Source: Collinsella tanakaei (GTDB lineage Bacteria > Actinomycetota > Coriobacteriia > Coriobacteriales > Coriobacteriaceae). From it: 64,000 bases of DNA. The position numbers were made by a program, and so were the translations under genes. Location of the stretch: contig NZ_JADYTL010000001.1 in assembly GCF_021531055.1 (NCBI RefSeq), positions 186,001 to 250,000 on the forward strand, written 5' to 3'. The first letter of the stretch is position 1, and each line of letters starts with the position of its first letter. Of this stretch, positions 1-64,000 are shown piece after piece. The notes beneath the pieces were generated by a model. The model worked only from the letters and a program-made list of their open reading frames with translations. It was not told the origin of the DNA and made no database searches.

Positions 1-467
1 AGTTCAAGAGCGCCGCAGCGGCGCTCGCCGCGCGCATGGAGTCCGAGTCGCGCATGCATCCGCGCGTCGCGGGACCGGACCCGGAGTTTTTGAACCTCAT
101 GCCCGATTACCTCGCCGGCATCACCCTGCGCGGGCTTGCTGTCATCTGTGCCGATCTGGCCGGGCGAAGAGAGACGTTCCTGCTCGAGGCGGAGCACGTG
201 GCGCCGCATCGCGTACCGTTGGAGCTCACCGTCGCCTCGGTCGATCGGCTCACCATGAACCGTCCCCATGTCACCTTCAAGGACCTGCTGGATGGCGACG
301 CCACGACCGAGCAGATCGTCGCGACGTTTCTCGCTGTGCTCGAACTCGCCAAGCGCGGAACCGTGTCCGTTTCGCAGGAGGAGAACTTCGGAACCATCAC
401 CATCGACCGCATCGAGGGAGCGCCCGCGTATCGTCCCGGCGACGCCCTCGCCATTGAGGAGGCCTGA
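1..467 (+). CDS. scpA: ScpA, segregation and condensation protein A (5' truncated by window edge)
   Basis: Kleisin subunit of the SMC-ScpA-ScpB complex that compacts and segregates the chromosome. Only the last ~154 residues are present; the frame is open to the left edge, with the first full codon at base 3. The C-terminal winged helix, which in the family docks on the SMC head, is recognisable from the segment LELAKRGTVSVSQEENF followed by a short beta strand. Its stop lies 2 nt before scpB, the usual arrangement, and the scpB ribosome site (gaggagg) sits inside its last codons. The N-terminal half, which binds the SMC neck, is outside the window. Confidence 0.93.
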   Translation, partial: FKSAAAALAARMESESRMHPRVAGPDPEFLNLMPDYLAGITLRGLAVICADLAGRRETFLLEAEHVAPHRVPLELTVASVDRLTMNRPHVTFKDLLDGDATTEQIVATFLAVLELAKRGTVSVSQEENFGTITIDRIEGAPAYRPGDALAIEEA

Positions 468-469
468 TC

Positions 470-1177
470 ATGAACGACCTCGAGACGCTCGATCAATCGT
501 CGATCAAAGGCGCGCTGGAAGCGCTGCTGCTCGTTTCAAGCGATCCGGTGAGCGCATCCGCCCTGGCCGGCGCGCTCGATATCGCTCCCGGTGAGGCCGC
601 CTCGCTTTTGGCTGAGCTCAAGGTGGAATACGAAGAGGCAAACCGCGGGTTCCAGCTGCGCGAGGTCGCCGGTGGTTGGCGCCTGTTCACCCATCCCGCG
701 TACCACGACCAGGTCGAGGCGTTCGTCCTTTCGTGGGATACGCAGCGACTTTCGCAGGCTTCGCTCGAGACCCTCGCGGTTATCGCCTATCATCAGCCCG
801 TTACCCGCGATACCGTCAAAGGCGTGCGCGGCGTCAACTCCGACGGCGTCATCTCGTCGCTTGTCGACAAGGGCCTCGTCCGCGAGGTCGGCCGCGACCC
901 CAATCGCGGCCAAGCCATCCTCTACGGCACGACCAATGCCTTCCTTGAGAAGTTCGGCCTGCGCAGCGTTCGCGACCTGCCTGATCTCGAGCAGTTCGCG
1001 CCTGACGAGCAGACGCGTTCCTATATCCGGGAGCGCCTTTCCGGTCGCTCGATCCAATCCACCCTCGAGGAGACCGATGCCGAGCTCGAGGAGGAGCGTG
1101 AGCTGATCGACGATACCGACGATGACGACCTCGTCCTTATCGGCAATGTGACGGATGATGACTTCGATGAGCGATAG
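470..1177 (+). CDS. scpB: ScpB, segregation and condensation protein B
   Basis: Partner of ScpA in the SMC condensin-like complex; a dimer of two tandem winged-helix domains. The 235-residue product shows the family core (roughly residues 8-165) with the typical stretches ETLAVIAYHQPVTRD and GVNSDGVISSLVDKGLV. The C-terminal ~60 residues are strongly acidic (runs of E and D) and probably unstructured. The ATG at 470 is 2 nt after the scpA stop and has a GAGGAGG site. The 3' end overlaps the next gene by about 11 nt, so the two are probably translationally coupled. Confidence 0.95.
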   Translation: MNDLETLDQSSIKGALEALLLVSSDPVSASALAGALDIAPGEAASLLAELKVEYEEANRGFQLREVAGGWRLFTHPAYHDQVEAFVLSWDTQRLSQASLETLAVIAYHQPVTRDTVKGVRGVNSDGVISSLVDKGLVREVGRDPNRGQAILYGTTNAFLEKFGLRSVRDLPDLEQFAPDEQTRSYIRERLSGRSIQSTLEETDAELEEERELIDDTDDDDLVLIGNVTDDDFDER

Positions 1178-2033
1178 AAACGGCATGCCGCCACAAGATC
1201 CGGCGACCGGGGAGCTTATCGTGCCGATGCGCCTGCAGCGCTTTCTCGCCCGTGCCGGCGTCGCCAGCCGCCGTGGCTCGGAAGACCTGATGACTGCGGG
1301 GCGCGTCAGCGTGAACGGCATCGTGGTCACGGAGCTGGGAAGCAAGGTCGACCCCGCCCGTGACGAGGTCCGTGTTGACGGGCGTTTGATATCCCGTAGC
1401 CAGCAGCCGGCCTATCTGATGCTGTATAAACCCGAGGGCTACTTGACGACGATGAAAGATCCCCAAGGACGTCGATGCGTATCCGAGCTCGTGCCCACGA
1501 CGCGCTATCCCGGTCTGTTCCCGGTTGGACGTCTCGACAAGGACACCACGGGGCTCTTGCTCTTCACGACCGACGGCGATCTGGGACAAAAGCTCCTGCA
1601 CCCCTCGCGTCACGTCGTCAAAACCTATATCGCGGCCGTAGATGGCCGGATGCACGACCATGAGCTCGAGCCGCTTCGCCATGGCATCGTCTTGGACGAC
1701 GGGCCTTGCAAGCCCGCGCAGGCACGCGTGCTCGATGACGATACGCCGGATCTTCCCTATGGATTCCCGAGAGGGGAGCGGGGCACCTCGCTTGTCGAGA
1801 TCAAGATCAGCGAGGGGCGCAAACATCAGGTGAAGCGCATGCTCGGCTCCATCCATCATCCGGTGCTACGACTCCACCGCACGAGCTTCGGTCCGCTGCA
1901 TCTTGACGGAATCGAGCCGGGCAGCTGGCGTGCACTGACGCCCGCGGAAATTGCGGAACTGAGACGCACAATCGACCGATCCGAGGGTAAGACCTCGGAA
2001 CCATCGCGACATCACGGAAAGGATCGCGCATGA
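1167..2033 (+). CDS. rluB: RluB/RsuA-family 23S rRNA pseudouridine synthase
   Basis: Converts a specific uridine of 23S rRNA (helix 89 in the RluB family) to pseudouridine. It has an N-terminal S4 RNA-binding domain (MRLQRFLARAGVASRR) and a catalytic domain with GRLDKDTTGLLLFTTDG, where the Asp is the family's catalytic residue, then HQVKRML near the end. It follows scpB directly, as in many Gram-positive genomes. The start is uncertain: ATGs at 1155, 1158 and 1167 all overlap scpB, and I chose 1167 as the least overlapping plausible start. The ~20-residue C-terminal tail is polar and unconserved. Confidence 0.92.
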   Translation: MSDRNGMPPQDPATGELIVPMRLQRFLARAGVASRRGSEDLMTAGRVSVNGIVVTELGSKVDPARDEVRVDGRLISRSQQPAYLMLYKPEGYLTTMKDPQGRRCVSELVPTTRYPGLFPVGRLDKDTTGLLLFTTDGDLGQKLLHPSRHVVKTYIAAVDGRMHDHELEPLRHGIVLDDGPCKPAQARVLDDDTPDLPYGFPRGERGTSLVEIKISEGRKHQVKRMLGSIHHPVLRLHRTSFGPLHLDGIEPGSWRALTPAEIAELRRTIDRSEGKTSEPSRHHGKDRA

Positions 2034-2707
2034 TCATAGCAATCGATGGGCCCGCTGGGTCGGGCAAGTCGACCATCGCAGACGTTCTGGCGAAGCGCTT
2101 CGGCTTCATCAAGCTGGACACCGGGGCGATGTACCGCACCGTCGCCTTCGTCTGCGCCGATGAAGGTGTCGATCTCGATGACGCCGATGCCGTCATCGGC
2201 GTCGCCAACAGGCTGTCGATCACGTTCGACACGTCGACCGAACCCGCCCGTGTCTTTGCCGACGGGCGGGACGTGACGGTCGAGATCCGCACGCCGGAAA
2301 CCGACCGTATCGTATCCAAGGTATCTGCTTACCCGGGTGTTCGCCAGGCGCTCCTTTCCTGTCAGCGGGATTTTGCCGACAGCCGCGACATCGTCGCCGA
2401 GGGCCGCGATATCGGCACCGTCGTCTTCCCGCATGCCGACGTCAAGGTGTTCCTCACCGCCGATCCCCGTGAGCGGGCCCGCCGTCGCGTGTTGCAGCGC
2501 CACCCCGATGCCGACGAGCGCGATCCCAAGATCGCGCAGGAAGTCGAGCAGACGCTCGTCGACCTCGAACGACGCGATGCACTCGACGCAAGTCGCCAGG
2601 CTGCTCCGCTCAAACCGGCACAGGATGCCGTCCATATCGATTCGACCGCATCGACGATCGACGATATCGTCGATCGCATCTCCAAGCTTGCCCACGTCAG
2701 GAGATAG
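2030..2707 (+). CDS. cmk: Cytidylate kinase
   Basis: Phosphorylates CMP and dCMP with ATP in pyrimidine nucleotide synthesis and salvage. The 225-residue protein begins with the P-loop GPAGSGKST and continues with the CMP-binding LDTGAMYR segment and GRDIGTVVFP. Length is normal for the bacterial type. The start ATG overlaps the rluB stop (ATGA), a coupled arrangement. It leads into plsC and ispH, an order (cmk-plsC-ispH) also known in Firmicutes. Confidence 0.96.
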   Translation: MIIAIDGPAGSGKSTIADVLAKRFGFIKLDTGAMYRTVAFVCADEGVDLDDADAVIGVANRLSITFDTSTEPARVFADGRDVTVEIRTPETDRIVSKVSAYPGVRQALLSCQRDFADSRDIVAEGRDIGTVVFPHADVKVFLTADPRERARRRVLQRHPDADERDPKIAQEVEQTLVDLERRDALDASRQAAPLKPAQDAVHIDSTASTIDDIVDRISKLAHVRR

Positions 2708-2709
2708 CC

Positions 2710-3438
2710 ATGAAGTTCTTCACCTCGACCGCAGACGACTATTACGATAACGGGATGCGCTCCTATCCGACCGCCGTTCGCATCGGATACGCCATTGTGC
2801 TCGGTATCCTGTACGCGTTCTGTAAGATCATGTGGCGTTGCAGCATGGAGCATATCGAACGCATCGTGGATCGTGACGGCTCGACCGGCGTGATCATCAT
2901 CTCGAACCACACCTCCATGGCCGAGGTCGTCGCCATCGTCACGGCGCTGTGGCGTCGTGGACGTCTCGTCCGACCGATTTTCAAGTCGGAGTTCAACGAT
3001 TCCGGCATCGTCCGCTGGTTTTTCGCGCGCGTCGGCGGCATCCCCGTCGACCGTGGTACCGCCGATATGAAGTCGCTCCGCCGTGCCAGTCATGCGCTCG
3101 CGCGCGGCGAGGATATCCTCGTGTTTCCCGAGGGCACCCGAATCCGCACCGACGACCAGCCCGTCGAGGTCCACGGCGGTTTCGCCATCATAGCGCAGAT
3201 GGCCAAGGTTCCCGTCGTTCCCATGGCCGTCTGCGGGTTCCGGGACATCACGCCGCTCGGCCATCATCTGATGCGTCCCGTGAAGTGCTGGATGCGTCTT
3301 GGGAACGAGCTCTCGCTCGACGACGCCCCGTCGGAACTCAAGCGGCGCGAGCGCACCAAGTGGCTCGAGGACGAGGCGTTGCGTCAGATGTACGGGATTC
3401 GAGATGAGATGCGCGAAGAGCATCCGGGGAGGCGCTGA
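2710..3438 (+). CDS. plsC: 1-acylglycerol-3-phosphate acyltransferase (PlsC family)
   Basis: Transfers an acyl chain to lysophosphatidic acid to make phosphatidic acid at the inner face of the membrane. Family blocks visible: SNHTSMAE (block I), GGIPVDRG (II), VFPEGTR (III) and VPVVPMAV (IV). Block I normally reads HX4D; here the acidic residue is Glu (HTSMAE, HX4E), an unusual substitution in the catalytic motif. A hydrophobic segment at residues ~20-45 may anchor it. It starts 2 nt after cmk and ends just before ispH. With PlsY and GpsA later in the same run it completes the route from glycerol-3-phosphate to phosphatidic acid. Confidence 0.88.
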   Translation: MKFFTSTADDYYDNGMRSYPTAVRIGYAIVLGILYAFCKIMWRCSMEHIERIVDRDGSTGVIIISNHTSMAEVVAIVTALWRRGRLVRPIFKSEFNDSGIVRWFFARVGGIPVDRGTADMKSLRRASHALARGEDILVFPEGTRIRTDDQPVEVHGGFAIIAQMAKVPVVPMAVCGFRDITPLGHHLMRPVKCWMRLGNELSLDDAPSELKRRERTKWLEDEALRQMYGIRDEMREEHPGRR

Positions 3439-3439
3439 T

Positions 3440-4297
3440 ATGGCCCGACCCTCTATCGAAGTGGCGGCACACGCCGGCGTGTGCTACGGCGTGGAACGAG
3501 CGCTCGACCTCGCCTACGGTGCCGCACAGTCAGCTCCGAAGCCCGTGCGCACGCTCGGTCCGCTCATCCATAATCCGATCGTCGTCGACGAGCTCGCGGA
3601 AGGCGGGATCGCTCCGGTCGATGAACTCGATGGCGCAACCTCGGGTTCGGTCATCATACGCGCCCACGGTGTCGTGCCCTCCGTCATCGACGATGCGAAG
3701 CGACGGGGGCTGCACGTGATCGATGCCACGTGCCCGTATGTCAAGCGCGTCCATAGGGCCGCCGAAAAGCTGGTACGGGAAGGCTATCAACTCATCGTGG
3801 TCGGCGAATCCGGTCATCCTGAGGTTGAGGGCATCATGGGGCATGCCGACGATACCGCCGTCACGGTCTCATGCGTCGACGACCTTGCTTCCGTCGAGCT
3901 GCAGCGTCGCGTGGGCGTCGTCGTGCAGACCACGCAGACGGTGGCGACCCTCACCGATATCGTCGATGAGTTGCTCATTCGCTCCGATGAGGTGCGCGTC
4001 ATCAACACCATCTGCAGCGCGACGCAGGAACGCCAGGAAGCGGCGAGCGACCTTGCGGCGCGCGTCGATGTCATGGTCGTGATCGGCGGCAAGAATTCAG
4101 GCAACACGCGCCGTCTCGTCGAGATCTGCCGTGAGCGCTGCGATCGTACGTATCACATCGAAGATGCGGCGGAGCTCTCGCCGACGATGTTCTCCGGCGC
4201 GATGCACATCGGTGTCACCGCTGGCGCGTCCACACCGGCAAGCCATATCCAGCGCGCTGTCCTCGCGATCGACTCGCTGACGGGAGCCTGTGCATGA
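3440..4297 (+). CDS. ispH: 4-hydroxy-3-methylbut-2-enyl diphosphate reductase
   Basis: Last enzyme of the MEP isoprenoid pathway: a [4Fe-4S] enzyme that reduces HMBPP to IPP and DMAPP. The three cluster cysteines are recognisable in AGVCYGVERAL, VIDATCPYVKRVH and NTICSATQERQ; GPLIHNP and GGKNSGNTRRL are also family signatures. The frame extends further upstream into plsC, but the ATG at 3440 (MARPSIEVAAHAG) matches the family start and follows a GGGGAGG site. The stop overlaps the next start (ATGA). Length, 285 residues, is normal. Confidence 0.96.
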   Translation: MARPSIEVAAHAGVCYGVERALDLAYGAAQSAPKPVRTLGPLIHNPIVVDELAEGGIAPVDELDGATSGSVIIRAHGVVPSVIDDAKRRGLHVIDATCPYVKRVHRAAEKLVREGYQLIVVGESGHPEVEGIMGHADDTAVTVSCVDDLASVELQRRVGVVVQTTQTVATLTDIVDELLIRSDEVRVINTICSATQERQEAASDLAARVDVMVVIGGKNSGNTRRLVEICRERCDRTYHIEDAAELSPTMFSGAMHIGVTAGASTPASHIQRAVLAIDSLTGACA

Positions 4298-5703
4298 CCG
4301 GAGAACGGACACCGACCGTGACGCCGTATGCCAAGGCGAATGCCGACTACGCCCCGCTTTCGCATCCTGATGCGACCGGGGCGCTCGTCACCGCCGTCCA
4401 GCCCGATTCCCCCGCCTACGATGTCGGAATCGAGGTGGGCATGCGCGTCGTCAGCGTGAACGGGAAACCCCTCGACGACATGATCACCTGGTTGTGGGAA
4501 ACCGATGACGACATGGTCGATCTCGAGGTGTACGATCCTCGCGATGAGACGGTCAGTCCGTGCACCCTTGAGCGGCTGGAAGGGGAGAGCTGGGGCATCG
4601 AGTTCGACGGCGCGATTTTCGACGGCATGCGTACGTGCGTGAACGCCTGCGTGTTCTGCTTTATGACCATGCTGCCCAAGGGAAGCCGCGATTCGCTTTC
4701 GATCCGGGACGATGACTATCGACTCTCGTTTTTACAGGGAAACTTCGTCACGCTCACCAACATGACCGATGAGGATGTCGAACGCGTCATCGCATGCGGG
4801 CTTTCCCCCATGAACGTCTCGCTGCATGCCATCACGCCCGATGCACGCCGACGCATCATGGGTAAAAACGCCGCACGTGGTATCGAGGTGCTCGAGCGGC
4901 TCATGCACGCGGGTATCGAGATCCACGCGCAGATCGTCCTATGCCCCGGTATCAACGACGGCGAGGAGCTCGATCGAACACTCGCGTACTGCGAGGAGCA
5001 TGAGCAGATCACGAGCCTCGGCATCGTCCCGCTCGGATTCACCAAGCACCAGAATCGATTCAGTACATCCTATTCGGACGATCCTGAAGCCGCACGTGCC
5101 GTCATCGAGCATGTCCTGCCGTACCAGGAGCGTGCATTCGCCCGCTTCGGCCGCCATACGTTCCAGATGTCCGACGAGTTCTATCTGGACGCGCATATGG
5201 AGGTGCCCGGCGCGTCGTGGTACGACGGGTACCCCCAGTACTATGACGGAATCGGGATGATCCGCAGCTATCTGGACGATACTCGCAACGCCGTCCGCAC
5301 CCGTGCGGACGCGCTCGCCCGTATCGCAGGGCGCTTGGCCGAAACCGGACGTACGCTCCGCGTCGTATCGGGAACCTCGGCCGCGGACACGGTTCGCGGC
5401 TTCATCGAGCATGAGGCGCTCGGCGGGCGCGTCATACCTATCGAGAACCGCTATTTCGGCGGTAACGTCGATGTGACCGGACTTCTATGCGGCTGCGATT
5501 TGCTCGACCAGATCGATCGAGACCTCACCGACGTTGTACTGATTCTGCCAAGCGTCATGTTCAACACAGACGGCGTGACCCTTGACGGGTATCATGGTAA
5601 AAACCTGCAAGATGAGTTCGAGCGCCGCGGAGCGAAGGTCATCATCGCCTCCACGATGCCGTTCGAGTTCATCGACGCCCTCGAAGATGCGCTCGAACCG
5701 TAA
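4294..5703 (+). CDS. DUF512 protein: PDZ domain plus radical SAM domain
   Basis: A member of the DUF512 family, whose function is not established. Residues ~28-80 form a PDZ-like domain (AVQPDSPAYDVGIEVGM). A radical SAM Cys motif follows at C115-X3-C119-X2-C122, then the DUF512 region in the C-terminal half (NRYFGGNVDVTGLL is typical). The three cysteines should bind a [4Fe-4S] cluster and S-adenosylmethionine. The gene is coupled to ispH (ATGA overlap) and sits 31 nt before der, a pairing also seen in Clostridia. No substrate can be named from the sequence. Confidence 0.9.
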   Translation: MTGERTPTVTPYAKANADYAPLSHPDATGALVTAVQPDSPAYDVGIEVGMRVVSVNGKPLDDMITWLWETDDDMVDLEVYDPRDETVSPCTLERLEGESWGIEFDGAIFDGMRTCVNACVFCFMTMLPKGSRDSLSIRDDDYRLSFLQGNFVTLTNMTDEDVERVIACGLSPMNVSLHAITPDARRRIMGKNAARGIEVLERLMHAGIEIHAQIVLCPGINDGEELDRTLAYCEEHEQITSLGIVPLGFTKHQNRFSTSYSDDPEAARAVIEHVLPYQERAFARFGRHTFQMSDEFYLDAHMEVPGASWYDGYPQYYDGIGMIRSYLDDTRNAVRTRADALARIAGRLAETGRTLRVVSGTSAADTVRGFIEHEALGGRVIPIENRYFGGNVDVTGLLCGCDLLDQIDRDLTDVVLILPSVMFNTDGVTLDGYHGKNLQDEFERRGAKVIIASTMPFEFIDALEDALEP

Positions 5704-5734
5704 GGTACGAGCCGAAACTCAAGGAGTCGTGCGT

Positions 5735-7081
5735 ATGAAGCCCATCGTCGCCGTCGTCGGTCGCCCGAATGTCGGAAAATCGACGCTCGTGAACAGAATT
5801 GCCCAGACCTCCGAAGCGATCGTGCATGAAAGCCGCGGCGTGACCCGCGACCGCTCCTACTACGACGCCGAATGGAACGGGCGTGAGTTCACCCTTGTCG
5901 ATACCGGCGGTATCGAACCGCTCAAGAGCGAGGACGTCTTCTCCGCACCCATTCGCGACCAGGCGCTCGCGGCAGCCGAGGAGGCGTGCGCGATCCTGTT
6001 CGTCGTCGATGGCACGACCGGGATCACGGAGGAGGACGAGTCCGTCGCGCGCATGCTCAAGCGCATCAAGAAGCCCGTCTTCCTACTTGTCAACAAGCTC
6101 GACAATCCGGCTCGCGAAAACGACAATCTCTGGGAGTTCTATTCGCTCGGCGTCGGAGATCCGCTTCCCATCTCCGCGCTGCATGGCCATGGGACGGGCG
6201 ACCTGCTCGACGAGATCGTCGCACTCTTCCCCGACGAGTACGAGCTGCCCGATCTCGATATCGACGACGGAATGCTCTCCGTCGCCATCATCGGACGCCC
6301 GAACGCCGGCAAGTCCTCGCTGTTCAACAAGATGATCGGCTCCCAGCGCTCCATCGTGTCCGACGTCGCCGGAACGACGCGCGACGCCATCGACACCGTC
6401 GTCGAGCGTAACGGGCGTCTGTACCGCATGGTCGACACGGCGGGTATCCGCAAGAAGAGCACGGTGTACGAGAACATCGAGTACTACTCCATGGTCCGCG
6501 GCCTGCGCGCCATCGACCGCGCCGACGTCGCCCTACTCGTCATCGATTCCTCGACGGGCATGACCGAGCAGGACCAAAAGGTCGCCAACATCGCCATCGA
6601 GCGCGGTTGCGCGCTGGTCATCCTGCTTAACAAGTGGGATCTGCTCACCGATGACAACGCGCGACAGCATGTCATGGAGTCGGTCGACCGTCGCCTGACG
6701 CTCGCCCCTTGGGCGAGCGTCCTTCGCATCTCGGCGCTCACCGGCCGTTCCGTCGAGAAGATCTGGGCCTTGGCGGATGCCGCCGCCGCGGCGCGGTCGG
6801 CACGTGTTTCCACCTCGGCACTCAACCGTCTCCTCACCGAGATGCGCGAGTTCGGCCATACGGTCGTCGACGGCAAGCGCCGCCTGCGCATGCACTATGC
6901 GACCCAAACCGGTACGGAGCCTCCGACCTTCACGTTCTTCGTCAACCATACCGACCTGGTGAGCGATTCGTATCGTCGCTATATCGAGAATCGGATGCGC
7001 GATGCCTTCGGATTCGCCGGTACGCCGATCAGGCTGCGTTTCCGTAAAAAGGATACGCGTGATACGAAGGGGGAGAAGTAA
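5735..7081 (+). CDS. der: Ribosome biogenesis GTPase Der (EngA)
   Basis: Double GTPase needed for maturation of the 50S subunit. The first G domain begins with GRPNVGKST near residue 9, the second with GRPNAGKSS near residue 190, and a C-terminal KH-like domain ends the protein (448 residues, normal). DTGG and DTAG G3 motifs are present. I placed the start at ATG 5735 because AAGGAG at 5721-5726 lies 8 nt upstream; the frame is open further upstream into the previous gene. Its stop codon overlaps the plsY start. Confidence 0.96.
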   Translation: MKPIVAVVGRPNVGKSTLVNRIAQTSEAIVHESRGVTRDRSYYDAEWNGREFTLVDTGGIEPLKSEDVFSAPIRDQALAAAEEACAILFVVDGTTGITEEDESVARMLKRIKKPVFLLVNKLDNPARENDNLWEFYSLGVGDPLPISALHGHGTGDLLDEIVALFPDEYELPDLDIDDGMLSVAIIGRPNAGKSSLFNKMIGSQRSIVSDVAGTTRDAIDTVVERNGRLYRMVDTAGIRKKSTVYENIEYYSMVRGLRAIDRADVALLVIDSSTGMTEQDQKVANIAIERGCALVILLNKWDLLTDDNARQHVMESVDRRLTLAPWASVLRISALTGRSVEKIWALADAAAAARSARVSTSALNRLLTEMREFGHTVVDGKRRLRMHYATQTGTEPPTFTFFVNHTDLVSDSYRRYIENRMRDAFGFAGTPIRLRFRKKDTRDTKGEK

Positions 7082-7788
7082 TGGACGCAGTCGTCGTCTC
7101 CATTCCCACTTCCGCCACGGTCGCTCTGGTCGCCTGTATCATCGGCTCCTATTTGATCTGCGGCATCCCCTTCGGGTTGATCCTCGGCCGCATCATGGGA
7201 CATGTCGACATCCGTAAATCCGGATCCGGCAACATCGGCACCACGAACGCCCTGCGCGTCGCCGGTCCCAAAGTCGCGGCGGCCACGCTGCTGTTCGACG
7301 TTCTCAAAGGCGTCATCTGCATCAACATTTCCCGCTTCGTCATCGCCGCCGTCGGATGGGGCGCTCCCCGGGGCTTCGAGGCCGGCTCCGGCGAGGATTG
7401 GGTTATCGCGTTGGTCGCCCTGGCCTGCCTGTACGGCCACATCTTCTCGCCGTACCTCAAGTTCCACGGCGGCAAGGGCATCGCGACCGGCGTCGGCATC
7501 CTCTTCGGATACTTTTGGCCGCTCGCGTTGATCCATCTCGCCATCTTCATCGTGCTCGTCGCCATCACCAAGTACGTCTCGGTCGGGTCGATCGCCACGG
7601 CCGCCGTCGTCCCCTTGACGATGTATATCGCGTTTCCGCAGATGAGCCCTGTCGCGCTTGCCATCTGGGCGCTTTTGGGATGGACGGTCGTGTGGGCGCA
7701 CCGCGGCAATATGAAAAAGCTTGCCGCCGGCAACGAGAACAAGCTTTCGTTTTCCAAGCGTGCCGATACTGAGGGTGATGCATCATGA
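7081..7788 (+). CDS. plsY: Glycerol-3-phosphate acyltransferase PlsY
   Basis: Integral membrane enzyme that acylates glycerol-3-phosphate with acyl-phosphate, the first step of phospholipid synthesis in most bacteria. The conserved loops are GSGNIGTTNALR and FHGGKGIATGVG, set among about six hydrophobic segments. The ATG overlaps the last base of der, and the end overlaps gpsA by 4 nt. At 235 residues it is slightly longer than the typical ~200, because of a loop near residues 85-100 and a polar tail. Confidence 0.95.
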   Translation: MDAVVVSIPTSATVALVACIIGSYLICGIPFGLILGRIMGHVDIRKSGSGNIGTTNALRVAGPKVAAATLLFDVLKGVICINISRFVIAAVGWGAPRGFEAGSGEDWVIALVALACLYGHIFSPYLKFHGGKGIATGVGILFGYFWPLALIHLAIFIVLVAITKYVSVGSIATAAVVPLTMYIAFPQMSPVALAIWALLGWTVVWAHRGNMKKLAAGNENKLSFSKRADTEGDAS

Positions 7789-8792
7789 AGATCACGGTGA
7801 TCGGATCCGGTTCGTGGGGTACGGCGATCGCCGGCCAGGCGGCCGCCCATGCGGACGAGGTCTGCGTCTGGTCTTTTGGCGGTGAGTGCGTCGCGTGCAT
7901 CAACGAGGACCATCGCAATCCCGTCTATCTAGGTGACTACATCCTGCCCGACAACGTGCGCGCGACCGCTTCGTATGAAGAGGCCATGGATCATACCGAC
8001 GGCATCATCCTCGCGGTTCCCTCGCCGTTCTTGCGCTCCGTGCTCACCGGTGCGGCCCCCCATATCGATCCCGACACCCCTGTCCTCACCCTCACGAAGG
8101 GCATCGAGGAGGGGACCGGCTACCTCATGAGCGATCTGGTTGCCGACTGCATCGGCAATCCGTCCCGCATCGCGGTGCTCGCCGGCCCCAACCATGCCGA
8201 GGAAGTCTGCCGTGGAGGTCTTTCGGCGGCGGTCATCGCATGTGAAACGACGGATGTCGCCGAGTTCTTCAAATCCCTGCTGTTGTCCGATCACTTCAGG
8301 ATCTACATCGGCTCCGATCTGATCGGCGTCGAGATGTGCAGCGCCGTCAAGAACATCATCGCGATCGTATGCGGATATCTGGCGGGTATGGGCTACGGCG
8401 ACAACACGCTCGCGCTCGTCATGACGCGCGGTCTCGCGGAGATCAGCCGTCTCGTCCACGCTCGCGGCGGCTCCGCCATCACATGCATGGGTCTCGCCGG
8501 CATGGGCGACCTCGTCGTGACGTGCACGTCGCGGCACTCGCGCAACCGCACGTTCGGCGAGTCGCTCGCCCACGGCGGCACGCTCGAGGAATACCAGCAG
8601 CGCACGCGCATGGTCGTCGAAGGCGCGGCTGCCGCGAAGAGCGTCGCGGAGCTCGCACGTCGACTCGGCGTGGATGCGCCGATCACCTTCGCGCTCGAGG
8701 CCGTCCTGTGGCGCGGCGTCTCCAAGGAGACCGTGTTCAACGAGCTCATCGAGCGATTCCCGACCGAAGAATTCTATGGAATGGACGATTAA
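7785..8792 (+). CDS. gpsA: Glycerol-3-phosphate dehydrogenase [NAD(P)+]
   Basis: Makes sn-glycerol-3-phosphate from dihydroxyacetone phosphate, supplying PlsY, which is encoded just upstream. The N-terminal Rossmann motif is VIGSGSWGTAIA, and the catalytic Lys region is SAVKNIIAIVCGYLAG. LAGPNHAEE and GLAGMGDLVVTCTS are family signatures. Length (335) is normal. ATGA overlap with plsY indicates coupling. Confidence 0.96.
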   Translation: MKITVIGSGSWGTAIAGQAAAHADEVCVWSFGGECVACINEDHRNPVYLGDYILPDNVRATASYEEAMDHTDGIILAVPSPFLRSVLTGAAPHIDPDTPVLTLTKGIEEGTGYLMSDLVADCIGNPSRIAVLAGPNHAEEVCRGGLSAAVIACETTDVAEFFKSLLLSDHFRIYIGSDLIGVEMCSAVKNIIAIVCGYLAGMGYGDNTLALVMTRGLAEISRLVHARGGSAITCMGLAGMGDLVVTCTSRHSRNRTFGESLAHGGTLEEYQQRTRMVVEGAAAAKSVAELARRLGVDAPITFALEAVLWRGVSKETVFNELIERFPTEEFYGMDD

Positions 8793-8806
8793 GGAAGGCG
8801 GCAACG

Positions 8807-9487
8807 ATGCAACAACCCATCATGATCTCACCGTCGATCCTGGCGGCCGACTTCCTCAACCTCGGTCGTGATATCGATGCCGTCTCCAACGCCGACTACA
8901 TCCATGTCGACGTCATGGATGGCCATTTCGTGCCGAATCTTTCCTATGGAACGACGATCGTCGAGGCGGCGAAACGTGCCACGCGCATCCCGTTGGACGT
9001 CCACATGATGGTCAGCAATCCCGATGAAACCGTCGACTGGTACGTCGATGCCGGTGCCGATCTCATCTCAGTCCATGTCGAAGCGGCTCGCGACCTGCCC
9101 GCCATCGTCACGCATCTGCATGAGCGCGGGGTCAAGGCGGGTGTCGTCATCAACCCTGCAACACCGGTCGAGGTTCTCGAAGATGTGATCGAGCTCGTCG
9201 ACCTCGTCCTCGTGATGAGCGTCAATCCTGGATTCGGAGGTCAGGGGTTCATCGAGGGGACCTACGACAAGGTCCGAGCTCTTTCGGCGATATGCTCCCG
9301 CCGCGAGGTCGGTCCGATCATCGAGGTCGATGGTGGCGTAAGCCTTTCCAATGCCCGCGCGCTGGCCGCGGCGGGCGCTCAGATGCTCGTCGCCGGCTCC
9401 GCGGTCTTCAAGAGCCCGGATCCCGCCTCCATCGTCCGTGAGATGCGCGAGCTCGCCTCGCTGGGCCTCGAGTGCAAGAAGGCGTAA
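8807..9487 (+). CDS. rpe: Ribulose-phosphate 3-epimerase
   Basis: Interconverts ribulose-5-phosphate and xylulose-5-phosphate in the pentose phosphate pathway; a TIM barrel with a metal site. ISPSILAADF, HVDVMDGHFVPN and MSVNPGFGGQ are diagnostic. The ATG at 8807 follows AAGGAAGG at 8791; the open frame further upstream runs inside gpsA and is not coding. 226 residues, normal. The next gene starts within or just after its end. Confidence 0.95.
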   Translation: MQQPIMISPSILAADFLNLGRDIDAVSNADYIHVDVMDGHFVPNLSYGTTIVEAAKRATRIPLDVHMMVSNPDETVDWYVDAGADLISVHVEAARDLPAIVTHLHERGVKAGVVINPATPVEVLEDVIELVDLVLVMSVNPGFGGQGFIEGTYDKVRALSAICSRREVGPIIEVDGGVSLSNARALAAAGAQMLVAGSAVFKSPDPASIVREMRELASLGLECKKA

Positions 9488-9492
9488 CCGAC

Positions 9493-10674
9493 GTGACCTC
9501 GACGACAGCACCTGCGCAGCGCGCGTATGTCAATCTCGACTACGCCGCATCCACACCCATGCGCCCCGAAGCCCTGCGGGCACAAGAGGCCTACGATGCC
9601 TCGGACATCGCCGGCGCGAATCCGAACTCGCTGCACAGCCTCGGACGCAAGGCGAACGTCGAACTCGAGCGGGCCCGTCGCGACGTGGCGCGGTCCCTCG
9701 GTCGATCGGTTCGCGCGAACGAGATCGTGTTCACCGGGGGAGGCACCGAGGCGAACCTGCTCGCCTTGCTCGGCATCGCACAGGGCGTCCGTCGGCGTGA
9801 TCGCACACGCACGCGCATCATCGTCAGCGCCATAGAGCACGATTCCATGCTCGACAATCTCCCTCGTCTCCATGAACTCGGGTTCGAGACGACCGTCCTC
9901 AAGCCGAGCCGCACGGGCATCGTCGAGCCGCATGTGCTCGCCGATGCCATCGACACCGATGTCGCACTCGTCTCCATCATGATCGCCAACAACGAGACCG
10001 GGGTCGTACAGCCGATCGATGAGCTTGCGCGCGTCGCCCACGGTGCCGGTGCCCTCATGCATACCGATGCCATCCAGGGCTATCTGCATATTCCGGTCGA
10101 TGTCGAACGGCTCGGCGTCGACGCGCTCTCGCTTGCCGGACATAAGGTGGGAGCCCCTGTCGGTGTGGGTGCGCTCTACCTTCGTGCGCGCACGCCGTTT
10201 TCGCCTCTCGGATTCGGTGGAGGACAGGAATCCGGACGCCGCCCGGGAACGCAGGATCTTCGTGCCATCGTGGCGCTTGCCGCCGTCGCGCGCGAGCTTT
10301 CCGGGAAGGTGGCGGCCCATCGCGAGCGCATCCGTTCGCTTGCGGACCGTCTGTACGAACGGCTCTGCTCGCATCCGCACATCCAAGCGACGATGGGGGA
10401 TTGGTCGTCGGTCGACCGTCTGCCGGGCATCGTCTCCATCATGGTATCCGGCCATGAGTCAGAGGAGCTTATCCTGAAGCTCGACGCCGCCGGATTCGAG
10501 GTCTCCGCCGCCTCGGCGTGCTCGAGCGGAAGTCTCGATGCCAGCCACGTGTTGCTCGCCATGGGGATCCCGCGCGATCTTGCCCTCGGTTCCCTGCGCA
10601 TTTCCTTCGATGACCGGGTTGATCCTGCCGACCTCGATACGTTCGCCCGCGTCTTGCTCGATATCGTGGAGTGA
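9493..10674 (+). CDS. Cysteine desulfurase (NifS/IscS-like, PLP-dependent)
   Basis: Removes sulfur from cysteine as a protein-bound persulfide, for Fe-S clusters or tRNA thiolation. Visible features: VNLDYAASTP at the N-terminus, TGGGTEANL, the pyridoxal phosphate lysine in SLAGHKVGAP, FGGGQESGRRPGT, and the catalytic Cys in SASACSSGSLDAS. The likely start is GTG 9493, with AGAAGG about 9 nt before; a GTG at 9472 inside the rpe end is the alternative. No IscU- or MnmA-like gene is adjacent, so the sulfur acceptor is unknown. Many radical SAM and Fe-S proteins in this window would need such an enzyme. Confidence 0.9.
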   Translation: MTSTTAPAQRAYVNLDYAASTPMRPEALRAQEAYDASDIAGANPNSLHSLGRKANVELERARRDVARSLGRSVRANEIVFTGGGTEANLLALLGIAQGVRRRDRTRTRIIVSAIEHDSMLDNLPRLHELGFETTVLKPSRTGIVEPHVLADAIDTDVALVSIMIANNETGVVQPIDELARVAHGAGALMHTDAIQGYLHIPVDVERLGVDALSLAGHKVGAPVGVGALYLRARTPFSPLGFGGGQESGRRPGTQDLRAIVALAAVARELSGKVAAHRERIRSLADRLYERLCSHPHIQATMGDWSSVDRLPGIVSIMVSGHESEELILKLDAAGFEVSAASACSSGSLDASHVLLAMGIPRDLALGSLRISFDDRVDPADLDTFARVLLDIVE

Positions 10675-10680
10675 TGCATC

Positions 10681-11487
10681 GTGCGCGTTTCCGACCTCAA
10701 CGAGTATCTCTTGGGACGATTTCCCGCCGATCATGCCGAGCCATGGGACCATATCGGCCTTGCCTGCGGCGTCCCTTGCGATCCCGTCGATCGCGTGGCG
10801 GTCGCACTCGATGCCTCGGACGCCTCCATCAAGGCGGCGGCAAAGCTCGGTGCGAACGTTCTTGTCACCCATCATCCCGTCTACATCAAGGCGCCTGACG
10901 CCTTCGTATCCGACGGTACCTCGTATCCGTCGTCCTCCTTCGCGATCTTCCATGCGATCGAGCGAGGTATGAGCGTTCTTTCCTACCACACGAACCTCGA
11001 TCGCTCACATGAGGCGCGTCGGGTTCTCGCCGACAAGCTCGGCCTTAGACCCGTATCGTCGCTGGAGTTCCCCGATGATCCCGAACGGTGCGGCCTCGGT
11101 TCCGTCTGCGAAGGCGAACCCGTGTCGCTCGACGAACTCGTCACGCGCTGCGCTTTGGCGTTTCATACTGATCCTCGCGTCTGGGGCGATCCGAATCGCC
11201 GCATCGAACGCATCGCGATACTCGGTGGCTCACTCGGGGACTTCGGTGAAGCGGCTCTTCGCTGTGGCGCCGACGTCATCGTGACCGGCGAGGCCGGTTA
11301 TCACGTCGCCCAGGATCTGCATGCCCGGGGATGCGACGTCATACTCCTCGGACACGATCGGTCCGAAGAGCCGTTTACTGCCATCCTTATGGATGCCGTG
11401 CATTGTGCCGGTATCCATAAGGACCGAATCTGTAGAATAGGTCCCTCGAGACAGTGGTGGACCCGAACCGAACAGGAGCAATTATGA
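10681..11487 (+). CDS. Nif3-like dinuclear metal centre protein (GTP cyclohydrolase 1 type 2 family)
   Basis: Widely conserved family of hexameric proteins with a two-metal site; the cellular role is unproven. The 268-residue protein is the short form without the PII-like insert. Signatures are EPWDHIGLACG, VTHHPVYIK (metal ligands) and SYHTNLDRS. The GTG at 10681 is 6 nt after the previous gene and starts RVSDLNEYL, typical of the family. Its stop overlaps the next start (ATGA), which matches the frequent pairing of Nif3 with a C4 zinc-ribbon coiled-coil protein. Confidence 0.9.
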   Translation: MRVSDLNEYLLGRFPADHAEPWDHIGLACGVPCDPVDRVAVALDASDASIKAAAKLGANVLVTHHPVYIKAPDAFVSDGTSYPSSSFAIFHAIERGMSVLSYHTNLDRSHEARRVLADKLGLRPVSSLEFPDDPERCGLGSVCEGEPVSLDELVTRCALAFHTDPRVWGDPNRRIERIAILGGSLGDFGEAALRCGADVIVTGEAGYHVAQDLHARGCDVILLGHDRSEEPFTAILMDAVHCAGIHKDRICRIGPSRQWWTRTEQEQL

Positions 11488-12197
11488 GCACGGGAACCTC
11501 TCTTCTTGCGCTTCAGGATATCGATCTCGCTCTCGCCCGCGATCGCGCGGAGCTCGCCGCGATGCCCGAGATCGCCGAGCTCGCCAAGAAGCGTCGTGCG
11601 TATCAGAAGCTCAAGTCGGATGCCACGAAGCTCTATGCGCAGCGCAAGGACCTCGAAACCTATCTATCCGAGCTTGATCAGGCCGAATCCGACGCGAATG
11701 AGGATATCGCCATCGCGCAGCGCCATACCGACACCTCCGATTACCGCGGTGTCCAGCAACTCGAACAGGAGCTCTCGCGCTTGGCCAAGCTGCTTGACAA
11801 GATCGCATACGATCGGGCGGAGTATACCAAGCAGCTCGAGGAGATCGACTCCAAGCAGGCCTACCTCGACGACTACATCACCAAGTTCGAATCCGCGGTC
11901 ATCGCCGATACGAAGGCGGCGCGCGCCAAGGCATCCGATATCCAACAGCGTATCGACGCCGGGTCTGCGAAGCGGGCGTCCATCTATGATGCGCTATCCG
12001 ACGATGCCAAGGCACGCTACGATGCGGCGTCTCAGCGCTTCAACGGCCTTGCAGTGGAGCGTCTCGTCGGGAACGTCCCAAGCGTCTGCCGCACCGCTCT
12101 CCAGGAATCCTCCATGTCCGATCTGGCCCATGCGGCAGATATCTGCGAATGCCCGTATTGCCACCGCATTCTCGTGATCGAGCAGGAGGAGTCCTGA
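11484..12197 (+). CDS. Coiled-coil protein with C-terminal zinc-ribbon-like segment (CT398/DUF family)
   Basis: 237 residues: a long charged antiparallel coiled coil (about residues 10-175), then a C-terminal segment that in the family is a C4 zinc ribbon. The family usually has CXXC twice. Here the first pair is reduced to one Cys (SVCRTAL), while the second knuckle carries an extra Cys (ICECPYCHRIL), so the metal site may be rearranged. ATG 11484 overlaps the Nif3-like stop. The pairing with Nif3 is conserved in many bacteria, but the function is unknown. Confidence 0.85.
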   Translation: MSTGTSLLALQDIDLALARDRAELAAMPEIAELAKKRRAYQKLKSDATKLYAQRKDLETYLSELDQAESDANEDIAIAQRHTDTSDYRGVQQLEQELSRLAKLLDKIAYDRAEYTKQLEEIDSKQAYLDDYITKFESAVIADTKAARAKASDIQQRIDAGSAKRASIYDALSDDAKARYDAASQRFNGLAVERLVGNVPSVCRTALQESSMSDLAHAADICECPYCHRILVIEQEES

Positions 12198-13402
12198 TGT
12201 CCGCATCCGATCGTCAACGCCGGGCGCTCGTCTGCGTCACCGGCTGTATCGCCGCCTATAAGGCCTGTGAGATCGTCAGGCTCCTGCAAAAGCAGGATAT
12301 CGACGTCACGGTCTGCATGAGCGAACACGCGACGCGGTTCGTCGGTCCTACGACGTTTCGCGCGCTCACGCACCATAAGGTCGCCGTCTGTCTGTTCGAC
12401 GATCCCGAAGATCCCATCCATCACATCTCGCTTGCCCAGTGGGCAGACATCGTCATCGTGGCGCCTGCGACCGCGAACATCATCGCCAAGATGACCCATG
12501 GTATCGCCGACGACCTGATGTCGACGACGCTGCTGGCCACGCGCGCGCCGATCCTGGTCGCTCCGGCGATGAACGCCGGGATGTGGGAGGCTGCTGCGAC
12601 CCAGGAGAACATCGACACGCTTGCCCGCCGCGGCGTCCATATCGTACAGCCCGATTCGGGCTACCTTGCCTGCGGTGAGATTGCCTCCGGTCGCCTGCCT
12701 GAGCCCGCCGATATCGTCGACCGCGCCCTTGCGGTCCTCGGCTCCGGCGGTCCGTTGCAAGGGGAGCGCGTGCTGATCACCGCCGGCGGCACTCATGAGC
12801 CGATCGATCCCGTCCGTTTTATCGGCAACCGCTCCTCGGGAAAGATGGGTGTGGCGCTCGCTTATGCCGCCCAGGCGCTCGGCGCACAGGTGACCCTTGT
12901 GCTCGGACCCCATTCGGTCCGTGTTCCCGCGTCCATCACGTGCATCACCGCGGAAACCGCGTCCCAGATGCTCGACGCCGCACGTGCGGCGTTCGATGAG
13001 TGCTCGATCGCGGTGTGCGCCGCCGCCGTCGCCGACTATACGCCGTGCAGCCCGGCTGACCATAAGCTCAAAAAGGATGTCGAGCGTCTCGATCGCATCG
13101 AGCTCGAGGAGACGACCGACATTCTCGCCGATCTCTCGTCGCGCAAAGGCGACAGAACCGTCATCGGATTCGCCGCGGAAACCTCGGATGTCGTCTTGTA
13201 CGCGACACGCAAGCTTGCCACCAAGGGTTGCGATGCTATCGTCGCGAACGATGTCTCCCGTGACGATTCCGGTTTCGGAGCCGATACCGACCAGGCATGG
13301 TGGATCGATGCCACCGGGGCACAGGAGCTGCCCTGTATGGATAAATCCGATCTGGCGCGCGTCATCTTCGAGCGTGCCCTTGCGCTGCGGCCGGAAGGGT
13401 AA
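12197..13402 (+). CDS. coaBC: Bifunctional phosphopantothenoylcysteine decarboxylase / phosphopantothenate-cysteine ligase
   Basis: Two consecutive steps of coenzyme A synthesis. The CoaC half (residues ~1-185) binds FMN: VTGCIAAYKA, APATANIIAKM, PAMNAGMW and the active-site Cys in GYLACGEIASGR. The CoaB half starts with LITAGGTHEPIDPVRFIGN and contains SSGKMG. Length (401) is normal. ATG 12197 overlaps the previous stop (TGATG) and has GGAGG upstream; the open frame extends further but inside the preceding gene. This ends the 15-gene run that starts left of the window. Confidence 0.96.
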   Translation: MSASDRQRRALVCVTGCIAAYKACEIVRLLQKQDIDVTVCMSEHATRFVGPTTFRALTHHKVAVCLFDDPEDPIHHISLAQWADIVIVAPATANIIAKMTHGIADDLMSTTLLATRAPILVAPAMNAGMWEAAATQENIDTLARRGVHIVQPDSGYLACGEIASGRLPEPADIVDRALAVLGSGGPLQGERVLITAGGTHEPIDPVRFIGNRSSGKMGVALAYAAQALGAQVTLVLGPHSVRVPASITCITAETASQMLDAARAAFDECSIAVCAAAVADYTPCSPADHKLKKDVERLDRIELEETTDILADLSSRKGDRTVIGFAAETSDVVLYATRKLATKGCDAIVANDVSRDDSGFGADTDQAWWIDATGAQELPCMDKSDLARVIFERALALRPEG

Positions 13403-13460
13403 CGATCGCGTTTACTCTTGTACGAAGATGGAGGCGTTGCGAAAAAGTTTACATTGACGC

Positions 13461-13489
13461 TTGCATCGAGGGCGAGAGTTGAGTAAAGT
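13461..13489 (+). promoter_or_regulatory. Candidate sigma70 promoter for tRNA-Pro
   Basis: TTGCAT at 13461-13466 and TAAAGT at 13484-13489 with a 17-nt spacer. Transcription would start near 13496, about 27 nt before the mature tRNA. A TTGACG at 13454 has no -10 at a proper distance. This fits an independent promoter in the 120-nt gap after coaBC. Confidence 0.6.
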
Positions 13490-13522
13490 ATCCCTTGCTG
13501 TCAGCGAGACAGCGCATTGCTT

Positions 13523-13599
<77 letters not shown>

Positions 13600-13609
13600 G
13601 AAGCTTCAG

Positions 13610-13634
13610 GGGCAGTCGTTCGACTGCCCTTTTT
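13610..13634 (+). terminator. Rho-independent terminator after tRNA-Pro
   Basis: Stem GGGCAGTC (13610-13617) and GACTGCCC (13622-13629) with the tight loop GTTC, followed directly by TTTTT. This is a classic intrinsic terminator for the tRNA transcript. Confidence 0.85.
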
Positions 13635-13707
13635 GCTATGAAGGGATACTCCGGTCGTGTCGGGGTATCATTTGAGAAACTGTTCTCGACGGTCACGGGG
13701 GAGTGAC

Positions 13708-14463
13708 GTGAGCCTTAAGAAGAAGATCAAAAAAGAGTTGATCGGCACGTCCGACTACCCCTCGAACAAAATCTTCACCATCTCGAATTTCATCACGTTC
13801 GTCCGTCTCATCCTGACCTTCGTCTTCCTGTATCTGTTCATCAACAACGAGAACCGCTATATCGCGCTGGTCGTCTACGCCATCGCCGCCTCGACCGATT
13901 GGCTCGACGGACAGATCGCGCGCATGACCCGCACGGTCAGCTGGCTCGGCAAGCTCATGGATCCCATCGTGGACCGAGCACTGCTGTTCACCGGTGTCCT
14001 CGGACTCGTCGGTAGGGGAGAGCTCCCCATCTGGGTGTGCATCCTGATCATCGGTCGAGATGTCTACCTTGCCGCTGGCAATTTCATCGTGCGTCGGTTC
14101 CATCGTCGCCCCATCGACGTCGTCTACACCGGCAAGATCGCGACGGCGTTGCTCATGTCCGGCTTCTCGCTCATGCTGCTCGGCCTCCCGATCATCGATG
14201 GGCCTCAGCTCGTCTCGGCCTCAAACGTTTGGCTACCCGGCCTCGACGGCAGCCCCGTGCCGCTCGGTATCTTCTTCGTATACCTCGGCGTGGTGTTCTC
14301 CATGATCACCGCCGTCGTCTACACGGTAAAGGGCTCGCTCGCCATCAAACGCGCACGTCAGCATCCCGAGGAGGAGGACGTCGACTTTTTGAATCCCGAG
14401 ATCGACGATACCGACGAAGCCGCAAGCGTCACCGCCGCGAATGGACAAGCTGGGGTAGAATAA
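13708..14463 (+). CDS. CDP-alcohol phosphatidyltransferase family protein (PgsA-like)
   Basis: Membrane enzyme that moves a phosphatidyl group from a CDP-lipid to an alcohol. The signature is DWLDGQIAR, then GKLMDPIVD (D-X2-DG-X2-AR ... G-X3-D-X3-D), at about residues 70-95. Several hydrophobic segments follow, then an acidic cytoplasmic tail. GTG 13708 with GGGGGAG upstream gives 251 residues. It is one of two such enzymes here (the other at 35.0-35.7 kb beside recA); the acceptor, glycerol-3-phosphate, phosphatidylglycerol or inositol phosphate, cannot be read from sequence. It leads a group with the FHA and MerR genes. Confidence 0.85.
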   Translation: MSLKKKIKKELIGTSDYPSNKIFTISNFITFVRLILTFVFLYLFINNENRYIALVVYAIAASTDWLDGQIARMTRTVSWLGKLMDPIVDRALLFTGVLGLVGRGELPIWVCILIIGRDVYLAAGNFIVRRFHRRPIDVVYTGKIATALLMSGFSLMLLGLPIIDGPQLVSASNVWLPGLDGSPVPLGIFFVYLGVVFSMITAVVYTVKGSLAIKRARQHPEEEDVDFLNPEIDDTDEAASVTAANGQAGVE

Positions 14464-14508
14464 CAAGAACGCCCACGAGCATTCGCCTACACGATACGGA
14501 GTTTCACT

Positions 14509-14943
14509 ATGGCCGATAACCTGTACACTCAAAACGGACTCGATCACGTCAGCGATTCGACCTGTGTGTTCCGCATGCCCGTCGACGATGCGACCGTGCC
14601 CGATCTTATGAAGAGCGTGTCCAACACCATCCCGGTCCTCACCATCATCAAGGGTCCGCAGACCGGCAACACGTTCGAGCTCGAGGGTTCCGAGACCACC
14701 GTCGGTCGCGACCCCTCCAATGGCATCTTCCTGAATGACATGACCGTTTCCCGTGCCCACGCGAAGATCATCCGCAACGCCGCCGGCACCCTCATCGAGG
14801 ACCTCGGTTCGCTGAACGGCACGTGGGTCGACGGCGCTATCGTCAATTCCGCTCCGCTCCACGACGGTTCCTCCATCCAGATCGGCACGTTCACGCTGAT
14901 CTACCACGAAAGCCGTTCGGAGCGCATCGAAACCGGTGAATAA
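14509..14943 (+). CDS. FHA-domain protein, GarA-like
   Basis: Small phosphothreonine-binding protein. The FHA domain covers residues ~42-133, with the binding residues G66-R67, S81-R82-X-H84 and N103-G104 (TVGRDPSN, TVSRAHAK, SLNGTW). Its position directly before a FtsR-type MerR gene matches garA-ftsR of mycobacteria and corynebacteria. In those organisms GarA controls 2-oxoglutarate metabolism after phosphorylation by Ser/Thr kinases. The N-terminal ETTS-type phosphorylation motif is not visible in residues 1-40, so regulation may differ. ACGGAG precedes the ATG. Confidence 0.88.
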   Translation: MADNLYTQNGLDHVSDSTCVFRMPVDDATVPDLMKSVSNTIPVLTIIKGPQTGNTFELEGSETTVGRDPSNGIFLNDMTVSRAHAKIIRNAAGTLIEDLGSLNGTWVDGAIVNSAPLHDGSSIQIGTFTLIYHESRSERIETGE

Positions 14944-14945
14944 CG

Positions 14946-15797
14946 GTGGCTGAGCGCAGTTATCTGAGCATTGGACAGGTCGTCAACTACCTTCGTGGGG
15001 CCTATCCCGACCTCTCGAACTCCAAGATCCGTTTTCTGGAGGACGAGGGGCTCATCACGCCGCATCGTACGCCCAAGGGGTACCGTCAATATTCCAAAGA
15101 GGATGTCGATCGTCTCGAGGTCATCCTGCATCTGCAAAAGACCCGTTATATGCCCCTAAACGTTATCAAGCAGAAGCTCGATAACGCTACCGACCTTTCC
15201 ACCCTCGCATTCGAGGTCGGCCTGCTGTCCGATCTTCCCATGAAGGCGGAGCCCCGCGAGTCCCAGCAGAAGCTTCATCCCATCGAGGATGTTCCCGATT
15301 TGCTGGGTGTCGAGATCTCGTTCATCCGCGCACTTGCCGATAACGATTTGATCCGCATCATCCGCAGCCCGCAGAATCGCGAGCTTGTCGATGGCCGTGA
15401 CTTCGAGATCATCCGGCTGTGCTCCGAGCTCAATCGCTTCCATATCGAACCGCGCAATCTTCGCCAGTACGTCACCTCGGCGAACCGTGAATCCCCGATG
15501 TTCGAGCAGGTCCTCATCAGCATGCTCGGCATGGACGATTCAGACGACGAACGCAACATGAAGCTGGAGCGTGCCTTCAAGAAGCTGCACGACCTGACCG
15601 ACGGTGTCCATACGGCACTGCTCAAGAATCGCGTCTTCGAATCCCTGAACGCCGTCGTCTCCGATGCCGACCTCGATAGCGTGGACGATGAGATCACACG
15701 CTCGCACGCATCCAAGAAGGCCCAGCAAAGCGATGGCACCGCATCGAACGATACGCGTCGTCCTTCCTCTGGCTCGCGGCGCCGTACATCTCGTTAG
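14946..15797 (+). CDS. MerR-family transcriptional regulator, FtsR-like
   Basis: N-terminal MerR-type winged helix (YLSIGQVVNYL ... FLEDEGLITPHRTPKGYRQY), then a ~170-residue region without the cysteines of metal-sensing MerR proteins, and a low-complexity Ser/Arg tail. It begins with GTG 2 nt after the FHA gene. The same pair occurs in Actinobacteria, where FtsR has been described as an activator of ftsZ; that role is inference here. No target operator was identified in the window. 283 residues. Confidence 0.85.
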   Translation: MAERSYLSIGQVVNYLRGAYPDLSNSKIRFLEDEGLITPHRTPKGYRQYSKEDVDRLEVILHLQKTRYMPLNVIKQKLDNATDLSTLAFEVGLLSDLPMKAEPRESQQKLHPIEDVPDLLGVEISFIRALADNDLIRIIRSPQNRELVDGRDFEIIRLCSELNRFHIEPRNLRQYVTSANRESPMFEQVLISMLGMDDSDDERNMKLERAFKKLHDLTDGVHTALLKNRVFESLNAVVSDADLDSVDDEITRSHASKKAQQSDGTASNDTRRPSSGSRRRTSR

Positions 15798-15807
15798 GAG
15801 TAAGAGC

Positions 15808-16341
15808 ATGGAGCTTCAGGAGCTTTCGTCCCTCGTCATCGATATTCCCGACTATCCTGAGCCCGGGGTCGTGTTCAAGGACATCACGCCGTTGTTCACC
15901 GACAGCCACGCGCTCGCGAGCGTTATCGATGCCTTGGCCGATCACTTCAAGGATGCCGGCATCACGAAGGTAATCGCTCCTGAGGCCCGCGGTTTTCTTG
16001 TCGGTGCGCCCGTCGCGTACAAACTCGGTGCCGGATTCGTTCCCGCCCGCAAACCAGGTAAACTCCCGCGCGAGACGATCTCCGCGTCATACGAACTTGA
16101 ATACGGCACCGACTCCATCGAGATCCATCGCGATGCGCTGACCGCCGATGATCGCGTGATCATCCTGGACGACCTGATCGCCACCGGCGGTACCGCGAAA
16201 GCCGTCGCCTCACTTGTGGACCGACAGGGTGCCGAGCTTGTCGGTTACGGCTGTATCCTCGAGCTTTCGTTCTTGCATCCGAGATACGTCCTTGCGCGCG
16301 AAGGCGACATCGACGTGTATTCGCTCCTCGTCGTCGAATAG
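15808..16341 (+). CDS. apt: Adenine phosphoribosyltransferase
   Basis: Salvages adenine to AMP using PRPP. The PRPP loop VIILDDLIATGGTAKA, the RKPGKLP segment and the N-terminal IPDYPEPGVVFKDITPL are diagnostic. ATG 15808 follows TAGGAG that overlaps the stop of the MerR gene, so it is probably co-transcribed. 177 residues, normal. A purine permease of the AzgA type near 47-48 kb could supply its substrate. Confidence 0.96.
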   Translation: MELQELSSLVIDIPDYPEPGVVFKDITPLFTDSHALASVIDALADHFKDAGITKVIAPEARGFLVGAPVAYKLGAGFVPARKPGKLPRETISASYELEYGTDSIEIHRDALTADDRVIILDDLIATGGTAKAVASLVDRQGAELVGYGCILELSFLHPRYVLAREGDIDVYSLLVVE

Positions 16342-16414
16342 ATCCGCACCACACGACATACGTGGCGCCTTTTATCGCGTCGTTCGTCCTTCTGCCTATG
16401 TTTATGAATGAAAC

Positions 16415-16444
16415 TTGGTTCATTCTGCATAACTCGGGTATCCT
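16415..16444 (+). promoter_or_regulatory. Candidate promoter for pepV
   Basis: TTGGTT at 16415-16420 and TATCCT at 16439-16444 with an 18-nt spacer, about 38 nt upstream of the start codon in the 141-nt gap after apt. Both boxes are imperfect. An imperfect hairpin after apt (near 16345-16368) ends in CTTTTA and could be its terminator. Confidence 0.4.
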
Positions 16445-16482
16445 GTCAGTGTGATGTCGCGTTTCTGACAGAAAGGATCATC

Positions 16483-17892
16483 ATGGCTGACGCTCAACGC
16501 ATGAAGGAAATCGATGCCTGGATAGATGAGAACTGGGAGACGATCATCTCGGAGATCGAGACACTCGTGAACATTCCGAGCCAAGAGGACCTCGATCACG
16601 CCGCACCGGGTGCGCCGTTCGGCCCCGGTCCGCTCAAGGCGCTGAACGCCGGTCTTGACCTGTGTTCGCGCCTCGGCATGGATGCGCAGAACCATGAGGG
16701 CTTCGTCGGTACGGCGGACTATCCCGGTGCCGACCCCGACAAACATATCGCCCTGATCGCCCATCTGGATACCGTGCCCTGTGGCCCCGGCTGGTCCCAG
16801 GACCCCCATATCATGACCCGTCGTGACGGGTATCTGATCGGCCGCGGCACGCTCGACGACAAGGGGCCCTTCGTCGTCGGAGCCTACGCTATGCGCTACT
16901 GGCATGACCACGGCGCATCGTTCCCGTACACCATGCGTATGATCCTCGGTGCGAACGAGGAAACCACGCTTCGCGACGTCGAGTATTACCTCGAGCACTT
17001 CGGAGAGCCCGCCTTCCTTATGACCCCCGATGCCGAATTCCCGGTCTGCTATGGCGAGAAGGGCATCTACCAGGGTGTCTTCACCTCCGGCCCCATAACG
17101 GATCCCAAGATCGTCGACTGGCACGCCGGTGAGGCCTTCAACGCCATTCCTACGGATGCCGATGTCACGGTTGCAGCCGACATCGCCGCGCTCCCTGCGG
17201 CCGATGGCATCACGCTGACCGATCTTGGCGACGGCACGGTGCGTATCGCCGCCAAGGGCAAGGGCGGCCATGCCTCTCAGCCGCAGGGTGCGATCAATGC
17301 GATCGGTATGCTCGTCGACTATATGCTCGACAACGATCTCGTCTCCGAATCTGAACGTCAGTTCCTGACCCTCCAGAAGACCTTGATCGACGACTATTCC
17401 GGCGCCGGTGTCGGTGTCGCCGCCAGCGATGACCTTTTCGGCGATCTGACGATCATCGGCGGCATGGTGTGGCGCGATGAGGATGGAACGCTTCATCAAT
17501 CCGTCGACTCGCGGTATCCGACCACGTTCAGCTGTGCTCAGTTCGAGCAGGCTCTTTCTGCCACCGCTGCTCGCTTCGGAGCGATCTACGCGACCGACAA
17601 CGATACCGAGCCGTTCTATATCGATCCCAACGGTCCGGAGATTCAGAAGCTTATCGCTATCTACAACGATGTGACGGGGGAGGACCGCAAGCCGTTCACG
17701 ATCGGCGGCGGTACCTACGCACGAGAGTTCAAGAACGCCGCGGGCTTCGGGCCCGAGATGCCGTGGGTCGAGACGCCCTCTTGGGTCGGGCCCATGCATG
17801 GCGACGATGAAGGCGTGAGCGAGGAGCTGCTCAAGACCACGCTGAAGATCTACATCCTCGCCATCGAGGAGATCATGAAGATCGAATACTAA
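16483..17892 (+). CDS. pepV: M20-family dipeptidase, PepV-like
   Basis: Zinc metallopeptidase that releases N-terminal residues from dipeptides and some tripeptides, feeding amino-acid use in an anaerobe. The dinuclear zinc site is visible: H94-X-D96 (IAHLDTVP), RGTLDDKGP near 121-129, the catalytic Glu pair in LGANEET (159-160) and D183 in TPDAEFP. A lid/dimerisation domain is inserted in the middle, and the last ligand region is GPMHGDDEG. 469 residues is normal for PepV. ATG 16483 follows AAAGGA. Confidence 0.9.
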   Translation: MADAQRMKEIDAWIDENWETIISEIETLVNIPSQEDLDHAAPGAPFGPGPLKALNAGLDLCSRLGMDAQNHEGFVGTADYPGADPDKHIALIAHLDTVPCGPGWSQDPHIMTRRDGYLIGRGTLDDKGPFVVGAYAMRYWHDHGASFPYTMRMILGANEETTLRDVEYYLEHFGEPAFLMTPDAEFPVCYGEKGIYQGVFTSGPITDPKIVDWHAGEAFNAIPTDADVTVAADIAALPAADGITLTDLGDGTVRIAAKGKGGHASQPQGAINAIGMLVDYMLDNDLVSESERQFLTLQKTLIDDYSGAGVGVAASDDLFGDLTIIGGMVWRDEDGTLHQSVDSRYPTTFSCAQFEQALSATAARFGAIYATDNDTEPFYIDPNGPEIQKLIAIYNDVTGEDRKPFTIGGGTYAREFKNAAGFGPEMPWVETPSWVGPMHGDDEGVSEELLKTTLKIYILAIEEIMKIEY

Positions 17893-17921
17893 GCCGTTAA
17901 ACGTTCTGGCGACGTAACAGC

Positions 17922-17963
17922 GACGCCCGCGCCCTACGATGAAAGCCGTGGGGCACGGGCGTC
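17922..17963. terminator. Strong GC-rich hairpin between convergent genes, probable bidirectional terminator
   Basis: A 13-bp stem with a single mismatch: GACGCCCGCGCCC (17922-17934) against GGGCACGGGCGTC (17951-17963), with a 16-nt loop. It lies 30 nt after pepV (+) and 23 nt after the end of the convergent DUF1836 gene (-). No T-run of four or more follows on either strand, so termination efficiency is uncertain. Confidence 0.5.
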
Positions 17964-17986
17964 CTATCGTTCATTCGAACAGATGC

Positions 17987-18601
17987 CTATGCGTCTCGAT
18001 ACCCTAAAAACGTAAGATAGCTCATCAGGAACGCCTTAGCCGCAAAAGCGGAAGCCGCACTGCGGACCAGAACGGTCTCACGCGTCACGAGCGACGCGGT
18101 GTCCTCATGGCGTGTACCGCTCGCATCGAACGCATCGGAAACGGCGTTGTTGATCTCGACGGCGACATAGTTGTAGGCGACCCCGATCGGATAGGTCATA
18201 CGCTGGATGCCGATGAGCTTTCGAATCGCCTCGATTGAGAGGAACTGCTTGAAAATGCAGATAATCAGCAGGTGAGCGATGTGGTCGCGACGGTAAAGCT
18301 TCTTATTGGGAGCAGGAACCAAGTGCTGCTTGACGTAATTGTTCACCATCGACGCGGTAAGCCATGAGCCCTCTGAGCATGCGCTAAGAGGGGAGAGGAT
18401 ATGGTCGATGTAGGAAAGGACCTGATCACGGTATAGTTCGACGGAAGGAAGCTCATCGTATGAGGGCAGATGGAAGCGCCCGGCGGAAAGAGCCTCCTCG
18501 GATGACAGGAATGCATCGGGAAGCACCGTCGGCGCGACATCGGCGGGAACAATCGGTTTCGCGTCATCGGACATGGGGATGACCGTCGGATGCTGCGGCA
18601 T
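17987..18601 (-). CDS. DUF1836 domain protein
   Basis: 204 residues. The domain covers about residues 43-150 with typical stretches LPSYDELPSVELYRDQVLSY, MVNNYVKQHLV and RRDHIAHLLIICIFKQ; its C-terminal half looks helical. DUF1836 is found mainly in Firmicutes and relatives and has no proven function. The YRRDHIAHLL region resembles a MerR-like helical layout, so DNA binding is possible but unproven. It stands alone and is the only minus-strand gene left of the dif-like site. GGAAG precedes the start; an in-frame ATG 9 codons later is an alternative. Confidence 0.8.
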   Translation of the reverse strand: MPQHPTVIPMSDDAKPIVPADVAPTVLPDAFLSSEEALSAGRFHLPSYDELPSVELYRDQVLSYIDHILSPLSACSEGSWLTASMVNNYVKQHLVPAPNKKLYRRDHIAHLLIICIFKQFLSIEAIRKLIGIQRMTYPIGVAYNYVAVEINNAVSDAFDASGTRHEDTASLVTRETVLVRSAASAFAAKAFLMSYLTFLGYRDA

Positions 18602-18726
18602 GCACGTTCACTTCCAACCACTCACATGTACCATCATCGCTACTCAGCATAGCGCAACGATACCCCATATTCTAGCCATTCATACCGTGAAATCTCGTTT
18701 TCGATACTAGATAGAGACGACTGGGC

Positions 18727-18732
18727 TATACT
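18727..18732 (+). promoter_or_regulatory. Candidate -10 element for degV
   Basis: TATACT 38 nt upstream of the degV ATG, in the divergent 168-nt gap between DUF1836 and degV. No convincing -35 lies 16-18 nt upstream, so this is a weak prediction. Confidence 0.3.
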
Positions 18733-18769
18733 GGTGCTAACGTCATCGTCACGCGAAAGGATTTGTCCA

Positions 18770-19642
18770 ATGTCATGGGCTATCGTCGCTGATTCCAGCT
18801 GCAATCTGCGTTCCTGGACGCCAACGGCGCCCGATACCGTCTTCGTATCTGCACCATTGACGATCCATGTCGCCGATACCGAATTCGTAGATGACGAGCA
18901 GCTCGATGTCGCCGAGCTGAATCGCGCCGTCGCCGCGGAGCAGGAGGCATCGTCGAGCTCGTGCCCGAGCGTCGGGCGTTGGGCCGAGGAGTTCCGTCGT
19001 GCCGACAACGTCATCGCGATCACGATTTCCGCCAACCTGTCCGGAAGCTATGAAGCTGCGAGTACCGCACGAAATATCGTGCTCGACGAGTACACGCGCG
19101 ACCACGCAGGCGTCATCTCCGGTAAGAACATCTTCATTTTGAATTCGCGCGCCACCGGCGGCAAGATGGAGCTGATCGTCGAACTATTAGATCGGTACCT
19201 AACTGATCATCACCCGACATTCGACGAGGCCGTCGAGTACGTTCAGAGTCTCGATGCGGCGTCCACCGTGCTGTTCTCGCTGTCTCGCTATGACAATCTC
19301 GTAAAAAACGGTCGCATGCCGCGACTCGCGGGTTCCATCGCCAGCAAGCTCAACATCCGCATGCTCGGATGTGCAAGCGATGAGGGGACCATCAAGATCG
19401 TCGGTCCGACGCGCGGCGAGAAGAAGATGTATCGCAAGGTCGTCGACTGCATGGCCGGCTATGGCTATCACGGCGGCTTGGTCTACATCGACCATGTCGA
19501 TAACGAGGCCGCTGCAGCGGAACTGCAGCGGCTCATCTGCGAGCAATGGCCGAACGCGACCGTACGGATCGTGCCCTGTGGCGGTCTCTGTTCGTACTAC
19601 GCCGAGGAGTCCGGTCTTATCATCGGGTTCGAGTGGGCTTAG
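18770..19642 (+). CDS. DegV family fatty-acid-binding protein (FakB-like)
   Basis: DegV proteins bind a fatty acid and, as FakB, present it to the kinase FakA for phosphorylation and entry into phospholipid synthesis. Visible: WAIVADSSCN at the N-terminus, ITISANLSGSYEAAS, LSRYDNLVKNGRMPR and a final Cys/Gly-rich segment. 290 residues. No FakA is in the window. The start is ATG 18770 with GAAAGG upstream. An intrinsic terminator follows, then the dif-like site. Confidence 0.9.
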   Translation: MSWAIVADSSCNLRSWTPTAPDTVFVSAPLTIHVADTEFVDDEQLDVAELNRAVAAEQEASSSSCPSVGRWAEEFRRADNVIAITISANLSGSYEAASTARNIVLDEYTRDHAGVISGKNIFILNSRATGGKMELIVELLDRYLTDHHPTFDEAVEYVQSLDAASTVLFSLSRYDNLVKNGRMPRLAGSIASKLNIRMLGCASDEGTIKIVGPTRGEKKMYRKVVDCMAGYGYHGGLVYIDHVDNEAAAAELQRLICEQWPNATVRIVPCGGLCSYYAEESGLIIGFEWA

Positions 19643-19668
19643 GTCTCATCGCCAACGTATAGCAGGTA

Positions 19669-19708
19669 AACGAGAGGGCAGGAGCAATTGTTCCGGCTCT
19701 CTCGTTTT
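19669..19708 (+). terminator. Intrinsic terminator of degV
   Basis: Stem AACGAGAGGGC (19669-19679) against GCTCTCTCGTT (19696-19706), 11 pairs with one G-U, an inner extension GGAGC/GTTCC, then TTTT. It ends 11 nt before the dif-like site and would keep transcription out of it. Confidence 0.8.
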
Positions 19709-19718
19709 GTATCTACTA

Positions 19719-19746
19719 ACCTGACATAACATATATTATCGTGATT
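19719..19746. other. dif-like XerC/XerD recombination site (chromosome dimer resolution)
   Basis: Read on the minus strand, a 28-bp site shows an 11-bp XerC-side arm AATCACGATAA (19746-19736), a 6-bp spacer TATATG and an 11-bp XerD-side arm TTATGTCAGGT (19729-19719). The XerD arm differs at one position from the actinobacterial arm TTATGTCAAGT as I remember it. The inner six bases of the XerC arm (CGATAA) also match that consensus; the outer five do not. It lies in a gene-free gap between convergent degV and trxB, exactly where gene polarity switches. No xerC/xerD genes are in the window, but ftsK is 19 kb away. Confidence 0.72.
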
Positions 19747-20040
19747 TCAGATTACTTGAATCCTCAGACCACAGAATGGCATCTATACTCGATGCACGCC
19801 CTGACACGTCACGTACAAAGCCCCTATGACGCCCATAGAGACCCGCGACGGCTCTCAGGTCGACGATGCGAGGAATCGCCATCAAGGTTTTCGCCTTAGA
19901 TACTGTTATGCGCGTCACGTATCAAATGATTCAGATTCAAGCGGGCCCATGATGGCCGAACCGTAGAATCGCACTGATTCGAGATGAACGCTAAGGGGCT
20001 TCATAGCTTGCCTAAAAGCTGAATAGCGCTTGTTCGCTCG
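19747..20040. other. Gene-free interval, no recognisable feature
   Basis: About 300 bases between the dif-like site and the trxB terminator. It is less GC-rich than the surroundings and I see no credible coding frame, tRNA or promoter pair. There is a weak repeat: a segment near 19744-19758 resembles one near 19929-19943. A 60-codon minus-strand frame overlapping the dif-like site was judged not to be a gene. Confidence 0.5.
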
Positions 20041-20088
20041 ATAAATCCGCGCCCTGTAGACGGTTTCATCCGTCTACAGGGCGCGGAT
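20041..20088 (-). terminator. Large hairpin, probable terminator of trxB
   Basis: A perfect 19-bp inverted repeat (20045-20063 and 20070-20088) with a 6-nt loop; the arms contain CCCTGTAGACGG and its complement. On the minus strand it is followed by TTTAT. It lies 60 nt beyond the trxB stop and, with the degV terminator, brackets the dif-like site. Confidence 0.7.
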
Positions 20089-20119
20089 CGCCTATTTCGT
20101 CTCAACAAGCCTGATAGTG

Positions 20120-20141
20120 TACAGTTAGGTACCTAATTGTA
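20120..20141. repeat. 22-bp near-perfect palindrome downstream of trxB
   Basis: Centred on the perfect 12-mer TTAGGTACCTAA (20125-20136); the palindrome extends to 20120-20141 with one mismatched pair. It has no loop, so it is more like a protein-binding DNA palindrome than an RNA hairpin. It sits between the trxB stop and its terminator. Function unknown. Confidence 0.5.
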
Positions 20142-20148
20142 TTCCGCT

Positions 20149-21096
20149 CTACAATCGTTCGCATGTCTCCAGGTACGCATATGCCGCACTGCCGGCGATT
20201 GCGCCATCAGATGCCGCAGTCACAACTTGACGGAGCTTCTTCGACCTCATATCACCGGCACAGAACAGCCCAGGGGTCTTCGTGGCCATGGACTCATCGG
20301 TGACGACTCCCCCATCGTCAGCCAGATCGATAAATGGCTTAATCAGATCGACCACCGGATCGTTTCCGGCAAAGACGAACACGCCGAATGAACCCTCCGG
20401 ATAGGACTCGTCGTAGTCCTCGCCCGTTCGATTATCGCGAAACGTGATGGTGCTCAACAGACGATCGCCGGAGACGCGCGCGATGGATGTCGAGTACTTC
20501 ACATCGACGTTATCCCGCTCAAGGAGTCGGTCGACACGACCACGCGGCGCCCTAAACGCATCGCGCCTGACGACCATGGTGACGTCCTGCGCGATATGTG
20601 ACAAGTACAAACCCTCTTCGCATGCGGAATTGCCACCGCCGATGACGAAGACCCGCTTGCCGCGATAGAACATGGCATCGCACGTGGCGCAATACGAGAC
20701 GCCACGGCCGCGGAACGTATCCTCTCCATCGAACCCTGCCGTACGAGGTTGCGCGCCGGTAGCCATGATGAGTACGGGAGCCTGCACGGAGCCGGAATCG
20801 GTTTGGATGATGAAGTCGCCCGAGTCGTCGCGCTCGATACCCGTGACCATCGTATAGTCGACGTCCACGCCGGCTGATTGAGCATGGTCGAGCATCTTCG
20901 AACCGAGTTCAGCTCCCGAGATACTCGGAAAACCAGGGTAATTATCTACCGTATCGGAGGTAGCGATCTGCCCTCCGGGCATACCCTGCTCGATCAAAAG
21001 CGTATTCAGGCTTGCACGTGCTGCGTATATGCCAGCCGTGCTTCCAGCCGGGCCTCCACCGATGATCACCACATCGTAGTTCTTCACATCATCCAT
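20149..21096 (-). CDS. trxB: Thioredoxin reductase
   Basis: Flavoprotein that reduces thioredoxin with NADPH. It has the N-terminal FAD motif IIGGGPAGSTAGIYAAR, the redox-active disulfide CATC in GVSYCATCDAMF, the NADPH motif VIGGGNSACEEGLYL and a C-terminal FAD segment GLFCAGDMR. Length 315 is normal. GGGAG precedes the start. No thioredoxin gene is adjacent. It diverges from the glycosyltransferase gene and converges with degV across the dif-like site. Confidence 0.96.
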   Translation of the reverse strand: MDDVKNYDVVIIGGGPAGSTAGIYAARASLNTLLIEQGMPGGQIATSDTVDNYPGFPSISGAELGSKMLDHAQSAGVDVDYTMVTGIERDDSGDFIIQTDSGSVQAPVLIMATGAQPRTAGFDGEDTFRGRGVSYCATCDAMFYRGKRVFVIGGGNSACEEGLYLSHIAQDVTMVVRRDAFRAPRGRVDRLLERDNVDVKYSTSIARVSGDRLLSTITFRDNRTGEDYDESYPEGSFGVFVFAGNDPVVDLIKPFIDLADDGGVVTDESMATKTPGLFCAGDMRSKKLRQVVTAASDGAIAGSAAYAYLETCERL

Positions 21097-21201
21097 CGCG
21101 AACTCCCTATCCTGCTCCGAATCGGCGGCATGTGAACTTCAGACGTCGTATGCCATGACGTTCATTTACTGAAGAATACCCCTTGCGGTACAAGTTCAGA
21201 C

Positions 21202-21207
21202 TACAAT
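21202..21207 (+). promoter_or_regulatory. Candidate -10 element for the glycosyltransferase gene
   Basis: TACAAT 44 nt before the start codon in the 154-nt divergent gap between trxB and the glycosyltransferase. The nearest -35-like hexamer (TTGCGG at 21183) is only 13 nt away, so the pair is not convincing. Confidence 0.3.
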
Positions 21208-21250
21208 AGCGGAGATAGCGAGCACACCGAGGGTTTGGACTTTCCCACCC

Positions 21251-22546
21251 ATGCAGACCGAACAGACCGAACAAATCGCAGATACGCTTCGCGAGGCCGA
21301 CGGCGCATCCGTCAACGTCTCGTCCAGCGAGCGTCCGATCATCACGATCATGCACGCCTCGGTCGGTTCAGGTCATAAGGCCGCTGCCAACGCCGTCGCG
21401 CAGGCGGTCGACCGCCTACGAGGCACGCATGGCGTTCCCGCCGATGTCGAGCTCGAGGTCATCGACATCCTGGACTTCGGTCGCATCAAGTTCGATGGAA
21501 ACAAGACGGCTGCCGCCTTCACGGGAGCGACGCGTCCGATCTACGACATCACGTGGCGCTATACGCTCACCGGCCGACTGCTTTGGGGCGGCGGAACGGG
21601 TTGGTCGCGTGTCATGTTTCCGGCTTTCAACGAATATATCGTGAACAAGCGGCCCATCGCGATCATCGCGACGCACATCACGGCCGCCAACGTGGCGGTC
21701 GGCGCCCGCATGATCACCGGAATCGAATACCCGATCGTCTGCATTCCCACAGACTATGAGATTGAAGGATGGTGGCCGCATAAGGAGACTGATCTGTTCT
21801 GCGTGGCCACCGAGTTCATGGCCGAAACCTTGCGTCCTCGCCACGTAAAGGAATCCTCGATCTGCATCACCGGCATACCGGTCCGCGGCGGATTTGACGA
21901 TCCCATCGATCATGACGAGGAATGCGAGCGGTTCGGACTTCCCAAAGACAAGCTCCTCGTGCTCGTTATGGCCGGCGCCAGCCTTCCACAGCCGTATGTC
22001 AGGTTCCGTGCCGCCATCGAGCAGACGCTTCCGTTTCTACGGGGTTTGGAGCAGATGCATTTCGTGTTTCTGCCTGGTCGCGATAAGGAATACGCCGATC
22101 GCCTGAACAAGATCTTCGATGCGATGAAGCTCGAGAACGTAACCGTGCTCGACTATGTCGAGGATATGGCGACACTGATGCGCATCTGCGATGTCGCGAT
22201 TCTTAAATCCGGAGGCCTCACGGTCACGGAATGCCTCTGTGCGCGTCTCCCGATGATCCTGCTCGGCAAATCGTATGGCCAGGAAAAGGCGAACACCACC
22301 ATGTTGACCGGATTCGGCGCCAGCATGCATGCCACCACAGCCCGTGAACTCATTATGGTACTCAGGCACCTGCACGATAATCCCGCCGCATTGAAGGCGT
22401 TGCTGGTCAATGCCGAGGGTCTGCGCCATCCCGATGCCGCAGATATCATCGTCGACAAGACGATGGGTCTTGTCGGAAGGGACGTCAAGCGCGAAAAGCA
22501 CTTTGCCGAATTCTATTGGGGCGATAAGCCGGCCCACATCCGATAG
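21251..22546 (+). CDS. MGDG synthase / UgtP-like glycosyltransferase (GT28 family)
   Basis: Probably transfers sugar from a UDP-sugar to diacylglycerol at the membrane, making glycolipid or a lipid anchor. The N-terminal MGDG-synthase domain is marked by IMHASVGSGHKAAANAV. The C-terminal sugar-nucleotide half contains ILKSGGLTVTECLCARLP, the GT28 signature, and FLPGRDKEYADRL. 431 residues. The product and whether it acts processively cannot be told from sequence. About 30 polar residues precede the domain. Confidence 0.88.
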   Translation: MQTEQTEQIADTLREADGASVNVSSSERPIITIMHASVGSGHKAAANAVAQAVDRLRGTHGVPADVELEVIDILDFGRIKFDGNKTAAAFTGATRPIYDITWRYTLTGRLLWGGGTGWSRVMFPAFNEYIVNKRPIAIIATHITAANVAVGARMITGIEYPIVCIPTDYEIEGWWPHKETDLFCVATEFMAETLRPRHVKESSICITGIPVRGGFDDPIDHDEECERFGLPKDKLLVLVMAGASLPQPYVRFRAAIEQTLPFLRGLEQMHFVFLPGRDKEYADRLNKIFDAMKLENVTVLDYVEDMATLMRICDVAILKSGGLTVTECLCARLPMILLGKSYGQEKANTTMLTGFGASMHATTARELIMVLRHLHDNPAALKALLVNAEGLRHPDAADIIVDKTMGLVGRDVKREKHFAEFYWGDKPAHIR

Positions 22547-22550
22547 AAAA

Positions 22551-22588
22551 AGACATCGCCCTGCACCTCTTGACGAGATGCAGGGCGA
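22551..22588 (-). terminator. Terminator of dut (possibly bidirectional)
   Basis: Stem TCGCCCTGCA (22556-22565) with TGCAGGGCGA (22579-22588). On the minus strand it is followed by TGTCTTTTTC. It lies in the 65-nt gap between the convergent glycosyltransferase and dut genes. Confidence 0.75.
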
Positions 22589-22611
22589 CAACGTATCAGA
22601 TCCGAGATGCC

Positions 22612-23055
22612 TTATTTAGCGCCACTGGAGCCGAAACCACCGGTGCCACGGTCGGTTTCGTCGAGCTGATCCACCTCGACGAGTCGCACGGCGGGAACAG
22701 CTTGGATCACAAGCTGAGCTATGCGCTCACCACGCTCGATATGAACCGGGTGATCAGGGTCGAGATTGATGGCGATGACCTTCAGCTCCCCACGATAGTG
22801 GGCATCGATGAGGCCGGGCGTGTTCGCAACCGAAAGGCCGCGCTTCAGCGCCATGCCGCTTCGCGGCAGCACGAAGCCGGCATATCCATCGGGAATCGCG
22901 ATGGCAAGACCTGTCGGGACAAGCACACGTCCATGCGGCGGGATGTCGACATCGGCATTGGCGCGTAAATCGAGTCCGGCATCGCCCTCATAGGCATAGG
23001 ATGGCAGCTCGACGTCGTCATCGAGACGCGTGATGGAAACGTTCAACGTGGTCAT
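22612..23055 (-). CDS. dut: dUTP diphosphatase
   Basis: Hydrolyses dUTP to dUMP, keeping uracil out of DNA and supplying dTMP synthesis. The five trimeric dUTPase motifs can be followed, including DAGLDLRAN, PRSGMALK, NTPGLIDAHYRGE, RIAQLVI and the C-terminal arm RGTGGFGSSG. 147 residues, normal. It starts 4 nt after nrdR, so the two probably share a transcript that links dUTP removal with ribonucleotide reductase control. Confidence 0.96.
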   Translation of the reverse strand: MTTLNVSITRLDDDVELPSYAYEGDAGLDLRANADVDIPPHGRVLVPTGLAIAIPDGYAGFVLPRSGMALKRGLSVANTPGLIDAHYRGELKVIAINLDPDHPVHIERGERIAQLVIQAVPAVRLVEVDQLDETDRGTGGFGSSGAK

Positions 23056-23059
23056 GCAT

Positions 23060-23503
23060 TCACCTCAACTTATCCAGCTCTTCAAGGAACTCGTCGATGT
23101 CCTTAAAATCGCGATAGACGGACGCGAAACGGATATACGCGACCTTGTCGATCTTTTCAAGCCGCTTGAGCACCATATCGCCGATATCATGAGAGCTCAC
23201 AGCGGTAAGCGTCCTACCCCGAAGCTCGTGCTCGATATCGTCGATAAGGGCGTTCAGCGCGGAAAGCTCGATATCGCGCTTCGTGGTGGCGCGCATAAGA
23301 CCGACAAGCAACTTATTCCGATCAAACGGCTGTGTGGTGCCATCGCTTTTAAGCACCTCGATGGGATCCTCGCAGCGCTCGAACGTCGTGAATCGGTAGC
23401 CGCATGAACGGCACTCACGACGCCGTTTGATGGCGTTCGTCACCTCTTGCGTACGAGAATCGACGACACGGGTATCGCCTTTACCGCACTTTGGACAACG
23501 CAT
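23060..23503 (-). CDS. nrdR: Transcriptional repressor NrdR
   Basis: Represses ribonucleotide reductase operons in response to bound (d)ATP. It has an N-terminal zinc ribbon (MRCPKCGKGDTRVVDSR ... CRSCGYRFTTFER), then an ATP-cone domain. I start it at MRCPKCG (23503), with GGGAG upstream; the frame is open 7 codons further. 147 residues, normal. The order LysM protein-nrdR beside lexA is typical of Actinobacteria. No nrd structural genes are in the window. Confidence 0.96.
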   Translation of the reverse strand: MRCPKCGKGDTRVVDSRTQEVTNAIKRRRECRSCGYRFTTFERCEDPIEVLKSDGTTQPFDRNKLLVGLMRATTKRDIELSALNALIDDIEHELRGRTLTAVSSHDIGDMVLKRLEKIDKVAYIRFASVYRDFKDIDEFLEELDKLR

Positions 23504-23539
23504 GGGATCTCCCTCGACGATCATATGGACATCTCAGTT

Positions 23540-23548
23540 AGCATACCA
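23540..23548 (-). promoter_or_regulatory. Candidate extended -10 promoter for nrdR-dut
   Basis: Read on the minus strand, TGG-TATGCT (23548-23540), a TGn-extended -10, about 37 nt before the nrdR start. A clear -35 is lacking, as is common for extended -10 promoters. Confidence 0.45.
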
Positions 23549-23560
23549 TGACGTCGATGT

Positions 23561-23590
23561 GAGAAGAAAAGCCCTACAGCGTAGGCGCAC
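23561..23590 (-). terminator. Possible terminator of the LysM gene
   Basis: On the minus strand a short stem (CTAC/GTAG flanked by GC pairs, about 23571-23590) is followed by TTTTCTTCTC. The stem is short, so the prediction is modest. It lies between the LysM stop and the nrdR promoter candidate. Confidence 0.45.
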
Positions 23591-23595
23591 GACGA

Positions 23596-24003
23596 TCAGG
23601 CGGGCACCACGATTTCCATACCCGGGTACACCAGGCCCTCGGGCACATTGTTCCACGAGCGGATGATGGATACCGTCTCGTCCACGGAAAGACCCTCGAG
23701 CGGATGCGACTGGGCAAGCGACCAGAGGGTATCACCAGACTGCACCACGACCTCCGTGCGCGAGGAGGATTCGCACATCTGGTCGAACGCTACTTGTTGA
23801 GCGTGAAGCTGCAGGAATCCGAATGCGAGCATGAGCGCGCAGATGGCGACGACGGCAAAGACACATGCGGGATGCGCGTTATCTTGACGCACGTTCGACG
23901 CAGCGGGCACCGTGGCACGGCGGCCTTCGACAACCTGAAACAGGGGCTTCTCGGCCACAGGCGCCAGCGCGAGGTTGCCGTCGATCATCGCATATGTCTT
24001 CAT
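23596..24003 (-). CDS. Single-pass membrane LysM protein, probable SOS-induced division inhibitor
   Basis: 135 residues: a ~45-residue cytoplasmic segment, one membrane helix (about 46-66) and a C-terminal LysM domain (about 84-134, VVQSGDTLWSLAQ ... IIRSWNNVPEGLVYPGMEI). Position and layout match the LysM gene divergent from lexA in Actinobacteria (Rv2719c type) and YneA of Bacillus, which delay division during SOS. No peptidoglycan hydrolase domain is visible. AGGAGA precedes the start. A TTGACA/CATAAT promoter with a LexA box in its spacer lies upstream, so SOS control is well supported; the division role is inference. Confidence 0.85.
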   Translation of the reverse strand: MKTYAMIDGNLALAPVAEKPLFQVVEGRRATVPAASNVRQDNAHPACVFAVVAICALMLAFGFLQLHAQQVAFDQMCESSSRTEVVVQSGDTLWSLAQSHPLEGLSVDETVSIIRSWNNVPEGLVYPGMEIVVPA

Positions 24004-24073
24004 ACCCTATCTCCTCTCGTCTGGATGACGATATAGGTATACCGTGCCGTGTGGACAAAATTCTCTGGCACTG

Positions 24074-24085
24074 GAACGGATGTTC
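24074..24085. promoter_or_regulatory. LexA (SOS) box 1
   Basis: GAACGGATGTTC, a match to GAAC-N4-GTTC, the LexA site of Gram-positive and actinobacterial type. It covers the predicted transcription start of the LysM gene on the minus strand and would sit between the weak -35 and -10 of lexA on the plus strand. Confidence 0.85.
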
Positions 24086-24092
24086 GTATATC

Positions 24093-24120
24093 ATTATGGG
24101 CGAACAGTTGTTCCTGTCAA
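24093..24120 (-). promoter_or_regulatory. Promoter of the LysM gene
   Basis: On the minus strand TTGACA (24120-24115), a 16-nt spacer and CATAAT (24098-24093). LexA box 2 fills the spacer, so bound LexA would block RNA polymerase. This is the strongest promoter in the lexA/LysM gap. Confidence 0.75.
24102..24113. promoter_or_regulatory. LexA (SOS) box 2
   Basis: GAACAGTTGTTC, a match to GAAC-N4-GTTC, lying inside the spacer of the LysM promoter and 28 bp from box 1. Confidence 0.87.
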
Positions 24121-24129
24121 GGGAAAATG

Positions 24130-24141
24130 GAACATATGTTT
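24130..24141. promoter_or_regulatory. LexA (SOS) box 3
   Basis: GAACATATGTTT, one base off GAAC-N4-GTTC, exactly 28 bp from box 2 and just before the lexA ribosome site (AAGGAGAGG). It could act as a roadblock or autoregulatory site for lexA. Confidence 0.75.
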
Positions 24142-24157
24142 GGATAAGGAGAGGAAC

Positions 24158-24796
24158 ATGGCGCGCAAGATCACCAAGCGGCAGCAGCAGATCTACGATT
24201 TCATTCGCTCCTACCAGCAGGAGAAGGGCTATCCGCCTAGCGTACGGGAGATGGCGGCGGCAGTCGGTCTCTCCTCCCCCTCCACCGTCCATGCCCATCT
24301 CTCCGCGCTCGAGGATCACGGCCTTATCAAGCGCGATAAAACCAAGCCCCGTGCCCTCGAGGTGTTCAACGAAGATGGCTCTGCGACAAAGCTGGCTGAG
24401 GTCAAGGAGGCTCCCGATCGGGGTACGGTTTCGCTGCCGCTCATCGGTCGTGTTGCCGCCGGTCTTCCGATCCTGGCCGAGCAAAACGTCGAGGACACGT
24501 TCACGCTTCCCACCGAGATCGCGACCGACTCGAGCTCCTTCGTGCTCGAGGTTCACGGTAACTCGATGATCAACGCGGGGATCTACAACGGCGACTACAT
24601 CATCGTCCGCGAGCAGACAAGCGCCATGAACGGCGAGATCGTCGTCGCCATGATCGACGGCGAGGCGACGGTGAAAACGTTCTATAAAGAACAGGGTCGT
24701 GTGCGCCTCCAGCCCGAAAACGATGCCATGGAGCCCATCTACGTGACGAATCCGACCATCTTAGGCAAGGTCGTCGCGCTCATGAGGCGTTTCTAG
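24158..24796 (+). CDS. lexA: SOS repressor LexA
   Basis: Repressor and self-cleaving protease of the SOS regulon. It has an N-terminal winged helix (RQQQIYDFI ... GYPPSVREMAAAVGLSSPSTVHAHL), the cleavage site A101-G102 in GRVAAGLP, the catalytic Ser136 in GNSMINAG and Lys173 in EATVKTFYK. 212 residues, normal. ATG 24158 follows AAGGAGAGG; the frame open upstream runs through the SOS boxes and is not used. Three LexA boxes precede it. It diverges from the LysM gene and is followed 9 nt later by DUF1624. Confidence 0.97.
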   Translation: MARKITKRQQQIYDFIRSYQQEKGYPPSVREMAAAVGLSSPSTVHAHLSALEDHGLIKRDKTKPRALEVFNEDGSATKLAEVKEAPDRGTVSLPLIGRVAAGLPILAEQNVEDTFTLPTEIATDSSSFVLEVHGNSMINAGIYNGDYIIVREQTSAMNGEIVVAMIDGEATVKTFYKEQGRVRLQPENDAMEPIYVTNPTILGKVVALMRRF

Positions 24797-24805
24797 GCTA
24801 CACGC

Positions 24806-25537
24806 ATGTCCGAAACGACGACGCACGACCGTACCGCTCCGGAGCGTATCGCCTTCTTCGATATGCTCCGGGGCCTCGTCATCATATCGATGATCGCTTT
24901 CCACGCGACCTATGATGCCGCGTATATCTACGGATTCCATGTGCCCTGGTTCACCGATCCGGTGATACAGGATGTTTGGCGCGCGACGATCAGTTGGACG
25001 TTTCTCGCGCTCGCCGGTTGGATGACCTCCCTTTCCAGAAACAACTTCAAACGCGCTGTCGTCTACGGCATCTTCGCGTTCATCATATGGTTGGCGACAA
25101 GTGTCGTATCGGTGGATACGCCCGTGAGCTTCGGCATCATATACTGCATGGGGTTCTGCACACTCATCTACGCGCTTATTCGCCCTGTTCACGAGCGTAT
25201 CAATCCGGTAATCGGTCTTATCCTCTCGCTCGCGTTATTCGGGCTTCTGTGGCATATTCCTCGAGGCACATACGATGTCGTTGGTTTCTCCTGGCTTGGA
25301 TTCCCGGGGCCCGGCTTTGCATCGGGAGATTACTATCCGCCGATCCCCTTTCTATACATGTACCTTGCGGGAAGCTTTGCCGCAAAACTGCTCGTCAAGC
25401 TGCGACCAGCAGGATATCCCGCTTGGATGAAACGAGATACGATTCCGTTTCTCTCGTGGCTCGGAAGGCATAGCTTGGCAATCTACGTGATCCATCAGCC
25501 GTTGCTCATCGCCTGCTTCGAGCTCATCTCACGCTAG
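24806..25537 (+). CDS. DUF1624 / heparan-alpha-glucosaminide N-acetyltransferase-like membrane protein
   Basis: 243 residues with about seven hydrophobic segments. The N-terminal FFDMLRGLVIISMIAFHATYD is typical of membrane acyltransferase-type DUF1624 proteins, and the C-terminal LGRHSLAIYVIHQPLL resembles the end of acyltransferase-3 proteins. It may transfer an acetyl or other acyl group to a cell-envelope sugar, but no substrate is known. It starts 9 nt after lexA, so read-through would place it under SOS control. It ends 2 nt from the convergent hflX. Confidence 0.82.
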   Translation: MSETTTHDRTAPERIAFFDMLRGLVIISMIAFHATYDAAYIYGFHVPWFTDPVIQDVWRATISWTFLALAGWMTSLSRNNFKRAVVYGIFAFIIWLATSVVSVDTPVSFGIIYCMGFCTLIYALIRPVHERINPVIGLILSLALFGLLWHIPRGTYDVVGFSWLGFPGPGFASGDYYPPIPFLYMYLAGSFAAKLLVKLRPAGYPAWMKRDTIPFLSWLGRHSLAIYVIHQPLLIACFELISR

Positions 25538-25539
25538 AT

Positions 25540-26829
25540 TTATTCCGTGCGGAATCGCTCCAACTTGTTCGCGAGCCTATGCGGGACCTTTGCAACGATG
25601 CGCACGCACGTATCGAGGTACTCCTCAGAAACGACCTGTCCCCGCTCATGGACGAGCTTGATGAGAGCGCCCTCACGATACGGTATCTCGGCGCTGAGCA
25701 AGCGATCGGTAGCAGCAGCCTCCTGCACAAGACGCTCAAGAAGCTCGACGGTGCCCAGTCCGGTATAGGCCGAATACAGCAACGCGCCGGGATGTCGACG
25801 CCGAAACAGATCCGCCTCCTCATCAGAAAGCAAGTCGGCTTTATTGAAGACGGTGAGCGTCGGACGATCGCCGGCGCCGATCTCCTCAAGAACCCGATCG
25901 ACCGCTTCAAGCTGGCGCAGATACTCGGTATCGGCGCAATCGACAACCTTGATGATCAAATCCGCTTCGAGAACCTCGGAAAGCGTCGACTTAAACGCCT
26001 CGACGAGTCCGTGCGGAAGCTTCTGGATGAAGCCTACCGTATCGGTGATGGTGACGGCGCGACCGCCGGGAAGCGTATACGAACGCGTGGTGGGATCGAG
26101 CGTGGCGAACAGTTTGTCCTCCGACAAAACGTTCGACCCGGTCAGCGCGTTCAACATAGTCGACTTACCCGCATTCGTGTAACCGGCAAGCGCGATTCGA
26201 AACGCATCGGATGAACTGCGGCGCTTCGATTGAACGCCGCGTCGCTTCTCAAGCTCACGTAGCTCACGACGGAGCGAGGAAATCCTGTTTCTGATGAGAC
26301 GGCGATCGACCTCGAGCTGGCTTTCGCCCTGACCGAATCTGCTTCCGATGCCACCGCGCGTCTGTTCTTTGGCAAGATGCGACCACATACCGCGAAGACG
26401 AGGAAGCAGATATTGCAGCTGAGCGAGCTGAACCTGGAGCCTGCCCTCTCGCGTGGTGGCATGAAGTCCGAAAATGTCGAGGATCAGCGCCGTGCGGTCG
26501 ATGATCTTGGTCGGTTCGCCGATCGCACGCTCCAGATGCGACTGTTGAGCGGGCGTAAGATCGTCATCGAAGATGACCACATCGGCATCAAGGCGAGCGA
26601 CCATGGACTTGAGCTCCTCGAGCTTGCCCGACCCGATAAAGGACTTGGGAACCGGACGCTCGAGACGCTGCGTCATCCTGCCCACGACGACCGCCCCCGC
26701 CGTGTCGACAAGGCGCTCGAGCTCATCGAGCGAACGCTCGACCGGCCAACTGTCGCGTCTCCATTCGACACCGACGAGCACCGCGCGCTCGGGCTCGATG
26801 GCGGTGGATAAGAAGGTGAACCTCGTCAT
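25540..26829 (-). CDS. hflX: Ribosome-associated GTPase HflX
   Basis: GTPase that binds the 50S subunit and splits stalled or hibernating ribosomes. The N-terminal HflX domain (GSGKLEELKSMV, DDDLTPAQQ) and a basic coiled coil (RLIRNRISSLRRELRELE) precede the G domain with GYTNAGKST, then DTVGFIQKLPH and NKAD. 429 residues. The start MTRFTFLS at 26829 overlaps the end of miaA by 4 nt; the frame open upstream is inside miaA. The order miaB-miaA-hflX is widespread. Confidence 0.94.
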   Translation of the reverse strand: MTRFTFLSTAIEPERAVLVGVEWRRDSWPVERSLDELERLVDTAGAVVVGRMTQRLERPVPKSFIGSGKLEELKSMVARLDADVVIFDDDLTPAQQSHLERAIGEPTKIIDRTALILDIFGLHATTREGRLQVQLAQLQYLLPRLRGMWSHLAKEQTRGGIGSRFGQGESQLEVDRRLIRNRISSLRRELRELEKRRGVQSKRRSSSDAFRIALAGYTNAGKSTMLNALTGSNVLSEDKLFATLDPTTRSYTLPGGRAVTITDTVGFIQKLPHGLVEAFKSTLSEVLEADLIIKVVDCADTEYLRQLEAVDRVLEEIGAGDRPTLTVFNKADLLSDEEADLFRRRHPGALLYSAYTGLGTVELLERLVQEAAATDRLLSAEIPYREGALIKLVHERGQVVSEEYLDTCVRIVAKVPHRLANKLERFRTE

Positions 26830-27782
26830 GCGGAACCCTCCCGAACGGCACGGATGATAATGTCGGCGGCTTGTTCGACAGAGCATTCGTCCATATCGAT
26901 CCACACGATACGGGGATCACGACGAAACCATGAAAGCTGTCGCTTGGCGTAGCGCCGACTGCGCAGTTTTATCAGCTCGATCGCCTCGTCGAGCGAACAT
27001 ATCCCTTCAAGAGCATCCATGATCTCCTTGTATCCGATCGCCTGTCGAGAGGTGATGGCCTCACCGGCGCCCCGTGCGACCAGCTCTCGCACCTCATCGA
27101 CAAGCCCCTGCTCCACCATGGCGTCGACGCGGGCATCGATGCGACGATAGAGCCGATCGCGATCCATGGTCAAGGCGAACTGAAGACTGCGGTAGTACGG
27201 TTTGGGAACGGAGAAGCGGGCCTTTTGTTCGGCGTATCGAACGCCCTCGTCAAGCATCTCGAGTGCCCGCACGACACGACGGGTGTTATGGGGATGGATG
27301 ACCGAGGCGCTCTCGGGATCACGTTGGGCGAGGATCGCATGAAGCCCGTCTGCGCCGAGGGTGTCGAGCATCAACTCGTATTTCTCACGCCTGACACCAC
27401 CGACCTCACCTGAGGGGAACTCCATGGCATCAATTGCCGCCTTGATATATAAGCCGGTTCCTCCGCACAGGACGGGAATCTTCTCCTGTGCAAGCAGATG
27501 ATCGATGCATGCTCGAGCATCGCGCTGGAACAGCGCGGCTGAGTATTCCTCCACCGGATCGACCACGTCGATCATACGTAACGGCACCAGGCGCTCCCCC
27601 ACCGGGGTTTTCGCGGTACCGATATCCATACCGCGATACACCTGCATCGCATCGGTGGAGATAACCTCGGTACCGAGCGCCAACGCGACACGATCGGCAA
27701 CAGCGCTTTTCCCGGAAGCAGTCGGGCCTGCGACGACAACGACGGGTCCGGGCAACGAAGATGTGTCTTCGTCGAACCTCAT
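26826..27782 (-). CDS. miaA: tRNA dimethylallyltransferase
   Basis: Adds a dimethylallyl group to A37 of tRNAs reading UNN codons, using DMAPP made by IspH. P-loop AGPTASGKSAVAD; STDAMQVYRGMDIGTAK and LCGGTGLYIKA are diagnostic; the RQAIGYKEI segment is near the C-terminus. 318 residues. Both ends overlap neighbours by 4 nt (miaB upstream, hflX downstream), so the three are coupled. MiaB then thiomethylates the same base. Confidence 0.96.
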   Translation of the reverse strand: MRFDEDTSSLPGPVVVVAGPTASGKSAVADRVALALGTEVISTDAMQVYRGMDIGTAKTPVGERLVPLRMIDVVDPVEEYSAALFQRDARACIDHLLAQEKIPVLCGGTGLYIKAAIDAMEFPSGEVGGVRREKYELMLDTLGADGLHAILAQRDPESASVIHPHNTRRVVRALEMLDEGVRYAEQKARFSVPKPYYRSLQFALTMDRDRLYRRIDARVDAMVEQGLVDEVRELVARGAGEAITSRQAIGYKEIMDALEGICSLDEAIELIKLRSRRYAKRQLSWFRRDPRIVWIDMDECSVEQAADIIIRAVREGSA

Positions 27783-29137
27783 CGTGGATCGCTCACGACG
27801 TCACCGGAGAGATACCACGTCCTCGCGCGGTCGACCGAGACATCCACGATCTTTCCGATAAGCGCATCGATCGAATATCCATCGGGAATAGGTGCGTGCA
27901 CGGTTTGATTTTTAGGGCTTTTGCCGAGCAGCATGGAAGGGTCCTTCTTAGAGGAGCCTTCGACGAGCACCGAAACGGTCGTATGCAGATCATGCTGGTT
28001 GAACGCGTACGCGCTATCCTCGATTACGTGCACCAAGCGGTTGAAGCGATCGAGGATGACCTCGCGCGGCGTATCATCGACGATCTCGGCGGCAGGGGTG
28101 CCTGCGCGCTTGGAATAGATGAACGTGAACGCTTGAGCATACCCGACGCGCTCGGCAAGAGAAAGCGTCTGCTCGAAATCCTCTTCGGTCTCACCTGGGA
28201 AACCGACGATGATATCGGTGGAAAGCGCGATGCCAGGAATACGGTCGCGGATGCGGTCGATAAGATCCAGATACTGCTCACGGGTGTATTTACGGTTCAT
28301 GAGCTTCAAGATACGAGAGGAACCGGACTGTACGGCAAGATGGAGCTGGGGCATGACGGCAGGGACATCGGCCATCGCATCGATCGTCTCGGGTAGCAGG
28401 TCCTTCGGATGCGAGGACGTGAAGAAGATGCGCTCGATACCGGTCTCGCCGACGGCACGGAGCAGATCGGCGAAACGCGGGGAGCCGAACAGGTCGCGTC
28501 CATACGAATTGACGTTCTGGCCGAGGAGCGTGATCTCGCGGACGCCGGTGCGCACGAGACCGGTCACCTCATCGACGATCTCCTCGAACGCGCGGCTCTT
28601 CTCCCGGCCGCGAACGTAGGGAACGATGCAGTAGCTGCAGAAATTGTTACAACCCGTCATGATGGGAACCCAAGCACGATACTGCTCGGCACGATGCCAC
28701 GGCATGGTCGTCGCAGCCTCGCTATCGGTCTCCTCGCACCGAACATGATGTTCGCCATCGTCAAATGCGGCGTCGATCAACTCGGCGACATGGGCGATCG
28801 AGTGCGTACCGAAGATGACGTCGACGTTATCGAGATTCGTGAGCAGGCCGGAACCGTCACGCTGGGCGATACAGCCTCCGACGGCGACGACGCGACGCCC
28901 CGAAGGAGCCGGCGGAAGGCTCTTGCACGAAGAGCACTGGCCATACAGACGCGTATCGGCCGCCTCGCGAACGCAGCAGGTCATGAAAATGACGATATCG
29001 GCATCCTCGGGCCCTGCGACCTCAAGACAACCGCACGAATCGAGAAGACCCGATACGCGCTCCGAATCATGCATATTCATTTGACAGCCGAAGGTGCGGA
29101 TGAAATACGTTTTACCGTGAAGATGAGTGAATTGCAT
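27779..29137 (-). CDS. miaB: tRNA-2-methylthio-N6-dimethylallyladenosine synthase
   Basis: Radical SAM methylthiotransferase converting i6A37 to ms2i6A37. The N-terminal domain keeps the three cysteines for the auxiliary cluster (FGCQMNMHDSER, MTCCVREAAD, VGGCIAQRDG). The radical SAM motif is CNNFCSYC; a TRAM domain ends the protein. 452 residues. It starts 3 nt after spoVS and overlaps miaA. MTCCVRE in place of the usual NTCSVRE is a mild variation. Confidence 0.95.
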   Translation of the reverse strand: MQFTHLHGKTYFIRTFGCQMNMHDSERVSGLLDSCGCLEVAGPEDADIVIFMTCCVREAADTRLYGQCSSCKSLPPAPSGRRVVAVGGCIAQRDGSGLLTNLDNVDVIFGTHSIAHVAELIDAAFDDGEHHVRCEETDSEAATTMPWHRAEQYRAWVPIMTGCNNFCSYCIVPYVRGREKSRAFEEIVDEVTGLVRTGVREITLLGQNVNSYGRDLFGSPRFADLLRAVGETGIERIFFTSSHPKDLLPETIDAMADVPAVMPQLHLAVQSGSSRILKLMNRKYTREQYLDLIDRIRDRIPGIALSTDIIVGFPGETEEDFEQTLSLAERVGYAQAFTFIYSKRAGTPAAEIVDDTPREVILDRFNRLVHVIEDSAYAFNQHDLHTTVSVLVEGSSKKDPSMLLGKSPKNQTVHAPIPDGYSIDALIGKIVDVSVDRARTWYLSGDVVSDPR

Positions 29138-29140
29138 ACC

Positions 29141-29467
29141 CTACCCGACTCGAAGGTTATCGTCCGTGCGGTCGAAATCGAATGCATCGCCGCTATGCGT
29201 GGAAAGACTATGGACATAGATGGCGAGCCTGATCGCGGTCCGGGACTCACCGTTGATGAGGATATCCGAGAACACCGGTGCACAGGAGATATCGAAACCC
29301 GTGGGAATCAAAAAGCCACGTGCGATGGCGATCGCCTTGATCGCCTGATTGACCGCACCGGCACCGACGCACTGGATGTTGACCGGCACACCGTCTTTGA
29401 CCATACCCGCAATCGCGCCGGCGACGGAAGCCGGTGACGACTTGCTGGAGACTTTCAGAAATTCCAT
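29141..29467 (-). CDS. spoVS: SpoVS-family Alba-like protein
   Basis: Small nucleic-acid-binding protein of the SpoVS/Alba fold. The core is nearly invariant in the family (EFLKVSSKSSPASVAGAIAG, VGAGAVNQAIKAIAIARGF). 108 residues, with a ~20-residue acidic C-terminal extension. The start MEFLKVSS at 29467 has AGGAGA upstream. The gene is widespread outside spore formers, so it does not imply sporulation. Here it heads miaB-miaA-hflX and follows the GHKL ATPase gene. Confidence 0.93.
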   Translation of the reverse strand: MEFLKVSSKSSPASVAGAIAGMVKDGVPVNIQCVGAGAVNQAIKAIAIARGFLIPTGFDISCAPVFSDILINGESRTAIRLAIYVHSLSTHSGDAFDFDRTDDNLRVG

Positions 29468-29546
29468 GCTACGATTCTCCTGCATATAAGCATCGTTTAG
29501 GCAAAGTTATAGTAAATGTAGCCCATCGGAGCCGAAGCCACAAGGG

Positions 29547-30635
29547 CTATTCTTCCTTTCCGATATCAAAGGTCACGGTGATGCGGTCGCGCGTGACGCG
29601 AACATGCGGTTCAGAGGTAAGCGAGAGGTAGTATCGCTCGGCGAGCTCGTTGAAATCGCGCTCGACGGCGCGAGAGAACCGTTCGATATCATCGCGGGCG
29701 ATCTTGAGTCCGCGGCGATCGCGATCAAGATCGACCGACGCGGACTGCGGTCGCGCCATATGGGTGCGCTCGCGCAAGACACGCGACGCGACGCTGCGAA
29801 GCGGTGCGATCGATCCGGACAGGATACGATGAGCCGTTCGCTCGGAGATCTCCAACCCGATGGAGGAAGCGATCGAGAGGAAATGCGCGGCGTCAGCAGC
29901 GCTGCCCAATCTATCTACGACGGGCAACTGCTCCACGTCATCGAGGAACAACAAGGTGGACGTATCGACCGAGCGCGTGGCGTGCGCGAAGAGCGTGGCG
30001 GCGATATCGGTCGGCGACCCGAGATAGACATCGCATCCATGAAGCTCGGCACAGGCGAACTCACAAGCCGCACGGTTGATATTGTGCGGGCCCTTCACGC
30101 ATACGAGTTGGCCTTCCTCGTCCTTTTGAACGGAAGGCCAACTCGACTGGTCGGCACGCTCCTTGAGCGTGGAGGTATCGACGACGACCTTGAACGACGA
30201 GCCGAGCTTGGGCGCCGAGGAGACGACAAAGGCCTCCTGCGCGTTCTGACGAATGGAGAACAGCGCCATGCCGCGACCATGAACGCCCCAACGGTCCATC
30301 TTCATGGACTCGAGCTTGGATGTCACGCGGGCATCGAAGATGCGGTCGTGCATATCCGCTGGAACGCCGCTACCGTTGTCGAGAAAGAGGAGGGTGCGAA
30401 CACCCTCCTCTTTCGTCATAGCAAGATAGATTCGCGTGGCACCGGCATCGCGGGCGTTACGAAGCATCTCGATGACGATATCCTCGACATGCTGGATATC
30501 ATGTTTCGCCTGACGGCGCTCGGCTTCCGAAACGCGCAGCCGGACATACCCCTCACCGAGGTTTTCCTCGACACGCAGCGTTCCCTCGCCGGACATCGAA
30601 GCGATGAACGAGATGAGCCCGGATGAATCAGCCAT
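29547..30635 (-). CDS. GHKL (Bergerat-fold) ATPase of unknown function
   Basis: 362 residues. The ATP site is in the N-terminal third: N box EMLRNARDAGA (N60, D63), G1 box LDNGSGVP (86-92) and a G2-like VHGRGMALFSI (118-128), the pattern of MutL, Hsp90 and histidine-kinase ATPases. No histidine-phosphotransfer, MutL endonuclease or membrane segment is visible. The C-terminal ~200 residues match nothing I recognise, apart from an Arg-rich helix near 275-300. It lies 5 nt downstream of rny and 79 nt upstream of spoVS. A role in RNA metabolism or DNA repair is possible from context only. Confidence 0.8.
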   Translation of the reverse strand: MADSSGLISFIASMSGEGTLRVEENLGEGYVRLRVSEAERRQAKHDIQHVEDIVIEMLRNARDAGATRIYLAMTKEEGVRTLLFLDNGSGVPADMHDRIFDARVTSKLESMKMDRWGVHGRGMALFSIRQNAQEAFVVSSAPKLGSSFKVVVDTSTLKERADQSSWPSVQKDEEGQLVCVKGPHNINRAACEFACAELHGCDVYLGSPTDIAATLFAHATRSVDTSTLLFLDDVEQLPVVDRLGSAADAAHFLSIASSIGLEISERTAHRILSGSIAPLRSVASRVLRERTHMARPQSASVDLDRDRRGLKIARDDIERFSRAVERDFNELAERYYLSLTSEPHVRVTRDRITVTFDIGKEE

Positions 30636-30640
30636 CGTCG

Positions 30641-32191
30641 TTACTTCGCGATATCGACGGCGCGGCTCTCGCGGATCACGACGACGCGCACCTGACCGGG
30701 ATACTCCATCTCGTCCTCGATCTGATGGGCGATATCGTGCGCAAGAACGGTCGCCTGGGCATCGGAGATCTTATCGGGCTGAACCATCACATGTACCTCG
30801 CGACCCGCCTGCATGGCATAGGTGCGCTCGACGCCATCATGGCTGTTCGCGATCTGCTCGAGCTTCTCAAGGCGCTTGATATAGTTCTCAGCCGACTCAC
30901 GGCGCGCGCCGGGACGAGAGGCGGAGATGGCATCGGCGGCCTGCACGAGAACGGCGAGGACGGAGTTGGGATCGACATCGGCGTGATGCGCTTCGATCGC
31001 ATGGACGATCGCCGGCTTCTCGCCATACCGACGAGCGAGGTCGGCACCGATCACCGCATGGGGACCCTCGACCTCATGGTCGATGGCCTTGCCGAGGTCG
31101 TGGAGTAGACCCGCCCGCTTGGCGATCCGGACGTCGACACCGAGCTCGGAGGCCATGATGCCGCACAGTTCGGAGACCTCGATGGAGTGCTGAAGCACGT
31201 TCTGGCCGAACGAGGTGCGATAGCGCAGCGAACCGAGCGTCTTGACGAGTTCGGGATGAAGATCATGGATGCCGGTGTCGAAAGCCGCCTGCTCGCCCGC
31301 TTCGCGAACGCGCTGCTGGACTAGATCGGACGCCTTGCGATACATCTCCTCGATGCGGGCCGGATGGATACGGCCGTCAGCGATGAGGTTCTCGAGAGCG
31401 ACGCGGGCTGTCTCGCGGCGAACGGGGTCGAAGCTCGACAGGATGACGGTCTCGGGCGTGTCATCGATGACGAGGTTGACGCCGGACACCTGCTCGAACG
31501 TCCTGATGTTGCGTCCCTCGCGACCGATGATGCGACCCTTGAGGTCATCGGAGGGAATGTGCACGGAAGTCACTGTGACCTCGGCGGTGTGGTCGGCAGC
31601 GCAACGCTGGATAGCAAGCGAGATGATCTCCTGCGCGGTCTTATGGCACTCGGCGCGCACCTGTTGCTCGGAATCGCGGATGATGGCCGCAGCCTCATGC
31701 GTGACCTCGCCGCGAACCTTGTCGAGCAGCTCTCGATGGGCGTCGTCACGGGTGAGCTCGGAGATGCGCTCGAGCTCGCTGGTCTGCTTCGCGACGAGCT
31801 CGTCAAGCTCACGGCTGCGCTTCTCGATCTGACCAGCTTGGCTGGAGAGCTGATGCTCGCGCTTATCGAGCGCGTCGTTGCGGCGGTCGAGGGACTCCTC
31901 GCGCTGCATCACGCGGTTCTCGAGCGTACGAAGCTCACGCTTGCGCTGCTTCTCTTCGGCTTCGGCAGCCTGCTTGTTTTGGAGGATCTCCTCTTTGGCC
32001 TCAAGCAGGGCTTCCTTCTTCAAGGTCTCAGCCGCCCGCTTCGCATCGCCGATGACACGTTCAGCCTCGGCATGCGCGGACTCGATCTTCGAGTCGGCCT
32101 GCTTCAGGCTTCCGTTCTTGGCGCTGCGCATGGCCAAAGCGGCACCGGCTGCACCTACGATGAGGCACACGATACCGATTACGAATTCCAT
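30641..32191 (-). CDS. rny: Ribonuclease Y
   Basis: Membrane-anchored endoribonuclease that starts mRNA decay. It has an N-terminal membrane helix (about residues 2-22), a long coiled coil (to ~190), a KH domain ([15 protein letters not shown]) and an HD domain with [12 protein letters not shown] and [10 protein letters not shown]. 516 residues, normal. It has its own TTGACA promoter. The recA-recX-rny order is common in Gram-positive bacteria. Together with RNase J and PNPase, also here, it makes up a Firmicute-type degradation set. Confidence 0.96.
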
Positions 32192-32355
32192 GCTAGATTA
32201 CTCCTTCATAACGTTTCAAGTAACAGAAAGGCACCATCCGAAAAAACGGACAGCACCCGACATTTGCTAGGGAATGGTCACCCCATATGAAATGAATGTA
32301 TCCAATATCAATCTCATCGATGATGAGCGCATATCACATAACAAATGACGTTTTT

Positions 32356-32384
32356 ATCCTACGTTTACCATCGACTTATGTCAA
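32356..32384 (-). promoter_or_regulatory. Promoter of rny
   Basis: On the minus strand TTGACA (32384-32379), a 17-nt spacer and TAGGAT (32361-32356). The start would be near 32350, leaving a ~160-nt leader. The 269-nt gap between recX and rny shows no clear recX terminator. The leader holds a small TCCG-T6-CGGA hairpin near 32237-32252. Confidence 0.7.
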
Positions 32385-32460
32385 ACGGCCATAACGGCAC
32401 TACGATGAATACACAAACGGACGATCGGTATATCGACGTGCGTAAACGGACAGGTTTAGT

Positions 32461-33156
32461 CTAGTCGGAGAGAACCGACGAAGCTGCCTCACGGGCAATC
32501 GCGTAAGAAAAACCTCGTGACACGAGATGCCGGATGAACTTCTCATGGGCGCGCGTCGTGGGAACGGGTCGCGATGCCAAGATCTTGCACGCGCGCGCAA
32601 GATCGTCCTCATCGTTGAAGAAACGCTCCGGGTATCCTTCGATCGCATCGACATCGATACCACGCCGCTGTAATTCGAGTTCCACGCGTCGCTTGCCCCA
32701 TCCACGACGGACGCGCTCGGCGATAAAGTACTCCGCGAAGCGAAGATCGTCGACGAAACGGTGATCTCGACCGTATTCCAGCGCTCGCTCGATCTCCTGG
32801 TCGCGATAACCGTAGGTCTTAAGCTTGCGGCGAAGCTCGCCCTCGGCATAATCCCTTCGGGAAAGAAGGTCGGTCAGCTGCGCGACGCAAACACGATATT
32901 CAAGCTCGTGGATCGCGTCAAACGCATCATGCCAAGACTGCGGGAGCGCAACGGCAGCATCATCGAGCAGATGACCGACGCGGACGGGAACGACGATTCG
33001 ATACACGGTACCGTCATCGAGCTCAACGGCGACCTCAGCCATAGGCTTCTTGCCATAGTTCGCCGCGCGTGCCCGAGCCGCGGCATCGGGCAACCCGACA
33101 TCGATGGAAATCGCATCGATGTCGGGTTTACCCGGTTCTTGATCAAACTCGTCCAT
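32461..33156 (-). CDS. recX: Regulatory protein RecX
   Basis: Modulates RecA filaments. The C-terminal ~150 residues show the three-helix RecX repeats (LLSRRDYAEGELRRKLKTYGY, FAEYFIAERVRRGWGKRRVE, HLVSRGFSYAIAREA). The N-terminal ~75 residues are less conserved and acidic. 231 residues. The start codon overlaps the last base of the recA stop, so it is translated from the recA transcript and should be SOS-induced. Confidence 0.93.
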   Translation of the reverse strand: MDEFDQEPGKPDIDAISIDVGLPDAAARARAANYGKKPMAEVAVELDDGTVYRIVVPVRVGHLLDDAAVALPQSWHDAFDAIHELEYRVCVAQLTDLLSRRDYAEGELRRKLKTYGYRDQEIERALEYGRDHRFVDDLRFAEYFIAERVRRGWGKRRVELELQRRGIDVDAIEGYPERFFNDEDDLARACKILASRPVPTTRAHEKFIRHLVSRGFSYAIAREAASSVLSD

Positions 33157-34247
33157 TACGCCTCATCGGTTTCGGGGGCGACGACTGCCTCCCCCGTCGG
33201 CTCGTCCTCGAAATCGAGACCGCAGGCGACACGGACCTTATGCTCGATCTCGTCGGCCAGTGCGGGATTCTGGCGTAAGAACTCCTTGGCAGCCTCGCGG
33301 CCCTGACCCAAGCGCTCGGCGTCATAGGTGTACCACGCACCGGACTTGCGGACGATCTCGTAGTCGACGCCCATATCGAGAATGGAACCTTCCTTGGAGA
33401 TGCCGGTGCCGTACATGATGTCGAACTCGGCGGTCCTGAAAGGAGCGGCGACCTTATTCTTGACGACCTTGCAACGAACGCGGCTGCCGACGATCTCGGT
33501 GCCGCTCTTGATGCTATCGACACGACGGATATCGATGCGCACGGAGGAGAAGAACTTCAGTGCGCGACCACCGGTCGTAGTCTCAGGATTGCCGAACATC
33601 ACGCCGATCTTCTCGCGAAGCTGGTTGATGAAGATGCACGTGGTACGGGACTTAGCGAGGGAGCCGGCAAGCTTGCGAAGGGCCTGACTCATCAAGCGCG
33701 CCTGGAGACCGACCGACGAGTCGCCGATCTCGCCCTCGATCTCGGCACGAGGGACGAGCGCGGCAACGGAGTCGATGACGACCACGTCGATAGCACCCGA
33801 GCGCACGAGCATATCGCAGATCTCAAGTGCCTGCTCACCGGTATCCGGTTGAGAGATCAGCACCTCGTCGATATCGACACCGATACGCGCGGCATACCCG
33901 GGATCGAGCGCGTGCTCAGCATCGATGAAAGCGACGACGCCCCCTGCGGCCTGAGCTTCAGCGAGGATCTCGAGCGAGAGCGTCGTCTTACCGGAAGACT
34001 CGGGACCGAAGATCTCGATGATGCGGCCGCGAGGCACGCCGCCGATTCCAAGGGCGGCATCTAACGCGAGGGCACCGGTCGGAATCGCCTCGACTTCGAG
34101 CTCCGGGCCACCGTCACCATATCGCATGATGGAACCCGTACCGAACTTCTTCTCGATGTCTGCCTTCGTGGCCTCGATCATCTTATCGCGCTCGGCACCA
34201 TAGGTGCGCTCATGAACCTGTTTGGTCGGGGCGGAACTCTTTGCCAT
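33156..34247 (-). CDS. recA: Recombinase RecA
   Basis: ATP-dependent strand exchange and co-protease for LexA cleavage. Walker [21 protein letters not shown]; loop L2 region [22 protein letters not shown] is complete. 363 residues with an acidic C-terminal tail, as usual. An AAGGAGG site precedes the ATG. The promoter contains a perfect LexA box in its spacer. No intein or insertion. Confidence 0.98.
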
Positions 34248-34279
34248 GGGATATCCTCCTTGGAACTGAAACCATCACG

Positions 34280-34308
34280 ACTATAAGCGAACAGCTGTTC
34301 GCAGTCAA
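34280..34308 (-). promoter_or_regulatory. recA promoter
   Basis: On the minus strand TTGACT (34308-34303), a 17-nt spacer and TATAGT (34285-34280), close to the sigma70 consensus. The start would be near 34273, about 26 nt before the ATG. The spacer is almost entirely the LexA palindrome. Confidence 0.88.
34289..34300. promoter_or_regulatory. LexA (SOS) box of recA
   Basis: GAACAGCTGTTC, a perfect palindrome that extends to GCGAACAGCTGTTCGC (34287-34302), between the -35 and -10 of recA. Confidence 0.92.
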
Positions 34309-34517
34309 GCCTTATACGTTGAATCCTAACGGTGGGAACCGACAGGCGTTCCAAGAGGCATCAGCTAGACGCCGACAGGGACTTGACACGATGCCGACAA
34401 ACGGCATGCCTACCGATCGGCATCAACAAGACTCCAGCTACCTATGGCACAAAGAATCCATCGGCAACGAGGAGGCGGTCACGGGATGTGACGTCGAGCG
34501 CGGAACGCACCGTCCGG

Positions 34518-35030
34518 TCACGCGGATTCCACAGAACGTATCCACGCAAGGCAGAGCTCGAGCGCTTCGGCGGCCGCCTGCATGCGAACGGAGGACCTAT
34601 CCCCATCGAAGGTGCAACGCCATGAGCTGACATGTTGCTTGTCGGCGATTCCCAGATAGACGGTACCGACCGGATCGAGCTCGGTACCGCCGCCGGGGCC
34701 AGCGTACCCGGTCAGACTTACGGCGACGTCGGAGCCGAACAGCTCCCGGGCACCCCTGGCCATCTCTCGGGCAACCTGATGGGAGACTTCGGTGTAGCGC
34801 TCGATCGACTCGCGGGAAACACCGAGGACACGCTCCTTGATCTCGTTCACGTAGGTGACCGCACCACCACGGAGCACCGAGGATGCACCGGGCACATCGG
34901 CGATCGTGGAGCTGACCATCCCGGCGGTAAGCGATTCCGCACAGGCGATCGTCAGGCCAGAGTGGGAAAACGCACGTACGACATCGGACGCGCTGCCGGA
35001 AAGGCACTCGGCCAGCTGCGAGTCGCCCAT
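34518..35030 (-). CDS. cinA: CinA-family protein (nicotinamide-nucleotide amidase domain only)
   Basis: Corresponds to the C-terminal domain of CinA (PncC), which deamidates nicotinamide mononucleotide to nicotinate mononucleotide. Signatures: CAESLTAGMVSSTIADVPGAS, GGAVTYVNEIKERVLGV, LTGYAGPGGGTELDPVGTVYLG. 170 residues; the N-terminal molybdopterin-like domain of long CinA is absent, as in many species. The start MGDSQ at 35030 has GGAGGGG upstream. The order pgsA-cinA-recA is the classic one. The 210-nt gap before the recA promoter has an inverted repeat GATGCCGA/TCGGCATC (34390-34424) and no gene. Confidence 0.92.
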   Translation of the reverse strand: MGDSQLAECLSGSASDVVRAFSHSGLTIACAESLTAGMVSSTIADVPGASSVLRGGAVTYVNEIKERVLGVSRESIERYTEVSHQVAREMARGARELFGSDVAVSLTGYAGPGGGTELDPVGTVYLGIADKQHVSSWRCTFDGDRSSVRMQAAAEALELCLAWIRSVESA

Positions 35031-35041
35031 GAACCCCTCCC

Positions 35042-35680
35042 CTACGACGTGATGATGTCTCGGCTGTTCCAAAGATATTGCACACCCGAGACGACGGTCA
35101 GCACCACGGCTGCGATCATCAGCGCATCGGCGACGATGTTCAGCATGAGGACCAAACCGCTCACGCCGCTTCCGGCAAAGAGCGCCGTGAGCGCGAAAGA
35201 GAGCAGGTAGCCGCAAAGCGCCACCATGGTCACCGCCGTCTTGGCCTTGCCGAGCTTATCGGCGGCGATGACGACACCAGCCGCGCTCGCGACCATGCGC
35301 AGGGCACTGACCAGGAACTCCCTGACCAAGATGATGAACACGAACCACAGGTTGACGTACCCCATGTCCATGAGCAGCAGTAGCGCGGAAAAGACGAGAA
35401 GCTTATCGGCGATCGGGTCGAGGAACTTGCCGAAATCGGTGATCTCGTGACGCGAACGCGCCAGATAGCCATCGACCTTATCGGTTAGGCTCAAGACGAC
35501 ATAGAGGAGAAACGCCGCGAACGCCAAAACCGGCGAAGGCGCGGTGGAATCCCCGCTATACGATAGATACAACAGGATCATGAAGACCGGGATGAACACG
35601 ATCCTCACGCAGGTGACGATATTCGCAGGCGTCCAAATCCCAGGATCGCCCTCACGGCGCGACGATTGCTGCTGGCTCAC
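35042..35680 (-). CDS. pgsA: CDP-diacylglycerol-glycerol-3-phosphate 3-phosphatidyltransferase
   Basis: Makes phosphatidylglycerol phosphate. The CDP-alcohol motif is DKVDGYLAR then GKFLDPIAD. WTPANIVTCVRIVFIPVFM near the N-terminus is typical of PgsA. About six membrane helices. The likely start is GTG 35680 (VSQQQSS, with GAGG upstream); an ATG at 35704 inside rimO is the alternative. Position between rimO and cinA-recA supports PgsA over the other CDP-alcohol transferase at 13.7 kb. Confidence 0.92.
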   Translation of the reverse strand: MSQQQSSRREGDPGIWTPANIVTCVRIVFIPVFMILLYLSYSGDSTAPSPVLAFAAFLLYVVLSLTDKVDGYLARSRHEITDFGKFLDPIADKLLVFSALLLLMDMGYVNLWFVFIILVREFLVSALRMVASAAGVVIAADKLGKAKTAVTMVALCGYLLSFALTALFAGSGVSGLVLMLNIVADALMIAAVVLTVVSGVQYLWNSRDIITS

Positions 35681-35690
35681 GATACCTCGC

Positions 35691-37031
35691 CTACTCCACC
35701 ACATGACCGATCAGCTCATAACAGAAGCTGTCGGTAAACTCAACCTTCAGGATATCCCCGACGCACGCCTCGGCAGCATCGAGATGCACGGCGCCGTCGC
35801 TGTCGGGCGCCTGGAACCACGCATGGCCGATCAGCTCGGGACCGTCATCGGCCTGTTCGATACCGTCGACGATGACCTCGGCGACCTCGCCGACATGCGC
35901 GGCGGTGGCGGCGAATCCGAGCGCCTCCGCAAGATCGACGGCAGCCTGAGTACGCTCGAGCTTCTCGTCTTCATCGATCTGGTCGGCCATCTTCGCGGCG
36001 CGCGTGCCGTCCTCACATGAGAACGCAAACACGCTCGTGTAGTCGAACCCCTCCCGATCCATGAACGCGAGCATCTCCTCATGCTCCTCAGGGGTTTCTC
36101 CCGGGAAGGCGACCAGATAGGTCGTGCGGATCACCATGCCGGGGATCTCGCGACGAAGTCGGGCGAAGAGAGCTTCGAGCTCACGTTCCGAACCGCTGCG
36201 GTTCATCGCATGCAAAACGCGCTCGCTACAATGCTGGACGGGGATATCGATATACGGCAGGACCTCAGGCGTATCGCGGATCGTCGCGATAAGCTCATCG
36301 GTCATGCCCTCGGGCTGCAGATAGAGTACGCGGACCCACACGCGCTCGGGCCTCACGGCCTCGGCGACGCGCTGCAGAAGCTGCGCAAGCGTGCGTGGAC
36401 CGGGCACATCCTGATCGAAATCCGAACCCCAGATGCCGGTATCCTGCCCGATCAGGACGAGTTCGCGAACGCCTCCGGCGACCAGGTCGCGCACTTCCGA
36501 TAGGATCGAGTCGGCTGACCGGGAGCGATAGCGTCCCCTGATATAGGGAATCGCGCAGAAGCTGCAGAACCGGTCGCATCCGTCGGAGATCTTGATGTAG
36601 GCGACAGCGCCCTCGACGGTACGCTTGACGTCGGGAACATGGGCAGGCAGCGTGCGCTCGCACGACAGCACCTCGTCGACGACCGCGACGATGCCGTCCT
36701 CCTCGTCGGCCCTGACGAACGCGGCGACCTCGGGAAGCTCTCCGGGAAGATCGTCGCCGTAACGGGAGGGAACGCACCCGCACATCACGATCGGAACCTC
36801 GCGTACGCCATCGTGCACATCCTCGGCAAGCGACAGCGTCGTCTCGATGCTCTCGGATGTGGCAGAGGCGAGAAACGAGCAGGTGTTCACGATGACGAGA
36901 TCGGCCTCATCGGTATCTTGCGCCTCGGAATAGCCGGCGGCATTCAGCAGGGAACGCATACGGTCGGTATCGACCTCGTTTTTAGCGCATCCGAGCGTGA
37001 TATAGAGGATCGCGTGTTGTGAAGCATCCAT
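35691..37031 (-). CDS. rimO: Ribosomal protein uS12 methylthiotransferase RimO
   Basis: Radical SAM enzyme that thiomethylates an Asp of ribosomal protein S12. N-terminal auxiliary-cluster cysteines in TLGCAKNEVDTDRM, VIVNTCSFL and CGCVPSRYG. The radical SAM motif CDRFCSFCAIPYIRGRYRSR is the RimO version, and a TRAM domain is at the C-terminus. 446 residues. It overlaps the 5' end of pgsA. It is one of three methylthiotransferases in the window. Confidence 0.95.
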   Translation of the reverse strand: MDASQHAILYITLGCAKNEVDTDRMRSLLNAAGYSEAQDTDEADLVIVNTCSFLASATSESIETTLSLAEDVHDGVREVPIVMCGCVPSRYGDDLPGELPEVAAFVRADEEDGIVAVVDEVLSCERTLPAHVPDVKRTVEGAVAYIKISDGCDRFCSFCAIPYIRGRYRSRSADSILSEVRDLVAGGVRELVLIGQDTGIWGSDFDQDVPGPRTLAQLLQRVAEAVRPERVWVRVLYLQPEGMTDELIATIRDTPEVLPYIDIPVQHCSERVLHAMNRSGSERELEALFARLRREIPGMVIRTTYLVAFPGETPEEHEEMLAFMDREGFDYTSVFAFSCEDGTRAAKMADQIDEDEKLERTQAAVDLAEALGFAATAAHVGEVAEVIVDGIEQADDGPELIGHAWFQAPDSDGAVHLDAAEACVGDILKVEFTDSFCYELIGHVVE

Positions 37032-37060
37032 AAACGGGGCTTTCGCCTTTCAATCGATGA

Positions 37061-37558
37061 TTACCGGTAGTTGACGAACTGCAGGGGCTGGCCGTAGTCC
37101 TGCTCACGCAAGAACTGGATGACCTGCTGTAGAGCGTCCTTGGAGGGTGAGGAGACGCGAAGCTTGTCCGCTTCGATCGTGATCTTCACCTTGATCTTGG
37201 TGTCTTTCACGTCCTTGTTGATCTTCTTCGCCGTCGGCTGGTCGATACCCTCGACGATATGGCCGACGACGCGCACGGTACCGCCGGATGCGGCCTGCGG
37301 AGCGTCCCAGGACACCGCCTTGAGGTCGATGCCGCGCTTGACGAGCTTGCCGTTCAGCACGTCGATGATCTGACGGGCGACGAAATCGGCAGGCGCGTTG
37401 ATGGTCAGGAGCTTATCGGGCTTGGAAAGCTCGATGCGCGCACCGGAATCCTTGAGGTCATAGCGCTGCGAGATCTCACGCGTGCACTGCTGATAGGCGT
37501 TATCGACTTCCTGCATGTCGACCTGGGAGACGACGTCGAAGCTCGAATCTTTAGCCAT
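37061..37558 (-). CDS. YajQ / DUF520 nucleotide-binding protein
   Basis: Small protein of two ferredoxin-like folds. In Xanthomonas a homologue binds cyclic di-GMP; elsewhere RNA or nucleotide binding is proposed. Hallmarks are MAKDSSFDVVSQVDMQEVDN, RYDLKDSGARIE and GIDQPTAKKINKDVKDTKIK. 165 residues, the standard length. It lies between the RodZ-like gene and rimO on the same strand with short gaps. Confidence 0.95.
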   Translation of the reverse strand: MAKDSSFDVVSQVDMQEVDNAYQQCTREISQRYDLKDSGARIELSKPDKLLTINAPADFVARQIIDVLNGKLVKRGIDLKAVSWDAPQAASGGTVRVVGHIVEGIDQPTAKKINKDVKDTKIKVKITIEADKLRVSSPSKDALQQVIQFLREQDYGQPLQFVNYR

Positions 37559-37601
37559 GTTGCATCCCTTCTCCTACGGCATCCGCACCATGCGGCACCG
37601 A

Positions 37602-39041
37602 TCACATCTCGGAATCATCGGAGTACGAGTCATCGTAATACGACTCGTCGGTATATGAATCATCGGACGTATCGGACCCATCGGTCGAGGAATCCGAACT
37701 GTCGTCGCTCGATCCGTCCGAGGCGCCTTCGTCGGTCGACTTCGGTACCGATATCGTCAGGCGACCGACGCCGGAGGTCTTCGTATCCCATTCGACGCTG
37801 TCGCCGTTTTTGGTGACACGGACGTCGCCCGGATGGTCGACCGTGACCTCGATCGAGCTTTCGGGCGTGAAGTCCATCTCGAATGGCCCCGCAACCTGTT
37901 CGGACAGCTTAAGCGAACCATCGACCTTGACCTCGACCCACGACGAAGCGCCCTCTTCCAAGGATACGGTGACCGTCGTCTTGGTGGGAACCGCCTGGGC
38001 ATCGGTATCGGAATCGGCCGTATCGCCATCGGAGTCACCATCGGCGTTGGCATCGGCATCCGAATCACCGTCGGCGTCGGAAGCGGATGCCGAGGAGTCA
38101 TCATCGGCCGCGTCGTCTTTCGAGGTCGTATCGTCGGTCGCAGCCGAGCCATCGGTGGAACCGGTCGAGACGGCCGGGGTTTCAGGCGTCTGCTGCGTCG
38201 AGGGGGCAGCCGTGCAACCGCGGACGAGCAGGATGATCGCAACGAGCAGAATGACGACGGCGATGACGATCGCACCGATCATAACACGGGGATCATCGAA
38301 GATCGTCGGAGCTGCGTTGCGGCGTCCCTGGGAACGACCGGAGGAACGACCGCGGGAAGGAGCCTGTCGTGAGCTGCGTCGCCGTGAGCTCGAATCTGCG
38401 GAGGGACGACGCGAGGCGCCGCTCGCATATCGTGAGCTCCTCCCCTCCCCTTCGGGCACGCGACGCATGCGCGTCGTGCGCCCCGCAGACCCGCTGCGGG
38501 GAAGATCGCGGCCGCGACTGTATTCTCCATCGCCTCCGCGTCGCGACGCAGGGCTATCCCCGTAGCGACGGGGTGCACCCTCCGGCAGGCTCGCATAGCG
38601 CCGCTCGTTTCCGGCAACCGGCATGGGGACATGACCCGAGGTCGAATCGGAGACATACCCCGCCTGCGGCGGACGCTGTGCAAAACGCGAAGCGGGAACG
38701 GGGTCGACCATAAGGTAGCGACCGCTCGTGCTCACGCTGCGGGGAACGGGGTTGGTCGCGCCCTCGGTGAACTGGCTGCCGGCAGAGCTACCTCCGCGCT
38801 CGTATACATAGAGCTCATCGAAGTAGGCGTTGACGACCTCGCGGGGATTCAGCCCCAGATAGCGAGCATAACTCGCGATCATGCCCTGCGCGTACCCGCG
38901 TGGCGGCATCGAGGCGAAGTTGCCCGTCTCGAAGAACTCGATGATCTGCGGACGGATCTTGATCACGTTGGCGACCTGTTGGATCGACATGCCCAACTCA
39001 CGGCGTCGATTGAGCAGCATCTCGCCGAAACGACTGGACAT
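37602..39041 (-). CDS. RodZ-like membrane protein with N-terminal helix-turn-helix
   Basis: 479 residues. Residues ~4-75 form a Cro-type helix-turn-helix (GMSIQQVANVIKIRPQIIE, FASMPPRGYAQGMIASYARY), the RodZ head that in other bacteria contacts MreB. A Ser/Arg-rich linker follows, then one membrane helix (about 258-278), an Asp/Ser/Ala-rich external spacer, a DUF4115-like beta domain and a tail rich in Ser, Asp and Tyr. Likely role: cell shape or envelope organisation. No mreB is in the window. Its start overlaps the ftsK stop by 1 nt. Confidence 0.85.
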   Translation of the reverse strand: MSSRFGEMLLNRRRELGMSIQQVANVIKIRPQIIEFFETGNFASMPPRGYAQGMIASYARYLGLNPREVVNAYFDELYVYERGGSSAGSQFTEGATNPVPRSVSTSGRYLMVDPVPASRFAQRPPQAGYVSDSTSGHVPMPVAGNERRYASLPEGAPRRYGDSPASRRGGDGEYSRGRDLPRSGSAGRTTRMRRVPEGEGRSSRYASGASRRPSADSSSRRRSSRQAPSRGRSSGRSQGRRNAAPTIFDDPRVMIGAIVIAVVILLVAIILLVRGCTAAPSTQQTPETPAVSTGSTDGSAATDDTTSKDDAADDDSSASASDADGDSDADANADGDSDGDTADSDTDAQAVPTKTTVTVSLEEGASSWVEVKVDGSLKLSEQVAGPFEMDFTPESSIEVTVDHPGDVRVTKNGDSVEWDTKTSGVGRLTISVPKSTDEGASDGSSDDSSDSSTDGSDTSDDSYTDESYYDDSYSDDSEM

Positions 39042-41854
39042 CAGAACCCTCCCAACTCGTCATCTTGCGCCATGCGGGCCTCGAGCGCCTCGAGCTCCGC
39101 AAGCCCCTCCTCATCGAGGAGGACCTCACGGGGCTTCGAGCCGTCGGGGGGACCGACGACGCCCTTCTCTTCAAGCATATCCATGATGCGTCCCGCGCGG
39201 GCGTACCCCACCTTGAGACGACGCTGGAGACCGGATGTGGAGCCGAGCTGCGATTCCACGACGATGCGCGCGGCGTCCCAGAGCAGCGGGTCGTCATCGC
39301 CGGCGTCATGCGAGCCCGAGCCAGACCCGCCGACCATCGCGGGGGCGACCGCGGAAAGGATCTCCTCGTGGTACTCGGCAGGGCTTTGCTCCTTGACGAA
39401 CTCGACGACGCTGAAGATCTCCTCATCGGAAACGTAGCAGCCCTGGATGCGCTTGGGCTTGCCCCAATCGACGCGGCTGAAGAGCATGTCGCCCTGACCG
39501 ATGAGCTTCTCGGCGCCGGTCTGGTCGAGGATGACGCGACTGTCGATACCCGTCGCGACGGTAAGACCGATGCGGTTGGTGATGTTCGCCTTGATGAGGC
39601 CGGTCACGACGTTGGAGCTCGGACGCTGCGTGGCGACGATCATATGGATACCGGCGGCACGGCCGAGCTGTGCGATGCGAACGATGGACGCCTCGACGTC
39701 CTTGCCGGCGACCATCATGAGGTCGGAAAGCTCGTCGATGACGATCACGAGGTAAGGCATCTTGGCCGGTGGGTTGTCGTACTTCTCGAACTCACCGGCA
39801 GCCTGCTTCTCGTTGAACGTCGATATCTTACGGACACCGATGCGCTCGAAGATCTTGAGCCTGCGCTCCATTTCCGAAACAGCCCACTGCAGCGCGCTCG
39901 CTGCCTGCTTGGGCTCGGTCACGACCGGCACGTACAGGTGCGGAAGCCCATCATACGGCGCGAACTCGACGCGCTTGGGGTCGATCATGATGAGGCGGAC
40001 GTCCTCGGGGAATGTGCGCATGAGCAGGCTCATGAGAATGGAGCTGATGACGACCGACTTGCCCGAGCCGGTGGTGCCGGCGATGAGAAGATGGGGCATC
40101 TTGGCTAGATCTGCCACCATGGGCTGCCCCTCGGCATCCCGGCCGAGGGCGAACTCGAGCGGGCCGCCCTTGACATAGGGCAGGATATCGCCGAACGCGA
40201 CCGTCTGGCGCGTTCGGTTGGGGATCTCGATACCGACAAGGGAGGTGCCGGGGATCGGTGCGAAGATACGGACCGAGTCGGTCGCGAGCGACAGGGCGAT
40301 ATCGTCCTCCAGATTGGAGATACGGCTCACACGCTCGCCCTCGCCGGGCTGGACTTTGAAGGTCGTGACCGTCGGGCCCGAGATCCATCCCACCACACGG
40401 GAATGGAGGCCGAATTCCTGCAAGGTCGCCTGCAGCGCGGCAGCGGTCTGCTCGAGTTCCTTTTCGGAGCTGGAGCTTGACGCGGATGCAGGATTATGGC
40501 GCAGCATGGAGATGGGAGGCAGCTGACGCTCACCGTCGGGAGACTCCCCTGCAGGCGCAGCCGTCTCGGAACCGGATGCGGCCGAGCCCTGGGGTTTCGA
40601 GGAACCAGCGGGCTTCGTGGCGGAGGCAGGGCGCTTCGCATGTTCGGACGCAACAGTCGGTTTCGCCTGTTCGGCGACACGGCGCAGGAACTCCGGCACC
40701 GGGGGCTCCTTCATGGGCGGAACGGCGGCGGTAGCGGCGGGCGCCGAAATGGGCGAGGACATCTCATCGGACGCATCGGACGGTTCATCCCACGGCAGGG
40801 CATCGGACGACTCGATGGCATCGTCGTCGAACCCGAAGGCGTCGCTTTCGGAATGCTCGTCGCGCCCGTCCCGTGCAAGCACGCGCGTCGGAGCGGCACC
40901 CCTCGAGGTGACAGGCGGTACGGCGTCGACCTCGGCCATGCCGGTCGCGAACCGCTCCTTGACCGGGATCAGAGTCGTCTTGGCATGTTCGGAGGCCACC
41001 TCGGCCGAAACGTCGACGAAAGGATCCTCACCGTTGTCGGGGCCCAAATCGCGTTCGACAGGTGCCACACGGCTACCCAGATACGTGGTCGGAGCGCTCC
41101 CCGCCTCATCGAACAGGGATGCTTGGGCGGGATGCGCCGCCCTCGCAACCGGAGCCGCCATGGACGGATCGTCGCCCCACGGACGCTCATTGACATCGAC
41201 GCGGCGGCGCTGGGCGATCTGCTCCGCACGCTGCGCGATCGACCTCACGACGTCTCCGATCGAAAAACCGATGAGGACGAAACCGAGGATGATAAGCCCG
41301 ACCAGCACGACATAGGCGATGGTCTTCCCCAGGGCATTTTGCAGCACGCTCGCCAGGAAGGCGCCGACATAGCCGCCATACGCCGAGAGGTTCTCGGGTT
41401 CGAACATCGCCGATGCCGAAAGCTCGGTATAGGGCACCGAGAGCGACAGCACGGCGACGATGGAGACGAAGATCAAGGCGACACCGACGCACGTGCGTGC
41501 GGAAACCTCGATCGGACCACGCCAGAACAGCGCGGCCGCCGCACCGAGGATGCACAGCGGGACCACATACGCGCCAAGGCCGAACCCCAGGTGGTAGAAC
41601 CCGGCGATAGCGGCCGTGACGGGAGCGGAAGACGGCGAGACGACGGAGATGAACGACGCGACGGCGAAGACCGCCAACAGCACGCCGGCGATATCGCGGC
41701 CCGAGCCGGCATCCATGATGGGCTCGACATGCTCGGCCTGCGCCTTCTGGTTAGCGCGCAGCGCGTGCGGGGAGGCATTGCCCTTCGCGTTCGCGCCCTT
41801 GGCCTGCGAACCCTTCTGCTTCGCGTTGTTTTTCGTCTTACCCGCTGCCGCCAC
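39041..41854 (-). CDS. ftsK: DNA translocase FtsK/SpoIIIE
   Basis: Septal DNA pump that clears chromosomes and, in FtsK systems, activates XerCD at dif. 937 residues: four membrane helices (about 54-200), a ~270-residue low-complexity linker, then the motor with Walker A AGTTGSGKS (592-600), MIDPKRVEFAPY and IVIDELSDLMM. A C-terminal gamma winged helix (LQRRLKVGYARAGRIMDMLEE) reads polar DNA motifs. It lies 1 nt after rnj. A dif-like site is ~19 kb away. Confidence 0.96.
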   Translation of the reverse strand: MAAAGKTKNNAKQKGSQAKGANAKGNASPHALRANQKAQAEHVEPIMDAGSGRDIAGVLLAVFAVASFISVVSPSSAPVTAAIAGFYHLGFGLGAYVVPLCILGAAAALFWRGPIEVSARTCVGVALIFVSIVAVLSLSVPYTELSASAMFEPENLSAYGGYVGAFLASVLQNALGKTIAYVVLVGLIILGFVLIGFSIGDVVRSIAQRAEQIAQRRRVDVNERPWGDDPSMAAPVARAAHPAQASLFDEAGSAPTTYLGSRVAPVERDLGPDNGEDPFVDVSAEVASEHAKTTLIPVKERFATGMAEVDAVPPVTSRGAAPTRVLARDGRDEHSESDAFGFDDDAIESSDALPWDEPSDASDEMSSPISAPAATAAVPPMKEPPVPEFLRRVAEQAKPTVASEHAKRPASATKPAGSSKPQGSAASGSETAAPAGESPDGERQLPPISMLRHNPASASSSSSEKELEQTAAALQATLQEFGLHSRVVGWISGPTVTTFKVQPGEGERVSRISNLEDDIALSLATDSVRIFAPIPGTSLVGIEIPNRTRQTVAFGDILPYVKGGPLEFALGRDAEGQPMVADLAKMPHLLIAGTTGSGKSVVISSILMSLLMRTFPEDVRLIMIDPKRVEFAPYDGLPHLYVPVVTEPKQAASALQWAVSEMERRLKIFERIGVRKISTFNEKQAAGEFEKYDNPPAKMPYLVIVIDELSDLMMVAGKDVEASIVRIAQLGRAAGIHMIVATQRPSSNVVTGLIKANITNRIGLTVATGIDSRVILDQTGAEKLIGQGDMLFSRVDWGKPKRIQGCYVSDEEIFSVVEFVKEQSPAEYHEEILSAVAPAMVGGSGSGSHDAGDDDPLLWDAARIVVESQLGSTSGLQRRLKVGYARAGRIMDMLEEKGVVGPPDGSKPREVLLDEEGLAELEALEARMAQDDELGGF

Positions 41855-41855
41855 G

Positions 41856-43535
41856 CTAGACCTCCATGACGACCGGGATGATCATCGGGCGCGTGTGCGT
41901 GCGATTCCAGATGAAATTGGACAGCGAATCGCGAACGGCCTTGCGGAGCGCATCGGTACCGCTGCTCGTGAAGTTGAAGGAACCCTTCTCGATCATCTTC
42001 ATGATCGAGGCGGAGGCGTCGGAGCTGAACTCGTCATCGATGGTGAACGAGACGCCGCGACCGGAGAACTCGATCGCGTCGATGCGCTTGCGCTTGAGCG
42101 AGACGATGGCGACGGCCGTGACCATGCCGTCGTTTGCGAGCTTCTGGCGGTCGCGCAGGACGATCGGATCGGTATCGCCGATGCGCAGGCCGTCGACGTA
42201 GACGACGCCGGACTCGACGGGCTCACCGCGACGCACCTCGCCGCCGCGCATCTCGAGCGTGTCGCCGTTATCGAGGATGAAGATATGGTCGGACGGGATG
42301 CCGATCTTGCGGGCGAGGCGAGCATGGGCACGCAGGTGGACCGCCTCGCCGTGAACGGGCATAAAGTAGGCGGGCTTGGTCATGGCGAGCATGAGCTTGA
42401 GCTCTTCCTGGCTGCCGTGACCCGACACATGCACGAGTGTGCGGCTCTTGTCGTACACGTCGCACCCGATCTTGGCGAGGCTGTTGATGACCTGCTGGAC
42501 GCCCTTCTCGTTACCGGGGATCGGCGTCGCGGAGATGATGACCGTATCGCCCTCGTGCATGGAGAGCGTCTTGTGCTCGCCGTTGGCCATGCGCGACAGC
42601 GCTGACAGCGGCTCGCCTTGGCTGCCGGTGCACATGACGACGATCTTGTCCTCGGGGAGGTTGTTGATCTCGTAGGCATCGATGATATCGGTCTCGGGGA
42701 TATCGAGATACCCGAGCTCACGCGCGACGCGCGTGTTGGTGAGCATAGATCGGCCGGTGACGACTATCTTACGACCGCACTTGCGGGCGGCATCGCAGAT
42801 CTGCTGCAGACGATGGATGTGGCTCGAGAAGCTCGCCACGAAGACGCGTCCGGGCGCGTCCTTGATCGCGGCGTAGAGCGAAGGACCGACCTCGGCCTCG
42901 GACTTCGTGAAGCCCGGAACGGTGGCGTTGGTCGAATCGGACAGCAGAAGGTCGATACCCTGCTTCGCAAAGCGGCTTATGGAGGCGTAATCGGGCGTCA
43001 CGCCGTCGATGGGCGTCTGGTCGAGCTTGAAGTCGCCCGTGTGCATGACGTTGCCCTGCGGCGTGCGGATGAACACGCCGAGCGCGCCGGGGATGGAATG
43101 GGTCATCGAGAAGAAGTCGATGGAGATGCAGCCGAGGTTGACGTGGCTGCCGCCGGAGACCTCACGGAACTTCGGGGCACGGATCCTGAACTCGGCGAGC
43201 TTGCCCTCGATGAACCCGAGCGTCAGCTTGCTGGAGAAGATGGGCACCTTGTTGTTGAGGTCCTGCAGCAGGTACGGCAGGGAGCCGGTGTGATCCTCGT
43301 GGCCGTGCGTGACGACGATGCCGCGCAGCTTCTCCTCGTTCTCGAGGACGTAGGTGTAATCGGGCAGCACCAGGTCGATACCGGGCTGGGAATCGTCGGG
43401 GAACATCAGGCCGGCGTCGACGAGGACCATGTCCTCACCGCACTCGAACACGGTCATGTTCTTGCCGATGCCGTCAAGACCTCCCAGGGGAATGATCTTG
43501 AGCGGAGCGGCCTTCTTCTTTGTCGTGGTTGCCAT
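41856..43535 (-). CDS. rnj: Ribonuclease J
   Basis: Metallo-beta-lactamase/beta-CASP nuclease with 5' exonuclease and endonuclease activity. The zinc motif is H77-G-H79-E-D81-H82 in VVTHGHEDHTGSLPYLLQ, followed by the beta-CASP region (STNATVPGFTKSE) and MPVHGEAVHLRAHARLA. 559 residues, normal. The start MATTTKKKAAPLK at 43535 was chosen; the open frame upstream is not conserved. AAAGGA lies ~13 nt before the ATG, a rather long spacing. Its transcript continues into ftsK. Confidence 0.95.
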   Translation of the reverse strand: MATTTKKKAAPLKIIPLGGLDGIGKNMTVFECGEDMVLVDAGLMFPDDSQPGIDLVLPDYTYVLENEEKLRGIVVTHGHEDHTGSLPYLLQDLNNKVPIFSSKLTLGFIEGKLAEFRIRAPKFREVSGGSHVNLGCISIDFFSMTHSIPGALGVFIRTPQGNVMHTGDFKLDQTPIDGVTPDYASISRFAKQGIDLLLSDSTNATVPGFTKSEAEVGPSLYAAIKDAPGRVFVASFSSHIHRLQQICDAARKCGRKIVVTGRSMLTNTRVARELGYLDIPETDIIDAYEINNLPEDKIVVMCTGSQGEPLSALSRMANGEHKTLSMHEGDTVIISATPIPGNEKGVQQVINSLAKIGCDVYDKSRTLVHVSGHGSQEELKLMLAMTKPAYFMPVHGEAVHLRAHARLARKIGIPSDHIFILDNGDTLEMRGGEVRRGEPVESGVVYVDGLRIGDTDPIVLRDRQKLANDGMVTAVAIVSLKRKRIDAIEFSGRGVSFTIDDEFSSDASASIMKMIEKGSFNFTSSGTDALRKAVRDSLSNFIWNRTHTRPMIIPVVMEV

Positions 43536-43649
43536 ATGGGGCGCAACGTCCTTTCTCGTACTCGTGACAATGCAACGGCGGTCGAGCCGCCGATTCGTTC
43601 GAAACGCACCGCGCGGCCACCGCCGCGGGCGATACACATGGACATTGCA

Positions 43650-43658
43650 TTGTACCAA
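43650..43658 (-). promoter_or_regulatory. Candidate extended -10 promoter for rnj-ftsK
   Basis: On the minus strand TGG-TACAAT (43658-43650), a TGn-extended -10 without a good -35. It would give a ~105-nt leader that contains two GC hairpins (CGGCGG/CCGCCG near 43575-43591 and CGCGG/CCGCG near 43611-43630). Confidence 0.5.
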
Positions 43659-43733
43659 CAAGATGCACACGAAATACCGTGCGGACCGCGTCCCCACACG
43701 AACAGCGGAACGGGACAAGAGACGTCGCGCGAT

Positions 43734-43772
43734 GAAAGCGCCCCGGACCCTGTTGGCAAGGTCCGGGGCGCT
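43734..43772 (-). terminator. Terminator of pnp
   Basis: A perfect 13-bp stem: AGCGCCCCGGACC (43737-43749) with its complement (43760-43772) and a 10-nt loop. On the minus strand TTTCATC follows. It lies 23 nt after the pnp stop. Confidence 0.75.
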
Positions 43773-43794
43773 CGCATGCGATCAGCTGCGCGGA

Positions 43795-46047
43795 TTAGCC
43801 CTCATGATGGCGACGGGGCGCGCGGCCGCCGTTGTCGCCGGGAGTGCGACGAGGACGGTCGCCGTGCTCACGACGCGGACGACCCGGACGGTCACTGCGC
43901 TCGCGGCGCTCGCGATTGCCCTTGAAGCCGCCCTCGGAGCCGGAGCCGGCGGGCGCCTCGGGCTTGTCGAGGCGATCGAGCGAGATCTTGCCGCGCTCGT
44001 CGACCTCGATGACCTTCACCTTGACCTCGTCGCCGACGTTCAGGACGTCCTCGACCTTGTCGACGCGACCCTGCGCGACGCGGGAGATGTGCAGCAGGCC
44101 GTCCTTGCCGGGCAACAGGTTCACGAAAGCGCCGAACGGCTGGATGGAGACGACGCGGCCGGTGTACTCCTCCCCCACCTCGGGAACCTTGACGATGAGC
44201 TGGATGCGCTCGACGGCAGCCTCGACGGAATCGCCGACACCGCCGACGAAGACGGTGCCGTCCTCGTGGATGTCGATCGAGGCGCCGGTCTCATCCTGGA
44301 TGCCGCGGATGGTCTCGCCGCCCTTGCCGATGACGTCGCGGATGTTCTCGACCGGGATCGTGATCGAGACGATGCGCGGCGCGGTGGAGCGGGTCTGCTC
44401 GCGCGGACCGGCGATCACGTCGAGCATCTTGCCCAAGATGAACGCACGGCCGGCCTTGGCCTGCTCGAGCGCGGTCTTAAGGATCTCGAACGTCAGGCCG
44501 GTGGCCTTGTTGTCCATCTGAAGGGCTGTGATGCCGCGCTCGGTGCCGGTGACCTTGAAGTCCATGTCGCCGAGGAAGTCCTCGATACCTTGGATGTCGG
44601 ACAGGACGACGGTCTTGCCCTCTTCCTGGATGAGGCCCATGGCGATACCGGACACGGGGCGCTTGATGGGCACGCCGCCGTCCATGAGCGCAAGGCAGCT
44701 CGCGCAGGTAGACGCCATCGAGGAGGAGCCGTTGGACTCCATGACCTCGGAGACGACACGGATGGCATAGGGGAACTCGTTCTCGTCGGGCAGCACGGGG
44801 ATCAGCGCGCGCTCGGCGAGGTTGCCGTGGCCGATCTCGCGACGCTTGGGGCTGCCCATACGGCCGGTCTCACCGGTGCAGAACGGCGGGAAGTTGTACT
44901 GGTGCATATAGCGCTTGCCGTCGACCGGCTCGATGGTGTCGAGACGCTGTGCCTCGTTCAGCATGCCGAGGGAGAGCACGGAGAGCACCTGGGTCTGGCC
45001 GCGCTGGAACAGGCCGGAACCGTGCACGAGCGGCAGGTAGGAATCCTTCACCATGATGGGACGGATCTCGTCGGCGGCACGGCCGTCGACGCGCTCGCCG
45101 GTCTCGACGACCATGGTGCGCATGGCCTTCTTCTCGAGCTTCTTGAGGTTGACCGGGATCTCGCGCTCCCAAGCGAGCTGCTCCTCCTCGGTGAACTCGG
45201 CACGGATGCGCTCCTTGAGCTCCTCGACGTGCGCGATGCGCGAGAGCTTGTCGGCGTCGGACAGCGCGGCGTACATCTCGTCGTAGTGCGCGAAGATGCG
45301 CTCCTCGACCTCGGGCACGGGCTGATCGAGCACGTACTCCTTGGGCTGGATGGGGCCGTTGACGCGCTCCCACTCGGCGACGAACTCGAGCTGCGCGTCG
45401 CAGAAGGCGCCGATGGCCTCCTGACCGATGCGCATGGCCTCGAGCATGTCGTCCTCGGTGACCTCCTCGGCGCCCGCCTCGACCATCGAGATGAAGTCGC
45501 GGGTGCCCGCGAGCTCGAGGTCGAGATCGGAGTTCTCGCGCTCCTCATAGGTCGGGTTGACGATGAACTCGCCGGTCTCCTTGTCGCGGCCGATACGCAC
45601 GCAGGCAAGCGGGCCCTCGAAGGGCACGCCGCCGAGGGTGAGCGACAGGCTCGCGCCCATGGTGCAGATCACGTCGATGGGGTTCACCTGGTCGGCCACG
45701 AGCGAGGTCGCCACGATCTGGACCTCGTTGCGGAAGCCGTCGGGGAAACTCGGGCGGATGGGACGGTCGATCATACGCGCGGTGAGGGTGGCCTTCTCGG
45801 AGGGACGGCCCTCGCGCTTGAGGTAGCCGCCGGGAATGCGGCCGGCCGCGTACATCTTCTCGTTGAAGTCGACGGTCAGCGGGAAGAAGTCGTAGTTCTT
45901 GCGCTCCTTGGACACGACGACGGTCACGAGCGCGGTGGTGTCGCCCTGCTTGACCAGGGTGGCGCCGGTGGCCTGCTTGGCGAGCTCGCCACTCTCCAGC
46001 GTGTAAGTCTTGCCGTAGAGCTCGAAGGTCTTGGATACGAGTGTCAT
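43795..46047 (-). CDS. pnp: Polyribonucleotide nucleotidyltransferase (PNPase)
   Basis: Phosphorolytic 3' exonuclease of mRNA decay. Two RNase PH-like domains (RIPGGYLKREGRPSEKATL, then FPPFCTGETGRMGSPKRREIGHG and SEVMESNGSSSMASTCA in the catalytic second copy), a KH domain (IRDVIGKGGETIRGIQDE), an S1 domain (YTGRVVSIQPFGAFVNL) and a basic Arg/Gly-rich tail. 750 residues. AAGGAG precedes the ATG. It follows rpsO, as usual, but a terminator stands between them. A long antisense frame covers the whole gene and is an artefact of GC-rich codon use. Confidence 0.97.
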   Translation of the reverse strand: MTLVSKTFELYGKTYTLESGELAKQATGATLVKQGDTTALVTVVVSKERKNYDFFPLTVDFNEKMYAAGRIPGGYLKREGRPSEKATLTARMIDRPIRPSFPDGFRNEVQIVATSLVADQVNPIDVICTMGASLSLTLGGVPFEGPLACVRIGRDKETGEFIVNPTYEERENSDLDLELAGTRDFISMVEAGAEEVTEDDMLEAMRIGQEAIGAFCDAQLEFVAEWERVNGPIQPKEYVLDQPVPEVEERIFAHYDEMYAALSDADKLSRIAHVEELKERIRAEFTEEEQLAWEREIPVNLKKLEKKAMRTMVVETGERVDGRAADEIRPIMVKDSYLPLVHGSGLFQRGQTQVLSVLSLGMLNEAQRLDTIEPVDGKRYMHQYNFPPFCTGETGRMGSPKRREIGHGNLAERALIPVLPDENEFPYAIRVVSEVMESNGSSSMASTCASCLALMDGGVPIKRPVSGIAMGLIQEEGKTVVLSDIQGIEDFLGDMDFKVTGTERGITALQMDNKATGLTFEILKTALEQAKAGRAFILGKMLDVIAGPREQTRSTAPRIVSITIPVENIRDVIGKGGETIRGIQDETGASIDIHEDGTVFVGGVGDSVEAAVERIQLIVKVPEVGEEYTGRVVSIQPFGAFVNLLPGKDGLLHISRVAQGRVDKVEDVLNVGDEVKVKVIEVDERGKISLDRLDKPEAPAGSGSEGGFKGNRERRERSDRPGRPRREHGDRPRRTPGDNGGRAPRRHHEG

Positions 46048-46151
46048 TTTTCTCCTTCATCTCCGCACGCCCCGTTGCGTGCGGGCCTCGAATAGTGCCT
46101 GCGGATCGTCCCGCAGACGGTGTAGAGGACGCGGTTGCGGCCCCTTACATG

Positions 46152-46176
46152 AAAAGGAGCCCCCGCGGGGGCTCCT
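46152..46176 (-). terminator. Terminator of rpsO
   Basis: A 22-bp perfect palindrome built on GGAGCCCCCGCGGGGGCTCC (46155-46176), followed on the minus strand by TTTT. Located 15 nt after the rpsO stop. Transcription of pnp probably depends on read-through or a separate start in the 104-nt pnp leader. Confidence 0.85.
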
Positions 46177-46190
46177 GCATGCACAACGTG

Positions 46191-46469
46191 TTACTGGATG
46201 TTGTCGCGGATGCCGAGTTCCTTGATGAGTGCACGGTACTCGAAGATGTCGTTCTTCTTGATGTAGGACAGAAGACGACGGCGACGGCCGACCAGCATGA
46301 GCAGACCGCGGCGGGTGTGGAAGTCCTTCTGGTGGGACTTCATGTGCTCGGTGAGCTCGCGGATGCGCTCGGTGAGGATGGCAACCTGGACCTTGGGGTT
46401 GCCGGTGTCGACGGGGCTGTTGCCGAACTGTGCGGTAAGCTCGGCCTTGCGCTCCTTGGAGACGGTCAT
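46191..46469 (-). CDS. rpsO: 30S ribosomal protein S15
   Basis: Binds 16S rRNA in the central domain. SPVDTGNPKVQVAILTERI, HMKSHQKDFHTRRGLLMLVG and RRRRLLSYIKK are the family core. 92 residues counting the translated start MTVSKERK at 46469; the open frame has 3 more codons upstream. GAAAGGTG precedes it. The leader has small hairpins (CCCA/TGGG near 46495-46510) that could be an S15 autoregulatory element, which I cannot confirm. Confidence 0.97.
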   Translation of the reverse strand: MTVSKERKAELTAQFGNSPVDTGNPKVQVAILTERIRELTEHMKSHQKDFHTRRGLLMLVGRRRRLLSYIKKNDIFEYRALIKELGIRDNIQ

Positions 46470-46662
46470 GGTGTACACCTTTCTCTAGAATACGCCCAAC
46501 ACTGGGAAGCCGCCGGTGCAGCGGGCATCTAAGTGCGGGTAACCAACAGCTGCATATGGTACCACAGCCTCATGCGTTCACGAGAACTGCACGATACGCT
46601 GCACGTGGGAGACACGAGTCCATGGTCCTACGCACCGACAGCCCAACCGAAGATGCGATCGG

Positions 46663-46726
46663 GATCTTTCCCATGGGTTTGTTTCAGTTAGGGACCCCTA
46701 GGTGAAAGAAACCCATGGGGAAGATC
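46663..46726. repeat. 64-nt imperfect palindrome (long hairpin-forming element)
   Basis: Two 24-nt arms (46663-46686 and 46703-46726), matching at 22 positions and each containing CCCATGGG, enclose an inner hairpin TAGGG-AC-CCCTA. It lies in the 339-nt gap between the start of rpsO and the end of the permease gene and has no coding frame. It differs from the REP palindromes at 48-50 kb. It may be a non-autonomous palindromic element or a transcript barrier. The rest of the gap shows only the permease terminator and the rpsO leader. Confidence 0.7.
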
Positions 46727-46737
46727 GGAAGGCTGCG

Positions 46738-46777
46738 AACAACAAAGCCGCGGCCGGGAATGGATCCCGACCGCGGC
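46738..46777 (-). terminator. Terminator of the purine permease gene
   Basis: A 13-bp stem with one mismatch: GCCGCGGCCGGGA (46747-46759) against TCCCGACCGCGGC (46765-46777). On the minus strand it is followed by TTTGTTGTT. It lies 32 nt after the permease stop. Confidence 0.8.
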
Positions 46778-46808
46778 GCATGGTACCGAGCCGCTACCTC
46801 GCCAGAGA

Positions 46809-48122
46809 CTAGAGCAGCAGGAAGTACAGCAGGAACGCGACACCGGCGACCCACATGAGCGGGCGAACGTACATCGCACGGCGCGTCACCACGGCCACGA
46901 GGATGTAGGTGATGAATCCCAGGCCGATGCCGTTGGAGATCGAGTAGGTGAACGGGATGCCGGCGATGATCATGAACGTCGGGAAACCCTCGAGCACGTC
47001 GTCCCAATCGACCATGACCACGTCGCCCATCATGAGGAAGCCGACGAACACGAGCGCGCCGCAGGTCGCCGCCGAGCTGATGCAGGAGATGAGCGGCGAC
47101 AGGAACGCGGCAAGGATGAACAGGATGCCGGTGAAGATCGAGGTCAGGCCGGTGCGGCCGCCGTCAGCCGCACCCGAGGCGGACTCGACGAACGTCGTGA
47201 CGGACGAGGCGCCCAGAAGGCCGCCCACCGCGGCGGCGACGGAGTCGACGATGAGGATCGGCTTGATGTCCTCGACTTTGCCGTCCTTAGTCAGGAATTC
47301 ACCCTGCTTGGCCACGGCCATGGCGGTGCCCATGGTGTCGAAGAAGTCGCTCATCATAAGCGAGAAGGCGAACAGCAGGATCGTCGGGGTGGTGATCGCC
47401 TTGACAAGGCCCATCACGCCGTCGGCGTCGCTCATGAACGGCGCACCGGCCGTCGAGAAGTCGAGCGGCGCGACGATGCCGGTGGGCGCCTGGGTGACGC
47501 CCAGCGGGATACCGCACACCGCGGCGATGAGGATGCCCCACAGCAGCGCACCCTTGACCTTCATGGAATAGAGCACGACGGTCGCCACGATGGAGATGGC
47601 GCCGACCAGAAACGTCGGGTCGGTCACACTGCCGAGCGACACGAGCGTGTCGGCATTGGCCAGGATGATGCCACCGTCCTTGAGGCCGATCATCGCGATG
47701 AACAGGCCGAGACCGATCGAGATGCCGCGGCGCAGCGACACAGGGATGGCCTCCATGATGGCCTCGCGCAGGCCGCACAGCACGAGCAGCAGAATCGCGA
47801 TGCCCTCGATGAACACGACGGCCATGGCGGTCTGCCAGCCGAGGCCCATCGCGCCGCAGAGCGTGTAGGCGACGATGGAGTTGATGCCCATGCCGGACGC
47901 GCACGCGAGCGGACGGTTGGCGAACACGCCCATCATGATGGTCATGATGCCGGCGCCCACGCAGGTCGCCGTGACGGCAGCGTTGATGGGCACGCCGCCC
48001 GCCTCCAAGATGAGCGGGTTGACCACGATGATGTAGGCCATGGCCAGAAACGTGGTGAGTCCGGCGCGAAGCTCGGTTGCCACCGAGGAGCCGCGCTCAC
48101 CGATCTTGAAAAACTGTTCCAT
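46809..48122 (-). CDS. NCS2-family purine permease, AzgA/PbuG type
   Basis: Membrane transporter for adenine, hypoxanthine or guanine with about 12-14 hydrophobic segments. Signatures: ATELRAGLTTFLAMAYIIVVNP at the N-terminus, GMGINSIVAYTLCG, and SSVTTFVESASGAADGGRTG in the middle. 437 residues, normal for the AzgA subgroup. The start MEQFFKIGERG at 48122 has GGGAGAGGGAG upstream. A terminator-like hairpin stands 18 nt before the start, and a RAYT/REP block lies directly upstream. Confidence 0.9.
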   Translation of the reverse strand: MEQFFKIGERGSSVATELRAGLTTFLAMAYIIVVNPLILEAGGVPINAAVTATCVGAGIMTIMMGVFANRPLACASGMGINSIVAYTLCGAMGLGWQTAMAVVFIEGIAILLLVLCGLREAIMEAIPVSLRRGISIGLGLFIAMIGLKDGGIILANADTLVSLGSVTDPTFLVGAISIVATVVLYSMKVKGALLWGILIAAVCGIPLGVTQAPTGIVAPLDFSTAGAPFMSDADGVMGLVKAITTPTILLFAFSLMMSDFFDTMGTAMAVAKQGEFLTKDGKVEDIKPILIVDSVAAAVGGLLGASSVTTFVESASGAADGGRTGLTSIFTGILFILAAFLSPLISCISSAATCGALVFVGFLMMGDVVMVDWDDVLEGFPTFMIIAGIPFTYSISNGIGLGFITYILVAVVTRRAMYVRPLMWVAGVAFLLYFLLL

Positions 48123-48140
48123 ATGGATTCTCCCTCTCCC

Positions 48141-48172
48141 AAAACGGGTGGCCTCCGTCCGAAGGCCACCCG
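48141..48172 (-). promoter_or_regulatory. Terminator-like leader hairpin (attenuator?) of the purine permease
   Basis: On the minus strand a perfect 10-bp stem CGGGTGGCCT/AGGCCACCCG (48172-48145), loop of 8, then TTTT, ending 18 nt before the start codon. There is no room for a promoter between hairpin and gene, so a transcript of the permease must cross it. It may be the expression platform of a leader switch, or simply the terminator of the upstream transposase gene. No purine aptamer was found in the 46 nt between the hairpin and the transposase stop. Confidence 0.55.
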
Positions 48173-48198
48173 CCCACTCTAGCACGACTGCCGCAAGT

Positions 48199-48229
48199 TG
48201 GGAAAATGGGGACAGTCCCTATTTTCCCA
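48199..48229. repeat. REP palindrome a, overlaps transposase 3' end
   Basis: Arms TGGGAAAAT and ATTTTCCCA (48199-48207 and 48221-48229) around a GGGAC-AGT-CCC core. It provides the last two codons and the TAG stop of the transposase gene. Part of a four-copy set (48199-49854) with the same core. Confidence 0.85.
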
Positions 48230-48971
48230 CCGCCGCTCTACCGACCGCAGAGGAACTGATGCCGCACAGGCATCCAATCTGCTTATAGCTCAGGCCCTCG
48301 GCGCTCAATGCTCGGATCACATCGTTTCGAGCGGACACATGCATTGCGCGAACCTCGCTCAAAGTCACCCCGAAGCGCCTCGCAACGGCTACCGCCAAGC
48401 ACCGCGCCTCATCGTCCGTCAGGTACCGGCCGCCCTCGAACGCATAGACGCAACGATCACGCGCGGCGATGAAGAGGGTGAAGGACTTTGCGCCCCCGAG
48501 CATATCGAGCACCATCGACGTATCCGTGAGAGAGGGCTTGCCCACGTACTCGGCGTACGAGCTCCACCTGTATGCGCCGGCGGAACAGATGCCTGCGTAG
48601 GCGGGGTTGTTGAGGATGTAGCGAACGCATTCCAACAGGCGGCTGTCCGATTCGATGGGATCGCTGAAGAACCTCCCCTGAAAGAGGTGTCCCCCGCGGC
48701 TGTGACGAGCATTCAAGTAAGAAGCATACCCACCGAGGACCTTGTGCATGAATGCGCTCAGCTGATCATCCGCATCATCGAGCAGCAGGTGGACATGGTT
48801 GCTCATCAGGCACCATGCGATGATACGCACACCGAATTCCCGCTTGGCACCATCGAGGAGGTCGAGAAACTTCCGCCGATCGGCATCATCCTCGAAGATC
48901 GTCTGCTTGTTGTTGCCGCGGCTCACCACATGGTAGTAGCCCGTCTCGGAACGTTTTCTCGCGGTCCTCAT
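48219..48971 (-). CDS. REP-associated tyrosine transposase (RAYT, Y1/IS200-like)
   Basis: Single-strand DNA transposase-like protein thought to mobilise or maintain REP palindromes. The HUH metal motif is H59-V-H61 (CLMSNHVHLLL). YLNARHSRGGHLFQGRF and YILNNPAYAG are RAYT hallmarks, the Tyr of YILNNP being the likely nucleophile. The C-terminal ~50 residues form a helix-turn-helix (GLSYKQIGCLCGISSSAVGR). 250 residues. GAGAGGG precedes ATG 48971. The leader contains two hairpins (49004-49033 and 49031-49045). REPs lie on both sides, as expected of a single-copy domesticated RAYT. Confidence 0.9.
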   Translation of the reverse strand: MRTARKRSETGYYHVVSRGNNKQTIFEDDADRRKFLDLLDGAKREFGVRIIAWCLMSNHVHLLLDDADDQLSAFMHKVLGGYASYLNARHSRGGHLFQGRFFSDPIESDSRLLECVRYILNNPAYAGICSAGAYRWSSYAEYVGKPSLTDTSMVLDMLGGAKSFTLFIAARDRCVYAFEGGRYLTDDEARCLAVAVARRFGVTLSEVRAMHVSARNDVIRALSAEGLSYKQIGCLCGISSSAVGRAAVGK

Positions 48972-49098
48972 GGCACACCCTCTCTTTTCACCATGGTCCC
49001 CGTAGGGTCGGATCGCCACATGAAACCGACCCTGGGAATACCAGGCGTGCATGGAGGAGGGTTGGATTCTTATGCCCGCCCCGCGGATGCGCTAAACC

Positions 49099-49145
49099 GC
49101 GCGCAGCGGGAAAATAGGGACAGTCCCCATTTTCCCGCTGCGCGC
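49099..49145. repeat. REP palindrome b, extended
   Basis: A 17-bp perfect stem: arms at 49099-49115 and 49129-49145 that include GCGCGCAGCGGG before the common GGGAAAAT, around the GGGACAGTCCC core. It is the longest REP of the set and lies 127 nt upstream of the transposase start codon. Confidence 0.85.
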
Positions 49146-49149
49146 ACAG

Positions 49150-49180
49150 TGGGAAATTATCGACTGCCCCTATTATCCCA
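49150..49180. repeat. REP palindrome c, degenerate
   Basis: A decayed copy: TGGGAAATT at one end, TATTATCCCA at the other and a damaged core (CGACTGCCCC). It abuts REP b and overlaps the last codons of the membrane protein gene, supplying its stop (GGA TAA TAG). Confidence 0.65.
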
Positions 49181-49679
49181 GCGGGATGAAGCGACGGGCG
49201 GCGATGGGCGGTAGCACGATGCCGAGAATCGCCCAGATATATGTCCCTATGGCCGAGCTCCATTCGCCCACGACAATGTAGTAGATTCCGAAAAGCACAT
49301 TGGGGATCAGCGCCGTTCCGCCCAGAAGCGCAAGACCGAGCAGCCAGCCCTCCTTTGCCGTCCAGGTTTTCTCGTTCGGATATCCAGAAGCCTGGAGTGA
49401 GAACAGCCATTGCTTGACGGCGCGGTGCGCTCGGTAGATCAGCACGTACGCGCAGACGGTGACGATGATGGCCACGATGATGAGCAGACTCGCGAGCCCG
49501 AGCGCGCGAAACCAACCGGAGATATCTTCGTCGCCGAGCACAAAGACCGCGTACCCGTACCGCCCTGCCGCAGCGATCGCCATGATCGCGCTCACGACCA
49601 ATTCGAATTTGATGCACTTGAGAATTGCGATACGAGGAGCCTCTCCCAATGCATGCCAACGCTGCATGAACTCGCCCAT
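49173..49679 (-). CDS. Small polytopic membrane protein of unknown function
   Basis: 168 residues with four hydrophobic segments (approximately 25-50, 60-85, 112-135 and 140-160), and Lys/Arg between helices 2 and 3. I do not recognise a family. The start MGEFMQRW at 49679 has GGAGG 5 nt upstream, which favours it over an ATG 5 codons earlier. The gene sits alone between the hydrogenase terminator and the REP block and ends inside REP c. It could be a partner of the hydrogenase or unrelated. Confidence 0.65.
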   Translation of the reverse strand: MGEFMQRWHALGEAPRIAILKCIKFELVVSAIMAIAAAGRYGYAVFVLGDEDISGWFRALGLASLLIIVAIIVTVCAYVLIYRAHRAVKQWLFSLQASGYPNEKTWTAKEGWLLGLALLGGTALIPNVLFGIYYIVVGEWSSAIGTYIWAILGIVLPPIAARRFIPLG

Positions 49680-49757
49680 GGTTCCTCCAAACACCAGAAG
49701 TACTTCCCTACCGGACTGCTACTCACATCAAAGCGGCACAAACCTTTTGCGGTAGAT

Positions 49758-49788
49758 AAAACCGCGACCGGCAGACGGCCGGCCGCGG
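49758..49788 (-). terminator. Terminator of the hydrogenase operon
   Basis: An 11-bp stem with one mismatch: CCGCGACCGGC (49762-49772) and GCCGGCCGCGG (49778-49788), followed on the minus strand by TTTTATC. It lies 55 nt after the hydrogenase stop. Confidence 0.8.
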
Positions 49789-49823
49789 CGTATGGGAAAA
49801 GGTGCCTGTCTCTATTCCTTCGC

Positions 49824-49854
49824 TGGGAAAATAGGGACTGTCCCTATTTTCCCA
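49824..49854. repeat. REP palindrome d, overlaps hydrogenase 3' end
   Basis: A perfect 14-bp stem TGGGAAAATAGGGA/TCCCTATTTTCCCA with the 3-nt loop CTG. It supplies the last codons and TAG stop of the hydrogenase gene. Same core as REP a and b. Confidence 0.88.
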
Positions 49855-51586
49855 TGGACCAGGCGGTGTGGTCGGTGTGGAGGAGCTCCTCGGCGCGCTC
49901 GGAGAGCGGATGATCGAGATAGTCGTCGTAAACGAGCTTCACACTCGGATTCTCGTGGCTGAAGCGGACCTCGGAGGCGGCGTCGAGCCCCCACAGCACG
50001 TCGCCGCGCTCGCCGGCGAGCTCGCATCCATCGTGGATCGGCTGGCCGCCGCCACCCACGCAGCCGCCTGGGCATGCCATGATCTCGACGAAGTCATAGG
50101 AGACCTCGCCGGCACGCAGCGCCTCGATGAGCCGGTGGGCGTTGCCCAGACCGTGCGCCACGGCGACACGCAAGGGCGTTCCGGCCAGATCGAAGGTCTT
50201 CTCCTTCCAACCGCCCAGGCCGCGCACGCCCGAGAACGCATCGGGGTCGGGATTCTCACCCGTGGCGAGATAGTACGCGGAGCGCAGGGCGGCATCCATG
50301 ACGCCGCCGGTAGCACCGAAGATCACGGCGGCGCCGGTACCGAAGCCGAGCGGCTGGTCGAGCTCCTGCTCCTCGATCGACGTCGCATCGATATGCGAGG
50401 CGCGCACCATGCGATCGACCTCGCGCACGGTGAGCACGACATCGACGTCGGGCTCGCCGTTCTCCCCCACCATGGTAGGCAGCGCGGCCTCGGACTTCTT
50501 GGCAACGCAGGGCATGATCGACACGCAGAAGACCTTGGAGGGATCGACACCCAACGCATCGGCGTAGTAGGTCTTGGCCACGGCGCCGAACATCTGCTGC
50601 GGCGATTTGGACGTGGAGACTTGATCGAGCATGTCGGGATAGTGCGACTTGACGTAGCGGATCCAGCCCGGGCAGCACGAGGTGAACATCGGGAACTTGA
50701 TGTTCTCGCCGCCGGGCTCCCCGGCCTTCTTGATGCGCTCGAGCAGCTCTGAGCCCTCCTCCATGATGGTGAGGTCGGCGGAGAAGTTGGTGTCGAACAC
50801 GTAATCGAAGCCCATCATGCGCAGCGCGGTGGCAAGGCGCTCGACGGTCGCCTCCCCACGGGACAGGCCGAGCGACTCGCCCCACGAGGTACGGACGGCG
50901 GGCGCGATCTGCACGAGACAGATCTTGTCCGGATCGGCCAAGGCATCGAAGACGCGCTCGGTGTCGTCGCGGGCACGAAGCGCGCCGGTCGGGCAATGCG
51001 TGATGCACTGGCCGCACAGGGCGCAATCGGTCTCGGAGAGCTTCTTGCCGCCGGCGACGTTCACGACCGTATGGCTGGCACGGCTCGTGAGATCCCATAC
51101 GCCGGTACCCTGGACCTTCTCGCAGATCTGGATGCAGCGCAGGCACTTGATGCACTTATCGTTGTTGCGGATGAGCGGGAACGAGGGGTCGGATTTGAAG
51201 CCCTCGAGATGCTTTGAGAACGGCAGGTCGGTGATACCCAGATCGTTGGCGAGCGACTGCAGCGAGCAATTGCCCGAACGCGTGCAGCTCGTGCACTCGG
51301 AGTCGTGCTGCGACAGCAGGAACTCGACGTTGGTCTTACGGGCGATGCGCGCCTTGTTGCTGTTGGTGCGCACGACCATGCCGTCGAGCACGTAGTTGTT
51401 GCACGCGGCAACGAGCTGATCGATGCCCTCGACCTCGACCACGCATACGCGGCAGGCGCCGACCTCGTTGAGATCGCGCAGATAGCACAGCGTCGGGATC
51501 TTGATGCCCACGCTCGCGGCGGCATCGAGAATCGTCGTGTGCTCGGGAACCTCGACCTCGCGGTCGTCGATGATGAGCTTTACCAC
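49844..51586 (-). CDS. [FeFe] hydrogenase catalytic subunit (HndD/HydA type)
   Basis: Makes or consumes H2. Domains in order: a [2Fe-2S] ferredoxin domain (C34, C45, C48, C62), a His/Cys cluster motif (H94, C98, C101, C107), two [4Fe-4S] motifs (C145-C155 and C188-C198), then the H-cluster domain with TSCCPGW (302-308), MPCVAKKSE (359-367) and MACPGGCVGGGGQP (503-516). 580 residues. The start is GTG 51586 with GGAGG upstream, overlapping the upstream gene by 7 nt. The partner is the fused flavoprotein; the maturases HydEFG are not in the window. The stop codon comes from a REP. Confidence 0.95.
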   Translation of the reverse strand: MVKLIIDDREVEVPEHTTILDAAASVGIKIPTLCYLRDLNEVGACRVCVVEVEGIDQLVAACNNYVLDGMVVRTNSNKARIARKTNVEFLLSQHDSECTSCTRSGNCSLQSLANDLGITDLPFSKHLEGFKSDPSFPLIRNNDKCIKCLRCIQICEKVQGTGVWDLTSRASHTVVNVAGGKKLSETDCALCGQCITHCPTGALRARDDTERVFDALADPDKICLVQIAPAVRTSWGESLGLSRGEATVERLATALRMMGFDYVFDTNFSADLTIMEEGSELLERIKKAGEPGGENIKFPMFTSCCPGWIRYVKSHYPDMLDQVSTSKSPQQMFGAVAKTYYADALGVDPSKVFCVSIMPCVAKKSEAALPTMVGENGEPDVDVVLTVREVDRMVRASHIDATSIEEQELDQPLGFGTGAAVIFGATGGVMDAALRSAYYLATGENPDPDAFSGVRGLGGWKEKTFDLAGTPLRVAVAHGLGNAHRLIEALRAGEVSYDFVEIMACPGGCVGGGGQPIHDGCELAGERGDVLWGLDAASEVRFSHENPSVKLVYDDYLDHPLSERAEELLHTDHTAWSMGK

Positions 51587-53409
51587 TGGAAATTCCTCCC
51601 CCCACGGAACGCACCGAAGCCGAAGTGGTCGCAGCGCAGGCAGCGCGAGGCCTCCTGATGGGCCTCTTCCTCGGTCAGGCCGATCTCGGCCATCTCGAAG
51701 TCACCGATGCGCTCGGCGGCGTCGCGCTCCTTGAGCTCGCAGCGACCGCACAGGCGCTTGCCCTTGAACTGAACGGGCGGAAGCTCGACATCGAGCTCGA
51801 TGTTGTGATCGAACCCGAGGTGGCGGTCGATGTTGGCGGCCGCGACCTTACCGGCGTTGATGGCGCGGATCACGGTCGCGGGACCCGTCTGGCAGTCGCC
51901 GCCGGAGTACACGCCGTCGAATCCTGCAATCGCGCCTTCGGTGTCCGTGACGATACGGCCCCACTTACACGGGATACCGATAGTCTCGAAGGTCGCCGAG
52001 TCGATGTCCTGACCGATCGCGACGATCACGCGATCACAGGCGATCAGCTGCTCGGGAGCGGCGGCGGCACGCGGCGCGGGACGTCCGCGACGGGGCGCAC
52101 CGATGATCTGCGGCTGGACCACCACGCCGGCCACGCGGCCGTCGTCGGTCGTCTCGATGCGCACGGGGGCGTTGAGCTCCATGATCTGGCAGCCCTCTGC
52201 CTCGGCGCCTGCGATCTCGGCGTCCTGCGCGGTCATGTCGCAGATACGACGGCGGTACGCGATGATGACCTTCTCGGCACCCAGACGGACGCTGGAGCGC
52301 GCGACGTCCATGGCGACGTTACCGCCGCCGATGACCACGACGCGCTCACCGGAAAAGTCGGGCATCTCGCCATCGCCGATGGCACGCAGCATCTGGACGG
52401 CCGAGACGACGCCCTGGGCGTCCTCACCCTCAAGGCCGAGCTTCTTGTCGCTGTGGGCACCGATGGCAAGATACACCGCGTCGTACTCGCGGCGTAGCTG
52501 CTCGAGGCCGGCGCCGTCGATGGAGGATTCGAGCTCGACATCGATGCCGCAATCCAAGATCCACTGGATCTCGGACTCCAGGTCCTCGCGCGGCAGGCGG
52601 TAGCTCGGGATGCCGTAGCGTAGCATGCCGCCGAGGTGCTTGCGCTGCTCGAAGATCTTGACCTTATGGCCCATGAGCGCCAGGTAGTACGCGCAGCTGA
52701 TGCCGGCGGGACCACCGCCGATGACGGCGACGTTCTTGCCGGTCGGCTCGGCCATGTTGGGACGGTAGTCGTGCTCCATATGATCGGTCGCATAGCGCTT
52801 GAGCGCGAGGATGTTTAGCGGATCGTCGACGATACCGCGACGGCAGTGCATCTCGCAGGGATGCTCGCACACGCGGCCGCACACGACCGGCAGTGGGTTG
52901 TCCTTGCGGATCAGGCGCACCGCATCGGCGTAACGTCCGGCCTCGACGAGCGAGATGTAGCCTGGGATATCGACGTTTGCCGGACAGCCCGCCACGCACG
53001 GGACGCGCTCATTCTGCTCGAAGCCGCACGCGTGCTCGCGGACATGATGTTCGAAATCGTCACGGAAACCGCGCACCGCCATGAGGGCCATCGAGCCGGC
53101 CTCGTAGCCGATCGCGCAGTCGCTCGACAGGTAGATCGTGTTCGCGGTCTTCTCGATCAGATCGATCGTCTCGAGCGTCGCGCGATTGGCTAGGACCTCC
53201 TCGAGCAGGTCGGCAAGCGCCTTCAGACCCACGCGGCAGGGTGTGCACTTGCCGCAACTCTGCGTGGCGCACATGTTCACGAGCGCCGCGGTGAACTCGA
53301 CCGGACAGGGCGCGAGCGAACGGGCGGCGAGACGCCGTCCAAGCGCATCATGCAGGTCGTCCATGACAGCCTGGGCATGGCTGCGCTCCATGACATGAAG
53401 TCGTGCCAT
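51580..53409 (-). CDS. NuoF-type Fe-S segment fused to GltD-like FAD/NAD(P) oxidoreductase (hydrogenase partner)
   Basis: 609 residues. Residues ~35-105 resemble the C-terminal [4Fe-4S] part of NuoF (SCGKCTPCRVG, C52/C55/C58, and C98). The NuoF FMN/NADH domain is absent. From ~130 on it is a glutamate-synthase-small-subunit type flavoprotein: Cys-rich region CPANVDIPGY ... CGRVCEHPCEMHCRRG, FAD motif VIGGGPAGISCAYYLA, NAD(P) motif VIGGGNVAMDVARSS, and a last FAD segment GVYSGGDCQTGPATVI. Two Cys pairs lie near the C-terminus (RLCGRCEL, SRCLRCDHF). It probably passes electrons between NAD(P)H and the hydrogenase encoded next. Confidence 0.88.
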   Translation of the reverse strand: MARLHVMERSHAQAVMDDLHDALGRRLAARSLAPCPVEFTAALVNMCATQSCGKCTPCRVGLKALADLLEEVLANRATLETIDLIEKTANTIYLSSDCAIGYEAGSMALMAVRGFRDDFEHHVREHACGFEQNERVPCVAGCPANVDIPGYISLVEAGRYADAVRLIRKDNPLPVVCGRVCEHPCEMHCRRGIVDDPLNILALKRYATDHMEHDYRPNMAEPTGKNVAVIGGGPAGISCAYYLALMGHKVKIFEQRKHLGGMLRYGIPSYRLPREDLESEIQWILDCGIDVELESSIDGAGLEQLRREYDAVYLAIGAHSDKKLGLEGEDAQGVVSAVQMLRAIGDGEMPDFSGERVVVIGGGNVAMDVARSSVRLGAEKVIIAYRRRICDMTAQDAEIAGAEAEGCQIMELNAPVRIETTDDGRVAGVVVQPQIIGAPRRGRPAPRAAAAPEQLIACDRVIVAIGQDIDSATFETIGIPCKWGRIVTDTEGAIAGFDGVYSGGDCQTGPATVIRAINAGKVAAANIDRHLGFDHNIELDVELPPVQFKGKRLCGRCELKERDAAERIGDFEMAEIGLTEEEAHQEASRCLRCDHFGFGAFRGGRNFQW

Positions 53410-53521
53410 AAATACTCCCCTCTTATCGTGTCAATAACTTTTTATCACCTATACACCCAGGGCCGAACGACGAACCCCCAGACGGACGGAACGGCTTCGT
53501 AAGCGTGCAGGCTGTGCCCTG

Positions 53522-53547
53522 AAAACGGAGTATTCATGAATACTCCG
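53522..53547 (-). terminator. Terminator of the era-recO transcript
   Basis: A perfect 22-bp palindrome (53526-53547) containing GGAGTATTCATGAATACTCC; on the minus strand it is followed by TTTTC. It can fold as a 9-bp stem with loop CATG. It could also be an operator for the hydrogenase operon downstream, which starts 117 nt further on. The remaining 53410-53672 gap has AT-rich stretches but no promoter I can call. Confidence 0.65.
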
Positions 53548-53672
53548 ACCCAGACTTCCTATCGCTATTGTACGTACTTTATCCAAGTGGAGTGATAGCT
53601 TTTTATCATCATGCTATGAGCCAAGGGCATGGACGACAGATCGGGAACGTATCGGACTGACGGACGAAAAGC

Positions 53673-54425
53673 CTACCGTCCCAGCATGAACTCGAGCGCA
53701 CGGAGTCGGGCATCGAGGTGCGTGGCGGCCCATACGTGCGCAAGCGCAAGCAGATACGAAGCGGTGGCGGTGTCGACCGGAGCGGTCGCAAGCTGGTCGA
53801 ACCGGGCATGGATGAACGCCCGCAACCATTCCACCTGGGATGCATCGATCATCTCGGCGCCCGCAACGCTCGAGGCGCACGAGGCGCACAGCAAACCTCC
53901 CGCAGCCGCCGAGAAATAGCTGACCGCGGCGTCGCCGCACGCGACGCACGAGGAGAAATCCGGACGGTATCCGATATGCGAGAGCACCTTGAACGCATAG
54001 GCGGCAACCACGATATCGAGGTGCACGGTATCGGTGGAGACGTCCCCCACAACCTGCAGGGCACGTCGGGTGATCGAGTAGATGTAGGGATCTTCGGCAT
54101 CCTCGTAGCAGCACAGACGCGCGATATCAGCAACGGCGCTCGCCGCACTCATGCGCTCGAAGGTCGGGGATGACCCGAGCGGCGCCTCCAAGAGCTCCGC
54201 CTGCGACACGATGTCGAGGTTACGACCGTGCGTGAGCAAAAAGTCGGTCGTGCAGAACAGCTCGCACCGTGCCGCAAGACGGCTTCCCGGTTTCCGGGCA
54301 CCTTTCGCCACGGCACGGATCTGCCGACCGGAATCGGCTACGAGGGTCAAGATCAAATCGATCTCCTTGAGCTTGACCTTATCGAGCACGATGGCGCTCG
54401 CACGATATGTCCGCGATGCCGCCAT
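53673..54425 (-). CDS. recO: DNA repair protein RecO
   Basis: RecFOR-pathway protein that loads RecA on SSB-coated DNA. An N-terminal OB fold (ASAIVLDKVKLKEIDLILTLV), a helical region, and a four-Cys zinc site (SCVACGD ... LLCASC). 250 residues. The start MAASRTY at 54425 has GAGGGGG upstream; ATGs 5 and 13 codons earlier lack a ribosome site. The era-recO order is common. Confidence 0.93.
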   Translation of the reverse strand: MAASRTYRASAIVLDKVKLKEIDLILTLVADSGRQIRAVAKGARKPGSRLAARCELFCTTDFLLTHGRNLDIVSQAELLEAPLGSSPTFERMSAASAVADIARLCCYEDAEDPYIYSITRRALQVVGDVSTDTVHLDIVVAAYAFKVLSHIGYRPDFSSCVACGDAAVSYFSAAAGGLLCASCASSVAGAEMIDASQVEWLRAFIHARFDQLATAPVDTATASYLLALAHVWAATHLDARLRALEFMLGR

Positions 54426-54488
54426 GGCGCCCCCTCGCATGGTGTGGCGGACGCGCGGCCCCATCGCTGCACGCCGCTGCCGTCCCCG

Positions 54489-55589
54489 CTACTCCTCGAA
54501 CGCGTACCCCATGCGACGGATCTCGCGCTCGTCGTCGCGCCATCCGCGCTGGACGCGCACGTCGAGCGCCAAGAACACCTTGCGCCCGAACAGGCGCTCG
54601 AGATCGCGCCGCGCGTCGGTACCGATATGCTTGATCATCTCGCCGCGGCGACCCACGAGGATACCCTTCTGCCCCTCACGCTCCACGTACACGGTGGCAT
54701 GTGCGCGGACCAGCTTACGCGTACGCTCGAAGGCATCGCAGACGACGCCCACGGAATGGGGAACCTCCTCGCGCGTGCGCAGCAGGACCTTCTCGCGGAC
54801 GAACTCGGCGACCAGCGTCGCATCGTCGGTGTCGGTATCCATCCCCTTGGGGAACCAGCGTGGACCGGCGGGAAGATGCTCCGAGACGAGTTCGATGAAC
54901 GGTTCGACGTTGAAGTGCTCGGTAGATGACACGACGATCATGTCGTCGAAGTCGACGAGCTCGCGAGCGCGGTCGAGCTGCACCATCATCGCAGTCTGAT
55001 CGACCTTGTCGGCCTTTGTGAGCACGAGGATCTTGGTCGCATGCGAAGCGCGCACGCGCTCGGCGATCCACTCGTCACCGCGGCCGATGGGCACGGACGC
55101 GTCGATGAGGAACGCGACCACATCGACGTCGGAAAGCTCGGCGAGCGCCGAGCGGTTGAGCTCGGATCCAAGGCCGTCCTTGGGCTTATGGATGCCGGGC
55201 GTGTCGACGAAGACGAGCTGGTACCCGTCGCGTTCCACGATGGCGCGCATCCGGCGGCGCGTGGTCTGCGCAACCGGCGAGGTGATGGCGACCTTCGATC
55301 CCATGCACGCATTGAGCAGCGTGGACTTACCGGCGTTGGGACGACCGACGAGGGCGACGAAGCCGCTCCGGAATCCCTCGGGCGTGTCGCCGGCGACAAG
55401 GCCGAGGTTGGAAGCGGCATCCTCGGCATCGGCCATCGCATCGATCTCTTCGTCGCTCAAGCCCTCGAACGGGTCGAACTCCTCGATCGCGTCATCCTCA
55501 TCGAACTCGCGATCCTCATCGAGTGCGAGGTCATCGACATCGCGGTCAAGCACCTCGGCGTCATGAGGGGTATTCGTCGTGTGATCCAT
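54489..55589 (-). CDS. era: GTPase Era with acidic N-terminal extension
   Basis: Ribosome-assembly GTPase that binds 16S rRNA near its 3' end. G1 GRPNAGKST (about residue 83), G3 DTPGIHKP, G4 TKAD, and a C-terminal KH domain (GILVGRRGEMIKHIG). 366 residues against a usual ~300: the first ~72 residues are very rich in Asp and Glu (for example DLALDEDREFDEDDAIEEFD) and look unstructured. A start near residue 70 is conceivable, but none has a better ribosome site. It follows dgkA by 24 nt. Confidence 0.93.
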   Translation of the reverse strand: MDHTTNTPHDAEVLDRDVDDLALDEDREFDEDDAIEEFDPFEGLSDEEIDAMADAEDAASNLGLVAGDTPEGFRSGFVALVGRPNAGKSTLLNACMGSKVAITSPVAQTTRRRMRAIVERDGYQLVFVDTPGIHKPKDGLGSELNRSALAELSDVDVVAFLIDASVPIGRGDEWIAERVRASHATKILVLTKADKVDQTAMMVQLDRARELVDFDDMIVVSSTEHFNVEPFIELVSEHLPAGPRWFPKGMDTDTDDATLVAEFVREKVLLRTREEVPHSVGVVCDAFERTRKLVRAHATVYVEREGQKGILVGRRGEMIKHIGTDARRDLERLFGRKVFLALDVRVQRGWRDDEREIRRMGYAFEE

Positions 55590-55613
55590 GGATTCCTCCG
55601 CGTTTTCCGAATG

Positions 55614-55994
55614 CTACGCGATAAAGCCGAGCGCACGTGCGAACACGATGATCCCGACGATCGCGGCGGTGATGGACAGGGTGTAGACGCTCGCCGCGGC
55701 GATATCCTTGGCGCGCTTGGCGAGCGGATGGAACTCCTGCGTGGCGAGGTCGACGATGGCCTCGATCGCGGTGTTGACCAGCTCCGCGAAGATGACGAGC
55801 CCAAAGCACAGGGCGACCAGGCACCACGACAGCAGGTCGATGCGCAACACGATACCCGCAATGACGGCGGTCACACCCATGACGAGCATGACCTTGATGT
55901 TGCGCTCGGTGCGCACCGCGGTGACGAAGCCCTCCATGGCGTACCCGAAGGAACGGATGAAGGAGGGGTGATCCTTGTTGGAACCGGGAATCAT
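55614..55994 (-). CDS. dgkA: Diacylglycerol / undecaprenol kinase family protein
   Basis: Small integral membrane kinase, three membrane helices. The conserved segment ELVNTAIEAIVDLATQEFHP followed by AKRAKDIAAASV is the active site of the family. In Gram-positive bacteria the enzyme usually phosphorylates undecaprenol. 126 residues. It lies between ybeY and era, the standard ybeY-dgkA-era arrangement. Confidence 0.94.
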   Translation of the reverse strand: MIPGSNKDHPSFIRSFGYAMEGFVTAVRTERNIKVMLVMGVTAVIAGIVLRIDLLSWCLVALCFGLVIFAELVNTAIEAIVDLATQEFHPLAKRAKDIAAASVYTLSITAAIVGIIVFARALGFIA

Positions 55995-56006
55995 GGGCGA
56001 CCTCGC

Positions 56007-56516
56007 TTAGTCGTCGTGATGGCGCGTGGTGGGTCCGATGCACACGGCATCGACATCCTCGCCGCGCTCGCGCGCAAGCCGGCGGAGGATCTCGAGTTCG
56101 CGTTCCTCCATCAGCGACGCCTCATCGTCATCGAGATGATCGTAGCCGAGCAGATGCAGCAGGCCATGCACGAGCATGAGGCGGCATTCCTGTGCGGGAG
56201 TGAAGCCGAACTCCGGCGCCTGCGCGGCGATGACACCGGGTGCCAAGATCACGTCGCCGAGCTCGACCGCCTCATCGGCGGGAATGGACTCGTCGGAAGG
56301 ATCGTCGCACTCGAACGACAGAACGTCCGTGGGTGCATCGATGTGACGCCACGCGCGGTTGAGCCCCCGCATCTCCTCATCATCGACGAAGGAGACGGAC
56401 ACGTCGACCTGGCGCTCCACGCCCTCACGCGCAAGCACGCATGCGACGACCCGTTCGATTTCCGCCGGCTCGAGCAGCGTGTCGAGCTCGGCCTCGTTAC
56501 TGATGAGCACGGCCAT
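56007..56516 (-). CDS. ybeY: Endoribonuclease YbeY (rRNA maturation factor)
   Basis: Metal-dependent RNase for 16S rRNA 3'-end maturation and quality control. The metal motif H-X3-H-X5-H is HGLLHLLGYDH; LNRAWRHIDAPTDVLSFE is also typical. 169 residues from ATG 56516, which has GGGAAGGGGAG upstream. The 5' end overlaps phoH by 20 nt. The acidic N-terminal part is normal. Confidence 0.95.
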   Translation of the reverse strand: MAVLISNEAELDTLLEPAEIERVVACVLAREGVERQVDVSVSFVDDEEMRGLNRAWRHIDAPTDVLSFECDDPSDESIPADEAVELGDVILAPGVIAAQAPEFGFTPAQECRLMLVHGLLHLLGYDHLDDDEASLMEERELEILRRLARERGEDVDAVCIGPTTRHHDD

Positions 56517-57504
56517 GGGCTCCCCTTCCCGTATGCGGCGCCGAATGCGCCGGATGGGTCTCCTCGAAGGCATCGTATGCCTCGACGATGCGTCCGACAA
56601 GCGCGTGACGGACGACGTCGGTGCGATGCAGACGGATGAACGCGATATCGTCGACGCCGGCCAAGATCTCCTCGACGTCGGTCAAGCCCCCACGCTTGCC
56701 GGGAAGATCGCGCTGCGTCGTATCGCCGGTGATGATGAATTTGGAATTGAACCCCAGGCGCGTGAGGAACATCTTCATCTGCTCCGGCGTGGTGTTCTGC
56801 GCCTCGTCGAGCACGACGATCGCGTCGTTCAGCGTGCGCCCGCGCATGTAGGCGAGCGGCGCGATCTCGATGACGCCCTGCTCCACGAGCGCCGTCGCAC
56901 GCTCCATATCGGTCATGTCGAACAACGCGTCGAGCAGGGGACGCACGTAGGGATCGATCTTCTCCTGTAGCGTTCCGGGCAGAAAGCCGAGGTTCTCCCC
57001 CGCCTCCACGACCGGACGCGTGAGCACGATGCGGCCTACCTCATGGCGCTTGAGCGCCGCCACCGCGATCGCCATCGCCAGATACGTCTTGCCGGTGCCC
57101 GCTGGCCCCGTGCAAAACGTGATGGTGTTCAATCGGATGGCATCGATATAGCGCTTCTGACCCAGGGTCTTGGGCCTGATGGCATGACCTCGGTACGTCA
57201 GCAGGATGTCATCGGAAAGCCCGGAGATGTCGGAGCGCTCCTGCCGAAGCGCGTCGAGCGCGCGCAGGGCATCGCCGGGGGCCGGAACCTCGTCCGCGGA
57301 GGCGAGCTTGATGAGATGCGTGAACAGACGCGTGAGCAGCTCGACCTCGTCAGGAGAGCCCGACAGCGAGATCGCGCTGCCGCGCACGACGACCGATGCG
57401 GTCGTGTTCGCCTCGATGGCACGGAGCACGGCATCGCCCGAACCGGTCACGCGGGCCGGGTCGATACCGTCCGGAACGGTCAGCCTCACCTTGGTCGAGT
57501 CCAT
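56497..57504 (-). CDS. PhoH-like ATPase (YbeZ family)
   Basis: P-loop ATPase related to the helicase core, acting with YbeY in ribosome maturation. Walker A FCTGPAGTGKTYLA, Walker B VVLDEAQNTTPEQMKMFLTR, then ITGDTTQRDLP. An N-terminal KH-like region precedes it. 335 residues from ATG 57504 (GAGGGGAG upstream). The His/Gly-rich end is the part overlapping ybeY. Confidence 0.95.
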   Translation of the reverse strand: MDSTKVRLTVPDGIDPARVTGSGDAVLRAIEANTTASVVVRGSAISLSGSPDEVELLTRLFTHLIKLASADEVPAPGDALRALDALRQERSDISGLSDDILLTYRGHAIRPKTLGQKRYIDAIRLNTITFCTGPAGTGKTYLAMAIAVAALKRHEVGRIVLTRPVVEAGENLGFLPGTLQEKIDPYVRPLLDALFDMTDMERATALVEQGVIEIAPLAYMRGRTLNDAIVVLDEAQNTTPEQMKMFLTRLGFNSKFIITGDTTQRDLPGKRGGLTDVEEILAGVDDIAFIRLHRTDVVRHALVGRIVEAYDAFEETHPAHSAPHTGRGAHGRAHQ

Positions 57505-57512
57505 GCTCCCCC

Positions 57513-58835
57513 TCATCTCGAATCGACAGACGCTTCCGCGCCCGCCCCTGCCGATCGAACCACGCGACCGCGCAGCACACCGTGCGAGTCGACATCCATG
57601 ATAGCAACATCGACCAGCCGACCGACGAGGTCGTCGGAGGCATCGTCGACGATCACGCGATGGAACGAACCGAGCGTGCCGCGACCGGGATACTCGATGA
57701 CGGCGCGCTCGATGGTACCGATACGCGCCGCGGCATCGGCACGAGACGTTTTATCCACGAGCGCACGGATGACGGCGCTTCGAGCCGCCATGGTCTGTGC
57801 GGGAACCTGATCGGGCATGGTCGCCGCCGGCGTCCCGGGGCGGGCGCTGTACCGGAACACGTGCAGGCGCGAGAAACCGATACGCTCGACGAGCGCGCGC
57901 GTGCACTCGAACTCCTCGTCGGTCTCGCCGGGAAACCCGACGATCAGGTCTCCGGACAGTGCGATCCCGGGAACCGCACCGCGGATCATATCGACAAGAT
58001 CGAGCAGGTCATCGGCATCATAGGGTCGATTCATGCGCGCAAGCGTCTCGGTGCAGCCCGACTGGATGGGCACGTGGAGAAACGGCGCGACGCGTGTGGG
58101 ATGAGCGGCCATGCGCGCCAAGAGGGCCTCATCGATATCCATGGGCTCGATGGAGGACAGACGGATATGCGGGATGTCCGTATCGCGCACGATCGACTCG
58201 AGAAGCCCATCGATACCCAAGACCTTACCGGAGCCGTCGGACGCACGATAGGCGCCGAGATTCACGCCGGTCAACACGACTTCGGCGATACCGGAAGCCG
58301 CAGCGGCGCGAACGTCATCGAGGACGCGGTCGAGCGCGACGGAGCGCTCGGGTCCGCGCGCCTTCCACACGATACAGTACGAGCAGCGGTTATCGCACCC
58401 GTCTTGCACCTTCACCCCGATGCGCGAGCGTCCGAGCAGGTCGGTCAGGGTGGTTGCGTCGTAATCGTCCGAATGCGGGCTGTCGCGCAGCCGATCGGCG
58501 ACGAGCCTCTCGGCACACGCAGCGACCTTGGCCTTCGAAGGCTCGGCGATCACACGCTCGGAAAGCGCCGTCAAAACGTCCGCATGGAGGTTCACGGCGC
58601 ATCCCGTCACGATGACCCAAGGGTCGCGGGCGCACCCGAGCGCATGTCGGACCGCCTTGCGCGTCTTGGCCTCGGCCTCGCCGGTCACCGCGCAGGTGTT
58701 GATGACCACGATCTCGGCATCGTCCTCGTCGACCAGATCGAAGCCGCGGCGATCGAGCTCGACGGTCATGCGGTCGCTCTCCACGCGATTGACGCGGCAG
58801 CCGAGATTCACGACGTGTACGGTGGGATTCGACAC
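57513..58835 (-). CDS. mtaB: tRNA (t6A37) methylthiotransferase MtaB
   Basis: Radical SAM enzyme converting t6A37 to ms2t6A37 in tRNAs reading ANN codons. Auxiliary-cluster cysteines in LGCRVNRVESDRM, INTCAVTGEAEAK and VTGCAV; radical SAM motif CDNRCSYCIVWKARGPERS; TRAM-like C-terminus. The GCRVN and TGEAEAK forms point to MtaB and not MiaB. 440 residues. It follows dnaJ by 8 nt and precedes phoH by 8 nt. Confidence 0.92.
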   Translation of the reverse strand: MSNPTVHVVNLGCRVNRVESDRMTVELDRRGFDLVDEDDAEIVVINTCAVTGEAEAKTRKAVRHALGCARDPWVIVTGCAVNLHADVLTALSERVIAEPSKAKVAACAERLVADRLRDSPHSDDYDATTLTDLLGRSRIGVKVQDGCDNRCSYCIVWKARGPERSVALDRVLDDVRAAAASGIAEVVLTGVNLGAYRASDGSGKVLGIDGLLESIVRDTDIPHIRLSSIEPMDIDEALLARMAAHPTRVAPFLHVPIQSGCTETLARMNRPYDADDLLDLVDMIRGAVPGIALSGDLIVGFPGETDEEFECTRALVERIGFSRLHVFRYSARPGTPAATMPDQVPAQTMAARSAVIRALVDKTSRADAAARIGTIERAVIEYPGRGTLGSFHRVIVDDASDDLVGRLVDVAIMDVDSHGVLRGRVVRSAGAGAEASVDSR

Positions 58836-58843
58836 GGCGGCCC

Positions 58844-59992
58844 CTACTCGAGGATATCGTCGATCGCGTCGCGGATGCGATCGCCGACGCTCTTGCGCGG
58901 CGCGACCTGCTCGCCCATCTCCTTGGCGAAGCGTTCGAGCGCCTCGCGGGCGGCGGCGTTCATCTTCTTGGGAACGACCACGGCGACGCGGACGATCAGC
59001 CGGCCGCGCGACCCGCCGCCACCGGAGCGCGGCATGCCACGACCGTCAACGGTGACGGTGTCGCCGAACTGCGTCCCGGCGGGAATCTCGACGGCGATGC
59101 GCTCGTCGTCGAGGATGCCCTCGACCTCGACCGTGCAGCCCAGCGCAGCACTCGCCATGGGAACGGAGACCTCGCAAAGCAGATCGTCGCCGGAGCGCTG
59201 GAAGCGTTCATGTTCGGCGACACGCACGTTCACGATCAGGTCGCCGGACTCGGCGCCCCTGAAACCGGCCTCGCCGTACCCGCGCACACGGAGCTGACGG
59301 CCGGATGCGATGCCGGCGGGAACCTCGATATCGACCTTCTCGTGGGTCGGCGTGCGGCCCTGACCCGAGCACATCTCGCATGGGGTGTCGATGACGGTCC
59401 CCTCGCCGCCGCAATCCGGGCACGGGGAGCTGGACTGTACCTGGCCGAAGATGGAGCGCTGGACCGTGGTCACGAAACCGGTGCCGTGACAGCGGGGGCA
59501 TTGCTTCTCGCTCGCGCCGTCGGCAGCGCCCGTTCCATGGCAGTCCTCGCAGGTGGCCAAGCGGTCGTAGCTGATCGTCTTGGTACATCCGCGCGCCGCC
59601 TCCTCGAGGGTGACGGTCAACGTGATGGCCATGTCGCGACCGCCTCGACGCTGCGCACGGGCGCGACCGCCCGAAGACGCGCCGCCGCCGAAGAACGATG
59701 AGAAGATGTCGTCCATCCCCATCCCGCCGAAGATATCGGAGAAATCGACGTATCCCGAGCCCATTCCAGGGCCGTCCGCCGTGCCGTAGCGGTCGTAGTT
59801 GGCGCGCTTCTGCTCGTCGGAGAGCACCGAGTACGCCTCGTTGACCTCCTTGAACTTCTCTTCGGCATTCGGATCGTCCGAGACATCCGGATGGACCTCG
59901 CGCGCCTTCTTGAGAAACGCGCGCTTGATCGTGCGCTGATCGGCGTCACGATCGACGCCCAACACCTCGTAGTAATCCCTCTTGTCCGCCAC
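58844..59992 (-). CDS. dnaJ: Chaperone DnaJ
   Basis: Hsp40 co-chaperone of DnaK. J domain with H34-P35-D36, Gly/Phe linker (FGGMGMDDIFSSFFGGG), four zinc repeats (CEDCHGTG, CPRCHGTG, CPDCGGEG, CEMCSGQG) and two complete C-terminal substrate domains. 382 residues. The start is GTG 59992 with AAGGAAG upstream. No CIRCE element, hrcA or dnaK is nearby. It is the conventional DnaJ; a variant lies just upstream. Confidence 0.96.
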   Translation of the reverse strand: MADKRDYYEVLGVDRDADQRTIKRAFLKKAREVHPDVSDDPNAEEKFKEVNEAYSVLSDEQKRANYDRYGTADGPGMGSGYVDFSDIFGGMGMDDIFSSFFGGGASSGGRARAQRRGGRDMAITLTVTLEEAARGCTKTISYDRLATCEDCHGTGAADGASEKQCPRCHGTGFVTTVQRSIFGQVQSSSPCPDCGGEGTVIDTPCEMCSGQGRTPTHEKVDIEVPAGIASGRQLRVRGYGEAGFRGAESGDLIVNVRVAEHERFQRSGDDLLCEVSVPMASAALGCTVEVEGILDDERIAVEIPAGTQFGDTVTVDGRGMPRSGGGGSRGRLIVRVAVVVPKKMNAAAREALERFAKEMGEQVAPRKSVGDRIRDAIDDILE

Positions 59993-60102
59993 GACGAACT
60001 TCCTTCCCGATTTTCAAGACAGACGGCGGCATGCAGCCAGCCGCATCAGATATACCCATCATCGCCCGCAGGCAATCGCGCGCCCCCGCAGCGCGATACG
60101 GC

Positions 60103-61203
60103 CTAGCGCGGCATCGCCCCCATCATCATGCCCCGCGAGCACGATGCGAAGCTGACCGAGATGAGCGCGAGCAGCAACCCGTTGGCGCATCCGTTGACGA
60201 CCTGGCTCATACCGCGCTTCCACCACGTGGTGGACCGATCGCGAACGCCACCCTTGAAGATCGACACGATGCCCGAGACGAGCATGGCCAGGCAGATGAA
60301 GGTGACGAGCGACACGATGCCCGACACTCCGAACAGGATCAGGAAGGGCAGCGAGAAGCCGACGAGATAGAACCCGGTACGTGCCGGACCCTCGAGACGC
60401 TCCGCCGCCACGTGCGCGCGACCGATCAAGTCGCCGCCGGCGGCACCGTTGGTTCCCGCGTGGCCCATCGATTTGACACGGACCGTATCGCCGTCATGCG
60501 TATCGGCGGGAAACTCGATGACCGCCTCGGTCACCACGGGCGTGCGACCGCTGCCGCCGCAGTCCGGGCACGGATCGGAGATGACGCGACCGCTGCCGCC
60601 GCACTCGGGGCACACGGTCTGGAACATGCCCGCGCCGAACAGAAACGACAGGTCGACCTCCACGGCACCGGTGCCTCCGCACGACGGGCAGGTGTGAGCC
60701 GACCCGCTCGATACCGAACCGGATCCGTGGCAATGATCGCACGGCTCGTAGCGGCGATACTTCACGGCACGACGGGCTCCGCCCTTGGCCTGAGCCGCCG
60801 TCAGTTCGACATCGACCACCACGTCGGCACCCGTCTCGGGATTGAATGCCGAGCCGGACCGGCGCGATGTGGTGTACCCCGCGCCTCCGAACGGGAATCC
60901 TCCGAACGGCGAGCCGCCGGTATAGCTGCCGGAATAGCCGCCGCCATACGGATTGGCGGTCGGGGCGCCGGCGAAGGGATTGCCCGAACGCATCGCGTCG
61001 TAGCGGGCGCGTTTCTGGTCATCGGACAAAACGGCGTATGCCTCGGAAACCTCTTTGAAGCGCTCCTCGGCATCGGGTTCCTTGTTGACATCCGGATGGA
61101 GCTTGCGAGCCTTCTGCTGAAACGCCTTTTGGATCTCGCGCGCACTCGCGTCCTTGGAAACCCCGAGGATGGCGTAGTAATCCTTCTCGTTCATCATTGC
61201 CAT
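60103..61203 (-). CDS. Membrane-anchored DnaJ-like protein
   Basis: 366 residues. J domain with H36-P37-D38 (KLHPDVN), a long Gly/Tyr/Phe linker (72-115), and all four zinc repeats (CDHCHGSG 155, CPSCGGTG 172, CPECGGSG 198, CPDCGGSG 212). The substrate domain breaks off near residue 265. In place of CTD II and the dimerisation segment there are hydrophobic helices at ~277-316 (probably two) and ~335-355, ending [22 protein letters not shown] lies 12 nt before the first ATG. It probably recruits DnaK to the membrane; the client is unknown. Confidence 0.88.
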
Positions 61204-61338
61204 ACGGCGGTGCTACCTCCTGCGTGACTTGGCACATGGGGTTTATTGTACCGAACATCCAAGGATATATCCGCACCCCACGATACCTGCACGTATCAGC
61301 TCGCAGGACGTGAAAGACGCCATCGGGGACGGGGCCGT

Positions 61339-61809
61339 CTACCCCTTGAGCACGATCTGGCGATAGGTGATGCCGCAACGGTCGAAGATCGTCTTTGAGA
61401 TGAGGTTGTCCTCGGTCCCCTCGTACTTATCGTCGAGATAGACGACCTCGCCGATCCCTGCCTGCACGAGGGTCTTGGCGCATTCATGGCACGGGAAGAG
61501 CGTGACGTAGACCGTAGCACCCGCCATGTCCTTGAGCGAGCCGCGATAGTTGAGGATGGCGTTGGCCTCGGCGTGGATGACGTAGTTGTGCTTGTCGGTC
61601 AACGGGTCGCCGGTGGCTTCCCAGGGAAACTCGTCATCGTCCAGACCAGTCGGCGTACCGTTGTAGCCGACGGACAGAATCCGGTTGTTCGTATCGGCGA
61701 TACAGGCGCCGACCTGCGTGTTCGGGTCCTTGCTGCGCAGACTCGCCGCGACGGCGGCACGCATGAAGAACTCATCCCAGCTGATAACATCCTCGCGCTT
61801 GCCAGGCAT
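61339..61809 (-). CDS. Deoxycytidylate deaminase (ComEB-like)
   Basis: Zinc enzyme deaminating dCMP to dUMP for dTMP synthesis. Zinc motifs are HAEANAIL and PCHECAKTL; SKDPNTQVGACI and GYNGTPTGLDD are family signatures. 156 residues from ATG 61809, which has GGGAGG 9 nt upstream; an ATG 3 codons earlier abuts the ribosome site and is less likely. It links functionally with dut. Confidence 0.93.
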   Translation of the reverse strand: MPGKREDVISWDEFFMRAAVAASLRSKDPNTQVGACIADTNNRILSVGYNGTPTGLDDDEFPWEATGDPLTDKHNYVIHAEANAILNYRGSLKDMAGATVYVTLFPCHECAKTLVQAGIGEVVYLDDKYEGTEDNLISKTIFDRCGITYRQIVLKG

Positions 61810-61962
61810 GACGGCCATCCTCCCGGTTCATCCTCGACTGAAGGTCACGCGACACCCCGCGATGCCGTCGTGCAAGGCGGGGCGCACGTCGCTGGCATCA
61901 GGATGCCGCAAGTCAAGGTGTATTTCAAGCGGCAACCGCTCGCATGCGAGCCGGACGTACCG

Positions 61963-63177
61963 TCAGGCGTTATCGTGCGCGAGCTCCCAGAACAGGCCGT
62001 ACAGCTCGTTGCCGAGCAACCACCCGTCATGCGTGGGAACCAGACGCGGGACCCCATCGCGCGTCGCATCCTCGCTCCAGCGCGCAAGGCCGCGCCCGAG
62101 CGCCTCTTCGATAGCACGCTCGAGCGGACCGGCACCGATGCGCTCGCGACACGCCGCGAGCAGGTCAGCGCCCACACCTCGCGTCATACGCATGCCGAGC
62201 ATAAGGTCCTCGGAAGCCGCCTCGCGCGCATCGAGCTCCTCGACATCGTACGCACGCGGCTGCATGGAGTCGGCGGTATCATCGGCAACCTGCACGACGC
62301 GTAGGCGCGCCGCCCGCGAGGAGCATGCCGGCAACCCGAGCACCTCGCGCAGCCCCTCGTAGGTGGAACGAGCGAGCATGCTCGCCGCAGAACGCCCGAG
62401 TCCCAGATACTCGACGCCCGTCCAATAGGCGATGTTGTGGCGGCATTCCTTGCCAGGTCGAGCATAGCTTGCAACCTCGTAGGGGTGCATGCCCGCTCGC
62501 TCGGCGTACACACGGGCGCGCTCCATACGCCCCGCCTGCGCGTCCTCGTCCGGCTCGTCCCACACCCCGCGCTCGAGCAAGACGGACAGCGGCGTTCCCT
62601 CCTCGATCGTCAAGGGGTACACCGACACATGTCCGATGCCCGAATCGAATGCCTGCGACAGCGTATCATCCCAGCTCTCATCCGTTTGCAGGGGAATACC
62701 GCACATGAGGTCCGCCGAGACGTCTAGCCCCGCACGCAGCGCCTCCCCTATCGCCTCACGGGCGCGTCGCGCATCGTGAAGGCGTCCGAGCGCACGCAGC
62801 TCGTCATCTTGGAAGCTCTGAACACCCAGCGAGATGCGCGTCGCGCCCGCTGCCGCGAGCCCGGCGGCGAGGTCGTACGAGAGGGATTCAGGATTGGCCT
62901 CGCAGGTCAACTCGATCAAACCGGGCGCGATATCGCGAACCTGCTTGACGATCTCGCACAGCCGCCTTCCCAACACGGTCGGCGTACCGCCGCCGATATA
63001 CGCGGTGGAACACGAGGCGAGCACCCCCGATGAGCGGAGCGACGCAAGTCGATCGAGCATGCGCTCGACGTACCGGTCGAATTCGCGACCATCGGCGCAT
63101 GCTCTGGAATCGAAATCGCAGTACACGCACTTGGCGTGGCAAAACGGCACATGGATGTACAGGGCGCCGATGGCCAT
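61963..63177 (-). CDS. hemW: HemW (radical SAM haem chaperone, HemN-like)
   Basis: Radical SAM protein of the HemW group, thought to insert haem into respiratory proteins; not a true coproporphyrinogen oxidase. CHAKCVYCDF gives the CX3CX2C motif; YIGGGTPTVLG and RISLGVQSF follow; RHNIAYWTGVEYLGLGRSA is typical of HemW. 404 residues. The ribosome site is weak (AGGGG ~10 nt upstream). The 153-nt gap downstream contains nested inverted repeats (GATGCC/GGCATC with CGTGC/GCACG inside, about 61860-61898) and no gene. Confidence 0.92.
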   Translation of the reverse strand: MAIGALYIHVPFCHAKCVYCDFDSRACADGREFDRYVERMLDRLASLRSSGVLASCSTAYIGGGTPTVLGRRLCEIVKQVRDIAPGLIELTCEANPESLSYDLAAGLAAAGATRISLGVQSFQDDELRALGRLHDARRAREAIGEALRAGLDVSADLMCGIPLQTDESWDDTLSQAFDSGIGHVSVYPLTIEEGTPLSVLLERGVWDEPDEDAQAGRMERARVYAERAGMHPYEVASYARPGKECRHNIAYWTGVEYLGLGRSAASMLARSTYEGLREVLGLPACSSRAARLRVVQVADDTADSMQPRAYDVEELDAREAASEDLMLGMRMTRGVGADLLAACRERIGAGPLERAIEEALGRGLARWSEDATRDGVPRLVPTHDGWLLGNELYGLFWELAHDNA

Positions 63178-63183
63178 GGTCGG

Positions 63184-64000
63184 CTACGCCCCCTGCGGCG
63201 CTTCGGGCAGCGATTCGCCGCGCTCCAATGCGCGCGAGCACGACTCCACGTCGGCCTCGATCGCATCGACGAGGGCCATGAACTCCTCGTAGGACGTGCA
63301 GCGAACGACACGTCCGCGCCAGAAGGCGGCATGCGGCATGCCCTTGAGATACCACGTCGCGAACGTGCGGGCACGCGCCATGAAGGGAAGGTACCTATGG
63401 ACGAGCCCGAGGTGCTCGCGCAGTGCATCGAGACGTACGGAGGACGCGCGTCGCTCCACCGGCGTGCCGTCGCGCCATAGCGCGAGCGCGTCGTCGAAGA
63501 CCCACGGGTTCCCGTAGGTCCCGCGCGCTATGAACACGGCGCTCGCCGCGGTCGTGGACAGCATCCGCACGGCGTCCTCGGCGCAAAAGACATCACCCGA
63601 GCCCACGACGGGAACCTCGACCGCACGCGCGACCTCGTCGATCACCGACCAGTCGGCATGCCCGGTGTAGAGCTGCTTAGCGGTGCGACCGTGGACCGCG
63701 ACCGCGGCGACACCGGCCGCCTCGAGCCTGCGCGCGAGCTCGGGGGCGCGTACGCCGCCGTCGCGAAACGACGCGCGCATCTTGACCGTGACCGGTACCG
63801 CCGCGTGTGCGACGGTCTCGCGCACGATGGCCTCGGCGAGCTCGGGGGACTCCATCAGCGCGGAGCCCTCCCCTTTCGTGATGACCTTGCGCGCCGGACA
63901 CGCCATGTTGATATCGATCTGCGTGAGCTTGCCGCCGACCCGCTCCTGCACGGCATCGACGGCGGAGGCGAACTGATCGGGCTTGGAGCCGAACAGCTGG
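63184..64000 (-). CDS. dus: tRNA-dihydrouridine synthase (5' end beyond window)
   Basis: FMN enzyme reducing uridines in the tRNA D loop. The frame is open to the right edge, where it begins QLFGSKPDQF, a conserved early segment, so ~60-80 N-terminal residues are missing. Catalytic Cys in DINMACPARKVITKGEGSAL; VAVHGRTAKQLYTG and GSGDVFCAEDA follow. It ends 6 nt before hemW. MACP in place of the more usual MGCP is a minor variation. Confidence 0.94.
   Translation of the reverse strand, partial: QLFGSKPDQFASAVDAVQERVGGKLTQIDINMACPARKVITKGEGSALMESPELAEAIVRETVAHAAVPVTVKMRASFRDGGVRAPELARRLEAAGVAAVAVHGRTAKQLYTGHADWSVIDEVARAVEVPVVGSGDVFCAEDAVRMLSTTAASAVFIARGTYGNPWVFDDALALWRDGTPVERRASSVRLDALREHLGLVHRYLPFMARARTFATWYLKGMPHAAFWRGRVVRCTSYEEFMALVDAIEADVESCSRALERGESLPEAPQGA

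Follow-up and report, generated by a model that had tools for sequence, protein, structure and literature searches.

The very likely chromosomal dif site of Collinsella tanakaei and a polar heptamer that may guide FtsK towards it

Where does chromosome replication end in Collinsella tanakaei, whose GC skew is almost absent, and does a dif site lie at that place? The question is raised by a 28-bp sequence in a 64,000-nucleotide stretch of its genome (hereafter the window), which an earlier note, made from the letters of the DNA, had put forward as a candidate chromosomal dif site between convergent degV and trxB genes. A literature search, thin on subscription journals, gave no publication on dif or KOPS in the Coriobacteriia. 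We conclude that this sequence is almost certainly the chromosomal dif, at which strand exchange would be expected to take place. The candidate is backed by its uniqueness in the genome, its conservation and synteny among relatives, and the position of a switch in strand bias. It is an ordinary single terminus site of a well-known kind, real and probably never marked before. Around it, we found a strongly polar heptamer, RGGGGAG, which we consider as a possible guide of the DNA translocase FtsK.

A dif-type sequence in a gap between convergent genes

Read on the minus strand, from 19746 to 19719, the site is AATCACGATAATATATGTTATGTCAGGT. The three parts described in the earlier note, i.e., an XerC-type arm ending in CGATAA, a 6-bp spacer and an XerD-type arm, are located there on that strand (Table 1). 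The 11-6-11 arrangement with inverted arms and the conserved XerD arm TTATGT-A are those of dif sites. The sequence is also intergenic and low in G+C, as expected of dif: G or C occupies 8 of its 28 bases, against about 62% G+C in the window.

The stop codons of degV (19642) and of the trxB-type gene (20149), which converge on dif, delimit a gap of 506 nt, in agreement with the gene-free gap of about 500 nt that had been described, and the identity of the two neighbours is confirmed by their Pfam matches. We found no credible gene within this gap, and an Rfam search of it gave one match, far under the gathering score. The claim that a terminator flanks the site on each side stood in part. From the sequence, terminators on both sides are plausible, but only the one on the degV side is clear: on the trxB side, the hairpin is followed on the minus strand by just TTATCGAG, a weak U tract. 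This second hairpin is GC-rich with a 6-nt loop and lies in a gap of about 400 nt, whose counterpart in the closest relatives is long as well.

Table 1. Features of the window that bear on the dif site (positions counted from the first letter of the window).
Feature	Position	Strand	Evidence or remark
RGGGGAG, nine copies, all towards dif	1772..18389	+	motif count
degV-family gene, towards the XerD arm of dif; actual start possibly further downstream	18734..19642	+	PF02645, E 4e-40; conserved dif neighbour
Terminator-like hairpin after degV, then TTTTG	19668..19707	+	inverted repeat; fold -30.3 kcal/mol, z -5.4
dif site, 28 bp (almost certain)	19719..19746	-	sequence; genome uniqueness; genus/class conservation; synteny
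XerD arm, 11 bp, TTATGTCAGGT	19729-19719	-	part of dif
dif spacer, 6 bp, TATATG	19735-19730	-	between arms
XerC arm, 11 bp, AATCACGATAA	19746-19736	-	part of dif
Perfect 19-bp hairpin after trxB, likely terminator	20045..20088	-	inverted repeat 100%; fold z -7.8
trxB-type gene (pyridine-nucleotide disulphide oxidoreductase), towards the XerC arm of dif	20149..21096	-	PF07992, E 2e-42; conserved dif neighbour
RGGGGAG, eighteen copies, all towards dif	20313..63874	-	motif count
ftsK, DNA translocase with gamma (winged-helix) domain	39041..41854	-	FtsK_gamma PF09397, E 7.5e-28; PRK10263, E 1.5e-128 over the C-terminal part

The site lies at the replication terminus

A chromosomal dif should lie opposite oriC/dnaA, and this is what we observed in five relatives with near-closed assemblies, where the distance from dif to dnaA is 45-48% of the contig. 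In two relatives (G001 and G026), the search for dnaA also returned many repeated weak matches to the DnaA-domain ATPase, with up to 17 extra copies; these are probably helper proteins of the IstB type, belonging to an IS21-like element.

The closed relative G027 (one contig, 1.72 Mb) shows a turn of the skew at the site, as had been anticipated. Its GC skew is +0.061 at 910-922 kb and -0.083 at 935-947 kb, on either side of a dif at 928.6 kb, i.e., the sign changes less than 13 kb from dif, and the AT skew turns there too. For C. tanakaei itself, skews and motifs were counted in sampled 12-kb stretches. To the left of dif the AT skew takes mostly negative values, and to its right it is consistently positive. 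The GC skew is near zero on the leading strand (-0.002), shows no clear turning point and is too weak to bear on the matter; we therefore dropped GC skew alone as a marker of the terminus here. A turn of the skew far from the site, which would have spoken against it, did not appear. In one relative, the orientation of dif relative to the skew seemed reversed. We set this observation aside as well: when a circular chromosome is reverse-complemented, the site is flipped but the skew pattern is not.

The strand switch of RGGGGAG, a marker outside the checks listed in the earlier note, is the sharpest of these lines of evidence and gives a closer estimate of the boundary. The last copy on the plus strand is at 18389 and the first on the minus strand at 20313, an interval of 1.9 kb that includes dif (19733). 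The earlier claim that the site fixes the replichore boundary of this genome is thus borne out, and the terminus is pinned to 2 kb or less in spite of the almost absent GC skew. Overall, the skews, the switch of the heptamer and the position of dnaA opposite the site in relatives place the sequence at the terminus.

A heptamer directed towards dif on both arms

The heptamer emerged from an unguided count of 5- to 8-mers on the leading strand over 304 kb of contig C8, which carries dif. In this sample, GGGGGAG is directed towards dif in 72 cases against 0, and AGGGGAG in 42 against 1, whereas sequences differing by one base are much less biased or unbiased (CGGGGAG 31:21, TGGGGAG 7:7, GGGGGCG 32:26). 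Taken together, RGGGGAG points towards dif in 114 of the 115 cases sampled in the 304 kb, and in all 27 cases in the window. We separated these counts by gene strand, with genes approximated by long non-overlapping open reading frames (ORFs), and obtained 63:0 in leading-strand genes, 38:0 in lagging-strand genes and 13:1 outside the approximate ORFs. Because the bias is the same in genes of both strands, the polarity is not a codon effect.

The same trend is found beyond this contig. Around dif in the loci of 20 relatives, RGGGGAG totals 151 copies towards the site and 11 away from it. The contig with dnaA shows the heptamer heading outwards from the origin region in both directions, apart from some exceptions. 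The YGGGGGAG octamers listed for a contig of another genus of the order switch strand near 850 kb, with the dif of that contig at 1716 kb, and this position of the switch fits an origin opposite dif. The KOPS-type motifs GGGNAGGG, GAGAAGGG and GAAGAAG were also tried, and they are less biased here than RGGGGAG.

Short motifs that are strand-biased and switch at dif, as RGGGGAG does, are expected among architecture imparting sequences (AIMS) and FtsK-guiding motifs (KOPS). Judged by its polarity, the heptamer is a good candidate KOPS. Yet the Chi site of a recombination-repair enzyme could leave a similar trace, since Chi motifs likewise favour the leading strand and change over at the terminus; Chi and KOPS both point along the leading strand and change direction at dif. 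The two classes are set apart by abundance and bias, which rise towards the terminus in AIMS/KOPS (PMC5993296). RGGGGAG is denser around dif, with 3.8 copies per 10 kb (115 in the 304 kb of C8), than on the other sampled contigs, with 1.7 per 10 kb (40 in 240 kb), and in the sampled stretches its bias is weaker near dnaA and thus rises towards the terminus; within 250 kb of dif, we saw no clear gradient. Furthermore, (T/C)GGGGGAG is an architecture imparting sequence in Corynebacterium (PMC2830990). These observations make the Chi reading unlikely. We find it rather probable that RGGGGAG serves as the KOPS in Collinsella, and probably also elsewhere in the Coriobacteriia, with an almost perfect polarity (114:1) that is independent of gene strand and of GC skew. 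Being polar almost without error, the heptamer is a directly testable candidate guide of FtsK for this class.

A single site per genome, conserved beyond its flanks

We scanned the 2.23-Mb draft assembly (16 contigs, 98% completeness) with the 20-bp core CGATAAN6TTATGTCA. It has a single exact match, which is dif, as the earlier note had foreseen for a scan of the whole genome. The assembly has no match to this core with one mismatch, and scattered ones arise only at two or three mismatches; a better dif match elsewhere in the chromosome is thus absent from the 2.23-Mb draft. When a 23-bp core was allowed up to three mismatches, the window gave 1 match against 0.03 expected from shuffles.

The earlier note had also asked for conservation across Coriobacteriia genomes beyond the flanking sequence, and this was found at two levels. 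Within the genus, a pattern search revealed one dif-type site in each of 45 Collinsella genomes: 37 matched with at most one mismatch, the commonest form being GATAATATATSTTATGTMA, and the other 8 matched with a shortened, loosened pattern. The relatives with names to which degV led are Collinsella species. Within the class, the exact pattern GATAATN5TTATGTNA is present in 277 of 331 genomes, almost always once per genome, and in this exact form it is missing from 54; the reversed control pattern matched in just a handful of class genomes. To separate the conservation of the site from that of its surroundings, we computed the information content of 28 sites with unrelated surroundings (flanks of 200 bases sharing less than 50% identity). 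The mean is 1.54 bits per position in the site, against 0.13 bits in the flanks. The core is conserved by construction, but position 1 (an A, 1.41 bits) and the last three positions, 26-28 (1.05, 1.29 and 2.00 bits), lie outside the search pattern, and their conservation is therefore independent evidence.

The order trxB, XerC arm, XerD arm, degV, with convergent genes, is kept in nearly all loci examined in the genus, and the 28-bp dif between trxB and degV offers a marker transferable to Collinsella as a whole. Two loci (L165 and L167) have an extra gene of the DUF1836 family between dif and degV, an arrangement that, judged by the spacing to degV, is probably common to their whole clade. 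In L157 (genome G016), about 3.8 kb of extra DNA (~6120-10070) separates trxB from dif. Its ORFs, read by eye, include apparent pieces of an IS110-type transposase, a beta-lactamase-type serine hydrolase and the end of a serine recombinase; it is an insertion beside dif. In L158 (genome G031, ~9760), dif is inverted relative to degV, and apparent truB-ribF-dnaG-rpoD genes replace trxB on the opposite side, which is a rearrangement with its breakpoint at the terminus. A second dif in genome G024, 726 bp from the first, falls inside degV and was rejected as a chance match. Throughout the order, most spacers are TATATC or TATATG, although recombination demands spacer identity between sisters only. 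One genus (g29) has many differing spacers, e.g., TCACAG, TCAGTG, TCGCAG and TCGTTG.

These data bear on two other explanations of the site. Xer-exploiting elements (IMEX) use copies of dif, and L157 carries extra DNA with an IS110-type transposase piece between trxB and dif; the sequence might then be the attachment site of such an element, present or past, rather than the chromosome's own dif. But the genome has no second dif-like site, no element adjoins dif, and nearly all relatives have this site between the same two genes, which makes such an origin extremely improbable. Short palindromic sites are common in intergenic gaps, but that this one is a chance AT-rich palindrome or the operator of a transcription factor is scarcely credible, given the 0.03 matches expected in the window, a single site in each genome of the genus and in most of those of the class, a strand-bias switch 2 kb away or less, and a location between gene ends rather than promoters. 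We therefore retain the chromosomal dif.

Recombinases, FtsK and a proposed mechanism

Use of a dif site calls for two Xer recombinases in the same genome, and two of the XerC/D type are encoded. A profile search found six tyrosine recombinases. The one at 447.7 kb of C8 (310 aa) is above the XerD equivalog cut-off (TIGR02225). The one at 168.7 kb of C8 (also 310 aa) is above the cut-off of the XerC/XerD subfamily and under both the XerC and the XerD equivalog cut-offs; by elimination, we assign it to XerC.

The ftsK gene is about 19 kb from dif. The gamma domain of its product aligns to the E. coli and P. aeruginosa structures, and the recognition helices of this FtsK and of E. coli FtsK are matched to each other in the alignment. 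The residues with which E. coli FtsK reads KOPS are R1300, E1303 and E1306 (PMC2680272); counted on the alignment, they correspond to R, D and E here. By analogy, this FtsK would be the expected activator of Xer recombination.

In the E. coli scheme, polar motifs lead FtsK to the XerCD-bound dif, where the gamma domain triggers XerD (PMC5357621). A similar course can be proposed for Collinsella. An odd number of crossovers between sister chromosomes would produce a dimer. FtsK at the division septum would load on polar motifs and pump DNA towards the terminus, probably by reading RGGGGAG, which is directed to dif on both arms. When FtsK meets the pair of dif sites bound by XerC/XerD, its gamma domain would trigger XerD. 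First XerD and then XerC would exchange strands across the TATATG spacer, so that the dimer would be resolved before division. We infer this order of events from the E. coli system; the parts and their placing are those found here.

Comparison with known systems

The site resembles the proteobacterial dif/XerCD systems (PMC2731167) in its layout, conserved XerD arm, low G+C, intergenic location and strand-bias switch, and differs from them in the outer arm bases and in lineage. It also resembles the proposed dif of Frankia alni, CACGCCGATAATGCACATTATGTCAAGT (PMC3025954). Both have the 11-6-11 layout and an XerC arm ending in CGATAA, and both are intergenic, single-copy and located at the terminus. 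The XerD arms are the same except for one base (A to G, arm position 9), which accords with the single mismatch to an actinobacterial arm given in the earlier note. The spacer (TATATG here, TGCACA in Frankia) and the outer part of the XerC arm (AATCA here, CACGC in Frankia) are different.

As a candidate guide, RGGGGAG can be compared with the KOPS GGGNAGGG of E. coli and V. cholerae. Both are G-rich polar motifs converging on dif, and an FtsK gamma domain accompanies both. Their sequences differ, and in this genome GGGNAGGG has fewer copies and a lower bias (30:7) than RGGGGAG. The motif itself is not new, since the octamer (T/C)GGGGGAG is the architecture imparting sequence that was used to find dif in Corynebacterium aurimucosum (PMC2830990). 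The same octamer is biased to the leading strand and switches at dif in both lineages, with counts of 58:0 in the sampled contig here and 856:61 over the whole C. aurimucosum chromosome (PMC2830990), although the best unit here is the heptamer RGGGGAG. It is the near-perfect polarity in Collinsella that provides a lead to the guide of FtsK. If RGGGGAG does have this role, its sharing with the distant Corynebacterium would point to an old actinobacterial KOPS.
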